This document shows, piece by piece, positions 1 through 64,000 of a stretch of DNA of 64,000 nucleotides. Each line of letters begins with the position of its first letter. The first letter of the stretch is position 1. The position numbers were made by a program, and so were the translations under genes. A model generated the notes under the pieces. That model did not search any database. It had not been told where the DNA came from and saw only the letters and a program-made list of their open reading frames with translations. The DNA is from Malania oleifera (taxonomy: Eukaryota > Streptophyta > Magnoliopsida > Santalales > Ximeniaceae): the NCBI RefSeq assembly GCF_029873635.1, contig NC_080423.1:89697191-89761190 (forward strand), given 5' to 3'.

Positions 1-158
1 TTGAAACTAATTTCATAATTAATTTTAAATGTCTTCTTTATTGAATATGCTTGTGTTGTACAGTTTATCTTTCAACTTTGCATATTCTTAGGGGGATCAT
101 TTTTAGGTTAAACCTCATTTTGCTCTGATGCGTTTATCATCATCAAAAAAGGGGAGAT
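1..158 (+). mobile_element. 3' end of the internal region of SIRE-type element D, with polypurine tract
   Basis: This non-coding stretch ends in a purine-rich run (aaaaaaggggagat, about 145-158) directly before an LTR that starts TGTTGAC. That is the layout of a plus-strand primer site of a plant copia element. The rest of D's body lies left of the window, so its coding capacity cannot be judged. Confidence 0.7.
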
Positions 159-664
159 TGTTGACTTTTTGAGTCTGGTCCCTAGTTTTGATTATGACAA
201 ACTGCATGTTACTAATGTGTGTGTCTAAGTACTTGAATAGGTTAATAATTCAGATCACACACATGAAAGTGAAGTTGAAGCCAGAATGGGCTTAAAGCAC
301 ATTATCCTAGCTGATTCCATGAAAAGTCAAGAGCAAAAGAAGAAGATATTTGTTTTAATTGTATATGTATGTTTGTTTAATTATTTGGTCTATAATAATT
401 TATGGTTTGTAATATTTGCATCCCATGCATAATGGGTATTTATGCTCAACATGATCATAGATTGACCATAGAGAACCAAATGACCGTAAGGCACCCTTTG
501 GTTAATCGATTCCAGATTTTTAGGGTTAGCTCAAAGACAATAGACTGACTTTAGGTCCCAAGATATCACATAAAAAGTCTCCTATAACTTAGAAGTTACA
601 ATCATGTGAACAGAGGTGATTTTATATGAAAATATGGACTTAAAATAAAATTTTAAAGGGATTC

Positions 665-1020
665 AGTTGACCGAACCCGAACCTATATAAAAGCTTCGGT
701 TGATCGAACTTGCTAGGGTCAACTAGTTGACTATTCAGTCGACCGAACCAAAACCTATATAGAAGCTTCAGTTGACCGAACCTCCCCATATTAAAATGAA
801 CTCCAACGCTCTAGTCGACTAAACCTCTAGTTCAAATTTAACCTGGTCGACTGAATCTCCGAACTCGGTCAACTGAACTTGAGCTGGTCAACCAAACCAC
901 GAAAGTTTAAAATCGCCTCAAAAGTGGTTGACCAAAACCTTAGTTCAAAAATGTCCTAGTCGACCAAACCCAGTAATCTGGTCGACTGAATCTTGAATTT
1001 GGTTGACCAAACCTCTTGAG
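665..1020. repeat. Palindrome cluster (GTCGAC type) in the LTR of D
   Basis: About ten copies of variants of ggtcgaccgaacc occur here, for example cagtcgaccgaacc near 735 and many TpG/CpA variants such as ggttgaccg and ggtcaaccg. Once the insertion of B is removed, the cluster lies roughly 100 bp upstream of D's TATA-like box. The function is unknown. Confidence 0.8.
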
Positions 1021-1097
1021 TTAGCGAAATTTTAGCCGCAGTAAATCAGGGTTAATTTGCTTTAAACATTTTCCAAAATACCCAATAAGTCCCCAAC

Positions 1098-1700
1098 TGT
1101 TGCTATGGGTTATTCCTAGTTTTGATAATGACAAATACTCTTAGTATTTAATGTTTTCCAAGTTTGTGTGCAAGTTTATATTGGCGAAATCAGTTGATGG
1201 CACATGAAAACTTGAAGAAAACAAAGACCCTGAAGCTTTCTCATTATTGTACTTTATATTATTGCTTTATTCGAGTCTGTAATAGTAACATAAGGCAAAG
1301 GTCTATAATAATCTGTATTGCATGCATGTAGAAGCTTATAAGCTCAAACACCTTAGAATGACTCTAGGTCGCTAAACATCACTTAATAATCAAATGACCT
1401 TAGAGGTCGACCGACGCCGAATTTTTTCGGTATACTAAAGAAGACCTAGACTGACCTTAGGACTCCCTATAATTTATAAAAATATGTCTTATAGTCTTAA
1501 ACATTAATCATTATATGAATAGGGTTAATATACATAGGGAATAGAACCGAAATGCATTAAAAATGCATGTTTGGTCGTCCGTACTTTCATAGTGTAAATC
1601 TGTCAATCGACCGAATCGGTCACCAAGTCAACAATTTGACCATGATACGGTCGACTGAACGTGCTCAGTTCAAAATTGCTGGTCGACCAAACTCCCTAGG
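1098..1700 (+). repeat. Element B 5' LTR, first piece
   Basis: It starts TGTTGCTATGGG and aligns with the 3' LTR start at 19740 (TGTTGACCCTACGG) and with what follows. Palindrome variants begin near 1570. The piece ends at the 5-bp target ctagg of element A. Confidence 0.85.
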
Positions 1701-3429
1701 AGTTGGCCTAACAAGGCTTACAATTCTTATTTTGATGATAACAAATCATGATATGTTTAATATGGTTTATTTCAAGTGAAAGTTTTTCAGGAAGAAGACA
1801 AAGCTTAAAGATAGTGATAAAGCATAGAGAGGGTTCAAAGCTCAAAAGAATGATAAAGTTTATGGAGAAAGTACTATTCAAAAAGATCAAGAAAGAAAGA
1901 TGATCAAAAGCTCAAAGATGACAGAAGAACAAGGACTTACTTGAAGACCAAAGGAATAGAGTTTTAAGGATGATTGTATGTAAGTACTTCAAGTAAACTA
2001 CAAATATAAACTGAATTGAAACTCTCATAAATCAAAAGAAACTTAGAAATGTATTTTTAGAAAAACCCTAAAGAATGTTTTTCAAATCAAAGAAAAGAAG
2101 GGTTTAAAGAAGAAATTTAAAAAAAAAAAAAAATAGAAGGACCAGACGACTGCCTCCATGTGGCAGGCGACTGCCCAAATTATATGAGGAATTTTCAAAG
2201 AGGTAGCAGGGTGCCAGGCGACTGCCTGAGCACAACCAGGCGCCTGGGTGGTCATGCCAGGCGACTGCTTGGGTTCTGCTACGCGACTACCAATGTTTTG
2301 TATTTTAAAATTCTTCTATGGCAGGCGACTGCCACTCGAATGTTTGTTTAAAATACTGCAACAAGAAGATTTTTTAAATGGATTTCTTGGGCACTACTCT
2401 TTTGAAAAACTTGGGGATTACTCCAAGTAAACTTGGGGGGCAAGGAATTACTTTTAAACTTCTATAAATAGCTCCAAACTTCAAAGATTTTTACACCAAG
2501 AAATTTTCAACAATCAAAGTTCTCTAAAAAGCTCTTAAACTCTCTTGTGTTCATCCTATTTCAACTATTGAGTTACTGCTGATACAAATTCTGAAGTAGA
2601 GCCTTCAAAGTCTGAATCTTTCAATACTTGGAAAATATTTGGTGATCTAAATTCAGTATTGAGCTTCAATCCTTTTATATTTGATTTACATTGAAGTATT
2701 CTTGTGTTGAATGTTGTACTAACCTACTCTGCTGTGAGAGTGTCTTTTGTACACAAACTTTTCTCTATCTTGGTTCTTGTTTATAGACGATTCAAGGTTG
2801 TACAATCATTGGACCAAACGAGGGAATATCGTTTGGAGAGGCGGGCTCTAACCTAAAGGAAGGAGTGATTGTAATTGGCATTGTTCCACCCATCAACGGA
2901 ATTGAACTAGTGAATCCTTTGGTGGTTTGCCAAAGGCGAGGACGTAGGCTGGGTATAAGCCAAACCTCGTAAAACCTTGTGTCTCTCTCTTCTTCCTTAC
3001 TCTTTATTTTTCAGCAATACTTACAACCTGCGTGTATGCTTTAAATTTTTAAATTCTGTGTATACGGTTGTTAAATAGACTGGAAGATAATTCGTTTTGG
3101 CTTGATCAGCATTGATTGCGGAACCGAAGGGGACTACGTTGGTTGATCATCTTAAACTTATTAATATGAAAGTTTGTTTAAAAACTAAACACAAAGAAGA
3201 AGTGTGAGTGTGGAATAACACAAGGCTTATATAAATTCAGCATGCTTTACACTTTGATATAGGGATACTGATACAAAGATTAAGATGTTGATTATTTTTG
3301 TTGATTGTTTGTGGTTGACTTGAGTTTGTGTTTACTTGTTGTGATTGTTGATATAAAACAAAGTATTAAAAAGAATATAATTTAAAAAATCCAATTCATC
3401 CCCCATCTTGGGAAGCTATCCTAATTTCA
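1701..3429 (+). repeat. Element A 5' LTR
   Basis: It matches 12298-14049 along its length and ends ...cttgggaagctatcctaatttca. A TATA-like box (tctataaata) lies at 2461-2470. A cluster of caggcgactgcc motifs lies upstream, at about 2140-2340. Confidence 0.92.
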
Positions 3430-3430
3430 A

Positions 3431-3444
3431 TTGGTATCAGAGCC
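3431..3444 (+). other. Primer-binding site of element A
   Basis: ttggtatcagagcc directly follows the LTR and is complementary to the 3' end of plant initiator methionine tRNA. Confidence 0.88.
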
Positions 3445-3487
3445 TAGTTATAGCAAATTCCTAACAAGAAGCTATAAAAAGATCTAA

Positions 3488-5085
3488 ATGGAAAACATAG
3501 GAGTAGCTCCTTTTGGAGAGTGCCAATCCTCAACTTGTCCACCAATCTTTTGTGGACACAACTACACCTTTTGGAAAAAGAGAATGCAAATCTACCTCCA
3601 ACACATGGATTGGAAAGCGTGGGAAGTAGTTATGAATGGAGACCTTATTCCCACTAAAATAGTAATTTCTAAAGAGAAAAAGGATATGATCGATTCAGAT
3701 TATAAAATGCTTCAAATAAATTCGAGTGCTATAAATGCTTTGTATTGTACTTTAGACGCTAATGAATTTAATAGGGTCATGGCTTGTAAAACGGCTAAAG
3801 AAATATGGGACAAATTAGAAGTTACATATGAAGGAACTATTGATGCTAGGGACAATAAGATAGACATGTTAACAAGTGACTATGAAGCATTCAAGATGAA
3901 TCCAGATGAAACCATATCAAGTATGTACACAAGATTCACCCACATAATCAAATTCCTTAAGTGCCTTAGGAAAAACCTATACCACCTACGAAATGATTAG
4001 GAAAATTTTGAGAGGCCTTCCCTCCATATGGGAACCAAAGGCTACAGCAATTATCGAAGGAAGAAACCTTAAGACCACCTCCTTAGATGAACTCATAGGT
4101 TCACTCCTTACCTATGAAATGACCCTAAAAGAAAGAAATCTTGAACCAAAGCATAAGAAATCTATTGCATTAAAAGCATCTTGCCACAACTCAAGTGAAG
4201 AAGAAAGTGAAACAAGTGACTTAGATTAAGATGAATTAGCATTCATCACTAAGAGACTAGGTAAGTTTTATAGAAGGAATAAAAGATTTTCTAGAAAGTT
4301 TAACAAAAGGAAACCTGAAAAAGGAGAATCAAGTAGAAAAGAAAATAAAAGTAAAAATGAACCTCTTATATGCTATCACTACAAGAAGAAACCAGGGCAT
4401 ATCAAACCGGACTGCCTGTTGCTTAAGAAAGACAAGAAGAAAAAGAAGGAAGCTATGAAGGCTACTTGGGATGACTCAAGCTCCAACAAAACGAAAAATG
4501 AATCAAGTGGACAAGAGATGGCAAACATATGCTTCATGGCGAATGATGAAGAGGTAAATTCCTACTACTCTTCAACAGAATCTTGCAATGAATCTTGTGA
4601 TGAGTCATGTGATAGTATGCCCTCGTACAAGGAATTACAAGCTGAATTGTTTTCCCTACATAAAAGATTCATAAAAATTTCCAAAAGAAATATAACCTTG
4701 AAGGATCAAAACAAAGAACTATTGAAGCAACTTGAATCATTCAAAATCATTGAAAAAGAAAAAGACTCTTGAATTGAGAAGTTATAGGAGGAAGTAAGTA
4801 AAGTAACTCAAGAATTAGGCAAAACTCATAAATAAAACTTGAATAAAAAAGATTTAGAAGTGAATGAACTTAAAAAATTAGTAGAGGATAAAGAAAAAAT
4901 TATATATAACTTTACAAAAGGTAAAGATAATTTTGAAAAGATGATTGGACAGCAAAGGCTACATGGGAATAAAGAAGGAATATGTTATAATGATAAAACA
5001 AATAAAAACAATAAGAAATTATACATGGGATACTTCGTCAAGGAAGCCAAGCACTATGCTAGCACTTCCTCAAACAACAAACATG
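3488..5085 (+). pseudogene. Element A gag region (fossil)
   Basis: The first part reads as a copia-type gag polyprotein (UBN2 family): the start MENIGVAPFGECQ, the segment NYTFWKKRMQIYLQ, then KTAKEIWDKLEVTYEG and YEMTLKERN. A basic zinc-knuckle-like stretch follows at about 4370-4450, then a Cys/Ser/Asp-rich linker with CNESCDESCDS, and Lys/Glu-rich coiled-coil sequence from 4620 onward. This is the usual domain order for the SIRE and Tork gag. The region ends where solo LTR K is inserted. It is degraded. Confidence 0.85.
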
Positions 5086-5090
5086 AACAC

Positions 5091-7214
5091 TATTAGCTTT
5101 ACCGTGATCCCAAGAGGGGGGGGGGGTGAATTGGTATTTTTAAAATTTAATCCCTAGGTCAATCTCTTAACACCAGTATAATCACAACCCTATGGTCAAT
5201 CTAGTGCAATTAAAGTAAATATATACCAGAAAGTAAATAAAGAAATTTAATCAATCACACAAGCACTAGAAAGCAGTAAAGAAAGGGTGACACGCAGAAA
5301 TGTTATCGAGGTTTGGCTAATTGCCTACGTCTCCGCCTTGGCTAACAAGCACAAGGATTACCACTATAATGCTCACTTAGATGGGTGGAGTGGCACCTAT
5401 ACAAACCAGGTCAATTAGCACAGCGCTGACCTTAACCTTTACAACAATCCTTACTGGGCTGGATCACCGCTCCCTTAGGCCATGCCTGGAATCACTCAGA
5501 TTTACAATCAAATGGTACAATAGAAAAGTACTTTCACATAAAGCATATGTGTACCCAAATGCGTTCAATCACATACACCACAAATGATTCAATATGTAAG
5601 CTCAGTGTGGTCTAAATAGTTCAACTCTCAAATGTATTTTCTATCAATGTAGTGAGTATGTGAGAGTGTCAACAATCAATCTTTGTATTTCAAGATATTC
5701 TCAATCAAGATGCTCAAACAAAGATATCACTCAAGTTTCAAATATTCCAAAGTGCATAATATATCAATCACGTGAATAGTGTATATGCTTGGTTTGCAAG
5801 ATATATGTAATCTTTGTATTCATAAAGATGATATGTATTTGAATACATATTGCAACAAAGACCAATATCACAAATATATCAATGTAAATCCCACAAGATA
5901 TTTGAGTAAGTTTAGAAAACGTTTTGCAACCCAAAACAAATACAAAACTTCTTAAGTTATTGCAATGAAAATGCAACACTCGGAAGTTCGATACAAGTCT
6001 TCTTAGGATAGACTTATTAGCAAAGCCCCCTAAGAGAACTTAGGTTTTGCTTTCGTAAAATCAAATCACTCAAACATGAATGGGAGAGCAAACCTCTTTG
6101 CACTAAAAACTCAATACACTTACAAAGGATTTGGAGAGATGTATAAAGTAAGATTGAGTGGTTTTAGAGAGAGTATGAGTAGTAGGAAGATTTTTGGCTT
6201 GAGAGAAATTTTTTACTTTGTTTTGCTAATCTTATTACTAATTTTTCCAAATGAAGGGGTATATATAGACACCCCATGAATTATGATCGTTGGGGACAAG
6301 GCTGATATTATTAGAAAAGTTTAATGGTGTTTTAATTAATTTAACCCTGTTTAAAACATTTAAACCACAGTAAAAATCAAGGCAACCCAAGAGGTCCGGT
6401 CGACCAGAACACTTTTGGTCGACTGAAGTTCATATGTCTCGGTCGACCAGGACATTTTTGAACTAGGGACTCAGTCGACCGAAAGTGCATGTCTGAGGTG
6501 ATTTTTCAATTTTACTGAGGTTCGGTCGACTAAGCTATTTTGAACTGAATGGTTCGGTCGACCAGAGAGTTGAGATTTCTCTCGAAGACCCTTGGTCGAC
6601 AAGACAGTTGTAATACAAATTGGCTCGGTCGACCAGGTGATCAAAATGTTGACCCCAGGAGGTTTCGGTTGACCGGGCAATTTGAACTATAATGGTTTAG
6701 TTGATCGGGTTGAGGTCAAATTCTTGACCCAGTTCGGATTCGGTCGACAGGGGCAAAAAGAACTGCCAAGGTTAGTCGACCGAAAGTGCACAAAGTGTGC
6801 ATTTCGGTCCTGTTATGATTCACACAAATCCTATTGAAGTGCCTAACATTCATAGGTGCAATGGTGAGTATCCTAGGTTCATTTAAGGGTCCTTTTGAAG
6901 ACACCAAAAAAATTTTGTGTCGTTCGACTAAACCCTAAGGTCATTCTAAGGTCATTTGTATTATGAGCTTACGTATTATACCATGCATGTGGGGTGTGTG
7001 ATTATTACAAGTAAACACCCTAATTTACTATTATAGACCCTTTACAAAAATGAATTATATATTACAACATGAAATTATTGGGTCTTGACTCTTCACTATC
7101 TTCCATAAGCATTAAGATCTTTCAATCTGAGTTCCTGCACATAACCTCAAACACTCATTAGATAAAATGAATTTTTGTCATAATCAAAATCGGGCGTGAC
7201 CTATAAGGTCAACA
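5091..7214 (-). mobile_element. Element K: solo LTR of a SIRE-lineage element, inserted in element A
   Basis: A perfect 5-bp TSD (aacac at 5086-5090 and 7215-7219) flanks a single LTR with no body. Read on the minus strand it starts TGTTGACCTTATAGG near 7214, like the LTRs of D, B and J, and ends beside a C-rich tract (poly-G on plus near 5115). A TATA-like box (gtatatatag) lies at 6259-6268. It separates gag from protease in A. Solo LTRs of this kind usually arise by recombination between the two LTRs of a full element. Confidence 0.92.
6395..6930. repeat. Palindrome cluster (GTCGAC type) in solo LTR K
   Basis: About a dozen variants of cggtcgaccg lie upstream (in LTR sense) of K's TATA-like box at 6259-6268. 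Examples are ccggtcgaccag near 6396 and agtcgaccgaaag near 6473. The nearest copy is about 130 bp from the TATA-like box. Confidence 0.8.
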
Positions 7215-7219
7215 AACAC

Positions 7220-8850
7220 ACTACTTGCTATATGTGCAAAACTTAAGGTCACGTAATGTTTGATTGCCCACTAAAAAGGAAGTATGTTAAAGTATAAGGA
7301 GAATGAAAAGTTAATAATGGACCTAACAAAAAAACAAAGAAAGTTAAAAGAATTTGGGTTCCAAAGACTAACACAATGAATCCTCCATTGTAGGTATGTT
7401 TTAGGACAACATCGTCAACGGACAAGTGGTACTTGAACAGCGGGTGTTCAAGACACATGACCGGCGATAAGACCAAGTTTACCTCTCTAACCCAAAGGGA
7501 CGGAGGATATGTCACCTTCGGCGATAATGCCAAAGGTAAGATCAGTGGCATTGGGAGAATAGGTAAAGAACCTTATATTACTATTGATAATGTGTTATTA
7601 GTCGAAGGATTAAAACACAATCTTTTAAGAATTAGACTGACAAAGGGTTTGAAATAACCTTTAAGAAAGAAAAATGTGTTATCCAAAATCCTAAAGAAAA
7701 TAAAATTTTGTTTATAGCTCATAGGATAAATAATGTTTATTGTATAAACCTTGAGAATCTAATGAATCAAAACGTAAGTTGTTTGGCAACCATGAATGAA
7801 ATAAGTTGGCTATGGCATAGGAAATTAGGACATGCTAGCATGGACCTATTATCCAAATTATCAAAGAAAAATCTTGTAAAAGGATTACCAAATACCAAAT
7901 TCATAAAAGACAAGATGTGTGATGCATGCCAAAAGGGAAAGCAAGTTAAAACAAGCTTTAAAAAGAAAAAAATATATATCTACTAAAAGACCCCTAAAAC
8001 TATTACACCTAGACTTATTTGGTCCAACTAGAACCTAAAGCCTAGGAGGAAAACAATATGTTTTTATAATAGTGGATGATTACTCAAGATTCACTTGGGT
8101 ATTATTCCTAGCAAACAAAGATGAAGCCCGTGACATGCTAATCATCTTATGTAAGAAATTACAAAATGAAAAGGGCTATAATGTAATAAGTTTTAGAAGT
8201 GATCAAGGTATGGAGTTTAGAAACAAAGAGGTTGATAAATTCTGTAATGAATATGGAATAAATCATAATTTCTCAACACCTGGAACTCCACAAAAAAATG
8301 GAGTTGTAGAAATAAAAAATAGAACCTTACAAGAAATGGCAAGAACAATGATAAATGAAAATAATCTACCTAAATACTTTTGCGCTGAAGCTGTAAATAC
8401 AGCATGTTATATTGTAAATAGGGTGTCCATCAAGTATAGAAAAAACACTGTATGAACTATGGAAAGATAGAAAACCTAATATCTCATACTTTCATGTATT
8501 TGGATGCAAATGTTTTTTCCTTAACACTAAAGATGATTTAGGAAAGTTTGATGCAAAATATGATGAAGGTATCTTTTTAGGCTACTTTACAAATAGCAAA
8601 GCCTATAGGGTTTATAATAGAACTCTTACTATCATTGAGTCAATACACATAATATTTGATGAATCAAACAATTATGAAAATAAAATTAAGATTGACGAAA
8701 AAGAAGATATTCCACAAAAAGAAGAAGATCTTGAAATAAAAGAAGAAAATAATAATGAAACTTCAAATGAAAACATTGTAGAAAATCTAGGACTACCTAA
8801 AGAATGGAGATATGCTAAAAGTCATCCAAAAGAACAAATTCTTGGAGAAA
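7220..8850 (+). pseudogene. Element A protease, GAG-pre-integrase and integrase region (fossil)
   Basis: The protease region is marked by SGCSRHMTGDK near 7440. The pre-integrase zinc domain has LWHRKLGHASMDLLSKLSK near 7810 and CDACQKGKQ near 7920. The integrase core shows DDYSRFTWVLFL near 8075, RSDQGMEFRN near 8200 and NRTLQEMARTMI near 8320. The order protease-integrase-RT is diagnostic for Ty1/copia. The region is broken. Confidence 0.87.
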
Positions 8851-8879
8851 CTTCAAAAGGAATAACCACTTGAGCCTCA

Positions 8880-10199
8880 TTGAAAAATATTTGCAATCAT
8901 TATGCCTATTTATCTCAAGATGAACCCAAGAATATTGAAGAAACCTTAAAAGATGATTCTTGGATTATAGCTATGCAAGAGGAACTAAATCAATTTGAAA
9001 CAAGTCAAGTGTGGGAACTTACACCTAAACTCAAAGACAAATCAATTATAGGAACTAAATGGGTATTTAGAAATAAAAAGGATGAAAATGGGACAATTAT
9101 AAGAAATAAAGTTAGGCTAGTAGCACAAGGTTATAATCAAGAAGAAGGTATTGATTATGATGAAACCTTTGCTCCCATAGCAAGAATGGAAGCAATTAGG
9201 ATGCTCTTAACTAATGCAGCCTATAAGGATTTCAAATTATACCAAATGGACGTAAAAAGTACTTTCTTAAATGGGTATATAAATGAAGAAGTATATTTCA
9301 AACAACCTTCAGGTTTTGAAAATTTTAAAAATCCAGATCATGTATTTAAGTTAACAAAAGCTTTATGTGAATTGAAACAAGCTCCTAGAGCTTGGTATGA
9401 AAGACCAAGCAAGTTCCTAATTCAAAACAATTTTTTAAGAGGAAAGATAAATAATACTTTGTTTATAAAAACTAAAAACAAAGGCATGCTTATAGTAAAA
9501 ATTTATGTTGATGATATTATTTTTGGAGCAACTCATGAGGAATTGTGTAATGAATTTGCTAAGTCTATACAAAAAGAGTTTGAGATGATTATGAAGGGAG
9601 AGTTAAATTACTTCCTAGGGTTACAAAACAAACAAGCAAAAAATGGAACTTTCATAAATCAAACTAAATATATTAAATACATGTTAAAGAAGTTTGATAT
9701 GGAAGAAAGTAAACCTATAGGAACTCCCATGAGCACCTTAACTAGTGTTGACAAGGATGAAAAAGGGAAACAAGTAGATACCAAGCATTACGAAGGCATG
9801 ATAGGAAGCTTACTTTACTTAACAGGAAGTAGACCAGATATTATGTTTAGCGTATGTATGTATGCTAGGTTCCAATCGGCTCTTAAGGAATCACACCAAT
9901 TAGCAGTTAAAAGAATCCTTAGATATCTACTAGGCACACTTGAACTAGGCTTATGGTATACAAAGGGAACTGAATTTGAAATGATAAGCTATTTTGATAC
10001 AGACTTTGCTGGATGCAAGATAGATAGAAAAAGCACTAGTGGAACTTGTCATTTTCTTGGAAACTCTTTAGTCTCCTGGTCTTCAAAGAAACAAAACTCT
10101 GTGGCATTATCCACAGTAAAAGCAGAACACATAGCAGTAGGGAGTTGTTGTGCTCAAACATTTTATATGAAACAACAATTAAAAGATTTCAAAATTTAA
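8880..10199 (+). pseudogene. Element A reverse transcriptase and RNase H region (fossil)
   Basis: This is the best-preserved stretch of A, with 439 codons open. Reverse transcriptase signatures are WVFRNKKDENG, ETFAPIARMEAIR, QMDVKSTFLNGYI, the catalytic-type IYVDDIIFG near 9510, and LCELKQAPRAWYE. RNase H signatures are SYFDTDFAGCKIDRKSTSG near 9990 and VKAEHIAVGSCCAQ near 10115. All are standard for copia pol. The close match to the SIRE consensus agrees with the low divergence between A's LTRs. Confidence 0.9.
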
Positions 10200-10477
10200 T
10201 ATCAAACTATTCCAATAAAATGTGACAAAAAAAGTACCATAAATATTTCAAAAAATCCGGTATCTCACTCAAGAACAAAACATATTGACATAAGAACATC
10301 ACTTCTTGAGATATCATGTGCAAAATAAAGACATAATGCTAGAATTTGTAAATACAAATGACCAATTAGTACATATATTCACAAAACCACTCTCTGAAGA
10401 ACGATGCATATTCATTAGAAGAGAATTAGTAATGATGCATATATGAGAAGCAAACTAAATAAGCTCTCTGCTTGGCA

Positions 10478-10612
10478 GGTGACTGCCAGGCTACTGACTT
10501 TCAATTTTTTGTTTGACAGGCGCCTGCCTTGTCCTAGCAGGTGACTGCCTAGCTGTGGGTAGGGTTTAAAACCCTATTTTATGCCTTTTAACTTCCATCA
10601 GGCGCCTGCCAC
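10478..10612. repeat. Palindrome block (GGCGCC type) in the body of element A, downstream of pol
   Basis: Four or five copies of the motif found in A's LTRs recur here: ggcaggtgactgccagg near 10483, caggcgcctg at 10517-10526 and again at 10599-10608, and gcaggtgactgcc near 10541. Two are perfect 10-bp palindromes. The block lies between pol and the env-like region. Confidence 0.8.
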
Positions 10613-10758
10613 TTCTCCTCTCTCTCCGAAAATCCTCATTCATACTCTCTTCAGCCAAATTCCTCTTCCAAATTAGCCTAAAACCATGAATCAAACCTAC
10701 CCTCCACATCAAATCGCATAAAAACCTAGGGTTTATTAGCCTTTCTCTTCAAAACAAA

Positions 10759-11859
10759 CATGTCATGGATCAAATCGGTTGGTCACAAGGGTTCCTCCTC
10801 CTCTACAAGGATCAACAATGATGAAGTAGAGAAGTGCTTAGTAACTCCTCACGCTAAGGAATCAAATCGCTTCAGCCGAACCCATCCTAGGTAAAATACT
10901 TGATGTTACATTCTTCAATTCTAATTTTCCTGAAATCATGGACCTTTTTAAGGAAATTGGGTGGGAATGGTTTATTATGTATCAAGCAAAAGGGTACTAT
11001 CCAAACGTTGTCGGATTTTCTATGCTAACATGGAGAAATTTGAAAATGGGATCAAAACAAATCTTCTAGGGCAAGATATTCATCTTACTCCCACATCTTT
11101 GGGAAAAAATTCTTCGAGTCAAGCTAGGAGATTTTGAGGTTCACATTGTTGAGAAACAATGGAAAATGACCCAAGGATTTACTCCAGAGGAATTTTTACC
11201 CCTACTCATAACTGATACACCTATCTCCTTTGGGCATCCACCTTTTTAAAAACAACTCAATCTCCAAGCTTTAATCCTGCCCAATTTTATTACATATAAT
11301 ATCCTACCACATTCTAGTTTTCATGATCATATTTTCTTCTTAGATTGTTTTGTTATGTGGTATATTCTTAAAGGAAAAAAGCTAGATCTTCCAAGTTTAC
11401 TTCTCCAATGGATCATTATGAAAGTTGATGCCCCTCATGTCATTCTACCATATGCTGGGATGTTAAATATGTTATTACGATATCTTTTATGATACTATTC
11501 TTAAGTGTATGAGATATAAGCAAACCCCTCAAGGGTGGTTTCACAAGGGACATTGTCACATCTTATCTACACCACCTCCTCAGCCTTCCAGGCTAGCCCC
11601 TTCAGTACAGCTTGACCCAGAAACTCCTTCTTGGTCCATTCCATTTTACAATCACTATATGACCTTCAGTGATGGAATGCAATCTGGACTTGGTACACTT
11701 CAGGAGAAGGTTTCCACTGTGGAAACTCATTGTTCTAATCTTGTTCAGCGTGTTGACAAGATTGAGAAACATTTGGCTAGTCCTTCTAAGGGCAAAACTC
11801 ATATGGATATCAGCTCTGCTCCATCAAGTGATGATGAATTTCCTCAATGTGCTGATTGA
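10759..11859 (+). pseudogene. Element A env-like third region (fossil)
   Basis: After a pol-downstream spacer, a region opening with MSWIKSVGHKGSSSSTR encodes segments typical of the extra protein of plant SIRE elements: GWEWFIMYQAKGYYPNV near 10955, VKLGDFEVHIVEKQWKMTQG near 11110, and WYILKGKKLDLPSLLLQW near 11355. The tail has Pro-rich sequence, then a predicted coiled coil around LGTLQEKVSTVETHCSNL near 11690. In related elements this region is called envelope-like by position; its function is unproven. It is broken several times. Confidence 0.65.
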
Positions 11860-12297
11860 TGTATTTCCTCTATGTGCTATTTAACACTTTTGTCTATGTA
11901 TTAGTATTTTTGAGTACTTCACGGGATAATATTTCTTTTGTGTTTGTAAGATCTACACGTACTATGTTCTACAACATTTCACTATGTTGTTTTTGTATCG
12001 CTCTCTTTTCCTTTTTGATTGATGTCCAAAGGGGGAGAGTGTTTGAGAGAAGGAAGTGCAAAAATGAAATATGTTATGGGCTTGTAAGAATATAAATATG
12101 TATGGAATACCTTGTATGAATTCATTGCTTGTAAGAATATGAATATATATATGGGTATGAATTCATTTTGCAAGTGATATGGTTTGTATAAATATATTTG
12201 GTATATCATGCTTTTTGAAAGGGGAAGCCATGAGCATTATTTTTATTTTTTTTTTATTTTTTTGCACTCGATTTGTCATCATCAAAAAGGGAGAGAT
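11860..12297 (+). mobile_element. Non-coding 3' tail and polypurine tract of element A
   Basis: AT-rich sequence with two short direct repeats (ttgtaagaatat... near 12083 and 12130) leads to the polypurine tract aaaaagggagagat just before the 3' LTR. I see no gene here. Confidence 0.75.
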
Positions 12298-14049
12298 TGT
12301 TGGCCTAACAAGGCTTACAATTCTTATTTTGATGATAACAAATCATGATATGTTTAATATGGTTTATTTCAAGTGAAAGTTTTTTAGGAAGAAAGCAAAG
12401 CTTAAAGATAGTGACAAAGCTTAGAGAGAGTTCAAAGTTCAAAAGGATGATAAAGTTTATGGAGAAAATACTATTCAAAAAGATCAAGAAAGAAAGATGA
12501 TCAGAAGCTCAAAGATGATAGAAGAAAAAAGACTTACATGAAGATCAAAGGAATAGAGTTTTAAGGATGATTGTATGTAAGTACTTCAAGTAAACTACAA
12601 ATATAAACTGAATTGAAGCTCTCATAAATCAAAAGAAACTTAGAAATGTATTTTTAGAAAAACCCTAAAGTATGTTTTTGAAATTAAAGAAAAGAAGGGT
12701 TTAAAGAAGAAAAGTTTAAAAAAAAAAAAAAACAGAAGGGTCAGGCAACTGCCTCCATGTGGCAAGCGATTGCCCAAATTAAATGAGGAATTTTCAAAGA
12801 GGCAGTAGGGTGCCAGGCAACTGCCTGAGCACAACTAGGCACCTGGGTGGTCATGCCAGGTGACTGCCTGGGTTCTGGCAGGCGACTACCAGTGTTCTGT
12901 GTTTTAAAATTCTTCTATGGCAAGCGACTGCCAGGTTGTGGCAGGCGATTGCCACTCAAACGTTTGTTTAAAATACTCCAATGGGAAGATTTTTTAAATG
13001 AATTTCTTGAGCACAACTTTTTTGAAAAACTTGGGGATTACTCCAACTAAACTTGGGGGGCAAGGAACTACTTTTAAACTTCTATAAATAGCCCCAAACT
13101 TCAAAGATTTTTACACCAAGAAATTTCCAACAATCAAAGTTCTCTAAAAAGCCCTCAAACTCTCTTGTGTTCATCCTACTTCAACTATTAAGTTACTGCA
13201 GATACAAATTCCGAAGTAGAGCCTTCAAAGTCTGAATCTTTCAATACTTGGAAAATATTTGGTAATCTAAATTCAGTATTGAGCTTCAATCCTTTTATAT
13301 TTGATTTACTTTGAAGTATTTTTATGCTGAATGTTGTACTAACCATCTCTGCTGTGAGAGTGTCTTTTATACAAAACTTTTCTCTATCTTGGTTCTTGTT
13401 TATATACGATTCAAGGTTGTAGAATCGTTGGGCCAAAAGAGAGAATATCGTTTGGAGAGGCGGGCTCTAACCTAAAGGAAGGAGTGATTGTAATTGGTAT
13501 TGTTCCACCCATCAACAGAACTGAACTAGTGAATCCTTTGGTGGTTTCCCAAAGGCGAGGACGTAGGCTAGGTATAAGCCGAATCTCGTAAAACCTTGTG
13601 TCTCTCTCTTCTTCCTTACTCTTTATTTTTCAGCAATACTTACAACCTGCATGTATGCTTTAAAATTGTTAAATTCTGAGTGTACGATTGTTAAATAGAT
13701 CGGAAGATAATTCATTTTGACTTGATCCACATTGATTGCGGAAACCGAAAGGGACTACGTTGGTTGATCATTCTAAACTTATTAATTTGAAAGTTTGTTT
13801 AAAAACTAAACACAAAGAAGAAGTGTGAGTGTGGAATAACATGGGGCTTATATAAATTCAGCGTGCTTTACACTTTGATACAAGGCTGTTGATACAAAGA
13901 TTAAGATATTTACTATTTTTGTTGATTGGTTGTAGTTGACTTGAGTTTGTGTTTACTTGTTGTGATTGTTGATATAAAACAAAGTATTAAAAAGAATATA
14001 ATTTTTAAAATCCAATTCAACCCCCTATTGGGAAGCTATCCTAATTTCA
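12298..14049 (+). repeat. Element A 3' LTR
   Basis: It starts TGTTGGCCTAACAAGG and ends CTAATTTCA. A TATA-like box (tctataaata) lies at 13081-13090. The motif cluster lies at about 12740-12960, with eight copies of variants of ggcaggcgactgcc, ending about 120 bp upstream of the TATA-like box. Confidence 0.93.
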
Positions 14050-15605
14050 CTATTTTTAACACTTTGACCTTTCGGTCTACTGACCAGGAAAGTACTTCAT
14101 TGCCCTAGTCGACCGAAGGTTCTCGAGAGATGTCACAACTATTTGGTCAACCGAACTTTTTAGATCAAAGTGTCTTGGTCGACCAAACCATGTAGAAATG
14201 GAAAAATGGCCTTGGAACCCTTAGTAATTTGAACTGAAAGTTTGGGCCTTGGAACCCTTAGTAATTTGAACTGAAAGTTTGGTCGACCAAACTTTCAGTT
14301 CAAATTTCTCCCAATCGACCGAACTTCGTCACTAGGTTAACCAAACCTCGCATCAGGTCAACTGGTGCTCTCGGGTTGGAGAATAATTTTTACAGCCATT
14401 AAAGTTTTTAAACAAGATTAATTTTCTTAATGGTTTTTTAAAACACATTTAATAATACCCTTGGTGTCCCCAACGGTCATAATTTTGCCTATGCCTATAT
14501 ATATCTCTTCATTTGCAAAATTAAGGCAAGATTAGCAAATAGGATTAAGCCAAAATTCTTTGAAAATTTCCAAATCCTATTTTATCCTACTAAGTCCATA
14601 ACACTCAAATACCTTCATTCCTTTGAGAAATCTTACCTTGTGAGTGTTTATTGCTTGTTATATTGTGCTAGAAACCCTCACTTGTATATTACACATTTGA
14701 TTTTCATATTGAGGGTTGAGCTAGATTTTTCCCCCGATTTCATTTGATAAATATTTGGTTGGGAAAAATCATATAGCTAAGTGATTTTGCATTATCATTG
14801 CAATACTCATTTGGGCTTATACTTTTGTGTGCAAAAATATTTTACCAAGTTAGATTTCAAACAACTCTTGTGCTAGATACATTTGAAAAAATATTTTTGA
14901 GGTTGTTTGAATACTCTGATTGGCATCTTTGAAATCCTAAGCTTGCATTGAGATATTTTTTATTGTGTTTCAAAGAAAACCTTGTTTATACACTCTTGTG
15001 CGTATTTGAGATTATCCATAACCTTGAGTGTTGATTGCACACATAGAGCACCGAGCTTATAGTTCTTATATCATTAAGGCGCATTGATTTATTATGCATA
15101 TTATAGTACATATCTGCTTAGTGTGAGAAGCATATTTCCGTGTACCAAAAACTTTAGACACATTTTTTGTATTCTAGGCATGGGCCTGAAGAGGGAGACT
15201 AACCCTAGTAAATAGTCTCGGACTGACTTAGACCCAGTTAGGAAAGTTAGGTGCGCCATCGTGGTGTTGGGTCAGCCCCTTGAATTGACCTAACTGTAAC
15301 CGGTGCCGCTCCACCCATTAAGTGAGCTTTAGTGGAATCCTTGGGCTTGTGAGCTAGAGGCGAGGACGTAGGCACAGTTAGCCGAACCCCGATAACATTT
15401 CTTGTGCGTGCTTTTAATTTTTGCATTTTAAATTCCAGCACATGAATGTTTATATTTTACTATCATGAATGATTGGGTTTTTAATTGCATAGACAGACCC
15501 TAGGTTAATTAATACAACTATTAAACCAATTGACCTAGGCGATAATTTTTAAATACCCAATTCATCCCCACCCCCCCCCCTCTTGGGAATACACCAAATC
15601 TAACA
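14050..15605 (+). repeat. Element B 5' LTR, second piece
   Basis: It continues the LTR after element A. Palindromes of the ggtcgaccgaa type run to about 14370, including a local tandem repeat of about 46 bp near 14210-14280 that is absent from the 3' copy. A TATA-like box (cctatatatatctc) lies near 14493. The piece ends at a C-rich tract, cttgggaatacacc, and TAACA at 15605. Confidence 0.85.
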
Positions 15606-15607
15606 AT

Positions 15608-15620
15608 TGGTATCAAAGCC
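15608..15620 (+). other. Primer-binding site of element B
   Basis: tggtatcaaagcc follows the LTR end and resembles the initiator-Met tRNA complement used by the neighbouring copia elements. Confidence 0.8.
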
Positions 15621-15658
15621 TCGTGACATTGACTTAAACGTTTTTTCTAAAGATCGAG

Positions 15659-16798
15659 ATGACTCAATTTGGTGTATCCCCATTTAGAAAGGGACGGTCA
15701 CCATCTAGCCCTCCATTATTTTGTGCTGTAGATTACACCAATTGGAAAATTAAAATGAACATATTTATAAAATCTATGGACTGGAGGGTATGGCTTGTGA
15801 CTGCTAAGGGAAGATGTGCACAAGTAAATGGAAATGACTTTAATATGATTAATTCTAATGCCATGGATTTATTGTACTGTACTTTAGATACTGATATTCT
15901 TCATGAGATTATGGCATGTAGTAGTGCACAGGAGATTTGTGTTGAGCTGGAAAAGAGATATGGGGAGACCTAAGAAAAGGGGATTGCCACTTTAGATACT
16001 TTAAGATCAGATGATCTGGTAGTGGCGAATCATAAGCTAGTAATCAACGAGGAGGTATATGATTCACCTCCTATTTCAATTTGTTATGTAATTGATGGTT
16101 CTTATGTTGATTGTTGCAAAATATCATGTGGAGAATCATCTGTTGATCTTTGTGAAAATATTGTTGTTGTTGTTGCATGCAATGATTCATGTGAAAATTA
16201 TTGTGTTAACTCGTTTGATGAATCATCTGATATTCCTTGTGATAATTCTGTTGACAAAGCATGCAATGATTCATGTAATAATTATGACATATCTTATGAT
16301 GAATCATACATTGAATTTACTGTTGAAAGCATGCCTTCAAACAAAGAACTAGAATGTACCTTATCTAAAATGCATAAGCTTCTAGTTCAGATGTCTAAGC
16401 ATAAAATGCTTTTGAAGAATGAGAACAAAAGAATAGCACAATAATTAAAGGAGTTAGAAAATTATCATGCTATTCTTGAAAAGAAAAAGATTGAGAAAAT
16501 ATTTAAAATTATATGCTTGGAGAAAGAAACAGATGATTATTCTACATTTACACTCAAAGCTAAAAATGAGAAGAATAATTATAACAAACCCTTAGAATTA
16601 ATAAGAAATATTTATTTCAAAAAGGGCTCATCTCTTAAATCCTATAACCTTTTTCATGCCTCATTGAGCAAAAATAAAATATATAAGCATAATCATTCAC
16701 GTAAATACAAATCATGCTTATTTTGCAAAAGAAAACGGCACATTCGATTTACTTGCTCATCCATAATTGCCCGAGGCCTAAACAAAGAAATGATATAG
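15659..16798 (+). pseudogene. Element B gag-like region (fossil)
   Basis: The start MTQFGVSPFRKGRSPSSPPL and DYTNWKIKMNIFIKSMDWRV match copia gag N-termini and the gag of J. A Cys/Asn/Asp/Ser-rich section follows, with repeats of NDSCENYC type, then a Lys/Leu heptad segment near 16370-16440 (CTLSKMHKLLVQMSKHK). Near 16713 there is a CCHC zinc knuckle, CLFCKRKRHIRFTC. No protease, integrase or reverse transcriptase follows. The region is broken. Confidence 0.75.
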
Positions 16799-16800
16799 GT

Positions 16801-19739
16801 GATTATGAAGGCAAACCCTTTAGGACCTGAGGAAGAACAGAGTCAAATAGATATAACCTAATTATTTTATGCTTCCTTGGATCTTAGGATTAGGTTTAAA
16901 GGTTGCGATGACTATAGGATCAGGGAGTGGTGCGTGCTTAAAATTCCAAATCTTAGTATATGCATTCACTATACACTATATTGAATACTAAGAACCTTAA
17001 ATAATTAAGCCAAAAATATGAAAACATCGGCTATTGCACTAATAATAAGACAGCCCTCACACAATCAAAATTAGAGGCTTCCACCAAGGGATTCGTATTT
17101 TATTGTTAAATCAAATTATTCCCTTTGAGTTTAATATTTAAATCTTTTAATCTTGATTCACCTATCCCCTTCATAGGAAATCCTTACCAAACCATGATCA
17201 TATTCGGTAAGGTTTCACCTATCCACTTGTATCTTGCTTTAGATTGTAATTATATTTAGAGAATACTTTCCATTTTCCAAAGAGCATTGTTCAAGAAAAT
17301 TCAAATACTCATAAATGCTCTTTGCCTAAGCGGTTGGACATATCCACTTCCATGAAAATATCTTGAATAGTGTCAACTTATACCAAATACTCTTCTGAAC
17401 TTAATAGAAATATAATTGTTAAGAGTATTTATTCTTTAACTTCGTCTCATAAGCTCTCAAAATGTTAAGTAACATCCTTTAGAGCTTCATATCCTTATAA
17501 ATGAGTTGAATGGGTAAATTAATTGCACTACGTTTCAAATTTAAAGAAAAGTCATAGTCCAAATGAAACTTGCGCACGAGTAGTTTAAATTGAAAGTCAT
17601 TCTAAACTTGGGCCTCTTGCATATTGAAATTTATAAGAAAGGAGGCAGATATAGGCTTAGTACACTTAAAGAAATATTCATTGTGACTTTTTGGTCCAAT
17701 AAGCCTAAAGCATTCCTGCCAATTCTAAATTCATTGAAAATCTTAATAACCTTGGCTAAAGAAAGTTGATAATTAAGAAAAGGCATAAATTGAATAAGTG
17801 CATAATTTAGGGGGAGCATTTCTCCTCATGAATATATATACATTAAATGTTCTTATGATTTTTTATCTTTTATGCCCATATGGCTTCATATGAAAAGCAT
17901 TGAATTCCTACTATTCATTATGTGTTAAATGAGTATATCTTATAATGGATAGTTTATCTTTTGTATCATTTGTTGACTATACTACTGGATTGCATGCCTG
18001 TGTTGAAAGCCTTCTGCATGGCGGATGTAGTTGATGAGAATTGCATGATAGTAGTGGATATAGGTTCTCGTGTGCCTTGAATTGGAATATAAATTGCTTG
18101 ATTGAACTTATCAGGTATAGGTTTTATGGGAAAATGTCTGATTTATAGATGGCATGCTGCCGAAATTTCGACAAGAATTTTTTCAAAATAAAACCTTGTG
18201 CTAAAGATGATTATGATAAAATTTATGTTAAAACATTTTTTAAATTATGAGTGAAAACTAATTGAAAATTAAATTTCATCATAACATAATCATCAGGTAG
18301 TTAGAGGAGCTCTGCTCCATTCCTATAGAAAGATCATAAACGACTCACATGCATCACTTTCATTTATTGAATATCGAGACTCTTAAGAATACCCTAAACA
18401 TTATATCCAGTGCTTAAAGGCTTATGATTTGACATGGAATGTTCTTAGGTCATGAACATTATTGTATGCCTTAATATATATCTTCTTATGCATCCATGGT
18501 CTATAGGAACAACTATACTAATCAAGTGATAATATGCAATTGAAAAATGCTCAGTATAGTTGATTTTAAAGATTTGGATTGATGGCTTATACTACTAGGT
18601 ACAATGAAATAATTATCTATCTAGTATAAGCAGATTATTGTATCTAAGCATGAATTCCAAATGATAGGGGGAGCATCTAAACATAAATTCCTATTTTGTT
18701 TTGCTTACAAATATGTTTAGCTTAAATCTGTTATTGAATCAAGTGTGGCATGTGTTTGAATGAAATGCTTTATTAAAAATCATAAATTTGAAATATGTTG
18801 TTGTTGCCACAGTCACTTGATTTGTCATATGATCTTGCATGTGATTGTTAAATTTTTAGGATCATTATGGTTGTGGTTTTCTGGTTATATTTTAGTATGT
18901 GCTTAATTGACAAACCAGAAAATTTGTGCTTGCTTGTTTTGAATTAAAGTTCTTTTTTTTTTTCAGCAAGCAACCCCCAACACCATTTTGCAAATATTAA
19001 AAAAGGGATGTATATTATAATTATATATATATATATATATATATTTATATTTACATGTACTTTTGGCAAGATCAAATTTCAAAACAAACTCTTTATCACT
19101 TGCCTCATTATTATTATATACTATATGTTTTTAAATTGCATAACTGGTTCGGTAACTTGACATGAAAATGCATGCGAACTAGTTAAACTATTTTTATGCT
19201 CAAACCTTCTATTTGGTATCATATGTCGTGTGCTTTTAACTCAAATATTTTACAAGTCTTATGATATGTTTCAATTGTAATGGTTTGTGTATATCTTTGG
19301 TTTAATCATGTTTGTTATGTCATTTGGACCTTTTAATGACCAGTTATACAGTTTGTGTGCCTCATTGCTATATTTCATGCTTTGTGAATTTGTTTATGCT
19401 TTGAAATGCATGACTATCATATCTTTTGCATATTGATAGTTATACTTATGTTTACTGTTTTTGATCATACTAGATTGTTTGAGTAAGTAGTTGTGGATAT
19501 ATTGTCAATACATTACTCAATTAGGTCACTTGTATACAGGTATTTTTGGGAAAAATGTTCTATTTTCTAATGGTGTGCTGCCGAATTTTATTAAAATTTT
19601 CCCAAACCATATCTTGTATATGAATGATATTTTCCTCTTATTTGCCTATATATACTTAAATTTTTCTCTAGGCTGTTTTTACTGTTGCCAAAAGGGGAAG
19701 AAGTACGCAAGTATTTGTTATCATAAAAAAGGGGTAGAT
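16801..19739 (+). mobile_element. Non-coding core of element B, shared with element J, ending in a polypurine tract
   Basis: There is no open frame of note over 2.9 kb, yet several stretches match the body of J in reverse. Examples are gatgactatagg near 16908 (J near 57215), the hairpin near 17182 (J near 56724), gaaatttcg near 18163 (J near 55770), and ttgacatggaatgttct near 18428 (J near 55480). TA microsatellite lies at 19019-19044. The polypurine tract aaaaaaggggtaga ends at 19738. Confidence 0.7.
17182..17212. repeat. Conserved inverted repeat in the non-coding core of B
   Basis: Arms ccttaccaaa (17182-17191) and ttcggtaagg (17203-17212) could pair around a loop containing atgatcat. The same structure is present in J at 56724-56754. 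A role in RNA folding or packaging would be inference only. Confidence 0.5.
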
Positions 19740-21314
19740 TGTTGACCCTACGGGTCATTCCCAATTTTGATAATGAAAAATACTCTTGGTATTTAATGCT
19801 TTCCAAGTTTGTGTGTAGGTTCATATTGGCAAAATCAGTTAATGGCACATGAAGACTTAAAGAAAACAAAGACCTTGAAGCCTTCTCATTATTGTATTTT
19901 ATATTATTGCTTTATTCGGGTTTGTAATAGTAACATAGGGCAAAAATATGTAATAATTTGCATTGCATGCATGTAGGAACTTATAAGCTCAAAGACCTTA
20001 GAACGACTCTAGGTCCCTAGACATCACTTGAAAATTAAATAACCTTAGACAAGACGGTCAACTAACACCAGATTTTTTCGGTGTCCTAAAGAAGATCTAG
20101 ATTGACCTTAGGACTCCCTATAATTTATAAAAATATTCCCTATAGTCTTAAACATTAATTATTATATGAATAGGGTTAATATACATAGGGAATAAAACTG
20201 AAATGCGTTAATAATGCATGTTCGGTCAACCGTACTTTCATAGTGTAAATTTGTCGGTCGACTGAACCGGTGACTAGGTCAACAGTTTGACCATGATACG
20301 GTTGACTAAATTTGCTTAGTTCAAATATGTTGGTCGACTGAACTCCCTAGGGTCAACACTTTGACCTTTCGGTCGACCGACCAGGAAAGTACTTCAACGC
20401 CTTGGTCGACCGAAGGTCCTCAGGACATGCCACAACTGTCTGGTCGACCAAACTTTTTAGTTCAAAGTGTTTCGGTTGACCGAACAGCACTGAAATGAAA
20501 AAATCACCTTGGAGCCCTTAGTCTGGTCGACCGAACTTTCAGTTCAAATTTCTCCCGATTGACCGAACTTCGTCACTAAGTCAACCGAACCTCACGTCCG
20601 GTCGACCGGTGCTCTCGGGTTGGACAATAATTTTTACTACGGTTAAAGTTTTTAAACGAGGTTAATTTTCTTAATGATTTTTTAAAACATATTTAATAAT
20701 ACCCTTGGTGTCCCCAACGGTCATAATTTTGCTTATGCCTATATATATCTCTTCATTTGCAAAATTAAGGCAAGATTAGCAAATAGGATTAAACCAAAAT
20801 TCTCTGAAATTTTCCAAATCCTATTTTCTCCTACTAAGTCCATAAAACTCAAATACCTTCATTCCTTTGAGAAATCTTACCTTGTGAGTGTTTATTGCTT
20901 GTTATATTATGCTAGAAACGCTCACTTATATATTACACATTTGATTTTCATATTGAGGGTTGAGCTAGATTTTCCCCCTAATTTCATTTGATAAATATTT
21001 GGTTGGGAAAAATCATATAACTAAGTGAGTTTGCATTGTCATTACAATACTCATTTGGGCTTATACTTTTGTGTACAAAAATATTTTACAAAGGTAGATT
21101 TCAAACAACTCTTGTGCTAGATACATTTGAGAAAATATTTTTGAGGTTGTTTGAGTACTCTGATTGGCATCTTTGAAACCCTAAGCTTGCATTGAGATAT
21201 TTTATATTGTGTTTCAAAGAAAACATTGTTTATACACTCTTGTGCATATTTGAGATTATCCATAACCTTGAGTGTTGATTGCACACATAGAGCACCGAAC
21301 TTATAGTTCTTACA
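19740..21314 (+). repeat. Element B 3' LTR, first piece
   Basis: It starts TGTTGACCCTACGGGTCAT, which contains the short inverted repeat gaccc.tacgggtc. It aligns with the 5' LTR except for insertion A. A TATA-like box (cctatatatatct) lies at about 20738. The piece ends at the target ttaca of solo LTR C. Confidence 0.88.
20215..20612. repeat. Palindrome cluster (GTCGAC type) in the B 3' LTR
   Basis: About twelve copies in 400 bp include cggtcgaccg at 20370-20379 and the perfect 12-bp palindrome ccggtcgaccgg at 20598-20609. Degenerate copies mostly show cg changed to tg or ca. The cluster ends about 125 bp upstream of the TATA-like box. Confidence 0.88.
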
Positions 21315-23074
21315 TGTTGGCCTAACAAGATCTTTCAATCAGTTTTGGTGATAACAAACAAATGACTATTTAACTTGAAAAGATTGAGTTTTTGAGTTTC
21401 AATAAATATGGATTAAGTGTGATTTAAGCAAAGTTCAAGTATAGCTCAAGTATGGTTCAAGAGAAGATCAAGTATAAATCAAGTATGGGACAACTACTCA
21501 AATGATTCAAAGAGAATCTAATATATTTGAAGCTCAAGGAAATGTTTCAAAGAACATCAAGAGCAAAGCATGAAAAAGAACTCAAGCATGTCTTATGAAA
21601 GCTTAGGAAACATATTTGTAAGTATTTGAAAAGTTAAAATATCATTTGAAATATTTTTTGAAGCTTTTTCAAGAGATTATAAAGAATTAGTACTTATTTA
21701 AGTATATTGAATTAAGTTTTTATAAAGATCATAAGGGAGCAAAATAGTTTTAAAGAAAGATATTTTATAAAACAAGATTTTAATAGCTCAGATGACTGAA
21801 TTTTTTAGTTTAGATGACTAAAGTAGAGACTTCAGATGACTGAACTTTAAGTTTAGACATCTGAAGAATTACTTCAGACGTCTGAAGATTAAGTGTAGAC
21901 GTCTAAAGAATTTATGGAACAAGACAGAAAGTGGCAGTACAGTTCAGACGTCTGAACTCGCGACTTCAGACATCTAAATCTGGAACTTCAGACATCTGAA
22001 CCCAGACTTCAGACATCTGACCCTATATCTAGTTCTATTTTAAAGGGGTTTCAGGAACTTCAGACGTCTGACCTCGAATCCTCAAACGTCTGAACACTGT
22101 TCTAAAATTATAAATACATGGTTCTTCTGAATCAAAAATTATACCAAGCATTGAAATTCTCTCAAAGCTCTCTTACTCTCAAAATCTCTTTTGATCAATC
22201 TCTTGCAAAGCTGAAAGTACTCTTGTTCTGATATTCTTGCTCATCAAATCCTGCAGAATTACTGATTTCTTCTCTGGAGAAAAGGATTTTGGTGAATTCT
22301 TTGAAAAGCTTCAAAAGTTTATTTCATTCTTGATATTTTATCTTTTGAAGTACATAGTTTTGATTTGTACTAATTTGCTCTTTGTGTAAGCTTCTCTTAT
22401 ACACCAGCTTTTGATATTTCTCTTGTAGATTTTGGACGATACCAGGCTATGGGATCGTTGACCAAACAAGGGCATATTATTTGGAGAAGGCGGGCTCTAG
22501 CATTGGCCAAAGGAGTGGTTGTAAACAGGTGTTGTTCCACCTGGTAACGGAACTACCATGGTGGAACACTTCGGTGTTTTGCCAAGGGCGAGGACATAGG
22601 CTGTGTTGAAACCGAACCTCGTAAAAAATCTTCTGTCTTTCTCTCTACTTTACATACTATACTTGCTGTGTTGTATGATTTAAAAAGTGCAGGTCACAGG
22701 TTTCAAAGAGAAAGAAACAAAGACTTTTAGTATTTAGAAAGTATGTTTCGATTAACAGTTTGTGGAAACCCAAAAGGGAGTACGTTGGTTAATCTGTGGA
22801 AATCTTAATCAAGAGAAGTGCATACTAAAATCTTATTCAAAGAAGGTGATAAACATCCACAAGGAAATCAACAAAAGCAAAAATATTTTTGATTGAGTGA
22901 TTGAATTGTTTTAGCTTTATTGATTGTCTTGTTCATTTAAATTACAAGTATTCTAAAGTGTGGTTATCAGTTATCAGTTGTACTTTCTTTAGTATCTTAA
23001 GCAAAAGATTAAAAATTATCAAAATCAAAAAGATTCCAATTCACCCCCCTCTTGGGAAGCTATTGCTAATTTCA
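21315..23074 (+). mobile_element. Element C: solo LTR of an element related to A
   Basis: It starts TGTTGGCCTAACAAG and ends ...cttgggaagctattgctaatttca, the same ends as A's LTR. Near-perfect target repeats flank it (ttaca at 21310-21314, ttaga at 23075-23079), and the empty site is visible in the other LTR of B near 15070. A TATA-like box (ttataaatac) lies near 22109. Its length of 1.76 kb equals A's LTR, but the palindrome cassette differs. Confidence 0.9.
21787..22098. repeat. Palindrome cluster (GACGTC type) in solo LTR C
   Basis: Twelve or so variants of ttcagacgtctgaac occur here. The best is a perfect 16-bp palindrome, cttcagacgtctgaag, at 21872-21887. Degenerate copies read gacatc or gatgac at the centre. 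The cluster ends about 10 bp upstream of the TATA-like box. Confidence 0.88.
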
Positions 23075-23624
23075 TTAGATCATTGATGTGCATTGATTAT
23101 ATTATGCATATTTGTAGTACATATCTGCTTAGTGTGAGAAGCACATTTTCGCGTACACAAAACTTTAGACACATTTGTTGTATTCCAGGCACGAGCCTGA
23201 AGAGGGAGACTAGCCTTGGTAAATAGTCCCGGACTGGCTTAGACCCGGTTAGGAAAGTTAGGTGCGCCATCCTGGTAAGGCGTGTTGGTTGAGTTCAGCT
23301 CCTTGAATTGACCTAATTGTAACCGGTGCCGCTCCACCCGTGAAGTGAGCTTTAGTGGAATCCTCGAGCTTGCGAGCTAGAGGCGGGGACTTAAGCACAG
23401 TTGGCCGAACCTTGATAACATTTCTTGTGCATGCTTTTAATTTTCGCATTTTAAATTCTAGTACATGAATGTTTATATTTTACTATTGTGAATGATTGGG
23501 TTTATAATTGCATAGACAGACCCTAAGTTGAGTAATACAGTTGTTAAACCAATTGACCTAGGCGATAATTTTTAAATACCCAATTCACCCCCCCCCCCCT
23601 CTTGGGAATACACCAAAGCTAACA
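23075..23624 (+). repeat. Element B 3' LTR, second piece
   Basis: It continues from solo LTR C to the terminal TAACA, with a C tract at about 23587-23599. It is followed by B's right target repeat ccaac. Confidence 0.88.
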
Positions 23625-26099
23625 CCAACGGTCAAACTTTGAGGGATATCTATAAATACCCCTTCATTTGCCTTGATTAGCATGAGATTAGAAAAATCAT
23701 TAGGAAAAATCCTATAAAATATTTTATGCTTCTTTTGCTATATACTCAATATTTCAAGCATATTTTTATACACTCTCTTACATATTTATTAGCAAATATC
23801 ATTTTGAAAAAGAGAGTTTGTTTTTCTAGTTCTCTTAACTTGCAAATCAATTACAAGGTGTAGGAAGATTTGTTTGTGGTATTGTGCATCATTTCAAATC
23901 ATTTTCTTGGCATTACTCTCACACATTCACATATATTTGAAAAACCTTTTTGAGAGTTTTGCTTGATTGTTTATTCTCACAATATTTCGTATATAAATAT
24001 TTGATTGGGAATAACTTATTTTTAGCTTTCTAGTCTTTGTATTCAAATTGCAAGACTTGAGAGCTTGCATATTTTATTTGATAAATCTTTTGCAAGCTTA
24101 AACCCTAAGTAGCTATTGTGATTATATTTGATAAAATATTTGTGTGATACTTGATTAGGGTTTTTGAGGTAACCTTGAATATTCACTCGTTGAATATATT
24201 ATCTTGAATTAAAATTTCAAGATCTCGCTTGGGCATAAATACTATCATTTGTGAGTACATTGATTACATCATGCGTATTGATACATATTTGCTTAGTGTA
24301 AGAAGCATAATTTGGTTGTACGTAAATTTCAATTATCTGTTGTATTCCAAGCCTGGCCTAAGGGGGCTTGATCTAACCAGGAAAGATCAGTTGTTAGGGT
24401 CTTCTCTACCCCACAAGGAGAGTGTGTAAAGGTTGAGGTAAGTCATGTGTTAATTTGACCTGATTGTATTAGGTGCCGCTCCACCCGTTAAGTGATTTTT
24501 AGTATAATCATCGGGCTTGTGAGCTAAGGCGGGAGCGTAGGTAGTATTGGCCGAACCCCGATAATATTTCTTGTGTTTGCTTTTATTTTCTGTACTTTAA
24601 ATTTCAAGACCTGAATGTTTGCATTTAATTGTTTAAATATTTGATTGGGTTTATGATTGTATAGAAAGACCTTAGGTTTGTGCAATACTAGTTAAGGAAT
24701 CTGAATTTGTAACAACCCAAAATAATAATAATAATAATTACAAAAAATTTATTATTATTAATTAACTAATTATTATTAAGAAAAATAATTAAATTAAGAA
24801 ATTTGAGGATTTTGGATATATATATATATATATATCCAATATATATATATATAAGTATATATGTAAGTATATATAAGTAAGTATATATAAGTATATATAA
24901 AAGTTTAAAGTGTGGATAAAAGAAGGAAAGAAAGAAAAAAAAAAAAAGGAAAATTTAAAGGCTAAGTTTCCTGCTGAAACAAAGTAGGAAGAGGAAAGAA
25001 GAAAAAAAAAAATCCTTCTCACGCGCAGAACAGGAAGGAAAGGGAAAGAAAGAAAGAAAAAAATCCCTCAGCTCACATTCTCCACTCCTCTTCTTTCTAC
25101 GATTTCGCGGCGAATTCTCGTCTAATTGAAAATCCGAGAATACCACTGAAGTCCATTCTCCGCCACCAACATATCTACCGAAGTGAATTTGTCATAGAAG
25201 TAACGTGGACATATCTCCTGGGGTAAGCCAAATTCTCATTTTTGTCTCAATTTTTTCTAAATTTTAAGTCAAATTGGTGATCAGACACCACCACGAGAAT
25301 CTAGGGAGGATTCTTTACAAGTTTAGCAGAATAGATTTCTCGTGGGATCATTATAGAAATAGCCCAAAATTAGGATAAATGGGTTATTTAGAAATTAATT
25401 ATTATTTAATTATTGTAAATTAGGAAAGGTTAAAATAATATTTTATTGGGGTTGATTTGATTGAATCAGGGTTCAGGTGAGCGCTGCGGGTATAATTTTG
25501 GGAGCCTTGCAGGCATGATTCAGGGAATCCGGTAAGGGAGAATAAAATTATATCAGTATTTTATTAAAGTAAACCTGTTATTTACGAGCATATGAAATTT
25601 ATTATTTATCTATATGATTTTTAGAACCGTCTGAGTACTAAAAAATGATGATTTTGTTTAAGATTTATATTTGAGATAATTGCATATGATATTAAATTCG
25701 TGTGACATGAGAACAATTTTTCCTAATAAGTTGAATATGAATTACTGTGGTATTTGAATTTGCATGTGGGGGTGTTTGGAATGATTATGACATGATGAAT
25801 GAATTGTTATGTTTGACTCTTGTGTGGAAATGTGTTGATTTGTTGGGATACTGTGTGGGAAATGAATTGATATGTTGGATTCCTATGTGGAAATATATGG
25901 ATGCGTTTGTGTGAATTAATTAGAGTGGTTATTCGTATGCATCTCAATATAACGTTGGCATGAGGAGGTTGTTATATTGCCTAAATATAAATCATGATAT
26001 GACGTTGGCAGGTCGAGGAGCTCGTCATATTATCATTTATATGGGGTAGGACATTGGCAGGTCGAGGAGCTTGTTCTACTGATGTAAGACGGGTAGGTT

Positions 26100-26490
26100 A
26101 TGGGGATTGGATATTGGTGAATAGTGGTATCTGTGTGGGCCACGTGTTGCGGAAGCTGGAGTGGTACCTTTGTGGGCCACATTATATCATGTGTGGATAA
26201 TGGCGCCAGTGTGAGCCATGTTATGTACCCTGTGTGAGTAGTGGTGCCTGTGTGGGCCATGTTATGTACCCTGTGTGGGTAGTGGTGCCTGTGTGGGCCA
26301 TGTTATATCCTGTGTGGATAATGGCGCTTGTGTGGGCCATGTTATGCATCTTGTGTGGATGGTGGCACTTGTGTTGGCCATGTTATGTACCCTGTGTGGG
26401 CCACGTGTAGATAAGAAGTACATAGGTACTTGTGTGAGCCACGTACTGATATGTACGCAGTTACTCTGTGTGGGCCATGTACTGAGGACA
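26100..26490. repeat. Minisatellite in solo LTR E (gtgtgggccatgttat unit)
   Basis: Imperfect units of about 50-60 bp built on ctgtgtgggccatgttatg repeat roughly seven times. The apparent short open frames here on both strands are by-products of the repeat. Confidence 0.8.
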
Positions 26491-26603
26491 TTAGAAGATG
26501 AAGTATAAGTTGCGTGATTCCTGTGTGGATGTGTTGTGCACTTGTGAATTTAATTATAGCATAAAAATAATGGTATAGCACATTGTGAATGCATGTGTGT
26601 GCA

Positions 26604-26890
26604 TGCGGCGAGGTAAACATACCACCAAGGGCTTGCTGAGAAAGGCGAGTGCTCTACTAGGTAGTTTCTTGGTATCAGTGCAAAGGGATGCTACTTGTAT
26701 GGGCGAGCAGACATCCCGATCCTAGAAAACCTTCGCCTTTAAAATAATAAAGATGTATGTACTGGCGGCGAGGTAATACTTCACATGACGGCTTACTGAG
26801 TAAGGTGAGTGCTTTGGTAGGTAGTTTTTAGTACCAGAGCAGAAGGAAGCTACTTGTATGGGCGGGTAATCTTTCCTATCCTTGGGGATT
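26604..26890. repeat. Two-unit direct repeat in solo LTR E
   Basis: A unit of about 155 bp starting ggcgaggtaa (26607 and 26766) occurs twice. Both copies have tgagtaaggtgagtgct-like segments, and gggcgag or gggcggg further on. Confidence 0.7.
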
Positions 26891-27505
26891 TTGGCCTACA
26901 TAAAAGTTATGTACTTGTGCATATTGGATGTGTGTATGACTTTCGTTGTCAGGAATGTTATTAATGGTACATTTTCTCAATTGTTATTGATATTATGTGA
27001 GAAGTAGTTTATTTTGATATGTAAATATTAAAACTCATTTGTCACACACTGTTATAATTTATTCCACCCTTACTGAGAAGTGTCTCACCCTAGTGGATTA
27101 ATAATTTTTCAGGTTCTTCTAGAGACCAGGTTTGAAGGCCTAGGCTGGGATTGTATTTGGTGGTTTTTTTTTTTTTGGGTATTGTGAGATACTGATATAT
27201 ATATATATATATATATATATAGATATACATTTGTAATGAGTTATGTTTTAAATGCTGGTTGTGGATATGGATATATGAATGTTGTAATATTCGTTTTTGG
27301 GTTATTATATAGAACTCTGGTATTTATTTAAGGTAATTTATTTATGTTCCGTTGCTTGCACGTTAATAATGGTATCAGTTGCAGGTGATTAGAATAGATG
27401 GCACCCCGGCTCCACTTGGAGGGTTTCGGGGCGTCACATAATTGACCTAAGAGGAAGTTTTAAAGTTCCAATTCACCCCCTCTTGGGAATACACAAATTC
27501 CAACA

Positions 27506-28345
27506 TAGTTGATGATGGTGAAGTAGTTGTAACGATAGCAGCAGAATAAAAAATTGGAGCAGAAGATAATCTGACATTAGCCTTCATCTTGAAGAAGAAG
27601 AGAAAATGTCTTGTCAATAGTGGGAAGAGGATCCATCGTTAAAAAATTGTCCTCGTATGGCTGAAAATGAATCATTCAATCCCATGAGAAATTGGATAGT
27701 GTAGTCGAATTTCTCACGATCAAATACTTTCTGAAGTGCTCCAAAGGAACAAGATGGTGAACAAGAGCAACAAGGAACTGGACGGTAAGTCTGAAGCTCA
27801 TCCCAGAGAGTTTTCAATTGACCGTAATATTAAGTGATGGATAATTGCCTTTGGGAAATATTTGATATCGATTTCTTCTATTGATAGACATGCGGTGCAT
27901 TGCTTCTTGAAAAACATTGTTGCAGATCCAGCCATATATTTCTTGCATTATCAGAGAACAAGACACTAGACACAATGTCCTTAGATAGTGAGTTTGTGAT
28001 CCATGCAACAACCATTGAATTGCAGCACCCCCAGGTAGATCAAAGAGGATCATTGACATCTGGTTGTGGAAGAGAGCCATCAATAAATGAAAGTTTGTTT
28101 TTAACATGAAAAGAAGTGATCATGGATCGACTCCATGTATGGTAATTTGTTTTAGTGAGAGGTGTGGTAACAAAAGCAATGCTAGGATTATCCCCATGAT
28201 GCAAAAAATAGGGATTAGTGAAATCATCTACTGTAGGTGAATTTGCAGAAATAGAAGGGGAAGAAGATGAATTTGTGGATACCATGAAAGCTTCAACAAA
28301 GCTTTGAAAAAAAAAATGCAGAGAATACGAAAGAAATCTAAAAAC
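27506..28345 (-). pseudogene. Element F: gag remnant of a minus-strand copia (fossil), outermost host of the nest
   Basis: Reading the minus strand from 28285, NPYFLHHGDNPSIAFVT and LTKTNYHTWSRSMITSF match the N-terminus of copia gag, followed downstream by LWDELQTYRPVP and DYTIQFLMGLNDSFSAIRG. The region stops at D's right end, so the rest should lie left of the window. It is broken. A primer-site-like sequence (tggtattagagc on minus, about 28347-28358) separates it from its LTR. Confidence 0.8.
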
Positions 28346-28357
28346 GCTCTAATACCA

Positions 28358-28733
28358 TGTTAAAATGAATGAAAATTTCAACTTCTATTCATTTCTCAAA
28401 AAAAAAAAAAAAATCCTTACAGAGTACTTATATACATATTTCAATAACAAAATTTACAACTGAAAAAGATAAATTAACAATATAATAATAGATCTACAAT
28501 TGCTGTTTGCTGATATGCCAAGTGGGAAAAATGTTGTTGCTATCCTAGTAGAAAAATGTTGGAATGCATCTTTTGTTTTCCTTATTGAAAAGATGCTGTT
28601 ATAGGTAACTGGTAATGAAATTGAAATTGAAAATGGAGAATGTTGTTACTGATTGCTGTGAACTGAAAAAGGCTGATAATCTGAAAATGTTGATAATAAT
28701 TGATATCCTATGGAGATGGACTAAGAATGAGCT
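28358..28733 (-). mobile_element. Probable 5' LTR of element F (right boundary approximate)
   Basis: On the plus strand this starts TGTTAAAATGAATG directly next to the primer site of F. The far end was not fixed, because no second copy is in the window. Confidence 0.45.
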
Positions 28734-28821
28734 CATGATCTAACCTATATCAAGATGCAAAGTCCTAACCTTCGTTCTACTTCACAATTTTGTTTTTGTT
28801 TTATAACATTTTGTGGATTTA

Positions 28822-29030
28822 GCCTAGCAGGGTCAGCTCAATTAGTAAGGGTGACTTATAACTTTGGTAACCCAAAGGTCATGAGTTCAATTCCCTCTTG
28901 AGGCATTACGACAGTAAATTTCTTGAGGTGCGTTAATGGGCGGGCAGCTTTCACTCGTGTCGTACCATAGTACTCAAAGTGGCATGATGGTGATTGGAGT
29001 CCTCAGGTTTGTAAAAAGAAAAATAGTGTA
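28822..29030 (+). mobile_element. tRNA-derived SINE
   Basis: A pol III A-box-like sequence (gtcagctcaattagtaagg, about 28832-28850) and a B-box-like sequence (gagttcaattccc, 28883-28895) lie about 35 bp apart. A tRNA-unrelated body with tcgtaccatagtactcaaagt follows, then an A-rich end near 29020. This is the layout of plant SINEs. No closely matching target repeat was identified. Confidence 0.6.
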
Positions 29031-30960
29031 AAATTAAAATTTTATTTATTAATTTAATTTAAAAAAAATATTTTTCTCACTTTTCATAACAACTAAACAT
29101 TAAAATTATCAATTCCTTCATTTTTTTTTTTTCCCTTACTTCTCTGAATCGGTCTTCAACATTTGGAAATAAATTTATACAATTTATTTATACAATTGAT
29201 GGAAGTTAAGAAGATGGGGGAAAGTGGGAAACTATATAAATTTGTTTAAATTTAAAAATAGAAATAATTTGTATACCTATAAATGCAGATTTGGAAATAT
29301 CATAATTATAAGATAATTTATAAATTGAGGATATTTTTAGAAAATGATCGAGAAAAGATTAAAGGAAAATCATGTAACTAAATTTTTCTTAATTAATCAT
29401 AGAGATATATTTATATATTATATTTGTCAAAATAGATTTAGACAATAATAGTCTAGTTTGACTTTTAAATTATTGCTAAACTTACACATAATTTTCTTGA
29501 ATATTATAAATAATATTGAGGGTTATTGTAATAAATTTATTTTTATTAATTATATGGTAAAGTTTAGTGCTTGGTCCCATGCAATAAGCTTGTGATTCTA
29601 TGTAAAAAATATACTTATATATACTAAATAGGTTGCAAGCAGACCAACTTGCTTATGAGCGGTTCAAAAGCTCAGCTTGTTAAGAGTTTGTTCAGGCTCG
29701 TTCATTATGTAAACGAATGATTCTCAAGTCCAATTTTACGGCTTGTTTGATAAACTAAACGAGCTTTACCATGAATAAGGTTCGACTCATTTCAACTCGT
29801 GAAACGACTCAATTTGGGCTTGTTTAATAAACTTGAATTTGAATTATTTATGAACTACTTTGATAAGATTGAGTTGACTTGATAGAGTGTAGTAGACTTA
29901 AAAGTATGAATTATTTTTGCATAAGATTATTTACCTCAAACTCCATAACCTTAGTTCAATGATAAGTTTAAAGTTCAAGACCAATTGACTAGTTTGGTGG
30001 GACAGAAAAACTTTAAAGCATTATTAGTAATTAAAGGTCTCTTTCACCTTTTAACCTAACAAAATCTCTTATCTCTTAAAATAAGAATTTTCAAAAGAAT
30101 CATAATATTAGTGGGAACCTCGATAATTCAGTTCGGTAAGGGTTCGCAAGCTCGTTCATTTGCACAATTGAGCTCGGTTCGAACTCGAACTTGGTTAAAA
30201 ATTTAACGAACAAGTTTGAATAAGGAAAAACTCAGCTGGATTGACTCATTTGATACCAAAGCTTGAATTTATGCTAGCTACTCCAATTTTCATTACTCCA
30301 ACACTTGAATTTAACAATCATTTTAATGGTTTACCAAAAAAATTGGGACTTTAAATAAGCATGATTATAAATACTAGTTAATTATTGGTGAGGACACTGT
30401 GGGGATCATGAACAAATTAGTGAATAAAAATAAGATTTTTTGTAGTGTAAATTTTTTACTATCTCTAACCGTCATTATTATCATTGTCCACAACCTTCTT
30501 AATTCGCATTCAATTTTTTTAAAAAGAAAATTTAAATGTCAAATTAAATAAATATTAAAAAAAAAACATATTTCATAAAATTTTAAAAAAATAATATTTT
30601 TAAAATTTTGAAAATTGAATCAAAATCAATAATTCAAAATATCAAATACCTTCTTAAAAATGCCCCATTAATTAGGTCTAGTATGCATATTGTCATATTG
30701 ACATCATAATCATAAATTACCAAAATTCGAACGGACATCATAATTTTGCATTTTAATTTGTTAAGAAAATAAAAAATTGGGATTTTATATGATTTTTATA
30801 TTTCAAGATGAGAAATTAATTTACTAAAATACTATTTTGTTGAATGTTTATTACCACAGCGCCCTCCTTGGATCTTAGTTAATGATTCTAAGTTGTCACC
30901 AAACGGTACGAAAAATATTTAAATGTGCCGAAAGTCCGAAAGCCGTTTCTTTAATTTCTG
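29031..30960. other. AT-rich spacer upstream of AZG1 with a degenerate repeat
   Basis: No gene is seen. About 29630-30240 is rich in variants of gctcgttca, gaactcgaac and aacgagct, a dispersed-repeat look that I cannot assign to a family. The rest is AT-rich. A TATA-like aaatatttaaatg occurs near 30914, about 155 bp before the permease start codon. Confidence 0.5.
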
Positions 30961-31071
30961 TACCTTGGTTGGTAAGCGACGCTGCTCCTCAACTCCGTAA
31001 AACGGTGGAACTCTGAAGTCCATATCCACTGCAGAAAATCTCTCTCACTCTCTCTCTCTTTCTGTGAGGTA
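30961..31071 (+). promoter_or_regulatory. Probable 5' leader of AZG1 with CT-rich tract
   Basis: The 40 bases before the start codon hold a ctctctcactctctctctct-type run (about 31039-31060), a common feature of plant leaders. The context gaggtaATGg has a purine at -3 relative to the A (a at -3, t at -2) and G at +4. The transcription start itself was not determined. Confidence 0.4.
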
Positions 31072-32772
31072 ATGGAGGATTCGCCGCCACCGGAGCCGAA
31101 GCCCGGGATATCGACTCGGCTGAACTCGTTCGTGGCCTCCAGCCGAGTCGGGAAGCGCTTCAAACTCGCCGAGCGGAACAGCACCTTCACGACGGAGCTC
31201 CGCGCCGGCACCGCCACGTTCCTGACAATGGCCTACATCCTCGCCGTGAACGCCAGCATCCTCGCCGACTCCGGCGGCACGTGCTCCGTCGCCGACTGCA
31301 CTCTGGTCTGCTCCGACCCCAACGTCGCCGCCTCCGCCTGCTCCGGCTCCACCCTTCGACTCATCCAACCCACCGAGTCCTGCAAATTCCCTCCAGTTAA
31401 CTCAGGCTACTCGGCCTGCCTCGAGAAAACTCGCAAGGACCTCATCGTAGCCACCATCGCCTCATCGCTAATCGGATGCCTTATCATGGGAACCTTCGCG
31501 AACCTTCCTCTGGCCTTGGCCCCCGGAATGGGCGCAAACGCCTACTTCGCCTACACCGTCGTCGGCTACCACGGCTCCGGCAACCTTCCCTACAAAAGCG
31601 CCCTAACCGCCATCTTCATCGAGGGCTTGATCTTCCTCGTAATTTCGGTCGTCGGCCTCCGAGCTCGACTCGCCAAACTCGTCCCCAAACCCGTCCGAAT
31701 TTCGTCCTCCGCAGGAATCGGACTTTTCCTTGCCTTCATCGGGTTACAAAACAACCAGGGAATCGGGCTAATCGGGTACAGCTCCTCGACCCTGGTAACT
31801 CTCGGAGCCTGCCCGAATTCCTCCCGGGTCCCTTTAGCCCCGGTTATAACGTCATCCAACGGCTCCGTTAGTCTGCTCCCCGGCGGCACCGTCTCCGACG
31901 AGATTCTTTGCCTGAACCACCGCATGGAAAGCCCCACTTTCTGGCTGGGGGTCGTGGGTTTCGTGATAATCGCCCATTGCTTGGTGAAAAACATAAAAGG
32001 CGCGATGATATACGGCATCGTTTTCGTGACGGCTGTCTCGTGGTTCCGTCACACCCGAGTCACGGCGTTTCCGGACACCGAGTCGGGCGACTCGGCGTAC
32101 CAGTACTTCAAGAAGGTGGTTGACGTGCACGTGATTGAGAGTACGGCGGGGGCATTGAGTTTTAAGGGCATGGGAAAGGGACACTTTTGGGAAGCCCTCT
32201 TCACGTTTTTGTACGTGGACATATTGGACACGACGGGTACGCTATACTCGATGGCCCGTTTCGCGGGATTCGTAGACGCCGGCGGCGACTTCGAGGGGCA
32301 GTACTTCGCGTTCATGTCCGACGCGGCGTCGATCGTGGTGGGGTCGCTGCTGGGGACGTCGCCGGTGACGGCGTTCATCGAGTCGTCGACGGGGATTAGG
32401 GAGGGGGGGAGGACGGGGCTGACGGCGATAACGGTGGCGGGGTACTTCCTGTTGGCGTTCTTCTTTACGCCGTTGTTGGCGTCGATACCGCCGTGGGCGG
32501 TGGGGCCGCCGCTGATACTGGTGGGCGTATTGATGATGAGATCGGTGGTGGAGATTGAGTGGAGCGATATGCGGCAGGCAATACCTGCATTCGTGACGAT
32601 GATATTGATGCCATTGACGTATTCCATAGCTTATGGGTTGATCGGTGGGATTGGGTCGTACATTGTGTTGCATGTTTGGGATTGGGGCGAGGGGATTTTG
32701 GGAATCAGAAAGGAGAGGAAGAGTGGAAGTGAAGGAGCAATTGAGGATAAAACTGTGGATTTACCGATTTAG
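31072..32772 (+). CDS. AZG1: Adenine/guanine permease AZG1-like (AzgA family)
   Basis: This is an intact 566-residue single-exon gene for a plasma-membrane purine transporter of the AzgA/NCS2 group. In Arabidopsis AZG1 takes up adenine and guanine and has been linked to cytokinin transport. The N-terminus ([10 protein letters not shown], then [16 protein letters not shown] to residue 32) and [20 protein letters not shown] (51-70) are close to Arabidopsis AZG1. Family signatures are [16 protein letters not shown] (146-161), [17 protein letters not shown] (217-233), [17 protein letters not shown] (381-397) and [20 protein letters not shown] (429-448). About a dozen hydrophobic segments are visible. 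The length fits the family (about 530-580). The start is the first Met in a good context and matches the family N-terminus. The codons are strongly G/C-ending, in contrast to the AT-rich surroundings. AZG2 is less likely, given the extended loop after residue 67 with [13 protein letters not shown]. Confidence 0.97.
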
Positions 32773-33589
32773 TTTAGTGCAGTGGCCAGTGAGCAATTTA
32801 AAACGTGCATGGCTTTTTTTTTTCATTGGTAACTTAAGTTTTTTTTTTTTTAAATTAGCATATATTGTTGAAAAGATAAAAGTGAATAATTAAAATAGAG
32901 TAAAAACAAATATATAATATGTAAAAATGAAATTATAAATTTATTTTATTCTTCTTTGCCATACATGCATTTAGATAGCACTCAGTTCCTACCCATAGTT
33001 TTAACTTTGATGTGCTATAATTTATCTCAAAAGTCTGCAAATTTTTTTCTGGGAGGAAAATTTGGCAATAGCCTAATGAGGCATAGGTTGAAAGGCCTTT
33101 ATAGGTATTTATTATATTGGATTTAAACCATGCATGCTTTTTATAAGATGGAGTAGGCCTGATGCAAGTGAAATTGTACTTGGTCATACTTCAATCATAT
33201 AAGTTTAAGATTTTTATATTAGAAACTTCAGGTTCAAATTCTAAGAAAGATATAATTGATATTGAATAGAAGAGTTCTCTCATTTTTTAGTTTAATGTGT
33301 GCCTCCAATCGACAATTAAAAATAGAAAAGGGGAAAACATAATGTGCCAAACGAATAAGGTAGGATTGGAAGATGCATTGTGTTTGATGTCTGGAAGTGG
33401 GAGCAGGCAGAAGTTTTTCCTAAAGGTACAGATGTCATCCATCATATATTTCATTTTTATATTGGATTCCAATACAAATAGTGGAGGACTCATGTTTTTT
33501 CTTTTCTTTTTTTTTTTGAATTTTTTATTTCACATATATTATTGAAAAGTGAATTCTTAAGAATTGATGCTAATACAAGAAAGTCTAGA
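32773..33589. other. AT-rich 3' flank of AZG1
   Basis: No further gene is seen. T-rich runs at 32813-32822 and 32839-32851 and several aataat/aattaaaa strings near 32880 could contain the poly(A) signal, but none is a clear AATAAA. Short open frames here are AT-rich and have no recognisable content. Confidence 0.4.
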
Positions 33590-33809
33590 TATTTTTAAAC
33601 TTTCTCTATGAGACATTGAGTGCAACTTTTGCCACCTATGCAACTTAGACTCATGTTTGATCTCGCAACAAATCAACAAATCTTAAGTTTAGCTACATGA
33701 ATCTTCTTTTGTCCATTCACATGTCGAGGGCATCATTCTCAACTATAGTTCAAGCTATTAAATCCTTTCTTACCATATTATTTTATGTTATTTTAGTTCT
33801 ACCTCTACC
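33590..33809 (-). pseudogene. LINE reverse-transcriptase C-terminal remnant, 3' part
   Basis: On the minus strand from 33809, the frame reads GRGRTKIT, a stop, then NNMVRKDLIA, a stop, then TIVENDALDM. This follows the common plant LINE C-terminus (GRGRPKKTW..VVRKDL.AL.I.ENDALDR.EWR). After a frameshift, EWTKEDSC continues the match. Its upstream half lies at 39303-39560, on the other side of copia H. There are at least two in-frame stops and one frameshift; it is non-functional. Confidence 0.65.
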
Positions 33810-34405
33810 GGTTGATGTTCGTTTAACTCGGATACGTGCAATGGAAGCACACAAGCACAAATGAATCAATTAACAACACCAGTGCAATTACTCGATAATG
33901 AAATATGCTCAAGAAGTAATCAAACAATAATAAAAAGAATCATAAATACAACTAGAATGCACAAGATTTACGTGGTTCGGCTATAGCCTACGTCCATGGG
34001 AGTAGCACTTCGATTTTCACTATGATAAATGTCAAAGCTATAATCTTTGGGTTACAATATTGTTTAAGTATGAACCCAATGCGTACAGAATTTACAGTAT
34101 ATCTAAACTACATCTATAGCGATCTCCCGGAGAAAATCCCTCTGATTAGCCCAATATACAGGCCCCTAATTTGAATTTACATAATTTGCACCAACTGAAA
34201 CTATTGACGGTTTAGCCAAATCGTCGACGATTTGTTTTTGAAAAAAATGTCTCATGCATTTTGCTTGAAACTGTCGACCTTTAGGGCCCAATCTGTCAAC
34301 GGTTTGCTTTCCTCTTGCAGACTTCTCTCATGCCATTGTTCGTGGCTTCACGTAACTTTCTCTGGTCCATGTGAGTCGCTTTGAATATGAACCACATCCC
34401 CAATA
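33810..34405 (-). repeat. Element H 3' LTR
   Basis: It aligns with 38705-39302. Between about 34205 and 34305 it holds aatcgtcgacgatt and similar short palindromes with a tcga centre. Confidence 0.88.
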
Positions 34406-34489
34406 GTCTCCACCTTGGCAAATATTCACCACCTTGAAAATCTGAAAGCATAACCGCTGCTCCACTCGGGCCTATAGATTGGGCCCATC

Positions 34490-35970
34490 TCCTATCTAGC
34501 ACTTGGAGACGTTGATCAAGTCCAAGCAATGCTTGAACTTGTCCATCGTGACCTTCTTCGTCAGCATATCAACTGCATTGTCAGACGTATGGACCTTGTT
34601 AAGGAGAAGTTTCCCTGGAGCAATTAGTTTCGTGACCCTTTGATACTGCATATCAATGTGTTTCGTCCTCGTATAGAATACCTGATTCTTTGCCAAGTAT
34701 ATGACACTCTGACTATCACAGCACAACTAAACTCCACCTTGCTGGACACTAAGCTCTCTAACCAATCCCGTAAGCCACAACGCTTCCTTGGCAGTTTTAG
34801 CCACTTTTTTGTACTCTGACTCGACAGTAGACAATGCCATGAGCGATTGCACCATAGACCTCCAACAAATAGGTCCTTCCACTAGAGTAAATACATACCC
34901 TAATGTAGACCTCTTGTCATCCAGGTCTCCTGCGTAATTAGCATCCACGTACCCCACCACGGACGAATCACTCTGTTGTACACTGTACTCTATGTCATAT
35001 TTGATCGTACCCCCTAAGTACCTAAGAATCCACTTCACAACATCCCAGTGTTGTTGACCTAAATTCAAGAAGAACTTGCTCATCACGATGATAGCATGTG
35101 CCAGCTCCGACCTTGTACACACCATGACATACATTAGACACCCCAGTACGCTAGCATAGGGGACTCTCGACATATCCTAGACCTCATCGTCCATCCTTGG
35201 GCATTTGGTAGTAGACAACCTGAAATGACTCACCAAAAGGGTGCTTACCGACTTAGCATTAGGCATGCTAAACCTCTCCAGCACCTTCTCCACATAACCG
35301 CCCTGAGATAACTATAGTCTCCCTGCAGATATGTCTCTTTGATTCTCCATGCCTAGTATTCTCCTGGCTACACTCAAATTTTTCATGTTGAGCTCTTTTC
35401 CCAATAGAGTCTTCAACCGATTTACCTCGGTCATATCTTTGGCAGCAATCAGCATATCGTCAACATATAGGAACAGAAAAATGAGAAACCCATCCACAAG
35501 TTTCCTCACATAGACGAAGCAATCGTGCTCACACATCCTATAGCCAATCTAGGTCATATAAGCATCAAACCTCTTATACCACTACCTTAGAGATTTTTTT
35601 AGCCCGTGCAACGACTTGTTCAGTTTGTAGACTAAATGCTCCTGTCTAGGTTGGTTAAACCCTTCTAACTGTGTCATGTAAATCAGTTCCTCCAGGTCAC
35701 CGTGGAGGAACGTCATCTTTACGTCCATCTGCTTTAGATGTAGATCATGTTGCGCCATCAATCCTAGCACTACCTCAATGGAAGTGTGCCTGACCACATG
35801 GGATAAGATTTCATCATAATCTACTTTCTTTTCTCTGCAAGTACCCCTTCGCTACCAAGCGAGCCTTGTACTTCCTTATTTCCTTTTCTAAGCCTACTTC
35901 CTTCTTCCTGTATACCCACTTGTATCCGATCGCTCGCTTCCTATCTAGAAGCTCCACCAAGTCCCAAGTC
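34490..35970 (-). pseudogene. Element H reverse transcriptase and RNase H region (fossil)
   Basis: Minus-strand segments include WDLVELLDRKRAIGYKWVYR near 35930, QMDVKMTFLHGDLEELIYM near 35720, FLYVDDMLIAAKDM near 35460, VPYASVLGCLMYVMVCTR near 35150, VGYVDANYAGDLDDKRST near 34935, and the RNase H tail HIDMQYQRV near 34640. These are Tork/Tnt1-type copia signatures. The region is broken. Confidence 0.88.
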
Positions 35971-36041
35971 TAGTTCTTATGCAATGACTCTATCTTCTCC
36001 ACTATAACGCCTATCCAACTACCCTTCTCTTGACTATGCAG

Positions 36042-36373
36042 TGTGAAAAGTGGGCACGGTAGGTAAGCGACGACTATCAGTGTGAACGGCAGGCGCCACC
36101 ACCTACCATGGTAGGTGAGCTACCTATGTGTTTCTTCCACAGACCAGAGACTATAAATAAGACCCCCCCCCCCCCAATCGGAGCAAAACACACACATCTC
36201 GACTCCAAGATTATGTCCTTTTCTGTTTTTTCTATTTCTTGTCCTTTCACCATTGAAGCTCATTTAGTGAGTGTATAGTTGGACAGATTGATGTAATCTG
36301 ATTGTTATAATAAAACTTTGTATTATCTCTTCAATCATTTCTTTAAAGCATATCTTGGTGTTGTTATTTTACA
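36042..36373 (+). mobile_element. Element L: short solo-LTR or TRIM-like insert inside H (boundaries approximate)
   Basis: A stretch of about 330 bp starting TGTGAAAAGTGGGC and ending near TTATTTTACA interrupts the region between integrase and RT of H. It contains a TATA-like box (actataaataag near 36150), a C tract at about 36167-36177, and aataaaact near 36310 that could serve for polyadenylation. That is a compact LTR layout. A clear target repeat was not found. Confidence 0.5.
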
Positions 36374-37860
36374 CCTGTGTCATCTCAACCCTGAGTTTCT
36401 GACTCCACCTACACTATTGGCTAATCTTTCAGGCTAGGACTCCCTGCATGTTTACTCTAAGTCTCTAACTTCACCTGAGTCACACACTCATTGCTGCTGT
36501 GATTTTCTGGTATCTGTTTCTCTATTTCTTCTTGAGCATGTCGTAACATAGTTTTCCAATCAAAAACTACATCCATACTGATCACCACCTTGTTTGCCAC
36601 TAGATCTTACAGCTTAAACGCTTTCACGTGTTTATGGTATCCTAAAAAGATGCATCATCTTGATTTTGCCTCAAGCTTAGATCTCTCCTCACTCGGGATG
36701 TATGCACACGTCGGATACCCAAATACTCTTAAAGGATAGTAGTCTACATTTACTCCTATCCACATCTCCTCAGCAAACTTTCCCATTCTGTGATGCCCTA
36801 GACGATCTGTTTACCAAAACACACGTCACAATAACCGCATCGGCCCAAAAATTCATGGCAAGCCCAACCTATAACTTGAGGCACTGAGCCCTTCCATTAG
36901 GGTCCAGTTCATCCTTTTCGCCACACCATTTTACTGCGGTTTGCAACACACGATAAAAAGCCTCCTTATGCCTTGTTGCTTGTAGAACTCTCTAAATCCC
37001 GAGTTTGTGTACTCAATCCCATTGTATGTCTTGAAGAATTTGATTTTTCTCTCGATCTAGTTTTCCACTTCAGCTTTCCACACTTTGAACCTGGCAAACG
37101 TTTTTGACTTGTGATGCATGAAATAAACCCATAACTTTCGTGAGTAGTCATCGATAAAACTCATGAAATACACATGTCCCCCTTCGTGATGTCACTCTCA
37201 CTGGTCCCCAAACATCAGAATGAATGTAGTCCAGTACTCCATCTATTTTGTGCGTGGCCATCATGAATTGAACCCGATTTTGCTTCCCAAGCACGTAACG
37301 CTCTTACAGAACTCCAACTTACATGATTTTACCCCCTTAAGAAGATTTCTCTTGTGACGTTCCTGCATCCCACACTCTCCCATATGCCATAGATGCATAT
37401 GCCATAGAAAAGTACTATTAAACTCAGACTCTACGACTGCAACTCCAACTATAACCGTGGTACCCAGTAGTGTGTAAATATTACCTGACACTCTCTTCCC
37501 TTTCATCACGGTTAGAACATCCTTGCTCACCTTCATTGCCCCACCTTAGGACTTGTAACTGAACCCATTACAATCCAAGGTGCCTAACGAAACCAGATTC
37601 TTCCTCCACTCTGGTATGTGCCTCAACACAATGGCCGCACTACACTGTTATACATCCTGATTTTGATATTCCCCATCTCGATCACTTTGCATACAACATC
37701 GTTCCCCATCATAATGGAACTAGAACTGACTAGTATGTACGTAGTGAACCAATCCTTATTGGAAGTCATATGATACGAACATGCAGAGTCCAAAATCCAA
37801 GAATCTATGAACTCATCCGACCCCAATGAAACCGAAAGCATATCACTATCACAGCTCTCA
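36374..37860 (-). pseudogene. Element H protease, pre-integrase and integrase region (fossil)
   Basis: Minus-strand segments include DSWILDSACSYHMTSNKDW near 37790 (protease) and LWHMHLWHMGECGMQERHK near 37390 (pre-integrase). Integrase remnants run down to about 36600, with a linker ending in EEIEKQIPENHSSNECV near 36500. The region is broken. Confidence 0.82.
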
Positions 37861-38700
37861 AAGTCTCATTCTTTAACTACATTCGTCGTTGTTAACGAAC
37901 CTTCCTTGCTTTCAGCACCTCCCTTCTTACTTTACAGACACTCAGGTTTTGTGTGCCCTCTTTGTCGTACTTAAAATACAACATGTCCTTCTTCATAGAC
38001 TTGAACTGAGCCCTATGGCCACTCAATCCACCTCGAAAACCACTCCTCCTTTGATCATTATTCAACTTCGCCATGACCCCTTTAGCATGTGAACCCTCGT
38101 CATTGGCCTTCTTCCTTTGGTGGAACCCTAGCAACACACTCGTGATGTCCTCCAACTCTAGGCTATCTTTTTCCCAAGTTAGTGTTGTAAGCAAGTTTTC
38201 GTATGTAGGAGACGTCGATAGGAAATTTAGTAGTATCAATGCCTTATCCTCTTCCTCAAACTTCACATTAACGCGCTTCAGATCACTAATGATCTGATTG
38301 AAAGTGTTGATGTGCTGAGAAAGGTCCAAACCCTCAGCCATCTTAGGAAAATAAAGATTTTGCTAGAAATACAACTTGTTCGTAAGCGACTTGGACATGT
38401 ACTGGCTTTCAAGCTTTAACCAAATCGCAGCCGGCGATTCCTCATCTATGATGTTGTACATAACGTCATTAGCTAGACAATGGCGGATCGTGGAAACCGC
38501 CTTTGCTTCAAGCTCCTTCCAACTTCCTTCGTTCATGTCGTCTGACTTCTTTCCGTACAAAGCCTTCACCATCCCTTGTTGCACTAGTAGGTCTTTCACT
38601 CTTCGTTGCTAAAGCCCAAAATTACCGGTTCGGTCAAACATATTCACATCAAACTTAATCGAAGAGAGCTCAATCATTGTTGAACCAATAGCTTTGATAC
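37861..38700 (-). pseudogene. Element H gag region and primer-binding site (fossil)
   Basis: MKDLLVQQGMVKALYGKKSD near 38590, AIWLKLESQYMSKSLTNKL near 38400, and LSQHINTFNQIISDLKRVN near 38320 are typical of Tnt1/Tork gag. The minus-strand primer site tggtatcaaagc lies near 38691-38702, next to the 5' LTR. Confidence 0.87.
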
Positions 38701-38704
38701 CACT

Positions 38705-39302
38705 TGTTGATGCTCGTTTAACTCGAATACACACAGCGAAAGCACACAATCACACACAAATCAATCAACAACACCAATGCTATCACTCAATGATGAAATA
38801 TACTCAAGAAGCAATCAAACAATAATAAGAAGAATCATAAACACAACTAGAACACACAAGATTTAAGTGGTTCGGCAATAGCGTATGTCCACGGGAGCAG
38901 CACTTCGGTTTTCACTATGATCAATGTCAAAGCTACAATCTATAGGTTACAATATTGTTTAAGTATGAACTCATTGCGTACACAAGTGTTTTAGTATATC
39001 TAAACTACATTTGTAGTGATCCCTCGGAGGAAAATCCTCCGATTAGCCCAATCTACAAGCCTCCGATGTGAATTTACGTAATTTGCGCCGATTGAAACCA
39101 TCGAAAATTTAGCCAAATTGTCAATAGTTAGATGTTGATAAAAATTTCTTCTTCATTTTGCCTAAAACTGTCGACGGTTAGGGCCTAATCCGTCGACGGT
39201 TTGCCTTCCTTGTGCAGACTTCTCTTATGCCATTGTCCCTCGCTTCACGTAACTTTCTCCAGTGCATGTGATTCACTCTGAATATGAGCCAAATCCCCAA
39301 CA
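38705..39302 (-). repeat. Element H 5' LTR
   Basis: It starts TGTTGATGCTCG and ends CCCCAACA on the plus strand. The palindrome ccgtcgacgg lies at 39190-39199, with a second tgtcgacgg near 39169. Confidence 0.9.
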
Positions 39303-39560
39303 ATACCCTTTCTACTACTAGTAAAAGTAACTATCTCACTCATCCTTACTAGTCCACTACTTGACCTACATTTAAAATGCCATTAACCCATTTAAGTTGT
39401 CCTTCATATTTTGGAAACTTTTACTTTTTTGGATATGTTTGTTTCTTATTTACCTCACAATTTCATTCATAGAGTGACTAATCTTTCAACCATCAAATAG
39501 AACTTTTCGTTTAATTTTAGGGATATTTTACCATCACATAGTACAACCGAAGTATAAATT
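39303..39560 (-). pseudogene. LINE reverse-transcriptase C-terminal remnant, 5' part
   Basis: On the minus strand, CDGKISLKLNEKFYLMVERL near 39545 resembles the LINE segment IPLKLKGKFY, and KKVKVSKI near 39440 sits where related LINEs have QKMSVAEM. SSGLVRMSEIVTFTSSRKG then runs to 39303. It has several stops. The sequence resumes at 33809 on the other side of H, which shows that H landed inside it. Confidence 0.6.
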
Positions 39561-42060
39561 TTTTTTTTTCACTTGTAATTTTGAGCAAATATTTTCCTAC
39601 ATGAAAATTGGGATTTTGGCATCGAAATAGGATTCAAGAAGTAGGGTTCACATTGCACGCTCGAAAATATAGGGTAAGAGTATATATTAGACAAATTGAT
39701 ACAAGCAAGAAGAGAGAAAACAAGAAAGATTATTGGAACTACATGTAATTTAGCTAATGAAATAATAAAACTAAATAATATTATTAACAAACAAAACAAT
39801 AAGTTGAAGCAACATGCCTTTGATGTTAGGAAAGATCCCAATAACATTGACATTTATTTATACTATTTTTGTAAGAGTCTTAATTCAATCACTTGAAAAC
39901 ATAGGAGACCATGAAAAAAATTTAAATGTTTTCTCATCTCGTAAATCATGTGGAGGAACATCTAACTTTTCTTTTTATTTCTCCATTCAATTAATCCTTA
40001 TCCATGTGACAAGTTTTTTTTTTGATAAGTCAAATTTAAACAATGAATCAAGATTTCTTTCTTTCTTTTTTATTTTTTTCTTTTTGGTTTTTTTTTTAAT
40101 TGTAGTCATCGTAAATTCATGGCTTAACATGTTTTCTTCCGTTTCATATTCGATTTAATTACTATCTTTTAGGTCATTTTTTTGGAGGGTAATCTTTGAG
40201 GCTTTGACTTTAATTTATATAAATTTAAAAGAACATCAATACGATTTGTACTACATTTTATTCAAATCTACATGAATCCAATCCTAAAATCTAAATTCTA
40301 TAATTTAAAATACATGACCAAGTTCTAAAATCTCAATAGGTTCGTCGGCCTCCGTATTTTTGAGCTTAACATACCACAGTTTATCCCAAAAACTAAAACT
40401 TGTAGATATTATTTTTGGGAGGAAAATTTCTCAGAGAAATCTGAATTAATTAATAATTAAAGAAAAAGAGAGAAAAAAAATTTGAGCCGTTCAAATATCA
40501 TATAAAGTCCTAAGAACAAGATATTGGATTTGACCCCAAAATATCGATATAATGGAGCAGTTGAGATTTTTTTTTTTTTCTTAAGTTTGAATATACTAAC
40601 AATTAGGTGCATGTGCCAAACAAGCATTTGACTAAGAAAAAAGGAGTTTGAAACCAAAGATCCGCAGCCGCAGCCGCAGCCGCAAAAACGCTTCTGACCA
40701 CTCACGGTGTTTGGAATTTGGAAGCAACTTGAAAGTTGAAACGTGGAGGCTGACTGCCTTTGCTTTGCTTTTCTTTGTTTCACACGAAGAAGCAAATGCA
40801 GACTCTCAGATCAAAATTGGTTCATGGAGATATTGTGAGACTCATGGGAACATGTGGCATGCCCTTCCAGGCTCCTTAACCCTAACCCATATTTTGTCAC
40901 TGCGTGTTGCACACCTTTTAGGCCCAAGCCCAATTTCTTTGGCTTATTTCATAGTAAGAAATAATGAGTATAGATTTTTAGCTTTACAGCATTAGATTTT
41001 TAAATTTTTTTTAACTATATTATAAGAAATTCTTATCTTTTAATACTATATGATGTATATATTGGAACATCCAAATTTTTTTGTTTGAAAATTTTCATTG
41101 AAAAAAAAAAAAACTTTTATCCATCACTCATGTCTCTGCAATTTTTTGTGAATCTTTTGGACTATGTGATGAACGTTTGTTTTGCGTATGGCTAAGACAA
41201 CCATTCAAAGAATTACATGGAGATCTCCTTGGTGAGGCACGAGTAGCATTGTTTGAGCTTAAGGCAACCTATTTTGAGGTGGGATAAACTAGCTATTTAT
41301 TGCTCAACTCTTACGGGAATTAAAAGATAGGTTATCGAAAGTAAAACAATCGCCTGTAGAACTATAAAGGTAGCATTCAAAATAAATAACTTGAAGTGAT
41401 ATTCCAGTTAGGGTGAAGAATAATTTGAGACGAGTGTTGCCTTAACAATTGCGGCTAGTCAAATTATGTAACAAAAATATGAAGACCAAATCAAATATTT
41501 TTATTTGCCCTCAAGGTTACAAAAAAAACTTGGTCAACGCTTAGAACTTAGCAACAAATTTCATAAATCTTTGGTTAAAGATAATAAAAATAAAAGAAAA
41601 AAAATAATCTATTCTAATTCTCTAAATAGCTAGGCGATGGTAGACTAGTCTTGTAGTCAAAGTAGACGCCCCATTTTGTCTAATCATCAAATAGCGAAAA
41701 TCTGGTATTTCCATGAGTTGTCTTGATTTTCTAACTTTCAAAAAGCCAAAGATAAAATTTCAAGGGTCTTGGATCATTTTCCTTTTTCCTCTAAAATCTT
41801 TTAAAAATTGTGATTTTAAGAGGTTACAGAAACTTTCTTTTATATTGCAAGAATAAGATTGGGCCATCTAAGGTCTTCCCTTATTGCTTCGTATGGGGCC
41901 ATATGTGATCCCTCCTCTCTCGCCTCTGTGGGTTCTCTTACTCTCATCCTCCCACCTCTGCTAGATTTCAAGTGCCATTAAGGGTAGATTTGGTAGGTGT
42001 TCTCTCATTGGGAGGATTTTCCTTTTGATTTCCTATCCCTTATTCCTGTTATCTTCCCAT
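39561..42060. other. AT-rich spacer without recognisable genes
   Basis: No conserved protein signature was found on either strand. A short gccgca microsatellite lies at about 40662-40686. Open frames of up to about 115 codons here are low-complexity or unsupported. Confidence 0.5.
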
Positions 42061-43076
42061 CCCACCATTAAAAAGAAAAGAAAAAGAACCAAAAGATGTT
42101 CACTCACTATGTGCATGCATTAGATCTCCACCTTCGTAATACAAAATCTACAACTACACACACCCACATTCATTTTCAAAATCATAAAACCAGCCAAAAC
42201 AAAATGAGCAACAATCAACCAACAAAAAGAAGAGAAAACAAACTAAAAAGACTTCAAGCCTCCACTTTCAAATCATTTCCATCTTTGTGGCACACCCACT
42301 TGCAAAACACACACAAATTTATCAAATTCCAAGCTCAAGATTCACACAAAACACAAGAGCATGCACAAATTCACACAAGTATCAAACACAATAAATCTAA
42401 CTCATTCTCATTTCATAAGTCTAAACACACCCTAATTTCATCAAATTTAACCCAAAGCTTAATTTGAATTTAATGTTCAAATTGGAGCTTGAAATAAGGG
42501 CCAATTTAACCTTTAATTTCTTAAATTAGAGCCCTGTTGATCCTCACTTTCGAAATTGAGCCTTGATTGAACTTCAAAGTCTCAAGTCAAGTTCAATTGG
42601 ACATTCATCCATCAAAATCAAATCCTAATTTCCCTCAAGCCCATTAAGGTCCAAATTGAAGTCCAATTGAACCTCAGATTTCAAATTTTGAGGCTAATTG
42701 GCCTTTAATTTCAAAATTAAGGTCAAACTGGATTTTTATTTTTAAGAATTAAGACTTAATTGAATATCAATTTATTGAATAGAGCTCAATTGAACTCAAT
42801 CCTTTCAAAAGTCAAATCCATCAATCCCAATTGCCACTAGTTGAACTCAACTCAACTCCAACTTCCAAATTGAGCACAAATTTACACTTCACCCACAAAA
42901 TTGAAATCAAAACCCTAAAAAAATGAGAGATGAAATTCAAATCATGCGCACTCCACTCAATTTCACCTAATTTCACTAAATTCTACTCACACCCCCACCC
43001 ATTTTGCAATTAATTTCACTTGGCTTCACTCAATTTCACACACCCCTCGTTCCAACACATCATCCATATTCATAAA
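42061..43076. repeat. Degenerate repeat region (caattga / aatttcaa motifs)
   Basis: From about 42470 to 42900 short phrases such as caattgaac, aattgagc and ggcc.aattt.acctttaattt recur at irregular intervals of roughly 40-60 bp, like an eroded minisatellite or LTR U3 region. No coding or terminal repeat could be assigned. Confidence 0.4.
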
Positions 43077-43718
43077 TGTAGACACCTAATTTTATCCTAA
43101 TTGAAATTAATTGGAGAATAAGAGAGTCAAATTTAAGTTTCTCTCCCCTTGTCCTAAGTCTATCTTCTTGAATTTCAAATTTGAATCTTCAATTGCACTT
43201 CTATGATTTAATTGAACCTTAATTAAATTAATTAAGGAATCATACTGGATGAGGATAAGCTCCTATCTTTGGAAGAGTTAGTTATTGTTTCCAAAAGCTC
43301 ATTTAGGACAATGAAAAGGTTTTCCTTATTCTAAAAGAGCAATTTTGGAATTGTTATATTAAGGCAAGCTCCATTACTTCTCTATAAATAAGAAGTTATG
43401 AATTTTGTAATAAGGAGGTTTAACACAAGAGCATTATAGTATACATTCACTCTAAGAAAGAAGCAAGAGAGAAAAAGCAAGAGAAGAAAATAGGAGTTTG
43501 ACCACAAAGGGAGGACATATGTTATCACTGGTTTTATGTTCGATTGAAGAAAGAAATAGAAGGAAAGCAAAGAGGACTCCATTGAAGAAAGGGAGTTTAA
43601 AGCTTAAAGAAGGAATAGTCAAGAAGGAGACAAAAACTTGCTGAAGGTTGGGAAGATTGAAAATCTTCAAAAGGAATAAGGTAAATCTACTATTTTCATA
43701 CACCTTTACATGATTTCA
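43077..43718 (+). mobile_element. Element M: probable solo LTR next to element I
   Basis: It starts TGTAGACACCTAATTT and ends near ATGATTTCA, with the 4-bp repeat taaa on both sides (43073-43076 and 43719-43722). A TATA-like box (tctataaata) lies at 43381-43390. No body is attached. The right end is a best guess. Confidence 0.5.
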
Positions 43719-43739
43719 TAAACTTGGATTTGAGATTAA

Positions 43740-44612
43740 TGATATTTCTTTCATCACTCTTTCTCATTTATTTCCTTCATATTATGCACATTGTGATAAA
43801 AAGAAATTGGTTTGTGATGCTTGTGGGTTTGCCAATCATACTAGAGGCACTTATTCTGCTACTAGTTCTTGTAGTAACAAACCATTTGATATTTTTTTTT
43901 TTTTTTTTATGTTTGAGGTCCCTCCAATATTACTTCTACTTATGGGCATTGTTGGTTTGTCACTTTTATTGATTGTTATAGTCATGTTACTTGGCTATAT
44001 TTATTGAAAAATAAATATGAGGTGTTTTCATGTTTTGTGAAGTTTCACAAGATTGCCACTAAGTATGATCCCAAAATAAAAGTACTTTATACAGATAATG
44101 GCATCGAATATACTAATTAGGATTTTTGTGAGTACTTAGAGATTCATGGTAGGCTCCATCAAACAATATGTGTTGACACGTCAGCTCAAAATGGGATTGT
44201 CGAGCAAAAGAATCGACATCTGCAAGAGGCAGCTTGGTCACTTCTTTTTTCCATAAATGTACCGAAGTTTTTATGGAGTGAGGTTATACTTACTATTGCT
44301 TATCTAATTAACCGTATGCCACTCCGGGCCTTATAGTTTCAAACACCTATTCAATGCTTGATTGGAGATACTACTTTTGTGTGCCTTCTAAAATCTTTGG
44401 ATGTATGTGTTTTTTTTAGACCACGAACCCAATGTAAGCAAATTGGATCCTCAAGCACTGAAGTGTGTATTTGTGGGCTACTCTGCTACTCAAAAAGGAT
44501 ATCAATGTTATTATCCTAATGAAAAATGGATATTGGTCAGCATGGATGTCACCTTTTGGGATTCTGAGGCATAATATAATAACCATTTTGTAGATGACTC
44601 TACCAATTCACT
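43740..44612 (+). pseudogene. Element I pre-integrase and integrase region (fossil)
   Basis: Recognisable segments are CDACGFANHTRGTYSATSS near 43812, then integrase-core-like KVLYTDNGIEYTN near 44080 and NGIVEQKNRHLQEAAWSLL near 44190, and VFVGYSATQKGYQCYYP near 44468. All are typical of copia. The region is broken. Confidence 0.8.
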
Positions 44613-44617
44613 TGTTG

Positions 44618-44946
44618 TGTAGAAACCCAAACCCAGAAAATAAAAGAAATAAATAAGAAATGAAGAAAGGGAATTTAAAAAGGGAAAAGCAGTAGGGTTC
44701 GTCAATGAATCCTTGTTTTTGTTGACGAATGCCCTTCTATGGTTTGTCAACAAAGTTCATGCGTTGTCGACAAAGAAATCCCGAATGATATGAATTTCAA
44801 GCTTAAGGTTCGTCGACGAACCTTTCCTTTCGTCGACGAATGTCTTTCTACAATTCGTCGACGAAGGCACCATTTCGTCGATGAAGACGTCCAGGACAAC
44901 GGTCTATAAATAGGTTTTAACTTTACTTCTTCATTAAGAAACTAAA

Positions 44947-45006
<60 letters not shown>

Positions 45007-46658
45007 GATTCTTCGCTGTTCGTCACCCGAATCGATGATCGGAAGTTATCATGAGGATCTAGGGGAGTTTCTCTACAAGTCTATCGGAGTGAATTTTTGA
45101 ATGGGGTCTTTCCAGGCGTCACCCCAAAATTGAGGTAAGGGTAGAAATGAGCTATTTTTCTAGCATTTAATTGATTAAATGGGGTGTACAGGTCTGGGGA
45201 TGCTTAATGGTTATCATTATAGGGAAATGTGTTTTTAGGATTTTAGGCTTCGTATCTCTGTAGGGCGGGCCTTAGGAGCGTTGTAGGAACTTTTCTTAGT
45301 AACAAGTAAGGGGATTAAGTTAAGTCAGGATTTTTATTAAATATGAACTCATTAAACTATTATATATTTATTTATTTATGAGTACAAAGATTATTTTAAA
45401 AACCAACTGTTCAATAGGAATTTTACAAACCTAAGATATATGGTATGGTACTTTGAATAATATAAATGGTGGAAAATCTGATTTATCTCATGAACTAAAA
45501 ATACAGTGTTTTCTTGGTTGTCTCCTGGATTGTGTTTGAATATTGAAATTGTGTGAAAGGTGAATAAATTTATATGGTTTAACGTGTAACTGAATTTGGG
45601 AATGATTGTGAAATATACTAGAACTGTTTGTGAAACATACTGGAACTGTTTTTGAATAATACAGGGATTTGATATGACGGTCAGGGGTGGTGTTTTATAT
45701 GATGGTTGGGGGCTAGGTTTTATTTAATGGCCGTGAGCTGGGTTTATTTGAGGGCGGGGGGGGGGGGGGGCTGAAATGACAAGTGTAAAACGAAATGATT
45801 TAAATCACAGTTTTTATTACTTAAATTGCATGTTATGCTTTAGGAACCCTGGGGACCAGTTGTTATATGAGCATGGTACCATTGCTAGTGATTGATTATT
45901 AGACCATGTGCGCCCACACTATTCTAGATAGAAGCGTAGGGTGGTCTTAGTTGATAGCCTGCGTGCGGATGAAGTAAGGGTATCGGGCCTGCATCTTATT
46001 TGTGGATCCTTACAGATGGACTTGCAGAGGGATGTTTTGACTCTGTTTTGGGCTGATCACCCAGACTTAGTCCAACCTTCGGGCCGCACAACTTGTACCA
46101 CAGGGGAAGTAAATGGTGTTTGTCACAAGGAGTGTCTTCTATGCATACCTGTAGATTTCTATAAATGATGTTACTATTTAATGAGATGTTTACACTATGG
46201 AAACGAGACGAGTATTTTCAACTGTATAAAGTGAGTACACGATAAAATAGCTATTTTTGGTTAAATGAAGGATGATTGTTCTTTATAAATACAAAATTCA
46301 TGCTGGCCACACACTAGTTTTAACTTAGTTTTCCTTATTGAGAAATGTCTTACCACAATATACAAATTATCTTTTCATGAAACACCAGGGATCGTGTTTA
46401 GTAGGGGCTAAAGGGGTTGAGCTAGTTGTAAAGTCTTTTTATGTAGTGTGTATGGAATAAGTTTTCTTTTTGTACAGTATTATGGGTTGTAATATGGATA
46501 TTTGGAGACATTTATGTATATTAGTAATTAGAACTCTGGTAATGTGTTTGGAGAATGTATCACTTATTTCCACTGCATTTATATTGAATATGGTATCAGT
46601 AACACATACGTTACTTAAGTAGCACCCTAGGCCCCACGTAGTGGGTCGGGGCATTACA
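44618..46658 (+). repeat. Element G 5' LTR
   Basis: It has a TATA-like box (tctataaatagg) at 44903-44914 and a (CT)n run at about 44950-45004, a G tract at about 45752-45770, and GGGGCATTACA at the end. Confidence 0.92.
44695..44893. repeat. Palindrome cluster (GTCGAC type) in the G 5' LTR
   Basis: About eight variants of ttcgtcgacgaa occur here. The best is a perfect 20-bp palindrome, aaggttcgtcgacgaacctt, at 44805-44824. The cluster ends about 15 bp upstream of the TATA-like box. The 3' LTR carries the same cluster, more eroded, at about 51756-51920. Confidence 0.88.
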
Positions 46659-46660
46659 GT

Positions 46661-46673
46661 TGGTATCAGAGCC
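46661..46673 (+). other. Primer-binding site of element G
   Basis: tggtatcagagcc lies two bases after the LTR end and is complementary to initiator-Met tRNA. Confidence 0.87.
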
Positions 46674-47100
46674 TAGGTTTGCTAGGTTTTGTAGACTTTG
46701 ATAGTTGATACTTACCGAAGTATAGGTTGAGATAGGATAAGGATGAGAGTGGGTAGATTAGGTTGGGTTTTGGTTTGAAAGCTTAGAGGCGGACTTCCTT
46801 TAATGGTTTTATGTGTTTTTCTTGGAATGATGATTTCAAGAAAACCATGGTAAATCCATTGATGGTTTCGTTTATGGGTTGAGAGACTGGAGCTTGGAAA
46901 TTTAGGTTCGGATGATAGGGTGGTCGAGTACGTGTGTAAAGTCAGTGTTATGTTGGAAACTGATACCTTGTCAGTTTTGTGGCAGAAATTAGGGAAAGAA
47001 TCTTTAAATTGAGAATTCGTACGTATTAGTAGTTTCTTCATTTCATATTTGCTTCAATTATGATAAATGAGGAGTTTCTAAGTCACTTTCTATCCTATCT

Positions 47101-48600
47101 TCATGATGGATCCTAGGGGAAAGGATGTTATGGCTGGAGGGGATAATCATGTGGATATCTCCAATGAGGACAATGTTGATGCCTCGGCAGTGCTATGAAG
47201 TATAGCACGGCGGGCTTGGAAGGAAAATCGGAGGGATTCCTAAGAGCAGAGTTAGCTATTAGCTAATAGGGGCTACACGTTCCAGAAGTTTACCAGGGTG
47301 AGTCTGCCAGCGTTTTCAGGAGGAGCGAACCCGATTGTAGCTGAACATTGGGTTTAGGAGATGGAGGAGCTGCTGGGTGTGCTAGAGTGCCCAGAGGAAC
47401 AGAAGGTGTGGTTTGCCACTTTTAAACTGGTAGGGGAAGTGAAGAGGTCGTGGAGATCGGCAAAGATGGTATAGGAACAACGTCTAGGACATATATCTAT
47501 TACCTGGAGTCGTTTTAAGGAGGTTTTCTTCGACAGATACTTCCTTATTGCCACTTGAGAGGCAAAGTCAGAGGAGTTCTTACATCTTACTCAAGGGCCC
47601 ATGACAGTGCAGCAGTATGCGGCCAGTTTCGTGGAGCTATCCCATTTTTCTCCGCACATGGTCCCGAATGAGCTGAAGAAGACTCAAATGTTTGAGAGAG
47701 GCTTGAGGCAGGGAATATGCACCCAGGTGATGGCGTTGTTGACTTAGAATTTCTCTAAGCTGGTGGAAAGGGCCACGATAGTTGAGGCCAGTATTGAGGA
47801 GGGGGGAGAGTAGCAAACCAGAAGAAGAGGCCCTTGCCTCAGGGTTTTAGACTAGCACTAGCTAGGGCTTATGGAAGCGGCATGGTAATTTCTGGGGCCA
47901 GTGAAAGGAGATGGGGTACCGAGGCCATCAGGGGGGTTTGCAGCATCCTATCTGTTCCAGATGCCATCAGAGGCATTAGAGCAAGTGTAGGGGAGGACCA
48001 GCTGCCTGCTGCCGGTGCGGTGGGGCAGGATATCTAGAACGAGATTGCCACGCGACATTGAGTTACGCAACTCTATAGCCTCAGTATAGGTAGGTAACTA
48101 GGCACCTCGAGGTGGGCACCAGAGGGGCACTACCTAGGCGCAGGTGTATTCTATGACTCCGGGTGACACCGAGCACGCAGGAGATATGGTTACAGATAAC
48201 ATTTATGTGCTTTCAAATAAAGTTCTTGTGCTCTTTGATTAAGGTGCGATGCACTCTTTTGTGTCTCGGGGATTTATTAAACTGTGCGGGTAGAAACACA
48301 CCTTTTAGATGCCAAGTTAGCAGTGGTTACACCGACAGGGTCGGTAATAATGTGAAACAAGGTGATCGGGGATCACCTAATGGAGATTCAGGGAATAAGG
48401 TTGTTTTCTAGTCTAATTGTTTTTGACATGCATGTGATCAATATTATTTTGGGGATGGATTGGCTAGCATCCAGTTATATGAGCATTGGCTGCCACAGAA
48501 AGGAGGTAGTGTTCAGACCTTTAGGGGAGCAAGAGTTCAAATTTTTTGGGTCGTATGTGCACTTTGAACCAGAAATCCTTTCAGCGATTTAGGCAAATAG
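47101..48600 (+). pseudogene. Element G gag and protease region (fossil)
   Basis: The region starts with MDPRGKDVMAGGDNH. Gag segments include LPAFSGGANPIVAEHW near 47308, [20 protein letters not shown] near 47600, and a zinc-knuckle stretch near 48010-48050 (CRCGGAGYLERDC-like). A protease-like segment LVLFD..AMHSFVS lies near 48228. The region is broken. Confidence 0.78.
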
Positions 48601-48849
48601 GTTGCTTCGAGATAGCTGCTAGGGGAATCTTGCATTTGTGAAACCGAAGGAGGAACTTAAGCTGGAGGATATCCCAGTGATAGGGAGTTCTTAAACGTCT
48701 TTTGAGAAGTTTACTGGGATTGCCTCCTAATCGCGAGGTGGAGTTTGCCATCGAGTTGAATCCGGGGATAGCACCGATTTTTAAGGCTCCATAAAGAATA
48801 GCTCTTGCTGAACTAAAGGAGTTAAAGGAACAACTACACGAACTTTTGG

Positions 48850-50000
48850 ATAAGGGTTTTATCAAGCCGAGCATATCACCCTAGGGAGCACCAGTGTTGT
48901 TTGTAAAGAAGAAGGATGGGTCGATGAGGATGTGCATTGACTATAGGGAAATTAATAAGGTGACAGTGAAGAACAAGTACCCATTACACTGTATAGACGA
49001 TCTATTTGACTAGTTAAAGGGCACACATGTTTTCTCTAAGATTGATATGCAATCTAGGTATCATCAGTTGAAGGTGAAATCAGAGGATGTACCAAAGATG
49101 GCTTTTTGTACCAGATATAGCCATTATGAATTCTTAGTTATGTCGTTCGGTTTGACAAATGCTTTGATGGCATTCATAGATTTGATGAACAGGGTGTTCC
49201 ATGAGTACCTAGATCAGTTCGTGGTGGTGTTCATCGATGACATCCTGATTTATTCTAGGAGTCTTGCAGAGCATGAAGCTCATTTGAGACTGGTGCTTTA
49301 GGTACTTAAAGAGAAGAGGTTATTTGCTAAATTCAAGAAATACGAGTTCTGGCTGGAACAAGTGGCATTTTTGGGACATGTAGTGTCTAGGAAAGGAATT
49401 TTAGTATACCCAAGCAAAGTAGAGACAATAGTTGATTGGGCGAGACTGAAGAACGTACATGATATTAGAAATTTCTTGGGTTTGGTAGGGTACTATCGTC
49501 GATTCATCGAGGGTTTCTCTAGGCTATCACATTCTTTGACACAACTTACGAGGAAGAATAGTAAGTTTGAGTGGACTAGGGAGTGTGAGCAGAGTTTCTA
49601 AGAATTGAAGCAGTAACTAGTCACGACCCCATTGTTGACCATTCCATCAGGGGACGGTGGTTTTGTGATTTACAATGACGCATCTCAGAAAGGACTCGGG
49701 TGTGTATTTATGGAGCAGGGGAAAGTTATTGTGTATGATTCTCATCAACTCAAGGAGTACGAGAAGAACTACCCTATGCACGACTTGGAGCTAGCAGCAG
49801 TGGTTTTTGCACTAAAGATTTGGCGACACTACCTATATGGTGATAGGTGCAAGATCTTTACTGTTTATAAGAGTCTTAAATACTTCTTCACCCAGAAGGA
49901 GTTGAATATGAGGCAACGCAGATGGCTTGAGTTGATAAAGGACTATGACTGTACCATTAGTTACCATCCCGGGAAAGCTTGTGGTAGCTGATGCGTTGAG
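48850..50000 (+). pseudogene. Element G reverse transcriptase and RNase H region (fossil)
   Basis: RT segments are [19 protein letters not shown] near 48905, [16 protein letters not shown] near 49032, [20 protein letters not shown] near 49140 and [18 protein letters not shown] near 49222. The bridge has FLGHVVSRKGI near 49368. RNase H has [20 protein letters not shown] near 49666, and [19 protein letters not shown] near 49780. All are typical gypsy motifs. The region is broken. Confidence 0.9.
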
Positions 50001-50199
50001 TCGGAAATGAGTGGGTGCGTTAGCTTCAGAGGTTGTTGTACAGCATCAGATAAGGATGGACTTGGAGAGGTTGGACATAGAGTTGGTGGACGGGGATCCA
50101 CAGGGGTTCATTTTTCTGTTTGACGCAGAGTTGATGAAAATTGTGGAGAAGGTACGAAGTGAACTGCAAACTGTCTTCAATGTTTCTGAGGATGAGGTT

Positions 50200-51345
50200 C
50201 TCAGATTTCACACCAAACCATGTGTACCTAATGACACAGAGATTAAAAGAATGATTTTGGAGGAAGCTTATCTCTCTCTTTACACTATTCATCCAGGAAG
50301 CATGAAGATGTATAGAGATCTGCGAGAATCATTTTGGTAGAGCAACATGAAGAGGGAGATTGCTAGAATCGTTGAACAGTGCCTAACATTTAAGTAGGTT
50401 AAAGCGGAGCACTAGAGGCAAACGAGACCACTTCAAACCCTTGATATCCCTAAATGGAAGTGAGATCATATCTCAATGGATTATGTAACAGGGTTGCCTT
50501 TAGCGGTGCATGGACAAAATGCCATCTGGGTAATAGTGAATCGGCTGACAAAGACTGTGCACTTTGTTCTGATTAGAGTAAGTTATTCTATGAATATACT
50601 GACAGAGATTTATGTGCAAGAGATTATATGGCTTCATGGCGTCCCGGTTTCCATTGTTTCATATCAAGATCCACGGTTCACCTTTCGGTTCTAGAAGAGT
50701 TTGTGGGACACCTTGGGATCTAACTCATATAAGGTTTTGTATGGTTTCCAGTGTTGATCTCCATTGTACTGGAATAAGGTAGGCGAGTGGCAGATTTTGG
50801 GGCCAAAGCTTGTTCAAAAGACCTCTGCAAAGGTCGAGCTTATTAGGGAGAGGATTAAAGCAACCCAAAATCGGTAGAATAGTTATGTGGATACTCACCG
50901 ACGAGAGTTAAAGTTTGGAATTGGTGATATGATATTTCTAAGTATTGCTTCGATGAAAGGGGCGATGAGGTTTGAGAAGAAAGGTAAGTTAAGCCCTCGG
51001 TACATTGGGTCATTTGAGATTTTGGAAAGGATTGGTCCAGTTGCCAATCAAGTGGCATTACCCCCAGCATTGTCTCAAGTTCAAGATGTTTTTTACGTAT
51101 AAGTGTTGAGGAAGTATGTGCTAGATCCTTCGCACGTGATAAGTTATGAATCTTTGGAGATCGGGGATGCTTTGGCTTACGAGGAGGTACCAATTCAGAT
51201 TTTGGATTAAAAAATACAGGAACTGCATACTAAGGACATACCGTTAGTGAAAGTGTTATGGTAGAATCATGCAGTAGATGAGGCTTCTTGGGAGTTAGAA
51301 GCAGAAATATGCCAGAAATACCCGTGGCTTTTAGGAGAGGTTTAA
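50200..51345 (+). pseudogene. Element G integrase region with chromodomain (fossil)
   Basis: The zinc-binding N-terminal part is recognisable near 50250-50400 (EEAYLSLYTIHPGSMKMYRD), then the core with MDYVTGLPLAVHGQNAIWVI near 50476 and LHGVPVSIVSYQDPRFTFRF near 50633. A chromodomain-like tail follows near 51240-51345 (LVKVLW.NHAVDEASWELE). Chromodomains of this type place the element in the Tekay/Del clade. The region is broken. Confidence 0.82.
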
Positions 51346-51679
51346 CCCCAGACAGATTAGTTGGCAACACAGGTAAGTGTTTGTTTTATTTGCAGGTCAG
51401 GTAAGGTAGGTTTTTTTAGTTTGTTAGTTGTTTATGACTCTATATATGAATGGTCTTGGGAGAGTTTGGTATAATATTGTAATCTCCCAAGATATGGTGT
51501 GTAACCACTGTATTCCTCCACCATAAGTGAGGGTATTTAATAAACTTGAGACGGGGCCGCTATGTGGGTGTCTACTGACTCTTCGGTAGAGATGGATTGT
51601 AAAATAAGGATGTGATTAGTATCAATTAACAATTTTGATGACGAAATTCTTATAAAGCGGGGGGGGGGGGGGGAGAGAT
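51346..51679 (+). mobile_element. Non-coding 3' tail and polypurine tract of element G
   Basis: AT-rich tail ending in a long G tract (about 51659-51673) and gagagat immediately before the 3' LTR. Confidence 0.75.
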
Positions 51680-51974
51680 TGTAGAAACCCAAACCCAGAA
51701 AATAAAAGAAATAGATAAGAAATGAAGAAAGGGAATTTAAAAAGGGCAAAGTAGTAGGGTTTGTCGACGAATCCCCATTTTCATTGACGAATGCCCTTCT
51801 ATGGTTTATCAACAAAGTTCAGGCATTGTCAACGAAGTGATCCCGAATGACAGGAATTTTAGGCTTAAGGTCCTTTTGCAATTCGTCAACGAAGGCACCA
51901 TTTCTTCGACGAAGACAACCAGGTCAACGGTCTATAAATAGGTTTTAACTTTACTTCTTCATTAAGAAACTAAA

Positions 51975-52052
<78 letters not shown>

Positions 52053-53745
52053 ATCTCTATCTAAAAACCGTGTGCTCACTCTTCCTCTCTATGATTCTTC
52101 ATCATTCGTCACCCGAATTGACAATCAGAAGTTACCATGAGGATCTAGGGGAGTTTCTTTATAAGTCTAGCAGAGTGAATTTTTTAATAGAATCTTTATA
52201 GGCATCGTCCCAAAGTTGAGGTAAGGGTAGAAATGGTTTATTTATCTAACATTTTATTAATTAAATGAGGTGTGTGGGCCTAGGGATGCTTAATGGTTAT
52301 CATTTTGGGGAAATGTGTTTTCAGGGTTTTGGGCTCCGTATTGCTATAAAGTGGGCCTTTGGAGCATTGTAGGAACTCTCTTAATAAACAGGTATGAGGA
52401 TTAAGTTAAGTTAGAGTTTTTATTAAATATGATTTGATTAAACTGTTATATATTTATTTATTTATGAGTTCAAATATTAGTTTGAAAACCAACCATTCAA
52501 CAGGGATTTTAAAAACCTAGGATATATGGTACGGTATTTTGAATAATATAAATGGTGGAAAATCTAATTTATCTTATGAACTAAAAATATAGTGTTTTCT
52601 TGGTTGTCTCCAAGATCGTGTTTGAATATTGAAATTGTGTGGCAGGTGAATAAATTTATATGGTTTATTGCGTAATCAAATTTGAGAATGATTGCGAAAT
52701 ATATTGGAACTATTTGTGAAACATACTGGAATTGCTTGTGAATAATATAGGGATTTGATATGACGGTCAGAGGCCAGGTTTTATATGATGGCTAGGGGTC
52801 AGGTTTTATTTGACAGCTATGAGCTGGGTTAATTTGACAGCTGGGGCCCAGGTTTTTTATTAAATGATAGGTGTAAAATGAAATAAGTTAAATAATAGTT
52901 TTTATTACTTAAATTGCATGATATACTTTAGGAACCTTGGGGATCAGTTGTTATGTGAGCACGGTACCATTGCAAGTGGTTGATTAGTTGACGACGTGCG
53001 CCCACGCTGTTCTGGATATAAGTGTAGGGTAGTCTCAGCCAATAATTTGTGTGAGGATGAAGTAAGGGCATCGGGCCTGCAACTTGGCTGTGGATGCCTG
53101 CAGACGGACTTGTAGAGGGATATTTTGACTTTGTTTTGGGTTGATCACCCAGGCTTAGTCTAGCCTTTGGGCTGCACAACCCGTACCATGGTGGAAGTAA
53201 ATGGTGTTAGTCATAGGGAGTGTCTTCTATGCATATCTTTAGATTTATGTAAATGATGCTACTATTTAATGATCTGTTTACACTATGGAAACAAGATAAG
53301 TATTTTCAACTGTATAAAGTGAGTACACGTTAAAATAGCTATTTTTGGTTAAATGAAGGATGGTTGTTCCTTGTGAATACTAAATTCATGCTGGCCACAC
53401 ACTGATTTTAACTTAGTCTTCCTTACTGAGAAGTGTCTTACCCCAATATACAAATTATCTTTTCAAGAAACACCAGGGATTGTGTTTAGCAGGGCTAGAG
53501 GGGTTGAGCTAGTTGTAAAGTCTTTTTATGTAATGTGTATGGAATGAGTTTTCTTTTTGTATAGTACTATGGGTTGTAATATGGATATTTGGAGACATTT
53601 ATGTATATTAGTAATTAAAACTCTGGTAATGTGTTTGGAGAATGCATCACTTATTTCCATTGCATTTATATTGAATATGGTATCAGGAACATATACGTCA
53701 CTTAAGTAGCACCTCGGGTCCCACGTGGCAGGTCGGGGCATTACA
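51680..53745 (+). repeat. Element G 3' LTR
   Basis: It aligns with the 5' LTR throughout. It has a TATA-like box at about 51931-51941 and a (CT)n run at about 51979-52046, longer than in the 5' copy. Confidence 0.92.
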
Positions 53746-53750
53746 TGTTG

Positions 53751-54176
53751 AATATTATGAATTTCTTGTTTCTCTTAATTCCTCTTCTAGTGCAATCTTT
53801 CGAGATGAGGTGACTGGTTCTAGTAAGGGGGAGCTGGTTGATGATAATAAAAAGCCTGATCGATTACTCTTCTCATGGTGGTGATAGAGATAATATAATT
53901 TAGCGAGAGTCTTTGCATATTGTACCAGTCATGCATTCTTCAACCCCAACTTTACCAGCCCCAACTCCTTCACCTACAGAAGCTCCGAGTTCTCCTTCCT
54001 TTGCTCCATCTTCTTCTTCTCCTTCTTCTCCTTCTGAGACTGGTGGTAATATTTCACCAATTTTTGATTTTATTTTTTTAATGATTTGGATAAACCAATT
54101 GATTTAAGAAAATGTATTCATACTTGTAATCCTCTTGCAAGATATGTATACGATATAGAAAATTTTGTGTCCTATG

Positions 54177-54228
<52 letters not shown>

Positions 54229-54290
54229 GAATATACGTGTTTTCTAGCTACATTATTTGCTATTACAATCCTTTCCCCTTAAAGGAATGT
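53751..54290 (+). pseudogene. Element I linker between integrase and RT (fossil) with (CT)n
   Basis: A Pro/Ser/Thr-rich stretch (TPTLPAPTPSPTEAPSSPSF near 53933) is typical of the copia linker between integrase and RT. A (CT)n run lies at about 54180-54227. No separate gene is supported. Confidence 0.6.
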
Positions 54291-55043
54291 TATGGTTGAT
54301 CCAAGATGGAAGACAACAATGCTTAAGGAAATAAGAACTTTGATTGAGAACAAGATGTGGGAGCTTGTCTCTTTTCCTACGAGAAAATAACCAGTTGGGT
54401 GTCAATGGATCTTTACAATAAAGCGAACACTCGAAGGAAAGGTAGAAAGGTACAAGGCTTGATTGGTGGCCAAAGAGTATATGTAGATGTATGTGATTGA
54501 TTATGAGGAGACTTTTGCACTTGTGGCCAAGCTTAATTATGTGTGTTCTTTCATTTCCTATGTAGTTAATCGTGGTTGGAATCTTTTCAGGTCGATATTA
54601 AGAACACGTTTTTTTCATGGATATCTATAGGAAAAAGTTTGTGTAGAGATTCTACTTGGTTTTTCTAGCCCTTGTATTGCTATCAAAGTATGCAAATTAC
54701 GCCACTCTTTGTATGGCTTGAAGCAATCTCTAGAGGCTTCGTTTGATAATTTTAAACAAGTTATCCTTTCCATGAATTACCAATAGACTAATGCTAATCA
54801 TACTATGTTCTTTCGAAACAACTAGGGGAAGGTAGCTATCTTGATTGTGTATGTAGATAATATTATGGTAACATATGATGATCTAACTAAGATCACATGT
54901 TAGAAGGAGAGGCTATCAAAAGAATTTGAGGTGAATGGCCATATAAAACTCCGCTATTTTCTTAGAATTGAAGTTACTAGGTCTTTACGAGGTATTTTCT
55001 TATCCTAGAGGAAGTACATGTTAGATTTTCTAACAGATACTGG
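54291..55043 (+). pseudogene. Element I reverse transcriptase region, first copy (fossil)
   Basis: It starts near MVDPRWKTTMLKEIRTLIEN (54292), with ENKMWELVSFPT and later the copia RT segments around LRHSLYGLKQS near 54697 and VAILIVYVDNIMVTYDDLT near 54835. It ends where J is inserted. From about 54545 it is nearly the same as 60697-61195. The region is broken. Confidence 0.8.
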
Positions 55044-55460
55044 TGTTGGCTTTGGTGTATTCCCAAGAGGGGGGATGAATTGGGTATTTAAAAATTTCCT
55101 CCTAGGTTCAACTAATATAGTAACATTATTACTTAACTTAGGATTTGTCTATACAATTATAAACCTAATCATTCACAATAGTAAAATACAAACATTCAGG
55201 TGCTGGAATTTAAAATGTGGAAATTAAAAGCACGCACAAGAAATGTTATTGAGGTTTGGCCAACTGTGCCTACATCCTCACCTCTAGCTCGCAAGCCCAA
55301 GGATTCTACTAAAGCTCACTTAATAGGTGGAACGATACCGGTTACAATCAGGTCAATTAGCACAAGGTTGACCTCAACCTTTACAACCAGGTCAATTAGC
55401 GGGGTTGACCTCAACTTACACCTTACCAGGATGGTGCACCTAACTTTCCTAACCGGCTCA
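55044..55460 (-). repeat. Element J 3' LTR (partial)
   Basis: On the plus strand it starts TGTTGGCTTTGGTGTATTCC and follows the start of 58561 onward, including tcaattagcacaaggttgacc repeats, before giving way to sequence that matches B's non-coding core. Confidence 0.8.
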
Positions 55461-57266
55461 ACACATGCTATGTAGTTCATGACCCAAGAACATTCCATAT
55501 CAAATCATAGGACTTCAAGTGCAGGATATAATGTTCAGGGATTTTCAAAAGAGCCTCAATATTTCAAAAAGTAAAGTGATACATATTGGTTCTTTAAGCT
55601 TTCTCCATAGGGATGGAGCTGAGCTCCCCTAATCGTTTGATGATTATGTGAGGATGAAACTTGATTTTCATTTAATTTTCACTCATCCTTCCAAAAATAT
55701 TTTATCATTTATTATTTCATAATCATCTATGTACAAAGTTTTGGTTTGGGAAAATTCCACCGAAATTTCGGCAGCATGCCGACTGTAAATTAAACATTTC
55801 CTAAATTTTTATGCACCAAAACCTGATAGATTCAAGCAATCAATTCAAAATAATTCAATTTGAGCATGCAAGAACCTATTTCTACTACCAGCATGCAATA
55901 CACAACATACTGTATCAGCCATGCAGATGTCGTTCTATGCAATCCAGTATTATCAATCAGTATATTTAATAACAGTTCACAATACTAGATAATCACAAGT
56001 CACTATCCATCAAGATATAATATGGACGATAAACAACAGTGGATAGTTATGAGTTTGGTGCTGTGTTGTTTTTCATAAAGGCATATGGAAACATAAAAAT
56101 GATAGCATTCAAAAGAGTCATGAAATTTTGAAAAGAAATGCTCCCCCTGAGTTATGCACATATTCAATTTATGCCTTTTCTTAATTATCTACTTTCTTTA
56201 GCCAAGAGTTATAAAATTTTCAATGGTTTAATCTTTTTGGCGTGAATGCTTTAGGCTTATTAGACCAAAAAGTCACAATGAGTAATCATTAAGATGATAA
56301 TCCTATGTCTACCTCTTTTTTTATGAATCTAATACATGCGAGAGGCACAAGTTCAAATGGTTTCCAATTTAAAAATGCATATGCATAGGTCTACTTGATT
56401 AAGACCTAGTGCAACCAATTTAGCCATTCAACTCATTTCAAAGGATATGAAGCTCTAAAGGATACAACTTAACGTTTTGAGAGCTATGCATGTGAAGTAG
56501 ATTAAATACTCTTTAAGGATTATAATTTCTGTTAAGTTCGAAGAGTATTCAATATAAGTCGACATGATTCAAGATATTTTCATGGAAGTGGATATGTCCA
56601 ACCGCTTAGGCAAATAGCATTTATAAGTATTTGAATTTTCTTGAACAATGATCTTCGGAGAATGGAAAGTATCCTATAAATATAATTACAATCTAAAGCA
56701 AGGAAACAAGTGGATAGGTGAAACCTTACTGAATATGATCATGGTTTGGTAAGGATTTCCTATGAAGGGGATAGGTGAATCAAGATTAGAAGATTTAAAT
56801 ATTAAACTCAAAGGGAATAATTTGATTTAACAATAAAATACGAATCCCCTAGTGGATGCCTTTAATTTTGATTATGAGAGGGAGGTCTTATTATTAGCAC
56901 AAAATAGATATGGAATTTATTATCATTGCTTATACCTAGAGTGATGACCAGGTTTTGACTAATGAGATTAGGGTTAAAGATATATAGAATAGGATGGATC
57001 CCTAAAACTCATTTCTATGCAATGGACAATGGTATGCTTAAACTTGTAATTTTCATATTTGCATGGGTTAAGCATTTTGAATTAAATACTAGGCATAGAT
57101 GTCATGTCCATTTGGAAGTAGATAAATGTTCTTAGTATAACAAGATAGTGTTTAGTGAGTGTGTATACTAAGATTTTCATTTTAAGCAATAACCACTTCC
57201 AAAACCTATAGTCATCACACCCCCCTAAACTTAGGAACTAAGGAAGAATTAAATAATTATGTAATT
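55461..57266 (-). mobile_element. Non-coding core of element J
   Basis: It matches 16801-18440 of B in reverse orientation in several long stretches, without coding content. The hairpin arms ccttactgaa (56724-56733) and tttggtaagg (56745-56754) correspond to B's at 17182-17212. Confidence 0.7.
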
Positions 57267-58510
57267 TCTATTGAAACCATCCTTCGTCATCTCCTGCTGG
57301 GTTTGCTATCATGATAACCCATATCATCTCTTTACTCAAGCCTCTGATACTTCTAAATAGACAGTTAAACCACACGTGCCCTTTTCTTTCATGAAACAAG
57401 CATATTTTGTATATACGTGAAAAATTATGCTTATTTAAATTCTTTTTGCTTGATGAGGCAAGACTATGGGATATATGAATTAAGTTTGAACCCTTACTGA
57501 ATAGAATTTTCCTTTTAATTCCTAAGGGTTTATTATGATTATTCTTTTCATTTTTAATTTTGAAAGCAACTTTAGAATAATCATCTATTTCTTCATCAAG
57601 CAAGCAATTTTCAACATTTTCTCAATCTTTTTCTTTTCAAGAATAGCATGATAATTTTCTAACCCCTTAAATTGTTTTGCTATTCTTTTGTTCTCATTCT
57701 TCAAAAATATTTTATGCTTAGATGCCCAACTAGAAACTTGTGCATTCTCAATAAAGTATTTTCTAGTTTTTCATATGACAATATGCTTTTATTATTCAAT
57801 TTAGCACATGATTCATCATAAGAATTAATACAATAGTTTTCACATGAATCATTGCATGTGACATTAATAGTATCATCACAAGATTCAACACATGATACAA
57901 TACGACATTCAACACAAGAATAATCAGTATATGCATTACCATCAAAAAAATCATTATAGGCAACTGATGATTCAACATATGATATATCACAGGCTTCAGC
58001 ATAAGAATCACCATATGCATTATTGATAGAATTATCATGAAATTCAATAGATGGTTCATCATTAGACATATCATAGCATTTAGCAACAAAATCATCTACA
58101 GAGGTTGAGATAGGAACATATACTTCACTGTCTGTTAATGCAATTGCCCTATTATTTACCACTTCCTGAGTGGTGGTCTCATTCTCTTGGGACTTTCCAT
58201 ATTTTCTTTCGAGTTCATCCCAGATATCCTTTGCAATCCAACATGCCACAAACTCAACAAAAATATCAAAATCTAATGCAAGATATAACATGTCCATGGC
58301 ATATGAATTCGCATGCATTATCCTAATATCATATTCATCCAAGGGAATACGAATCCCATTAACAATCACCCGCTGGGCCATCCAATTCATTGATTTTATA
58401 AATACGCTCATTCTAATTTTTCAGGTGGTGTAATCGACACCACAAAATATAGGAGGCCTAGAAAGTGATTGTCCCTCACCGAATGGGGATACACCAAATT
58501 GAGCCATCTT
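57267..58510 (-). pseudogene. Element J gag-like region (fossil)
   Basis: On the minus strand from about 58506, MAQFGVSPFGEGQSLSRPPI matches the N-terminus of B's gag. MSVFIKSMNWMAQRVIVNG (near 58410) and AKDIWDELERKYGKSQENE follow. A long acidic Cys/Ser/Asn/Asp-rich section has repeats of the NDSCENYCINSYDESC kind. A Lys/Asn-rich tail with a zinc-knuckle-like CLFHERKGHVWFNC lies near 57390. The region is broken. Confidence 0.78.
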
Positions 58511-58560
58511 GATCTTTAGTAAAAATGTTTAAGTCAATGCCATGAGGCACTGATACCAAT

Positions 58561-60642
58561 TGTTGGCTTTGGTATATTCCCAAGAGGGGGGGTGAATTGG
58601 GTATTTAAAATTTTCCTCTTAGGTTCAACTAATCTAGCAATAGTATTACTCAACTTAGGGTCTGTCTATGCAATTATAAACCCAATCATTCACAATGTAA
58701 AATAAAAACATTCATGTGCTGGAATTTAAAATGCAAAAATTAAAAGCACGCACAAAAATGTTATCGGGGTTCGTCCAACTGTGCCTACATTCCTACCTCT
58801 AACTCGCAAGTCCGAGGATTCCACTAAAGTTCACTTAATGGGTGGAGCGACACCGGTTACAACCAGGTCAATTAGCACAGGGTTGACCTCAACCTTTACA
58901 AGCAAGTCAATTAGTGAGGTTAACCTCAACCTACACCTTACCAGGATGGTGCACCTAACTTTCCTAACTAGGTCTAAGTCAATCCGAGACTATTCTACAT
59001 AACTAGTCTCTCTCTTCAGGCCCACGCCTAGAATACAACCAATGATATAAAATTTACGTACAAACAAATGCTTCTTACACAAGCTGATATATACCACTAC
59101 GCACAATATAATTAATGCGCATCAATGATGTATGAACTATAAGCTTGGTGCTTTACGTGTGCAATCAACACTCAAAGTTATGTCTATAAACAATCAAGCA
59201 CAAGAGTGTTCTAACAAGCTATTTCTTTGAAACTAGTTATAACAAATCTCAATACTTGATTAGGGTTTCAAAGATGCTGATCAAATATTTAAACTAATTC
59301 AAAATATTTTCCTTCAATGAAATAAGTACAAGAGTAGTTTGAAGTATATAGCTTGTAAAAAAAAATATTTTGCACACAAAAAATTATTGCCATAGGAATC
59401 TTTGTAATGACAATGTAAAGATCTTTAAGCTAATGAGTTTTTCCCAACACTAGATTTATTAAATAAAAATATGTGGGAAAACTCTTGCTTGACTCCCCAA
59501 AAACAATAACAATCAATCAAGAAAAACAATGGGAGTATAAGCAATTTATAACAAGCAATAGAACAATAAGAAACTCTCACAAAGCTATGATTAATCAAGG
59601 AAATAGATGTATGAGAGTATTTGAAGTAAAATAGGCAAGATAAGCTTTTAGAAATTGAGAGAATTTTTGACTAATTATCCTGCTAATCTCTACTTAATTT
59701 GCACAAATGAGATCCTATATATAGACAAAGGCCAAATTATAATCGTTGGGGACATAGGGGTCATTATTAGGAATGTCTTAAAACCAATCAGGAAAATTAA
59801 CCCCATTTAATTAAATTTAATCTCGGTAAAAAAATAAGTAACCCGAGAGGTTTTGGGTGGCTGAACCTTAGTTCAGTCGCCCGAATAGACTCAGTTTAAA
59901 AATCTATTTTTAAATGTTTGGGTGCATGAGTCTTGGTTCAATTGGCTGAACCAAGGCTATTTTCCTACTGTCCGCGGTTCGGGTGCCTTGTCTAATATTC
60001 GTTTAACCGAACTGACAAGTTCGATCGCCTGAGACCATTTTGAATGCAAATGTTCAATCGCCCAGGTTGGTGAAAAGTACCTTGACACAAGTTCGGTCAC
60101 TCGAGGGCGATATGTTCACTACAAGTTTGGTTGGCTGAAACCTAGTCAACCCGTTGACTTCTTTGTAGTTCGGGCGCCCGAGGTGTTTTGAACACCAAGG
60201 TTTGGTCGCTTGACCTCTCACAGTTTTTTTAATTGTAAGTCCAATTTTGCCTCAGTTAATTCCCCTGATATGGTAAGGGATGTTGGGGATATGTGCACTA
60301 AGTGTTGGGACCTAGGGTCTTTTTACCCTACCGAAAAAATTCGGCATCGGTCGACTGAAGGGTGTTCCCTGAGGTCATTCGATCTTGTTGAACTTATAAA
60401 TCCTACATGCATGTCATGCATTAATTATTATAGACCTTTCCTATATTACTATTATAGACCCAATATTAAACTTATAAAATTACAACAATGAATCTTCTGA
60501 GTCTTCTTTTGCTTCAAGCCATTGTGTGACACATGCCATCAATATGATCCAGCTAGTATGATTCTGTACACAAACTTGAAAGCCATCAAATACAAAGAGT
60601 ATTTGTCATTATCAAAATCGGGTATGACCAATAGGGTCAACA
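58561..60642 (-). repeat. Element J 5' LTR
   Basis: On the minus strand it starts TGTTGACCCTATTGGTCAT and ends TACCAAAGCCAACA, like B. A TATA-like box (ctatatatag on both strands) lies at 59714-59724. The adjacent primer site reads ttggtatcag on minus, ending at 58560. Confidence 0.88.
59850..60235. repeat. Palindrome cluster (GGCGCC type) in the J 5' LTR
   Basis: About ten variants of ttcgggcgcccgaac occur here, including the perfect 12-bp palindrome tcgggcgcccga at 60170-60181 and degraded forms such as gttcggtcgcttg and tcagtcgcccgaat. The cluster occupies the position held by the GTCGAC cluster in B, ending about 130 bp upstream of the TATA-like box. Confidence 0.83.
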
Positions 60643-61236
60643 ACTAGTATGTTGGATTGTTGTCCTTTTGCTACATCAATTGAACAAAATTGTGCATTCT
60701 CTCATTTCCTGTGTAGTTAATTGTGGTTGGGATCTTTTCAGCTTGATGTTAAGAACACCTTTTTGCATGGATATCTATAGGAAAAAGTTTGTATAGAGAC
60801 TTTACTTAGTTTTTCTAGCCCTTGTATTGCCATCAAAGTGTGCAAATTACGCCGTTCTTTGTATGGCTTGAAGCAATCTCCAAAGGCTTCGTTTGATAAG
60901 TTTAAACAAGTTATCATTTCCATGAATTACCAATGGATTAATGTTGATCATACTCGGTTCTTTCGACACAACCAGAGGAAGGTAGCTATCTTGATCGTGT
61001 ATGTAGATGATATTATGGCAACATATGATGATCTCACTAAGATCACATGTTAGAAGGAGAGGTTGTCAAAAGAATTTGAAGTGAATGACCGTATAAAACT
61101 TTGCTATTTTCTTGGAATCGAAGTTGCTAGGTCTTTACGAGGTATTTTCTTATCCTAGAGGAAGTACATGTTAGATTTTCTAATTGAGATTGGTATGTTG
61201 GATTGTTGTCCTATTGCTACATCATTTGAACAAAGT
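60643..61236 (+). pseudogene. Element I reverse transcriptase region, tandem second copy (fossil)
   Basis: 60648-60694 continues the first copy after J. The sequence then restarts at the equivalent of 54545 and runs through CKLRRSLYGLKQSPKASFDK near 60841 and VAILIVYVDDIMATYDDLT near 60987 to MLDFLIEIGMLDCCPIATS near 61168. The region is broken. Confidence 0.78.
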
Positions 61237-61950
61237 TGTCGCATTATTGCTCATGATGGCACCCTGGTTGATTCTGGGCCATACCAATATCTAGTAAAAA
61301 GATTAATTTATCTTCACCATACTCGACCCGACATTGCTTACATGGTTACTGTTGTTAGCCAATACATGCGTGATCCACATACACATCACTAGGAAGCAGT
61401 TAATCATGTCTTAAGGTTTCTGAAGGGCTCACTAGGGCAAGGTTTATTGTTCTCCAAGCATAGCCACCTGAAGGTGGAAGCATACACTCATGCTGACTGG
61501 GGTGGATCATTGGATGGTCATAGATCCAGTACTTAGTATACTTGTGTTGGTGGTAACTTGGTTACCCAGCTTAGCAAAAAACAAGATGTTGTTGCGCGTT
61601 CTAGTTTTGAAGCTGATTACCGAGTCATGGCTCAAGGTGTGCGTGAGTTTTTGTGGTTACAACAGTTGCTTAGCGAATTATGACTTCTCCCACCTTCTCC
61701 TTTGCTTTTGTTTTCTAATTAAGGCGAAAATTAACATTGCTAATAATCTAGTACAACATGAGAGGACGAAAGCACATTGAGATTTATCGCCACTTCATCA
61801 AAGAAAAGTTGGATAAGTAACATATTTGCATTCCTTTTGTTCGCTCTAGTGACCAATTTGCTGACATCTTGATCAAAAGACTTAGTTCTACTGTGTTTTC
61901 TTTTATTTGTAGAAAGATGGGTCTCAGTAATATCTTTTTTCCATCTTGAG
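61237..61950 (+). pseudogene. Element I RNase H region (fossil)
   Basis: Segments include YLVKRLIYLHHTRPDIAYMV near 61290, VVSQYMRDPHTHH near 61355, and RNase-H-like HADWGGSLDGHRSST near 61490. The tail has RKHIEIYRHFI near 61768. The polypurine tract gagggggag follows. The region is broken. Confidence 0.78.
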
Positions 61951-61956
61951 GGGGAG

Positions 61957-62116
61957 TGTTGGATGAATAGTTAGGGTATATAGTTAGTCCCACATTGGTT
62001 AGGCATTAGAAATCCTCCTCATTCTCTCACATATAAATAAGGCCTTATGTTGTTTAGAAAAGGCAAGGAAGAAATATTAAGAAATTTGATATTTCTCTTT
62101 CAATAATAACTAAAAT
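61957..62116 (+). repeat. Element I 3' LTR (right end approximate)
   Basis: It starts TGTTGGATGAATAGTTAGGG after the polypurine tract, has a TATA-like acatataaataagg near 62031, and runs to about aattcaca. The length near 160 bp is short but within the copia range. The second copy is missing from the window. Confidence 0.6.
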
Positions 62117-64000
62117 TCACAAATTCTTTTCTTTTCCTGTCTTTTTCTTTTTAAGTGTTTGTGTGAGTGTTTGTTGTTTTTGGGAAGACACCAAACTAGC
62201 AAGGTCATAAGGTTATGTGTGAGTTTGACCCTCCTTTTTTGCCTCAACTTCTCCTTTGTTAAGTTAAAGTTAGGTAAAATGTGTTTGGTAAGCAACTTTT
62301 ACGGTTTTTAAAAGCCAACATTTAACTTTTTTTAGTGAGCTTTTAAAAACTATAGATTTGAAAATTTTAAAAGCTAAAAGCTAACTTTTTTTCCAACAAA
62401 TTATTCAATTTTATTGTTGTTCTTAAATTTTTTTTCAAATATTACAAAACTATCGATGCATTAATTATATTTCCTAAAAATAACTATCTATTTTAGCAAT
62501 TTTATATACTTTTCGACTCCTTATAACTTTTCTACTAGACACTAAAGTCAACTTTTTTCTTTCTGGCAACTCAACATTTTTTTTTTTTTTTAAGAGGGAC
62601 AAAACATTTCAGAAACAATATTAATTCCTTTTTAATAGGTACTTGTAAAAAGCCACAGGAGGGACAACTAAGCCTAGGTATTTTGTATGGACCTTATGAA
62701 AGCCTTTTCGAATGAGTTATGATTGTAGCCATTTTTACAAAAGAAATAAATAAAAGTAAAGATATGCCTCCTACAAGTGATCGACTAGCCTCTGAAAGTG
62801 GTCGATCGACCCCAACAATTTTTCTATTATTTCATAAATTTTGACACTCTTTATTACAAAAAAAAAAATTGATTTTTCTTGAGGAGCACACGCACACACA
62901 AGGTAAGAACAGTAATCATTCATGAAATCAGTTTTCTGGGGTGCTAATTTCTTTCCATTTGAAAAGAATGGGATCACCTCCTTATACATAATTGTACTCC
63001 CAAACCTAAAACCCTTTTTAAAAAATTTCTTTTATTTTACCTTTTCTAAAACTAAAATAAAGTGATGATTTCATTTTTTTTTTTTAAATAAAAAGGGCGA
63101 GTTAGGTAATCAATGATTTGATCATCTATACTTATTTTTTGAAATGATCGCTAAGTGTGTTGGTAACCAAACAAGCCACTTGAGTCTGGTGTCAACAAAC
63201 TTAAAGAAAAAATATAACAATTCTTAAAATGTAATTTTTCATATAAATTATGATATAAAAGAATAACTATTCTAAAGAATAATTTAAACGAATTAATCAT
63301 TGGATGTTGTTTAATAACTAAGTTATGAAAGTTTCTATCATTAATTGTAGCATTCTGATTTGCTATATAGTATAACATTCACTGTAAACTTGACAAAGTA
63401 GATTGAATCAAATAATATATGGTGGATCGGATAGATAATCCCGCAAGCCAAATTTTACAAGTGAATTGGGTATGAATCATTTAAAATAAATTGACTCCGA
63501 TTCGAATGAATGAATCTTCATCCATTTTGTCAATTCTGAGGCATGTTTTTTAAGCAATTGGCCATATAACTTAGGTAGAAATCAGGCCTTCCCATCTAAA
63601 TTAAAAGAAGCGTGGGTCTTGAAATTGGGCCTTGAGCGGAAACTACCAGGCCCATCAAGAAGCGGGGGCCTTGAAATAGGCCCAAGATGGCCCCTTTTTC
63701 TTTTCAGTTCTTTTTAAAGGAATTTTCTGCATTCAAATTTTCAATGAGGTTTTAATTTAATTCAAACTTATTTCGTCGCATCATTAATCATTATTCGAAA
63801 GTTTAAGTACACATGAAGCCGAGAAAAATAATTTTAAAAATTTTTATTAATAATGAGAGTTTCTTGAATTTTGTATTTTTAAAAAATTACAATTTAAAGA
63901 TACGTACTCATAAATAATGTCAACACTTAGCTAACATTTGAAAGTAATCATTTTAAGGGTATGGATTTAAATTTATTCAAATTTTTTTAAAAATAGAAAA
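62117..64000. other. AT-rich spacer at the right edge
   Basis: No protein signature was found on either strand. An isolated palindrome, ggtcgatcgacc, lies at 62800-62811. A segment at 62280-62400 rich in ttttaaaagct and aaagctaactttt has the look of a MITE end, but no inverted partner was fixed. Confidence 0.45.

Follow-up and report, generated by a model that had tools for sequence, protein, structure and literature searches.

The closest described system is the palindromic repeated motif (RM) of the Sireviruses, which belong to Ty1/copia. In the available part of Bousios et al. (2010; PMC2829016), 13 of 21 Sireviruses carry an RM, with at least 8 copies per element and 3-14 copies in the 3′ LTR; 92% of the 3′ LTR copies lie in the LTR's upper half, where they span 300-500 bp, and the cluster is found upstream of a conserved mid-LTR TATA box. 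Elements that bear an env-like gene have additional RM copies in the linker before it. The RM of Vitis is CGGTCGACCG, and Tnd-1 is excepted from the CGG-CCG signature. The RM is absent from the 30 classic copia elements of that paper, and no analysis of Ty3/gypsy LTRs was found in the part of its text available to us. In maize, the palindrome regions of Sireviruses are described as small-RNA hotspots and as cis-regulatory (PMC5311732 and PMC10760457, in their passages on Bousios et al. 2016, Genome Research). Tnt1-type LTR boxes, as cited in PMC2829016 and PMC10760457, likewise consist of cis-elements that lie upstream of the promoter, are repeated and in some cases form palindromes; they come in two or three repeats (PMC2829016), as opposed to the 4-13 dyads at a fixed distance that we describe here.

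A preliminary description of the window, by which we mean the whole stretch of 64,000 nucleotides of Malania oleifera DNA analyzed here, had reported palindrome arrays in many of its LTRs and knew of no description of them as a general LTR feature. For elements A, B, C, D and J, which look like Sireviruses, a description does exist: the Sirevirus part is a published feature (PMC2829016), with the same motif, confirmed in another genome. The difference from the published RM is that similar arrays are also present here in a Ty3/gypsy element (K) and in a non-Sirevirus copia element, so that the suggestion of a reach beyond one LTR group is borne out in this genome. By their sequence, these arrays appear to extend the known Sirevirus feature, and for Ty3/gypsy they may be new. 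In the literature that we searched, which covers few subscription journals and includes the available part of PMC3414828, we recognized no palindrome arrays in Ty3/gypsy LTRs, and a search for GTCGAC palindromes in retrotransposon LTRs found no paper. The mentions of palindromes in the accessible portions of PMC11963269, PMC11302176, PMC9780303 and PMC5738225 are references or insertion targets.

Elements of the window and their palindrome arrays

The window is crowded with nested LTR retrotransposons. Since the preliminary description left its letters A-K undefined, they are assigned to elements here by inference, with LTR pairs mapped by self-comparison, PBS and PPT signals, coding domains, and reading of the sequence by eye. 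Element A (1702-14049) is nested in the 5′ LTR of element B (1103 to 23624), which is itself nested in an LTR of D. A solo LTR, C (21316-23070), is nested in the 3′ LTR of B, and a solo LTR of Sirevirus type lies on the minus strand inside A (5091-7213). The remaining elements are J (minus strand, 5′ LTR 58562-60650), a copia element with 0.59-kb LTRs (33811-39300, minus strand), and K (44619-53746), with two LTRs of ~2.05 kb each. Among the retrotransposons there is also a host gene, a 598-codon open frame of the xanthine/uracil permease family (PF00860) at 30976-32769 on the plus strand.

By their sequence signals, A, B, C, D, J and the solo LTR at 5091-7213 look like Sireviruses. A has a copia reverse transcriptase (RVT_2, 8874..10196, plus strand, E 1.2e-65), and the reverse transcriptase of a member of the C family is 78% identical to it. 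The PBS junction ATTGGTATCAGAGC follows the 5′ LTR exactly in A (3430) and with one mismatch in B (15606) and J (58547); within the window it was found for none of C, D and the solo LTR at 5091-7213. For the PPT AGGGGGAG, followed by AT/TG at the 3′ LTR, the picture is mixed: it has one mismatch each in A (12288), B (19730) and D (149), and was not found for J. A polyC-rich integrase signal of the CCAATTCA-polyC-TTGGGA type can be read by eye close to the 3′ end of the LTR in A, B, C, J and the solo LTR. Reverse transcriptase probes gave no match in the interiors of B (15606-19740) and J (55475-58560), which hold a gag-like frame; both elements are possibly non-autonomous.

The copia element at 33811-39300 is, by LTR length, PBS, polyC signal and reverse transcriptase, not a Sirevirus. 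Its LTRs are ~0.59 kb long, its PBS has two mismatches, no polyC stretch was found at the LTR 3′ end, and its reverse transcriptase pieces are 26-39% identical to the reverse transcriptase of A. K is, by its coding domains, a Ty3/gypsy element. Separate open pieces at 48356..51099 (plus strand) encode, in this order, the aspartyl protease domain RVP_2, RVT_1, RNase H, a weak Integrase_H2C2 zinc domain (below cut-off) and SH3_Tf2-1, a Ty3/gypsy set rather than the Ty1/copia domains of a Sirevirus.

As an example of an array, the 3′ LTR of B carries, at 20215..20612 on the plus strand, 13 copies of CGGTCGACCG or its variants with at most 3 mismatches (20222-20608), and the TATA box at 20740 is 131 bp past the last copy. 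The 5′ array of B is separated by element A into a first half (1404..1689, plus strand) and a second half that extends, together with the TATA box (14496), over 14050..14500 (plus strand). The solo LTR inside A holds CGGTCGACCG-type copies at 6397..6930 on the minus strand (TATA box at 6267). These two have the same motif as the Vitis RM, clustered like it upstream of a TATA box. The array of D (660..1018, plus strand) consists of GGTCGACC and decayed copies; the LTR of D is broken at about 1102 and continues from 23625, with TATAAATA near 23651. The LTRs of A contain variant arrays, at 2143..2342 (5′ LTR, plus strand, mostly CAGGCGACTG with one CAGGCGCCTG, TATA box at 2463) and 12742..12951 (3′ LTR, plus strand, TATA box at 13083), and the linker 3′ of pol holds five more copies of the CAGGCGCCTG type (10476..10608, plus strand; shuffles have a mean of 0.58 and a maximum of 3). 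The solo LTR C has CAGACGTCTG-type copies at 21789..22092 (plus strand), with TATAAATA at 22109. In J there is a degenerate array (59874..60357, minus strand) with one exact CGGGCGCCCG, and GAAC follows several of its copies.

Compared with the published RM, B, C, D and the solo LTR at 5091-7213 have at least 8 copies, A has 6-8 near-palindromic copies per LTR in addition to the 5 in its linker, and J is unconvincing. The CGG-CCG signature is present in the motif of B and the solo LTR (CGGTCGACCG), while A (CAGGCGCCTG), C (CAGACGTCTG) and K are without it, and the cores of A and J are mostly imperfect dyads. The likeness to the maize clusters is that of a putative regulatory region of the LTR rich in palindromes.

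Two observations concern the relatives of C. Most of those listed match the array to about 22102 and not the core promoter beyond (22092-22140); by this comparison, the same array is followed by another TATA region in the solo C copy. In the C family, a PF20167 (Transposase_32) domain lies downstream of the reverse transcriptase in an env-like position (2589-3200 of locus L085).

The 5′ LTR of K has its array at 44698..44885 (plus strand), with eight TTCGTCGACGAA-type copies, three of them exact, and TATAAATA at 44905; the array of the 3′ LTR is at 51760..51913 (plus strand), with TATAAATA at 51933. The 5′ LTR of the non-Sirevirus copia element contains four decayed AAACCGTCGACGGTTT-type sites (39095..39202, minus strand), and its 3′ LTR the same four at 34198..34305 (minus strand, coordinates within a base or two). 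This pair failed a test for 10-bp palindromes; the sites become visible when 22 LTRs of the family are compared, with a mean of 3.5 copies vs. 0.02 in shuffles. In one member of this copia family (L124), the third and fourth sites share an arm change, of AAATAGTTGACTATTT type, which in the fourth is on both sides, a hint of concerted change in one copy.

A further family, N, was found at 9564 of a 200-kb stretch of contig 1, which is another chromosome than that of the window. Two of its 9-kb stretches had ambiguous coding domains and no PBS was found in them, so we leave N as an unclassified LTR family; beside one N array there is a PF20167 match below cut-off, again in an env-like position (4935-5249 of locus L065). 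When the LTRs of A, B, C, J, K, the solo LTR, the copia element and N are compared by blastn, the only matches are those of Sirevirus-type LTRs among themselves and those of the copia LTR pair. The motifs of K, the 33.8-39.3 kb copia element and N nevertheless have the core GTCGAC in common.

Comparison with shuffled sequence and distance to the TATA box

How many palindromes should we expect by chance? The window has 27 exact CG-centered palindromes of at least 10 bp; in 20 dinucleotide shuffles the mean is 5.75, and no shuffle has more than 9. Palindromes of every kind number 172 vs. 81 in shuffles, and those centered on AT and TA are also numerous. GTCGAC is the top over-represented palindromic hexamer both in the window, where it ranks first of 3980 hexamers (40 seen, 3.0 expected), and in the 200-kb sample of contig 1, where it ranks third of 4082 (51 seen, 7.2 expected).

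We scanned the window without bias for at least 6 copies of one 10-bp palindrome within 400 bp, allowing 2 mismatches. This gave 11 arrays, and not one in any of 3 local dinucleotide shuffles. Eight of the 11 are in LTRs upstream of a TATA box. The three outside LTR promoters are at 31199-31580 (in the GC-rich permease gene), 42717-42910, and 57778-58124 (in the gag region of J). The one at 42717-42910 consists of six copies of a TTGAGCTCAA-like palindrome and is outside any assigned LTR. The scan missed the 3′ LTR of K, J, and the copia pair. From 12 control segments, 10 are within the range of shuffles; the other two are the solo LTR at 5091-7213 and the permease gene. The same scan of 200 kb of contig 1 finds 25 arrays vs. 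0 in 3 shuffles, 12 of them with a GTCGAC core. We hand-picked 14 of the 25 for a close look, the other 11 being partly tandem repeats. Of the picked arrays, 11 have CTATAWA within 160 bp on one side, compared to 486 of 5000 random segments. One of them, with TCGTCGACGA copies, lies at 108.4-125.3 kb of that sample in an element of Sirevirus type, as judged by its polyC signal and a gag match.

For individual LTRs, we counted copies with at most 3 mismatches and compared them with the mean of 200 shuffles. The counts are 6 vs. 0.7 (A, 5′), 8 vs. 0.8 (A, 3′), 14 vs. 1.6 (B, 3′), 11 vs. 2.0 (C), 13 vs. 2.2 (D), 12 vs. 1.5 (solo LTR), 8 vs. 0.4 (K, 5′) and 5 vs. 0.1 (K, 3′), and in A, B, C, D, the solo LTR and K they exceed the maximum of the 200 shuffles. 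J is weakly palindromic, with 6 copies vs. 0.7 in shuffles and a single exact one, and in a free motif search its best motif is no better than in shuffles. As a second control we used 200 random re-orderings of the motif letters, some of which are near the motif itself; their means are 0.1-2.0, but their maximum equals the observed count for both LTRs of A, for C and for J. On the whole, the clusters claimed in the preliminary description hold up for most of the LTRs that it names, J being weak. A figure of 8-12 copies per LTR is too high for the 33.8-39.3 kb copia element, which has four.

The arrays also keep a fixed place before the TATA box. The distance from array end to TATA box is 131 bp in both LTRs of A and both LTRs of B, 129 bp in the solo LTR, 150 bp in J, 16 bp in C, and 19 bp in both LTRs of K. 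In the K family (22 arrays, including 20 fetched of 39 other places listed), the arrays hold 6-10 copies among these best matches, and the distance is 19 bp in 12 of 22 loci and 18 bp in one; the searched TATA spelling, CTATAAATA, is absent from the other 9. For B, the searched spelling is present in 14 of 21 loci, again best matches, at 110-136 bp. Among the matches listed for family N (20 places fetched of 41 others), each of the 21 loci has 8 copies, with 9 bp between the end of the array and the TATAAA downstream.

A CG at the center of the dyad had also been claimed. The motif words found here do have it, but many copies have TG or CA instead: in K, the center is CG in 104, TG in 46 and CA in 37 of 195 matches, some of them by chance, and in C the numbers are 82, 69 and 67 of 232. 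In Table 3 of PMC2829016, CG is at the exact dyad of 3 of 13 motifs (Vitis, Usier and Tnd-1), therefore CG at the dyad is no general rule.

Constraint and decay of the motif copies

We aligned the arrays of five families, in which the query is the copy in the window or in the 200-kb stretch: K (22 rows), B (21), N (21), C (20) and copia (22). The fetched loci (20, 20, 20, 19 and 20, respectively) are among the best BLAST matches and not a random sample. Because cytosine decay inflates the motif columns, we use a test restricted to transversions; this test was picked after the result for all substitutions in B, and K is significant either way.

We observe that the motifs of B, K and N change by transversion 2-4 times more slowly than their spacers. 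The pairwise transversion rate in K is 0.0135 in the motif vs. 0.0493 in the spacer (0 of 10000 permutations, 0 of 196 slid masks), in B 0.0208 vs. 0.0778 (0 of 10000 permutations, 3 of 392 slid masks), and in N 0.0117 vs. 0.0265 (191 of 10000 permutations, 0 of 193 slid masks). C has no constraint (0.0222 in the motif vs. 0.0171 in the spacer, 8099 of 10000 permutations); with a likeness of about 88-93% to the query, its loci are young. The copia family has no significant constraint either (0.0578 vs. 0.0795 in the spacer, 1418 of 10000; 0.0575 in the rest of the LTR). When all changes at non-CpG columns are counted, K has 0.029 in the motif vs. 0.180 in the spacer, while in B the two are not separated (0.153 vs. 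0.173, 2302 of 10000). In K, positions T2, T5 and A11 are invariant at all 8 sites, and A8 nearly so.

The CpG columns of the K motif differ at 0.356, and 94% of these differences are transitions, as are 94% of those at the motif CpG columns of B. CpG columns in spacers and downstream likewise differ mostly by transitions. Such changes are as expected of methylated cytosines. Where methylation decay is heavy, a test confined to transversions offers a simple means of making selection at the promoter sites of LTRs visible.

Proposed upstream activating regions and other readings

What could such arrays do? We think it fairly likely that they are upstream activating regions of the LTR promoters, made of dyad sites for a host DNA-binding protein, probably a dimer. 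Each array would offer four to about thirteen dyad-symmetric sites to a sequence-specific protein; binding, dimer and activation are all inferred. The distance from the sites to the TATA box that follows is typical of each family, and many sites jointly would recruit the transcription machinery. Duplication and template switching may each contribute to the growth in copy number, and once an element has inserted, its sites would become methylated, and then decay. The regulatory module of the preliminary description is well supported by the fixed place before the TATA box and of the slower motif transversions in three of five families, whereas C and copia give no signal. An observation against activating sites is found in B, in which a GAAC flank follows 70 of 167 copies and the mirrored 5′ GTTC precedes 16 of 167; full symmetry of the site would predict no such bias. 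Perhaps the flank is read too, by the factor or by a protein that acts with it, or duplication on the same strand may have spread the copies. The mostly imperfect dyads of A and J, the lack of separation between motif and spacer for all substitutions in B, and the three arrays of the window outside LTR promoters also weigh against this reading.

The alternative offered in the same preliminary description is hairpins in the transcript. More broadly, on a reading by RNA structure, the palindromes would act in the U3 of the 3′ LTR, as hairpins or copy-to-copy duplexes, and serve for instance as small-RNA templates or in RNA dimerization. We regard this as unlikely. The predicted folding of the arrays is indeed stronger than that of shuffles, with z-scores of -4.66 (B), -5.28 (K) and -5.65 (C), and the maize palindrome regions are reported as small-RNA hotspots (PMC5311732 and PMC10760457, in the parts available). 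But any group of repeated palindromes should fold in this way, and a gap-free palindrome of 10-12 bp alone is, by established base-pairing rules, a poor hairpin. Pairs changed on both sides to another Watson-Crick pair are not in excess over shuffles in any family: 15 vs. 22.3 in K, 7 vs. 9.8 in N, 28 vs. 32.8 in B, 6 vs. 7.7 in C, and 13 vs. 19.5 at the four copia sites. Double transversions are few, one in K (0.05 expected, reached in 92 of 2000 shuffles), two in copia (0.8 expected, 330 of 2000), and none in N, B and C. Wobble-compatible changes show no preference in K (69 vs. 62). In B they do (146 vs. 76), mainly at the outermost pair (78 vs. 23, compared to 68 vs. 51 inside), which is T-G in many members of the family, and we dropped this excess as hairpin evidence. 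The hairpin reading was rejected, strong z-scores notwithstanding, as covariation and wobble gave it no support.

From these sequence comparisons we favor protein-DNA sites over RNA hairpins, because the copies decay from C to T and their arms have no compensatory excess, and because a fixed sequence is better explained by a site that a protein reads on DNA than by the need for pairing alone. Between the two options that had been named, a dimeric factor fits better than hairpins.

Arrays without function could also be the neutral by-product of tandem duplication and of template switching at palindromes, which seems to us improbable. The best support for it is a perfect palindrome of 44 bp in the 5′ LTR of B (14263..14306, plus strand), found when the two B LTRs are compared side by side. 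The 3′ LTR keeps only its right-hand arm (about 20525-20555), and in the 5′ LTR the 37-bp unit that holds the new arm is a tandem duplicate. It would seem that the left arm arose as a reverse-complement copy of the right one, and that duplication of the 37-bp unit came afterwards. Such a palindrome, missing in the sister LTR, is the trace expected of template switching, so neutral processes can build symmetry. Tandem repeats elsewhere likewise yield palindrome arrays, and the lack of constraint in C and the copia family fits this reading. Neutral growth does not account for exactly 8 copies at a fixed TATA distance in all 21 N loci among the matches listed, for transversion rates below those of spacers in B, K and N, or for the same core in families without alignable sequence. 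Very improbable is a platform for host silencing, in which the arrays are mainly dense symmetric CpG sites that attract methylation: the almost exclusive transitions at the motif CpG columns of K and B agree with it, but such decay is expected anywhere in silent elements, and neither the conserved non-CpG positions of K nor the TATA spacing is explained by it.

Taking the arrays as binding sites for a host protein, could it be the same protein in all of them? Because the GTCGAC core is shared without alignable LTR sequence, Sireviruses, non-Sirevirus copia and Ty3/gypsy may have arrived by convergence at one host factor or at related ones. More tentatively, several LTR lineages from two superfamilies might, each on its own, have adopted a single host protein that reads the GTCGAC dyad, as a shared promoter switch with 4-13 sites in each; we see this as possible but rather doubtful. 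If true, unrelated retrotransposons would share one promoter switch, each with its own fixed TATA distance. The Ty3/gypsy and non-Sirevirus copia arrays suggest that palindromic arrays may be a convergent promoter design, and a single hexamer would provide a testable handle on a host factor that possibly activates several lineages of retrotransposons. A literature search for GTCGAC as a known binding site returned nothing useful by title and abstract. The CBF-type site is RYCGAC. When its CpG decays, GGTCGACC yields TTGACC, a W-box.
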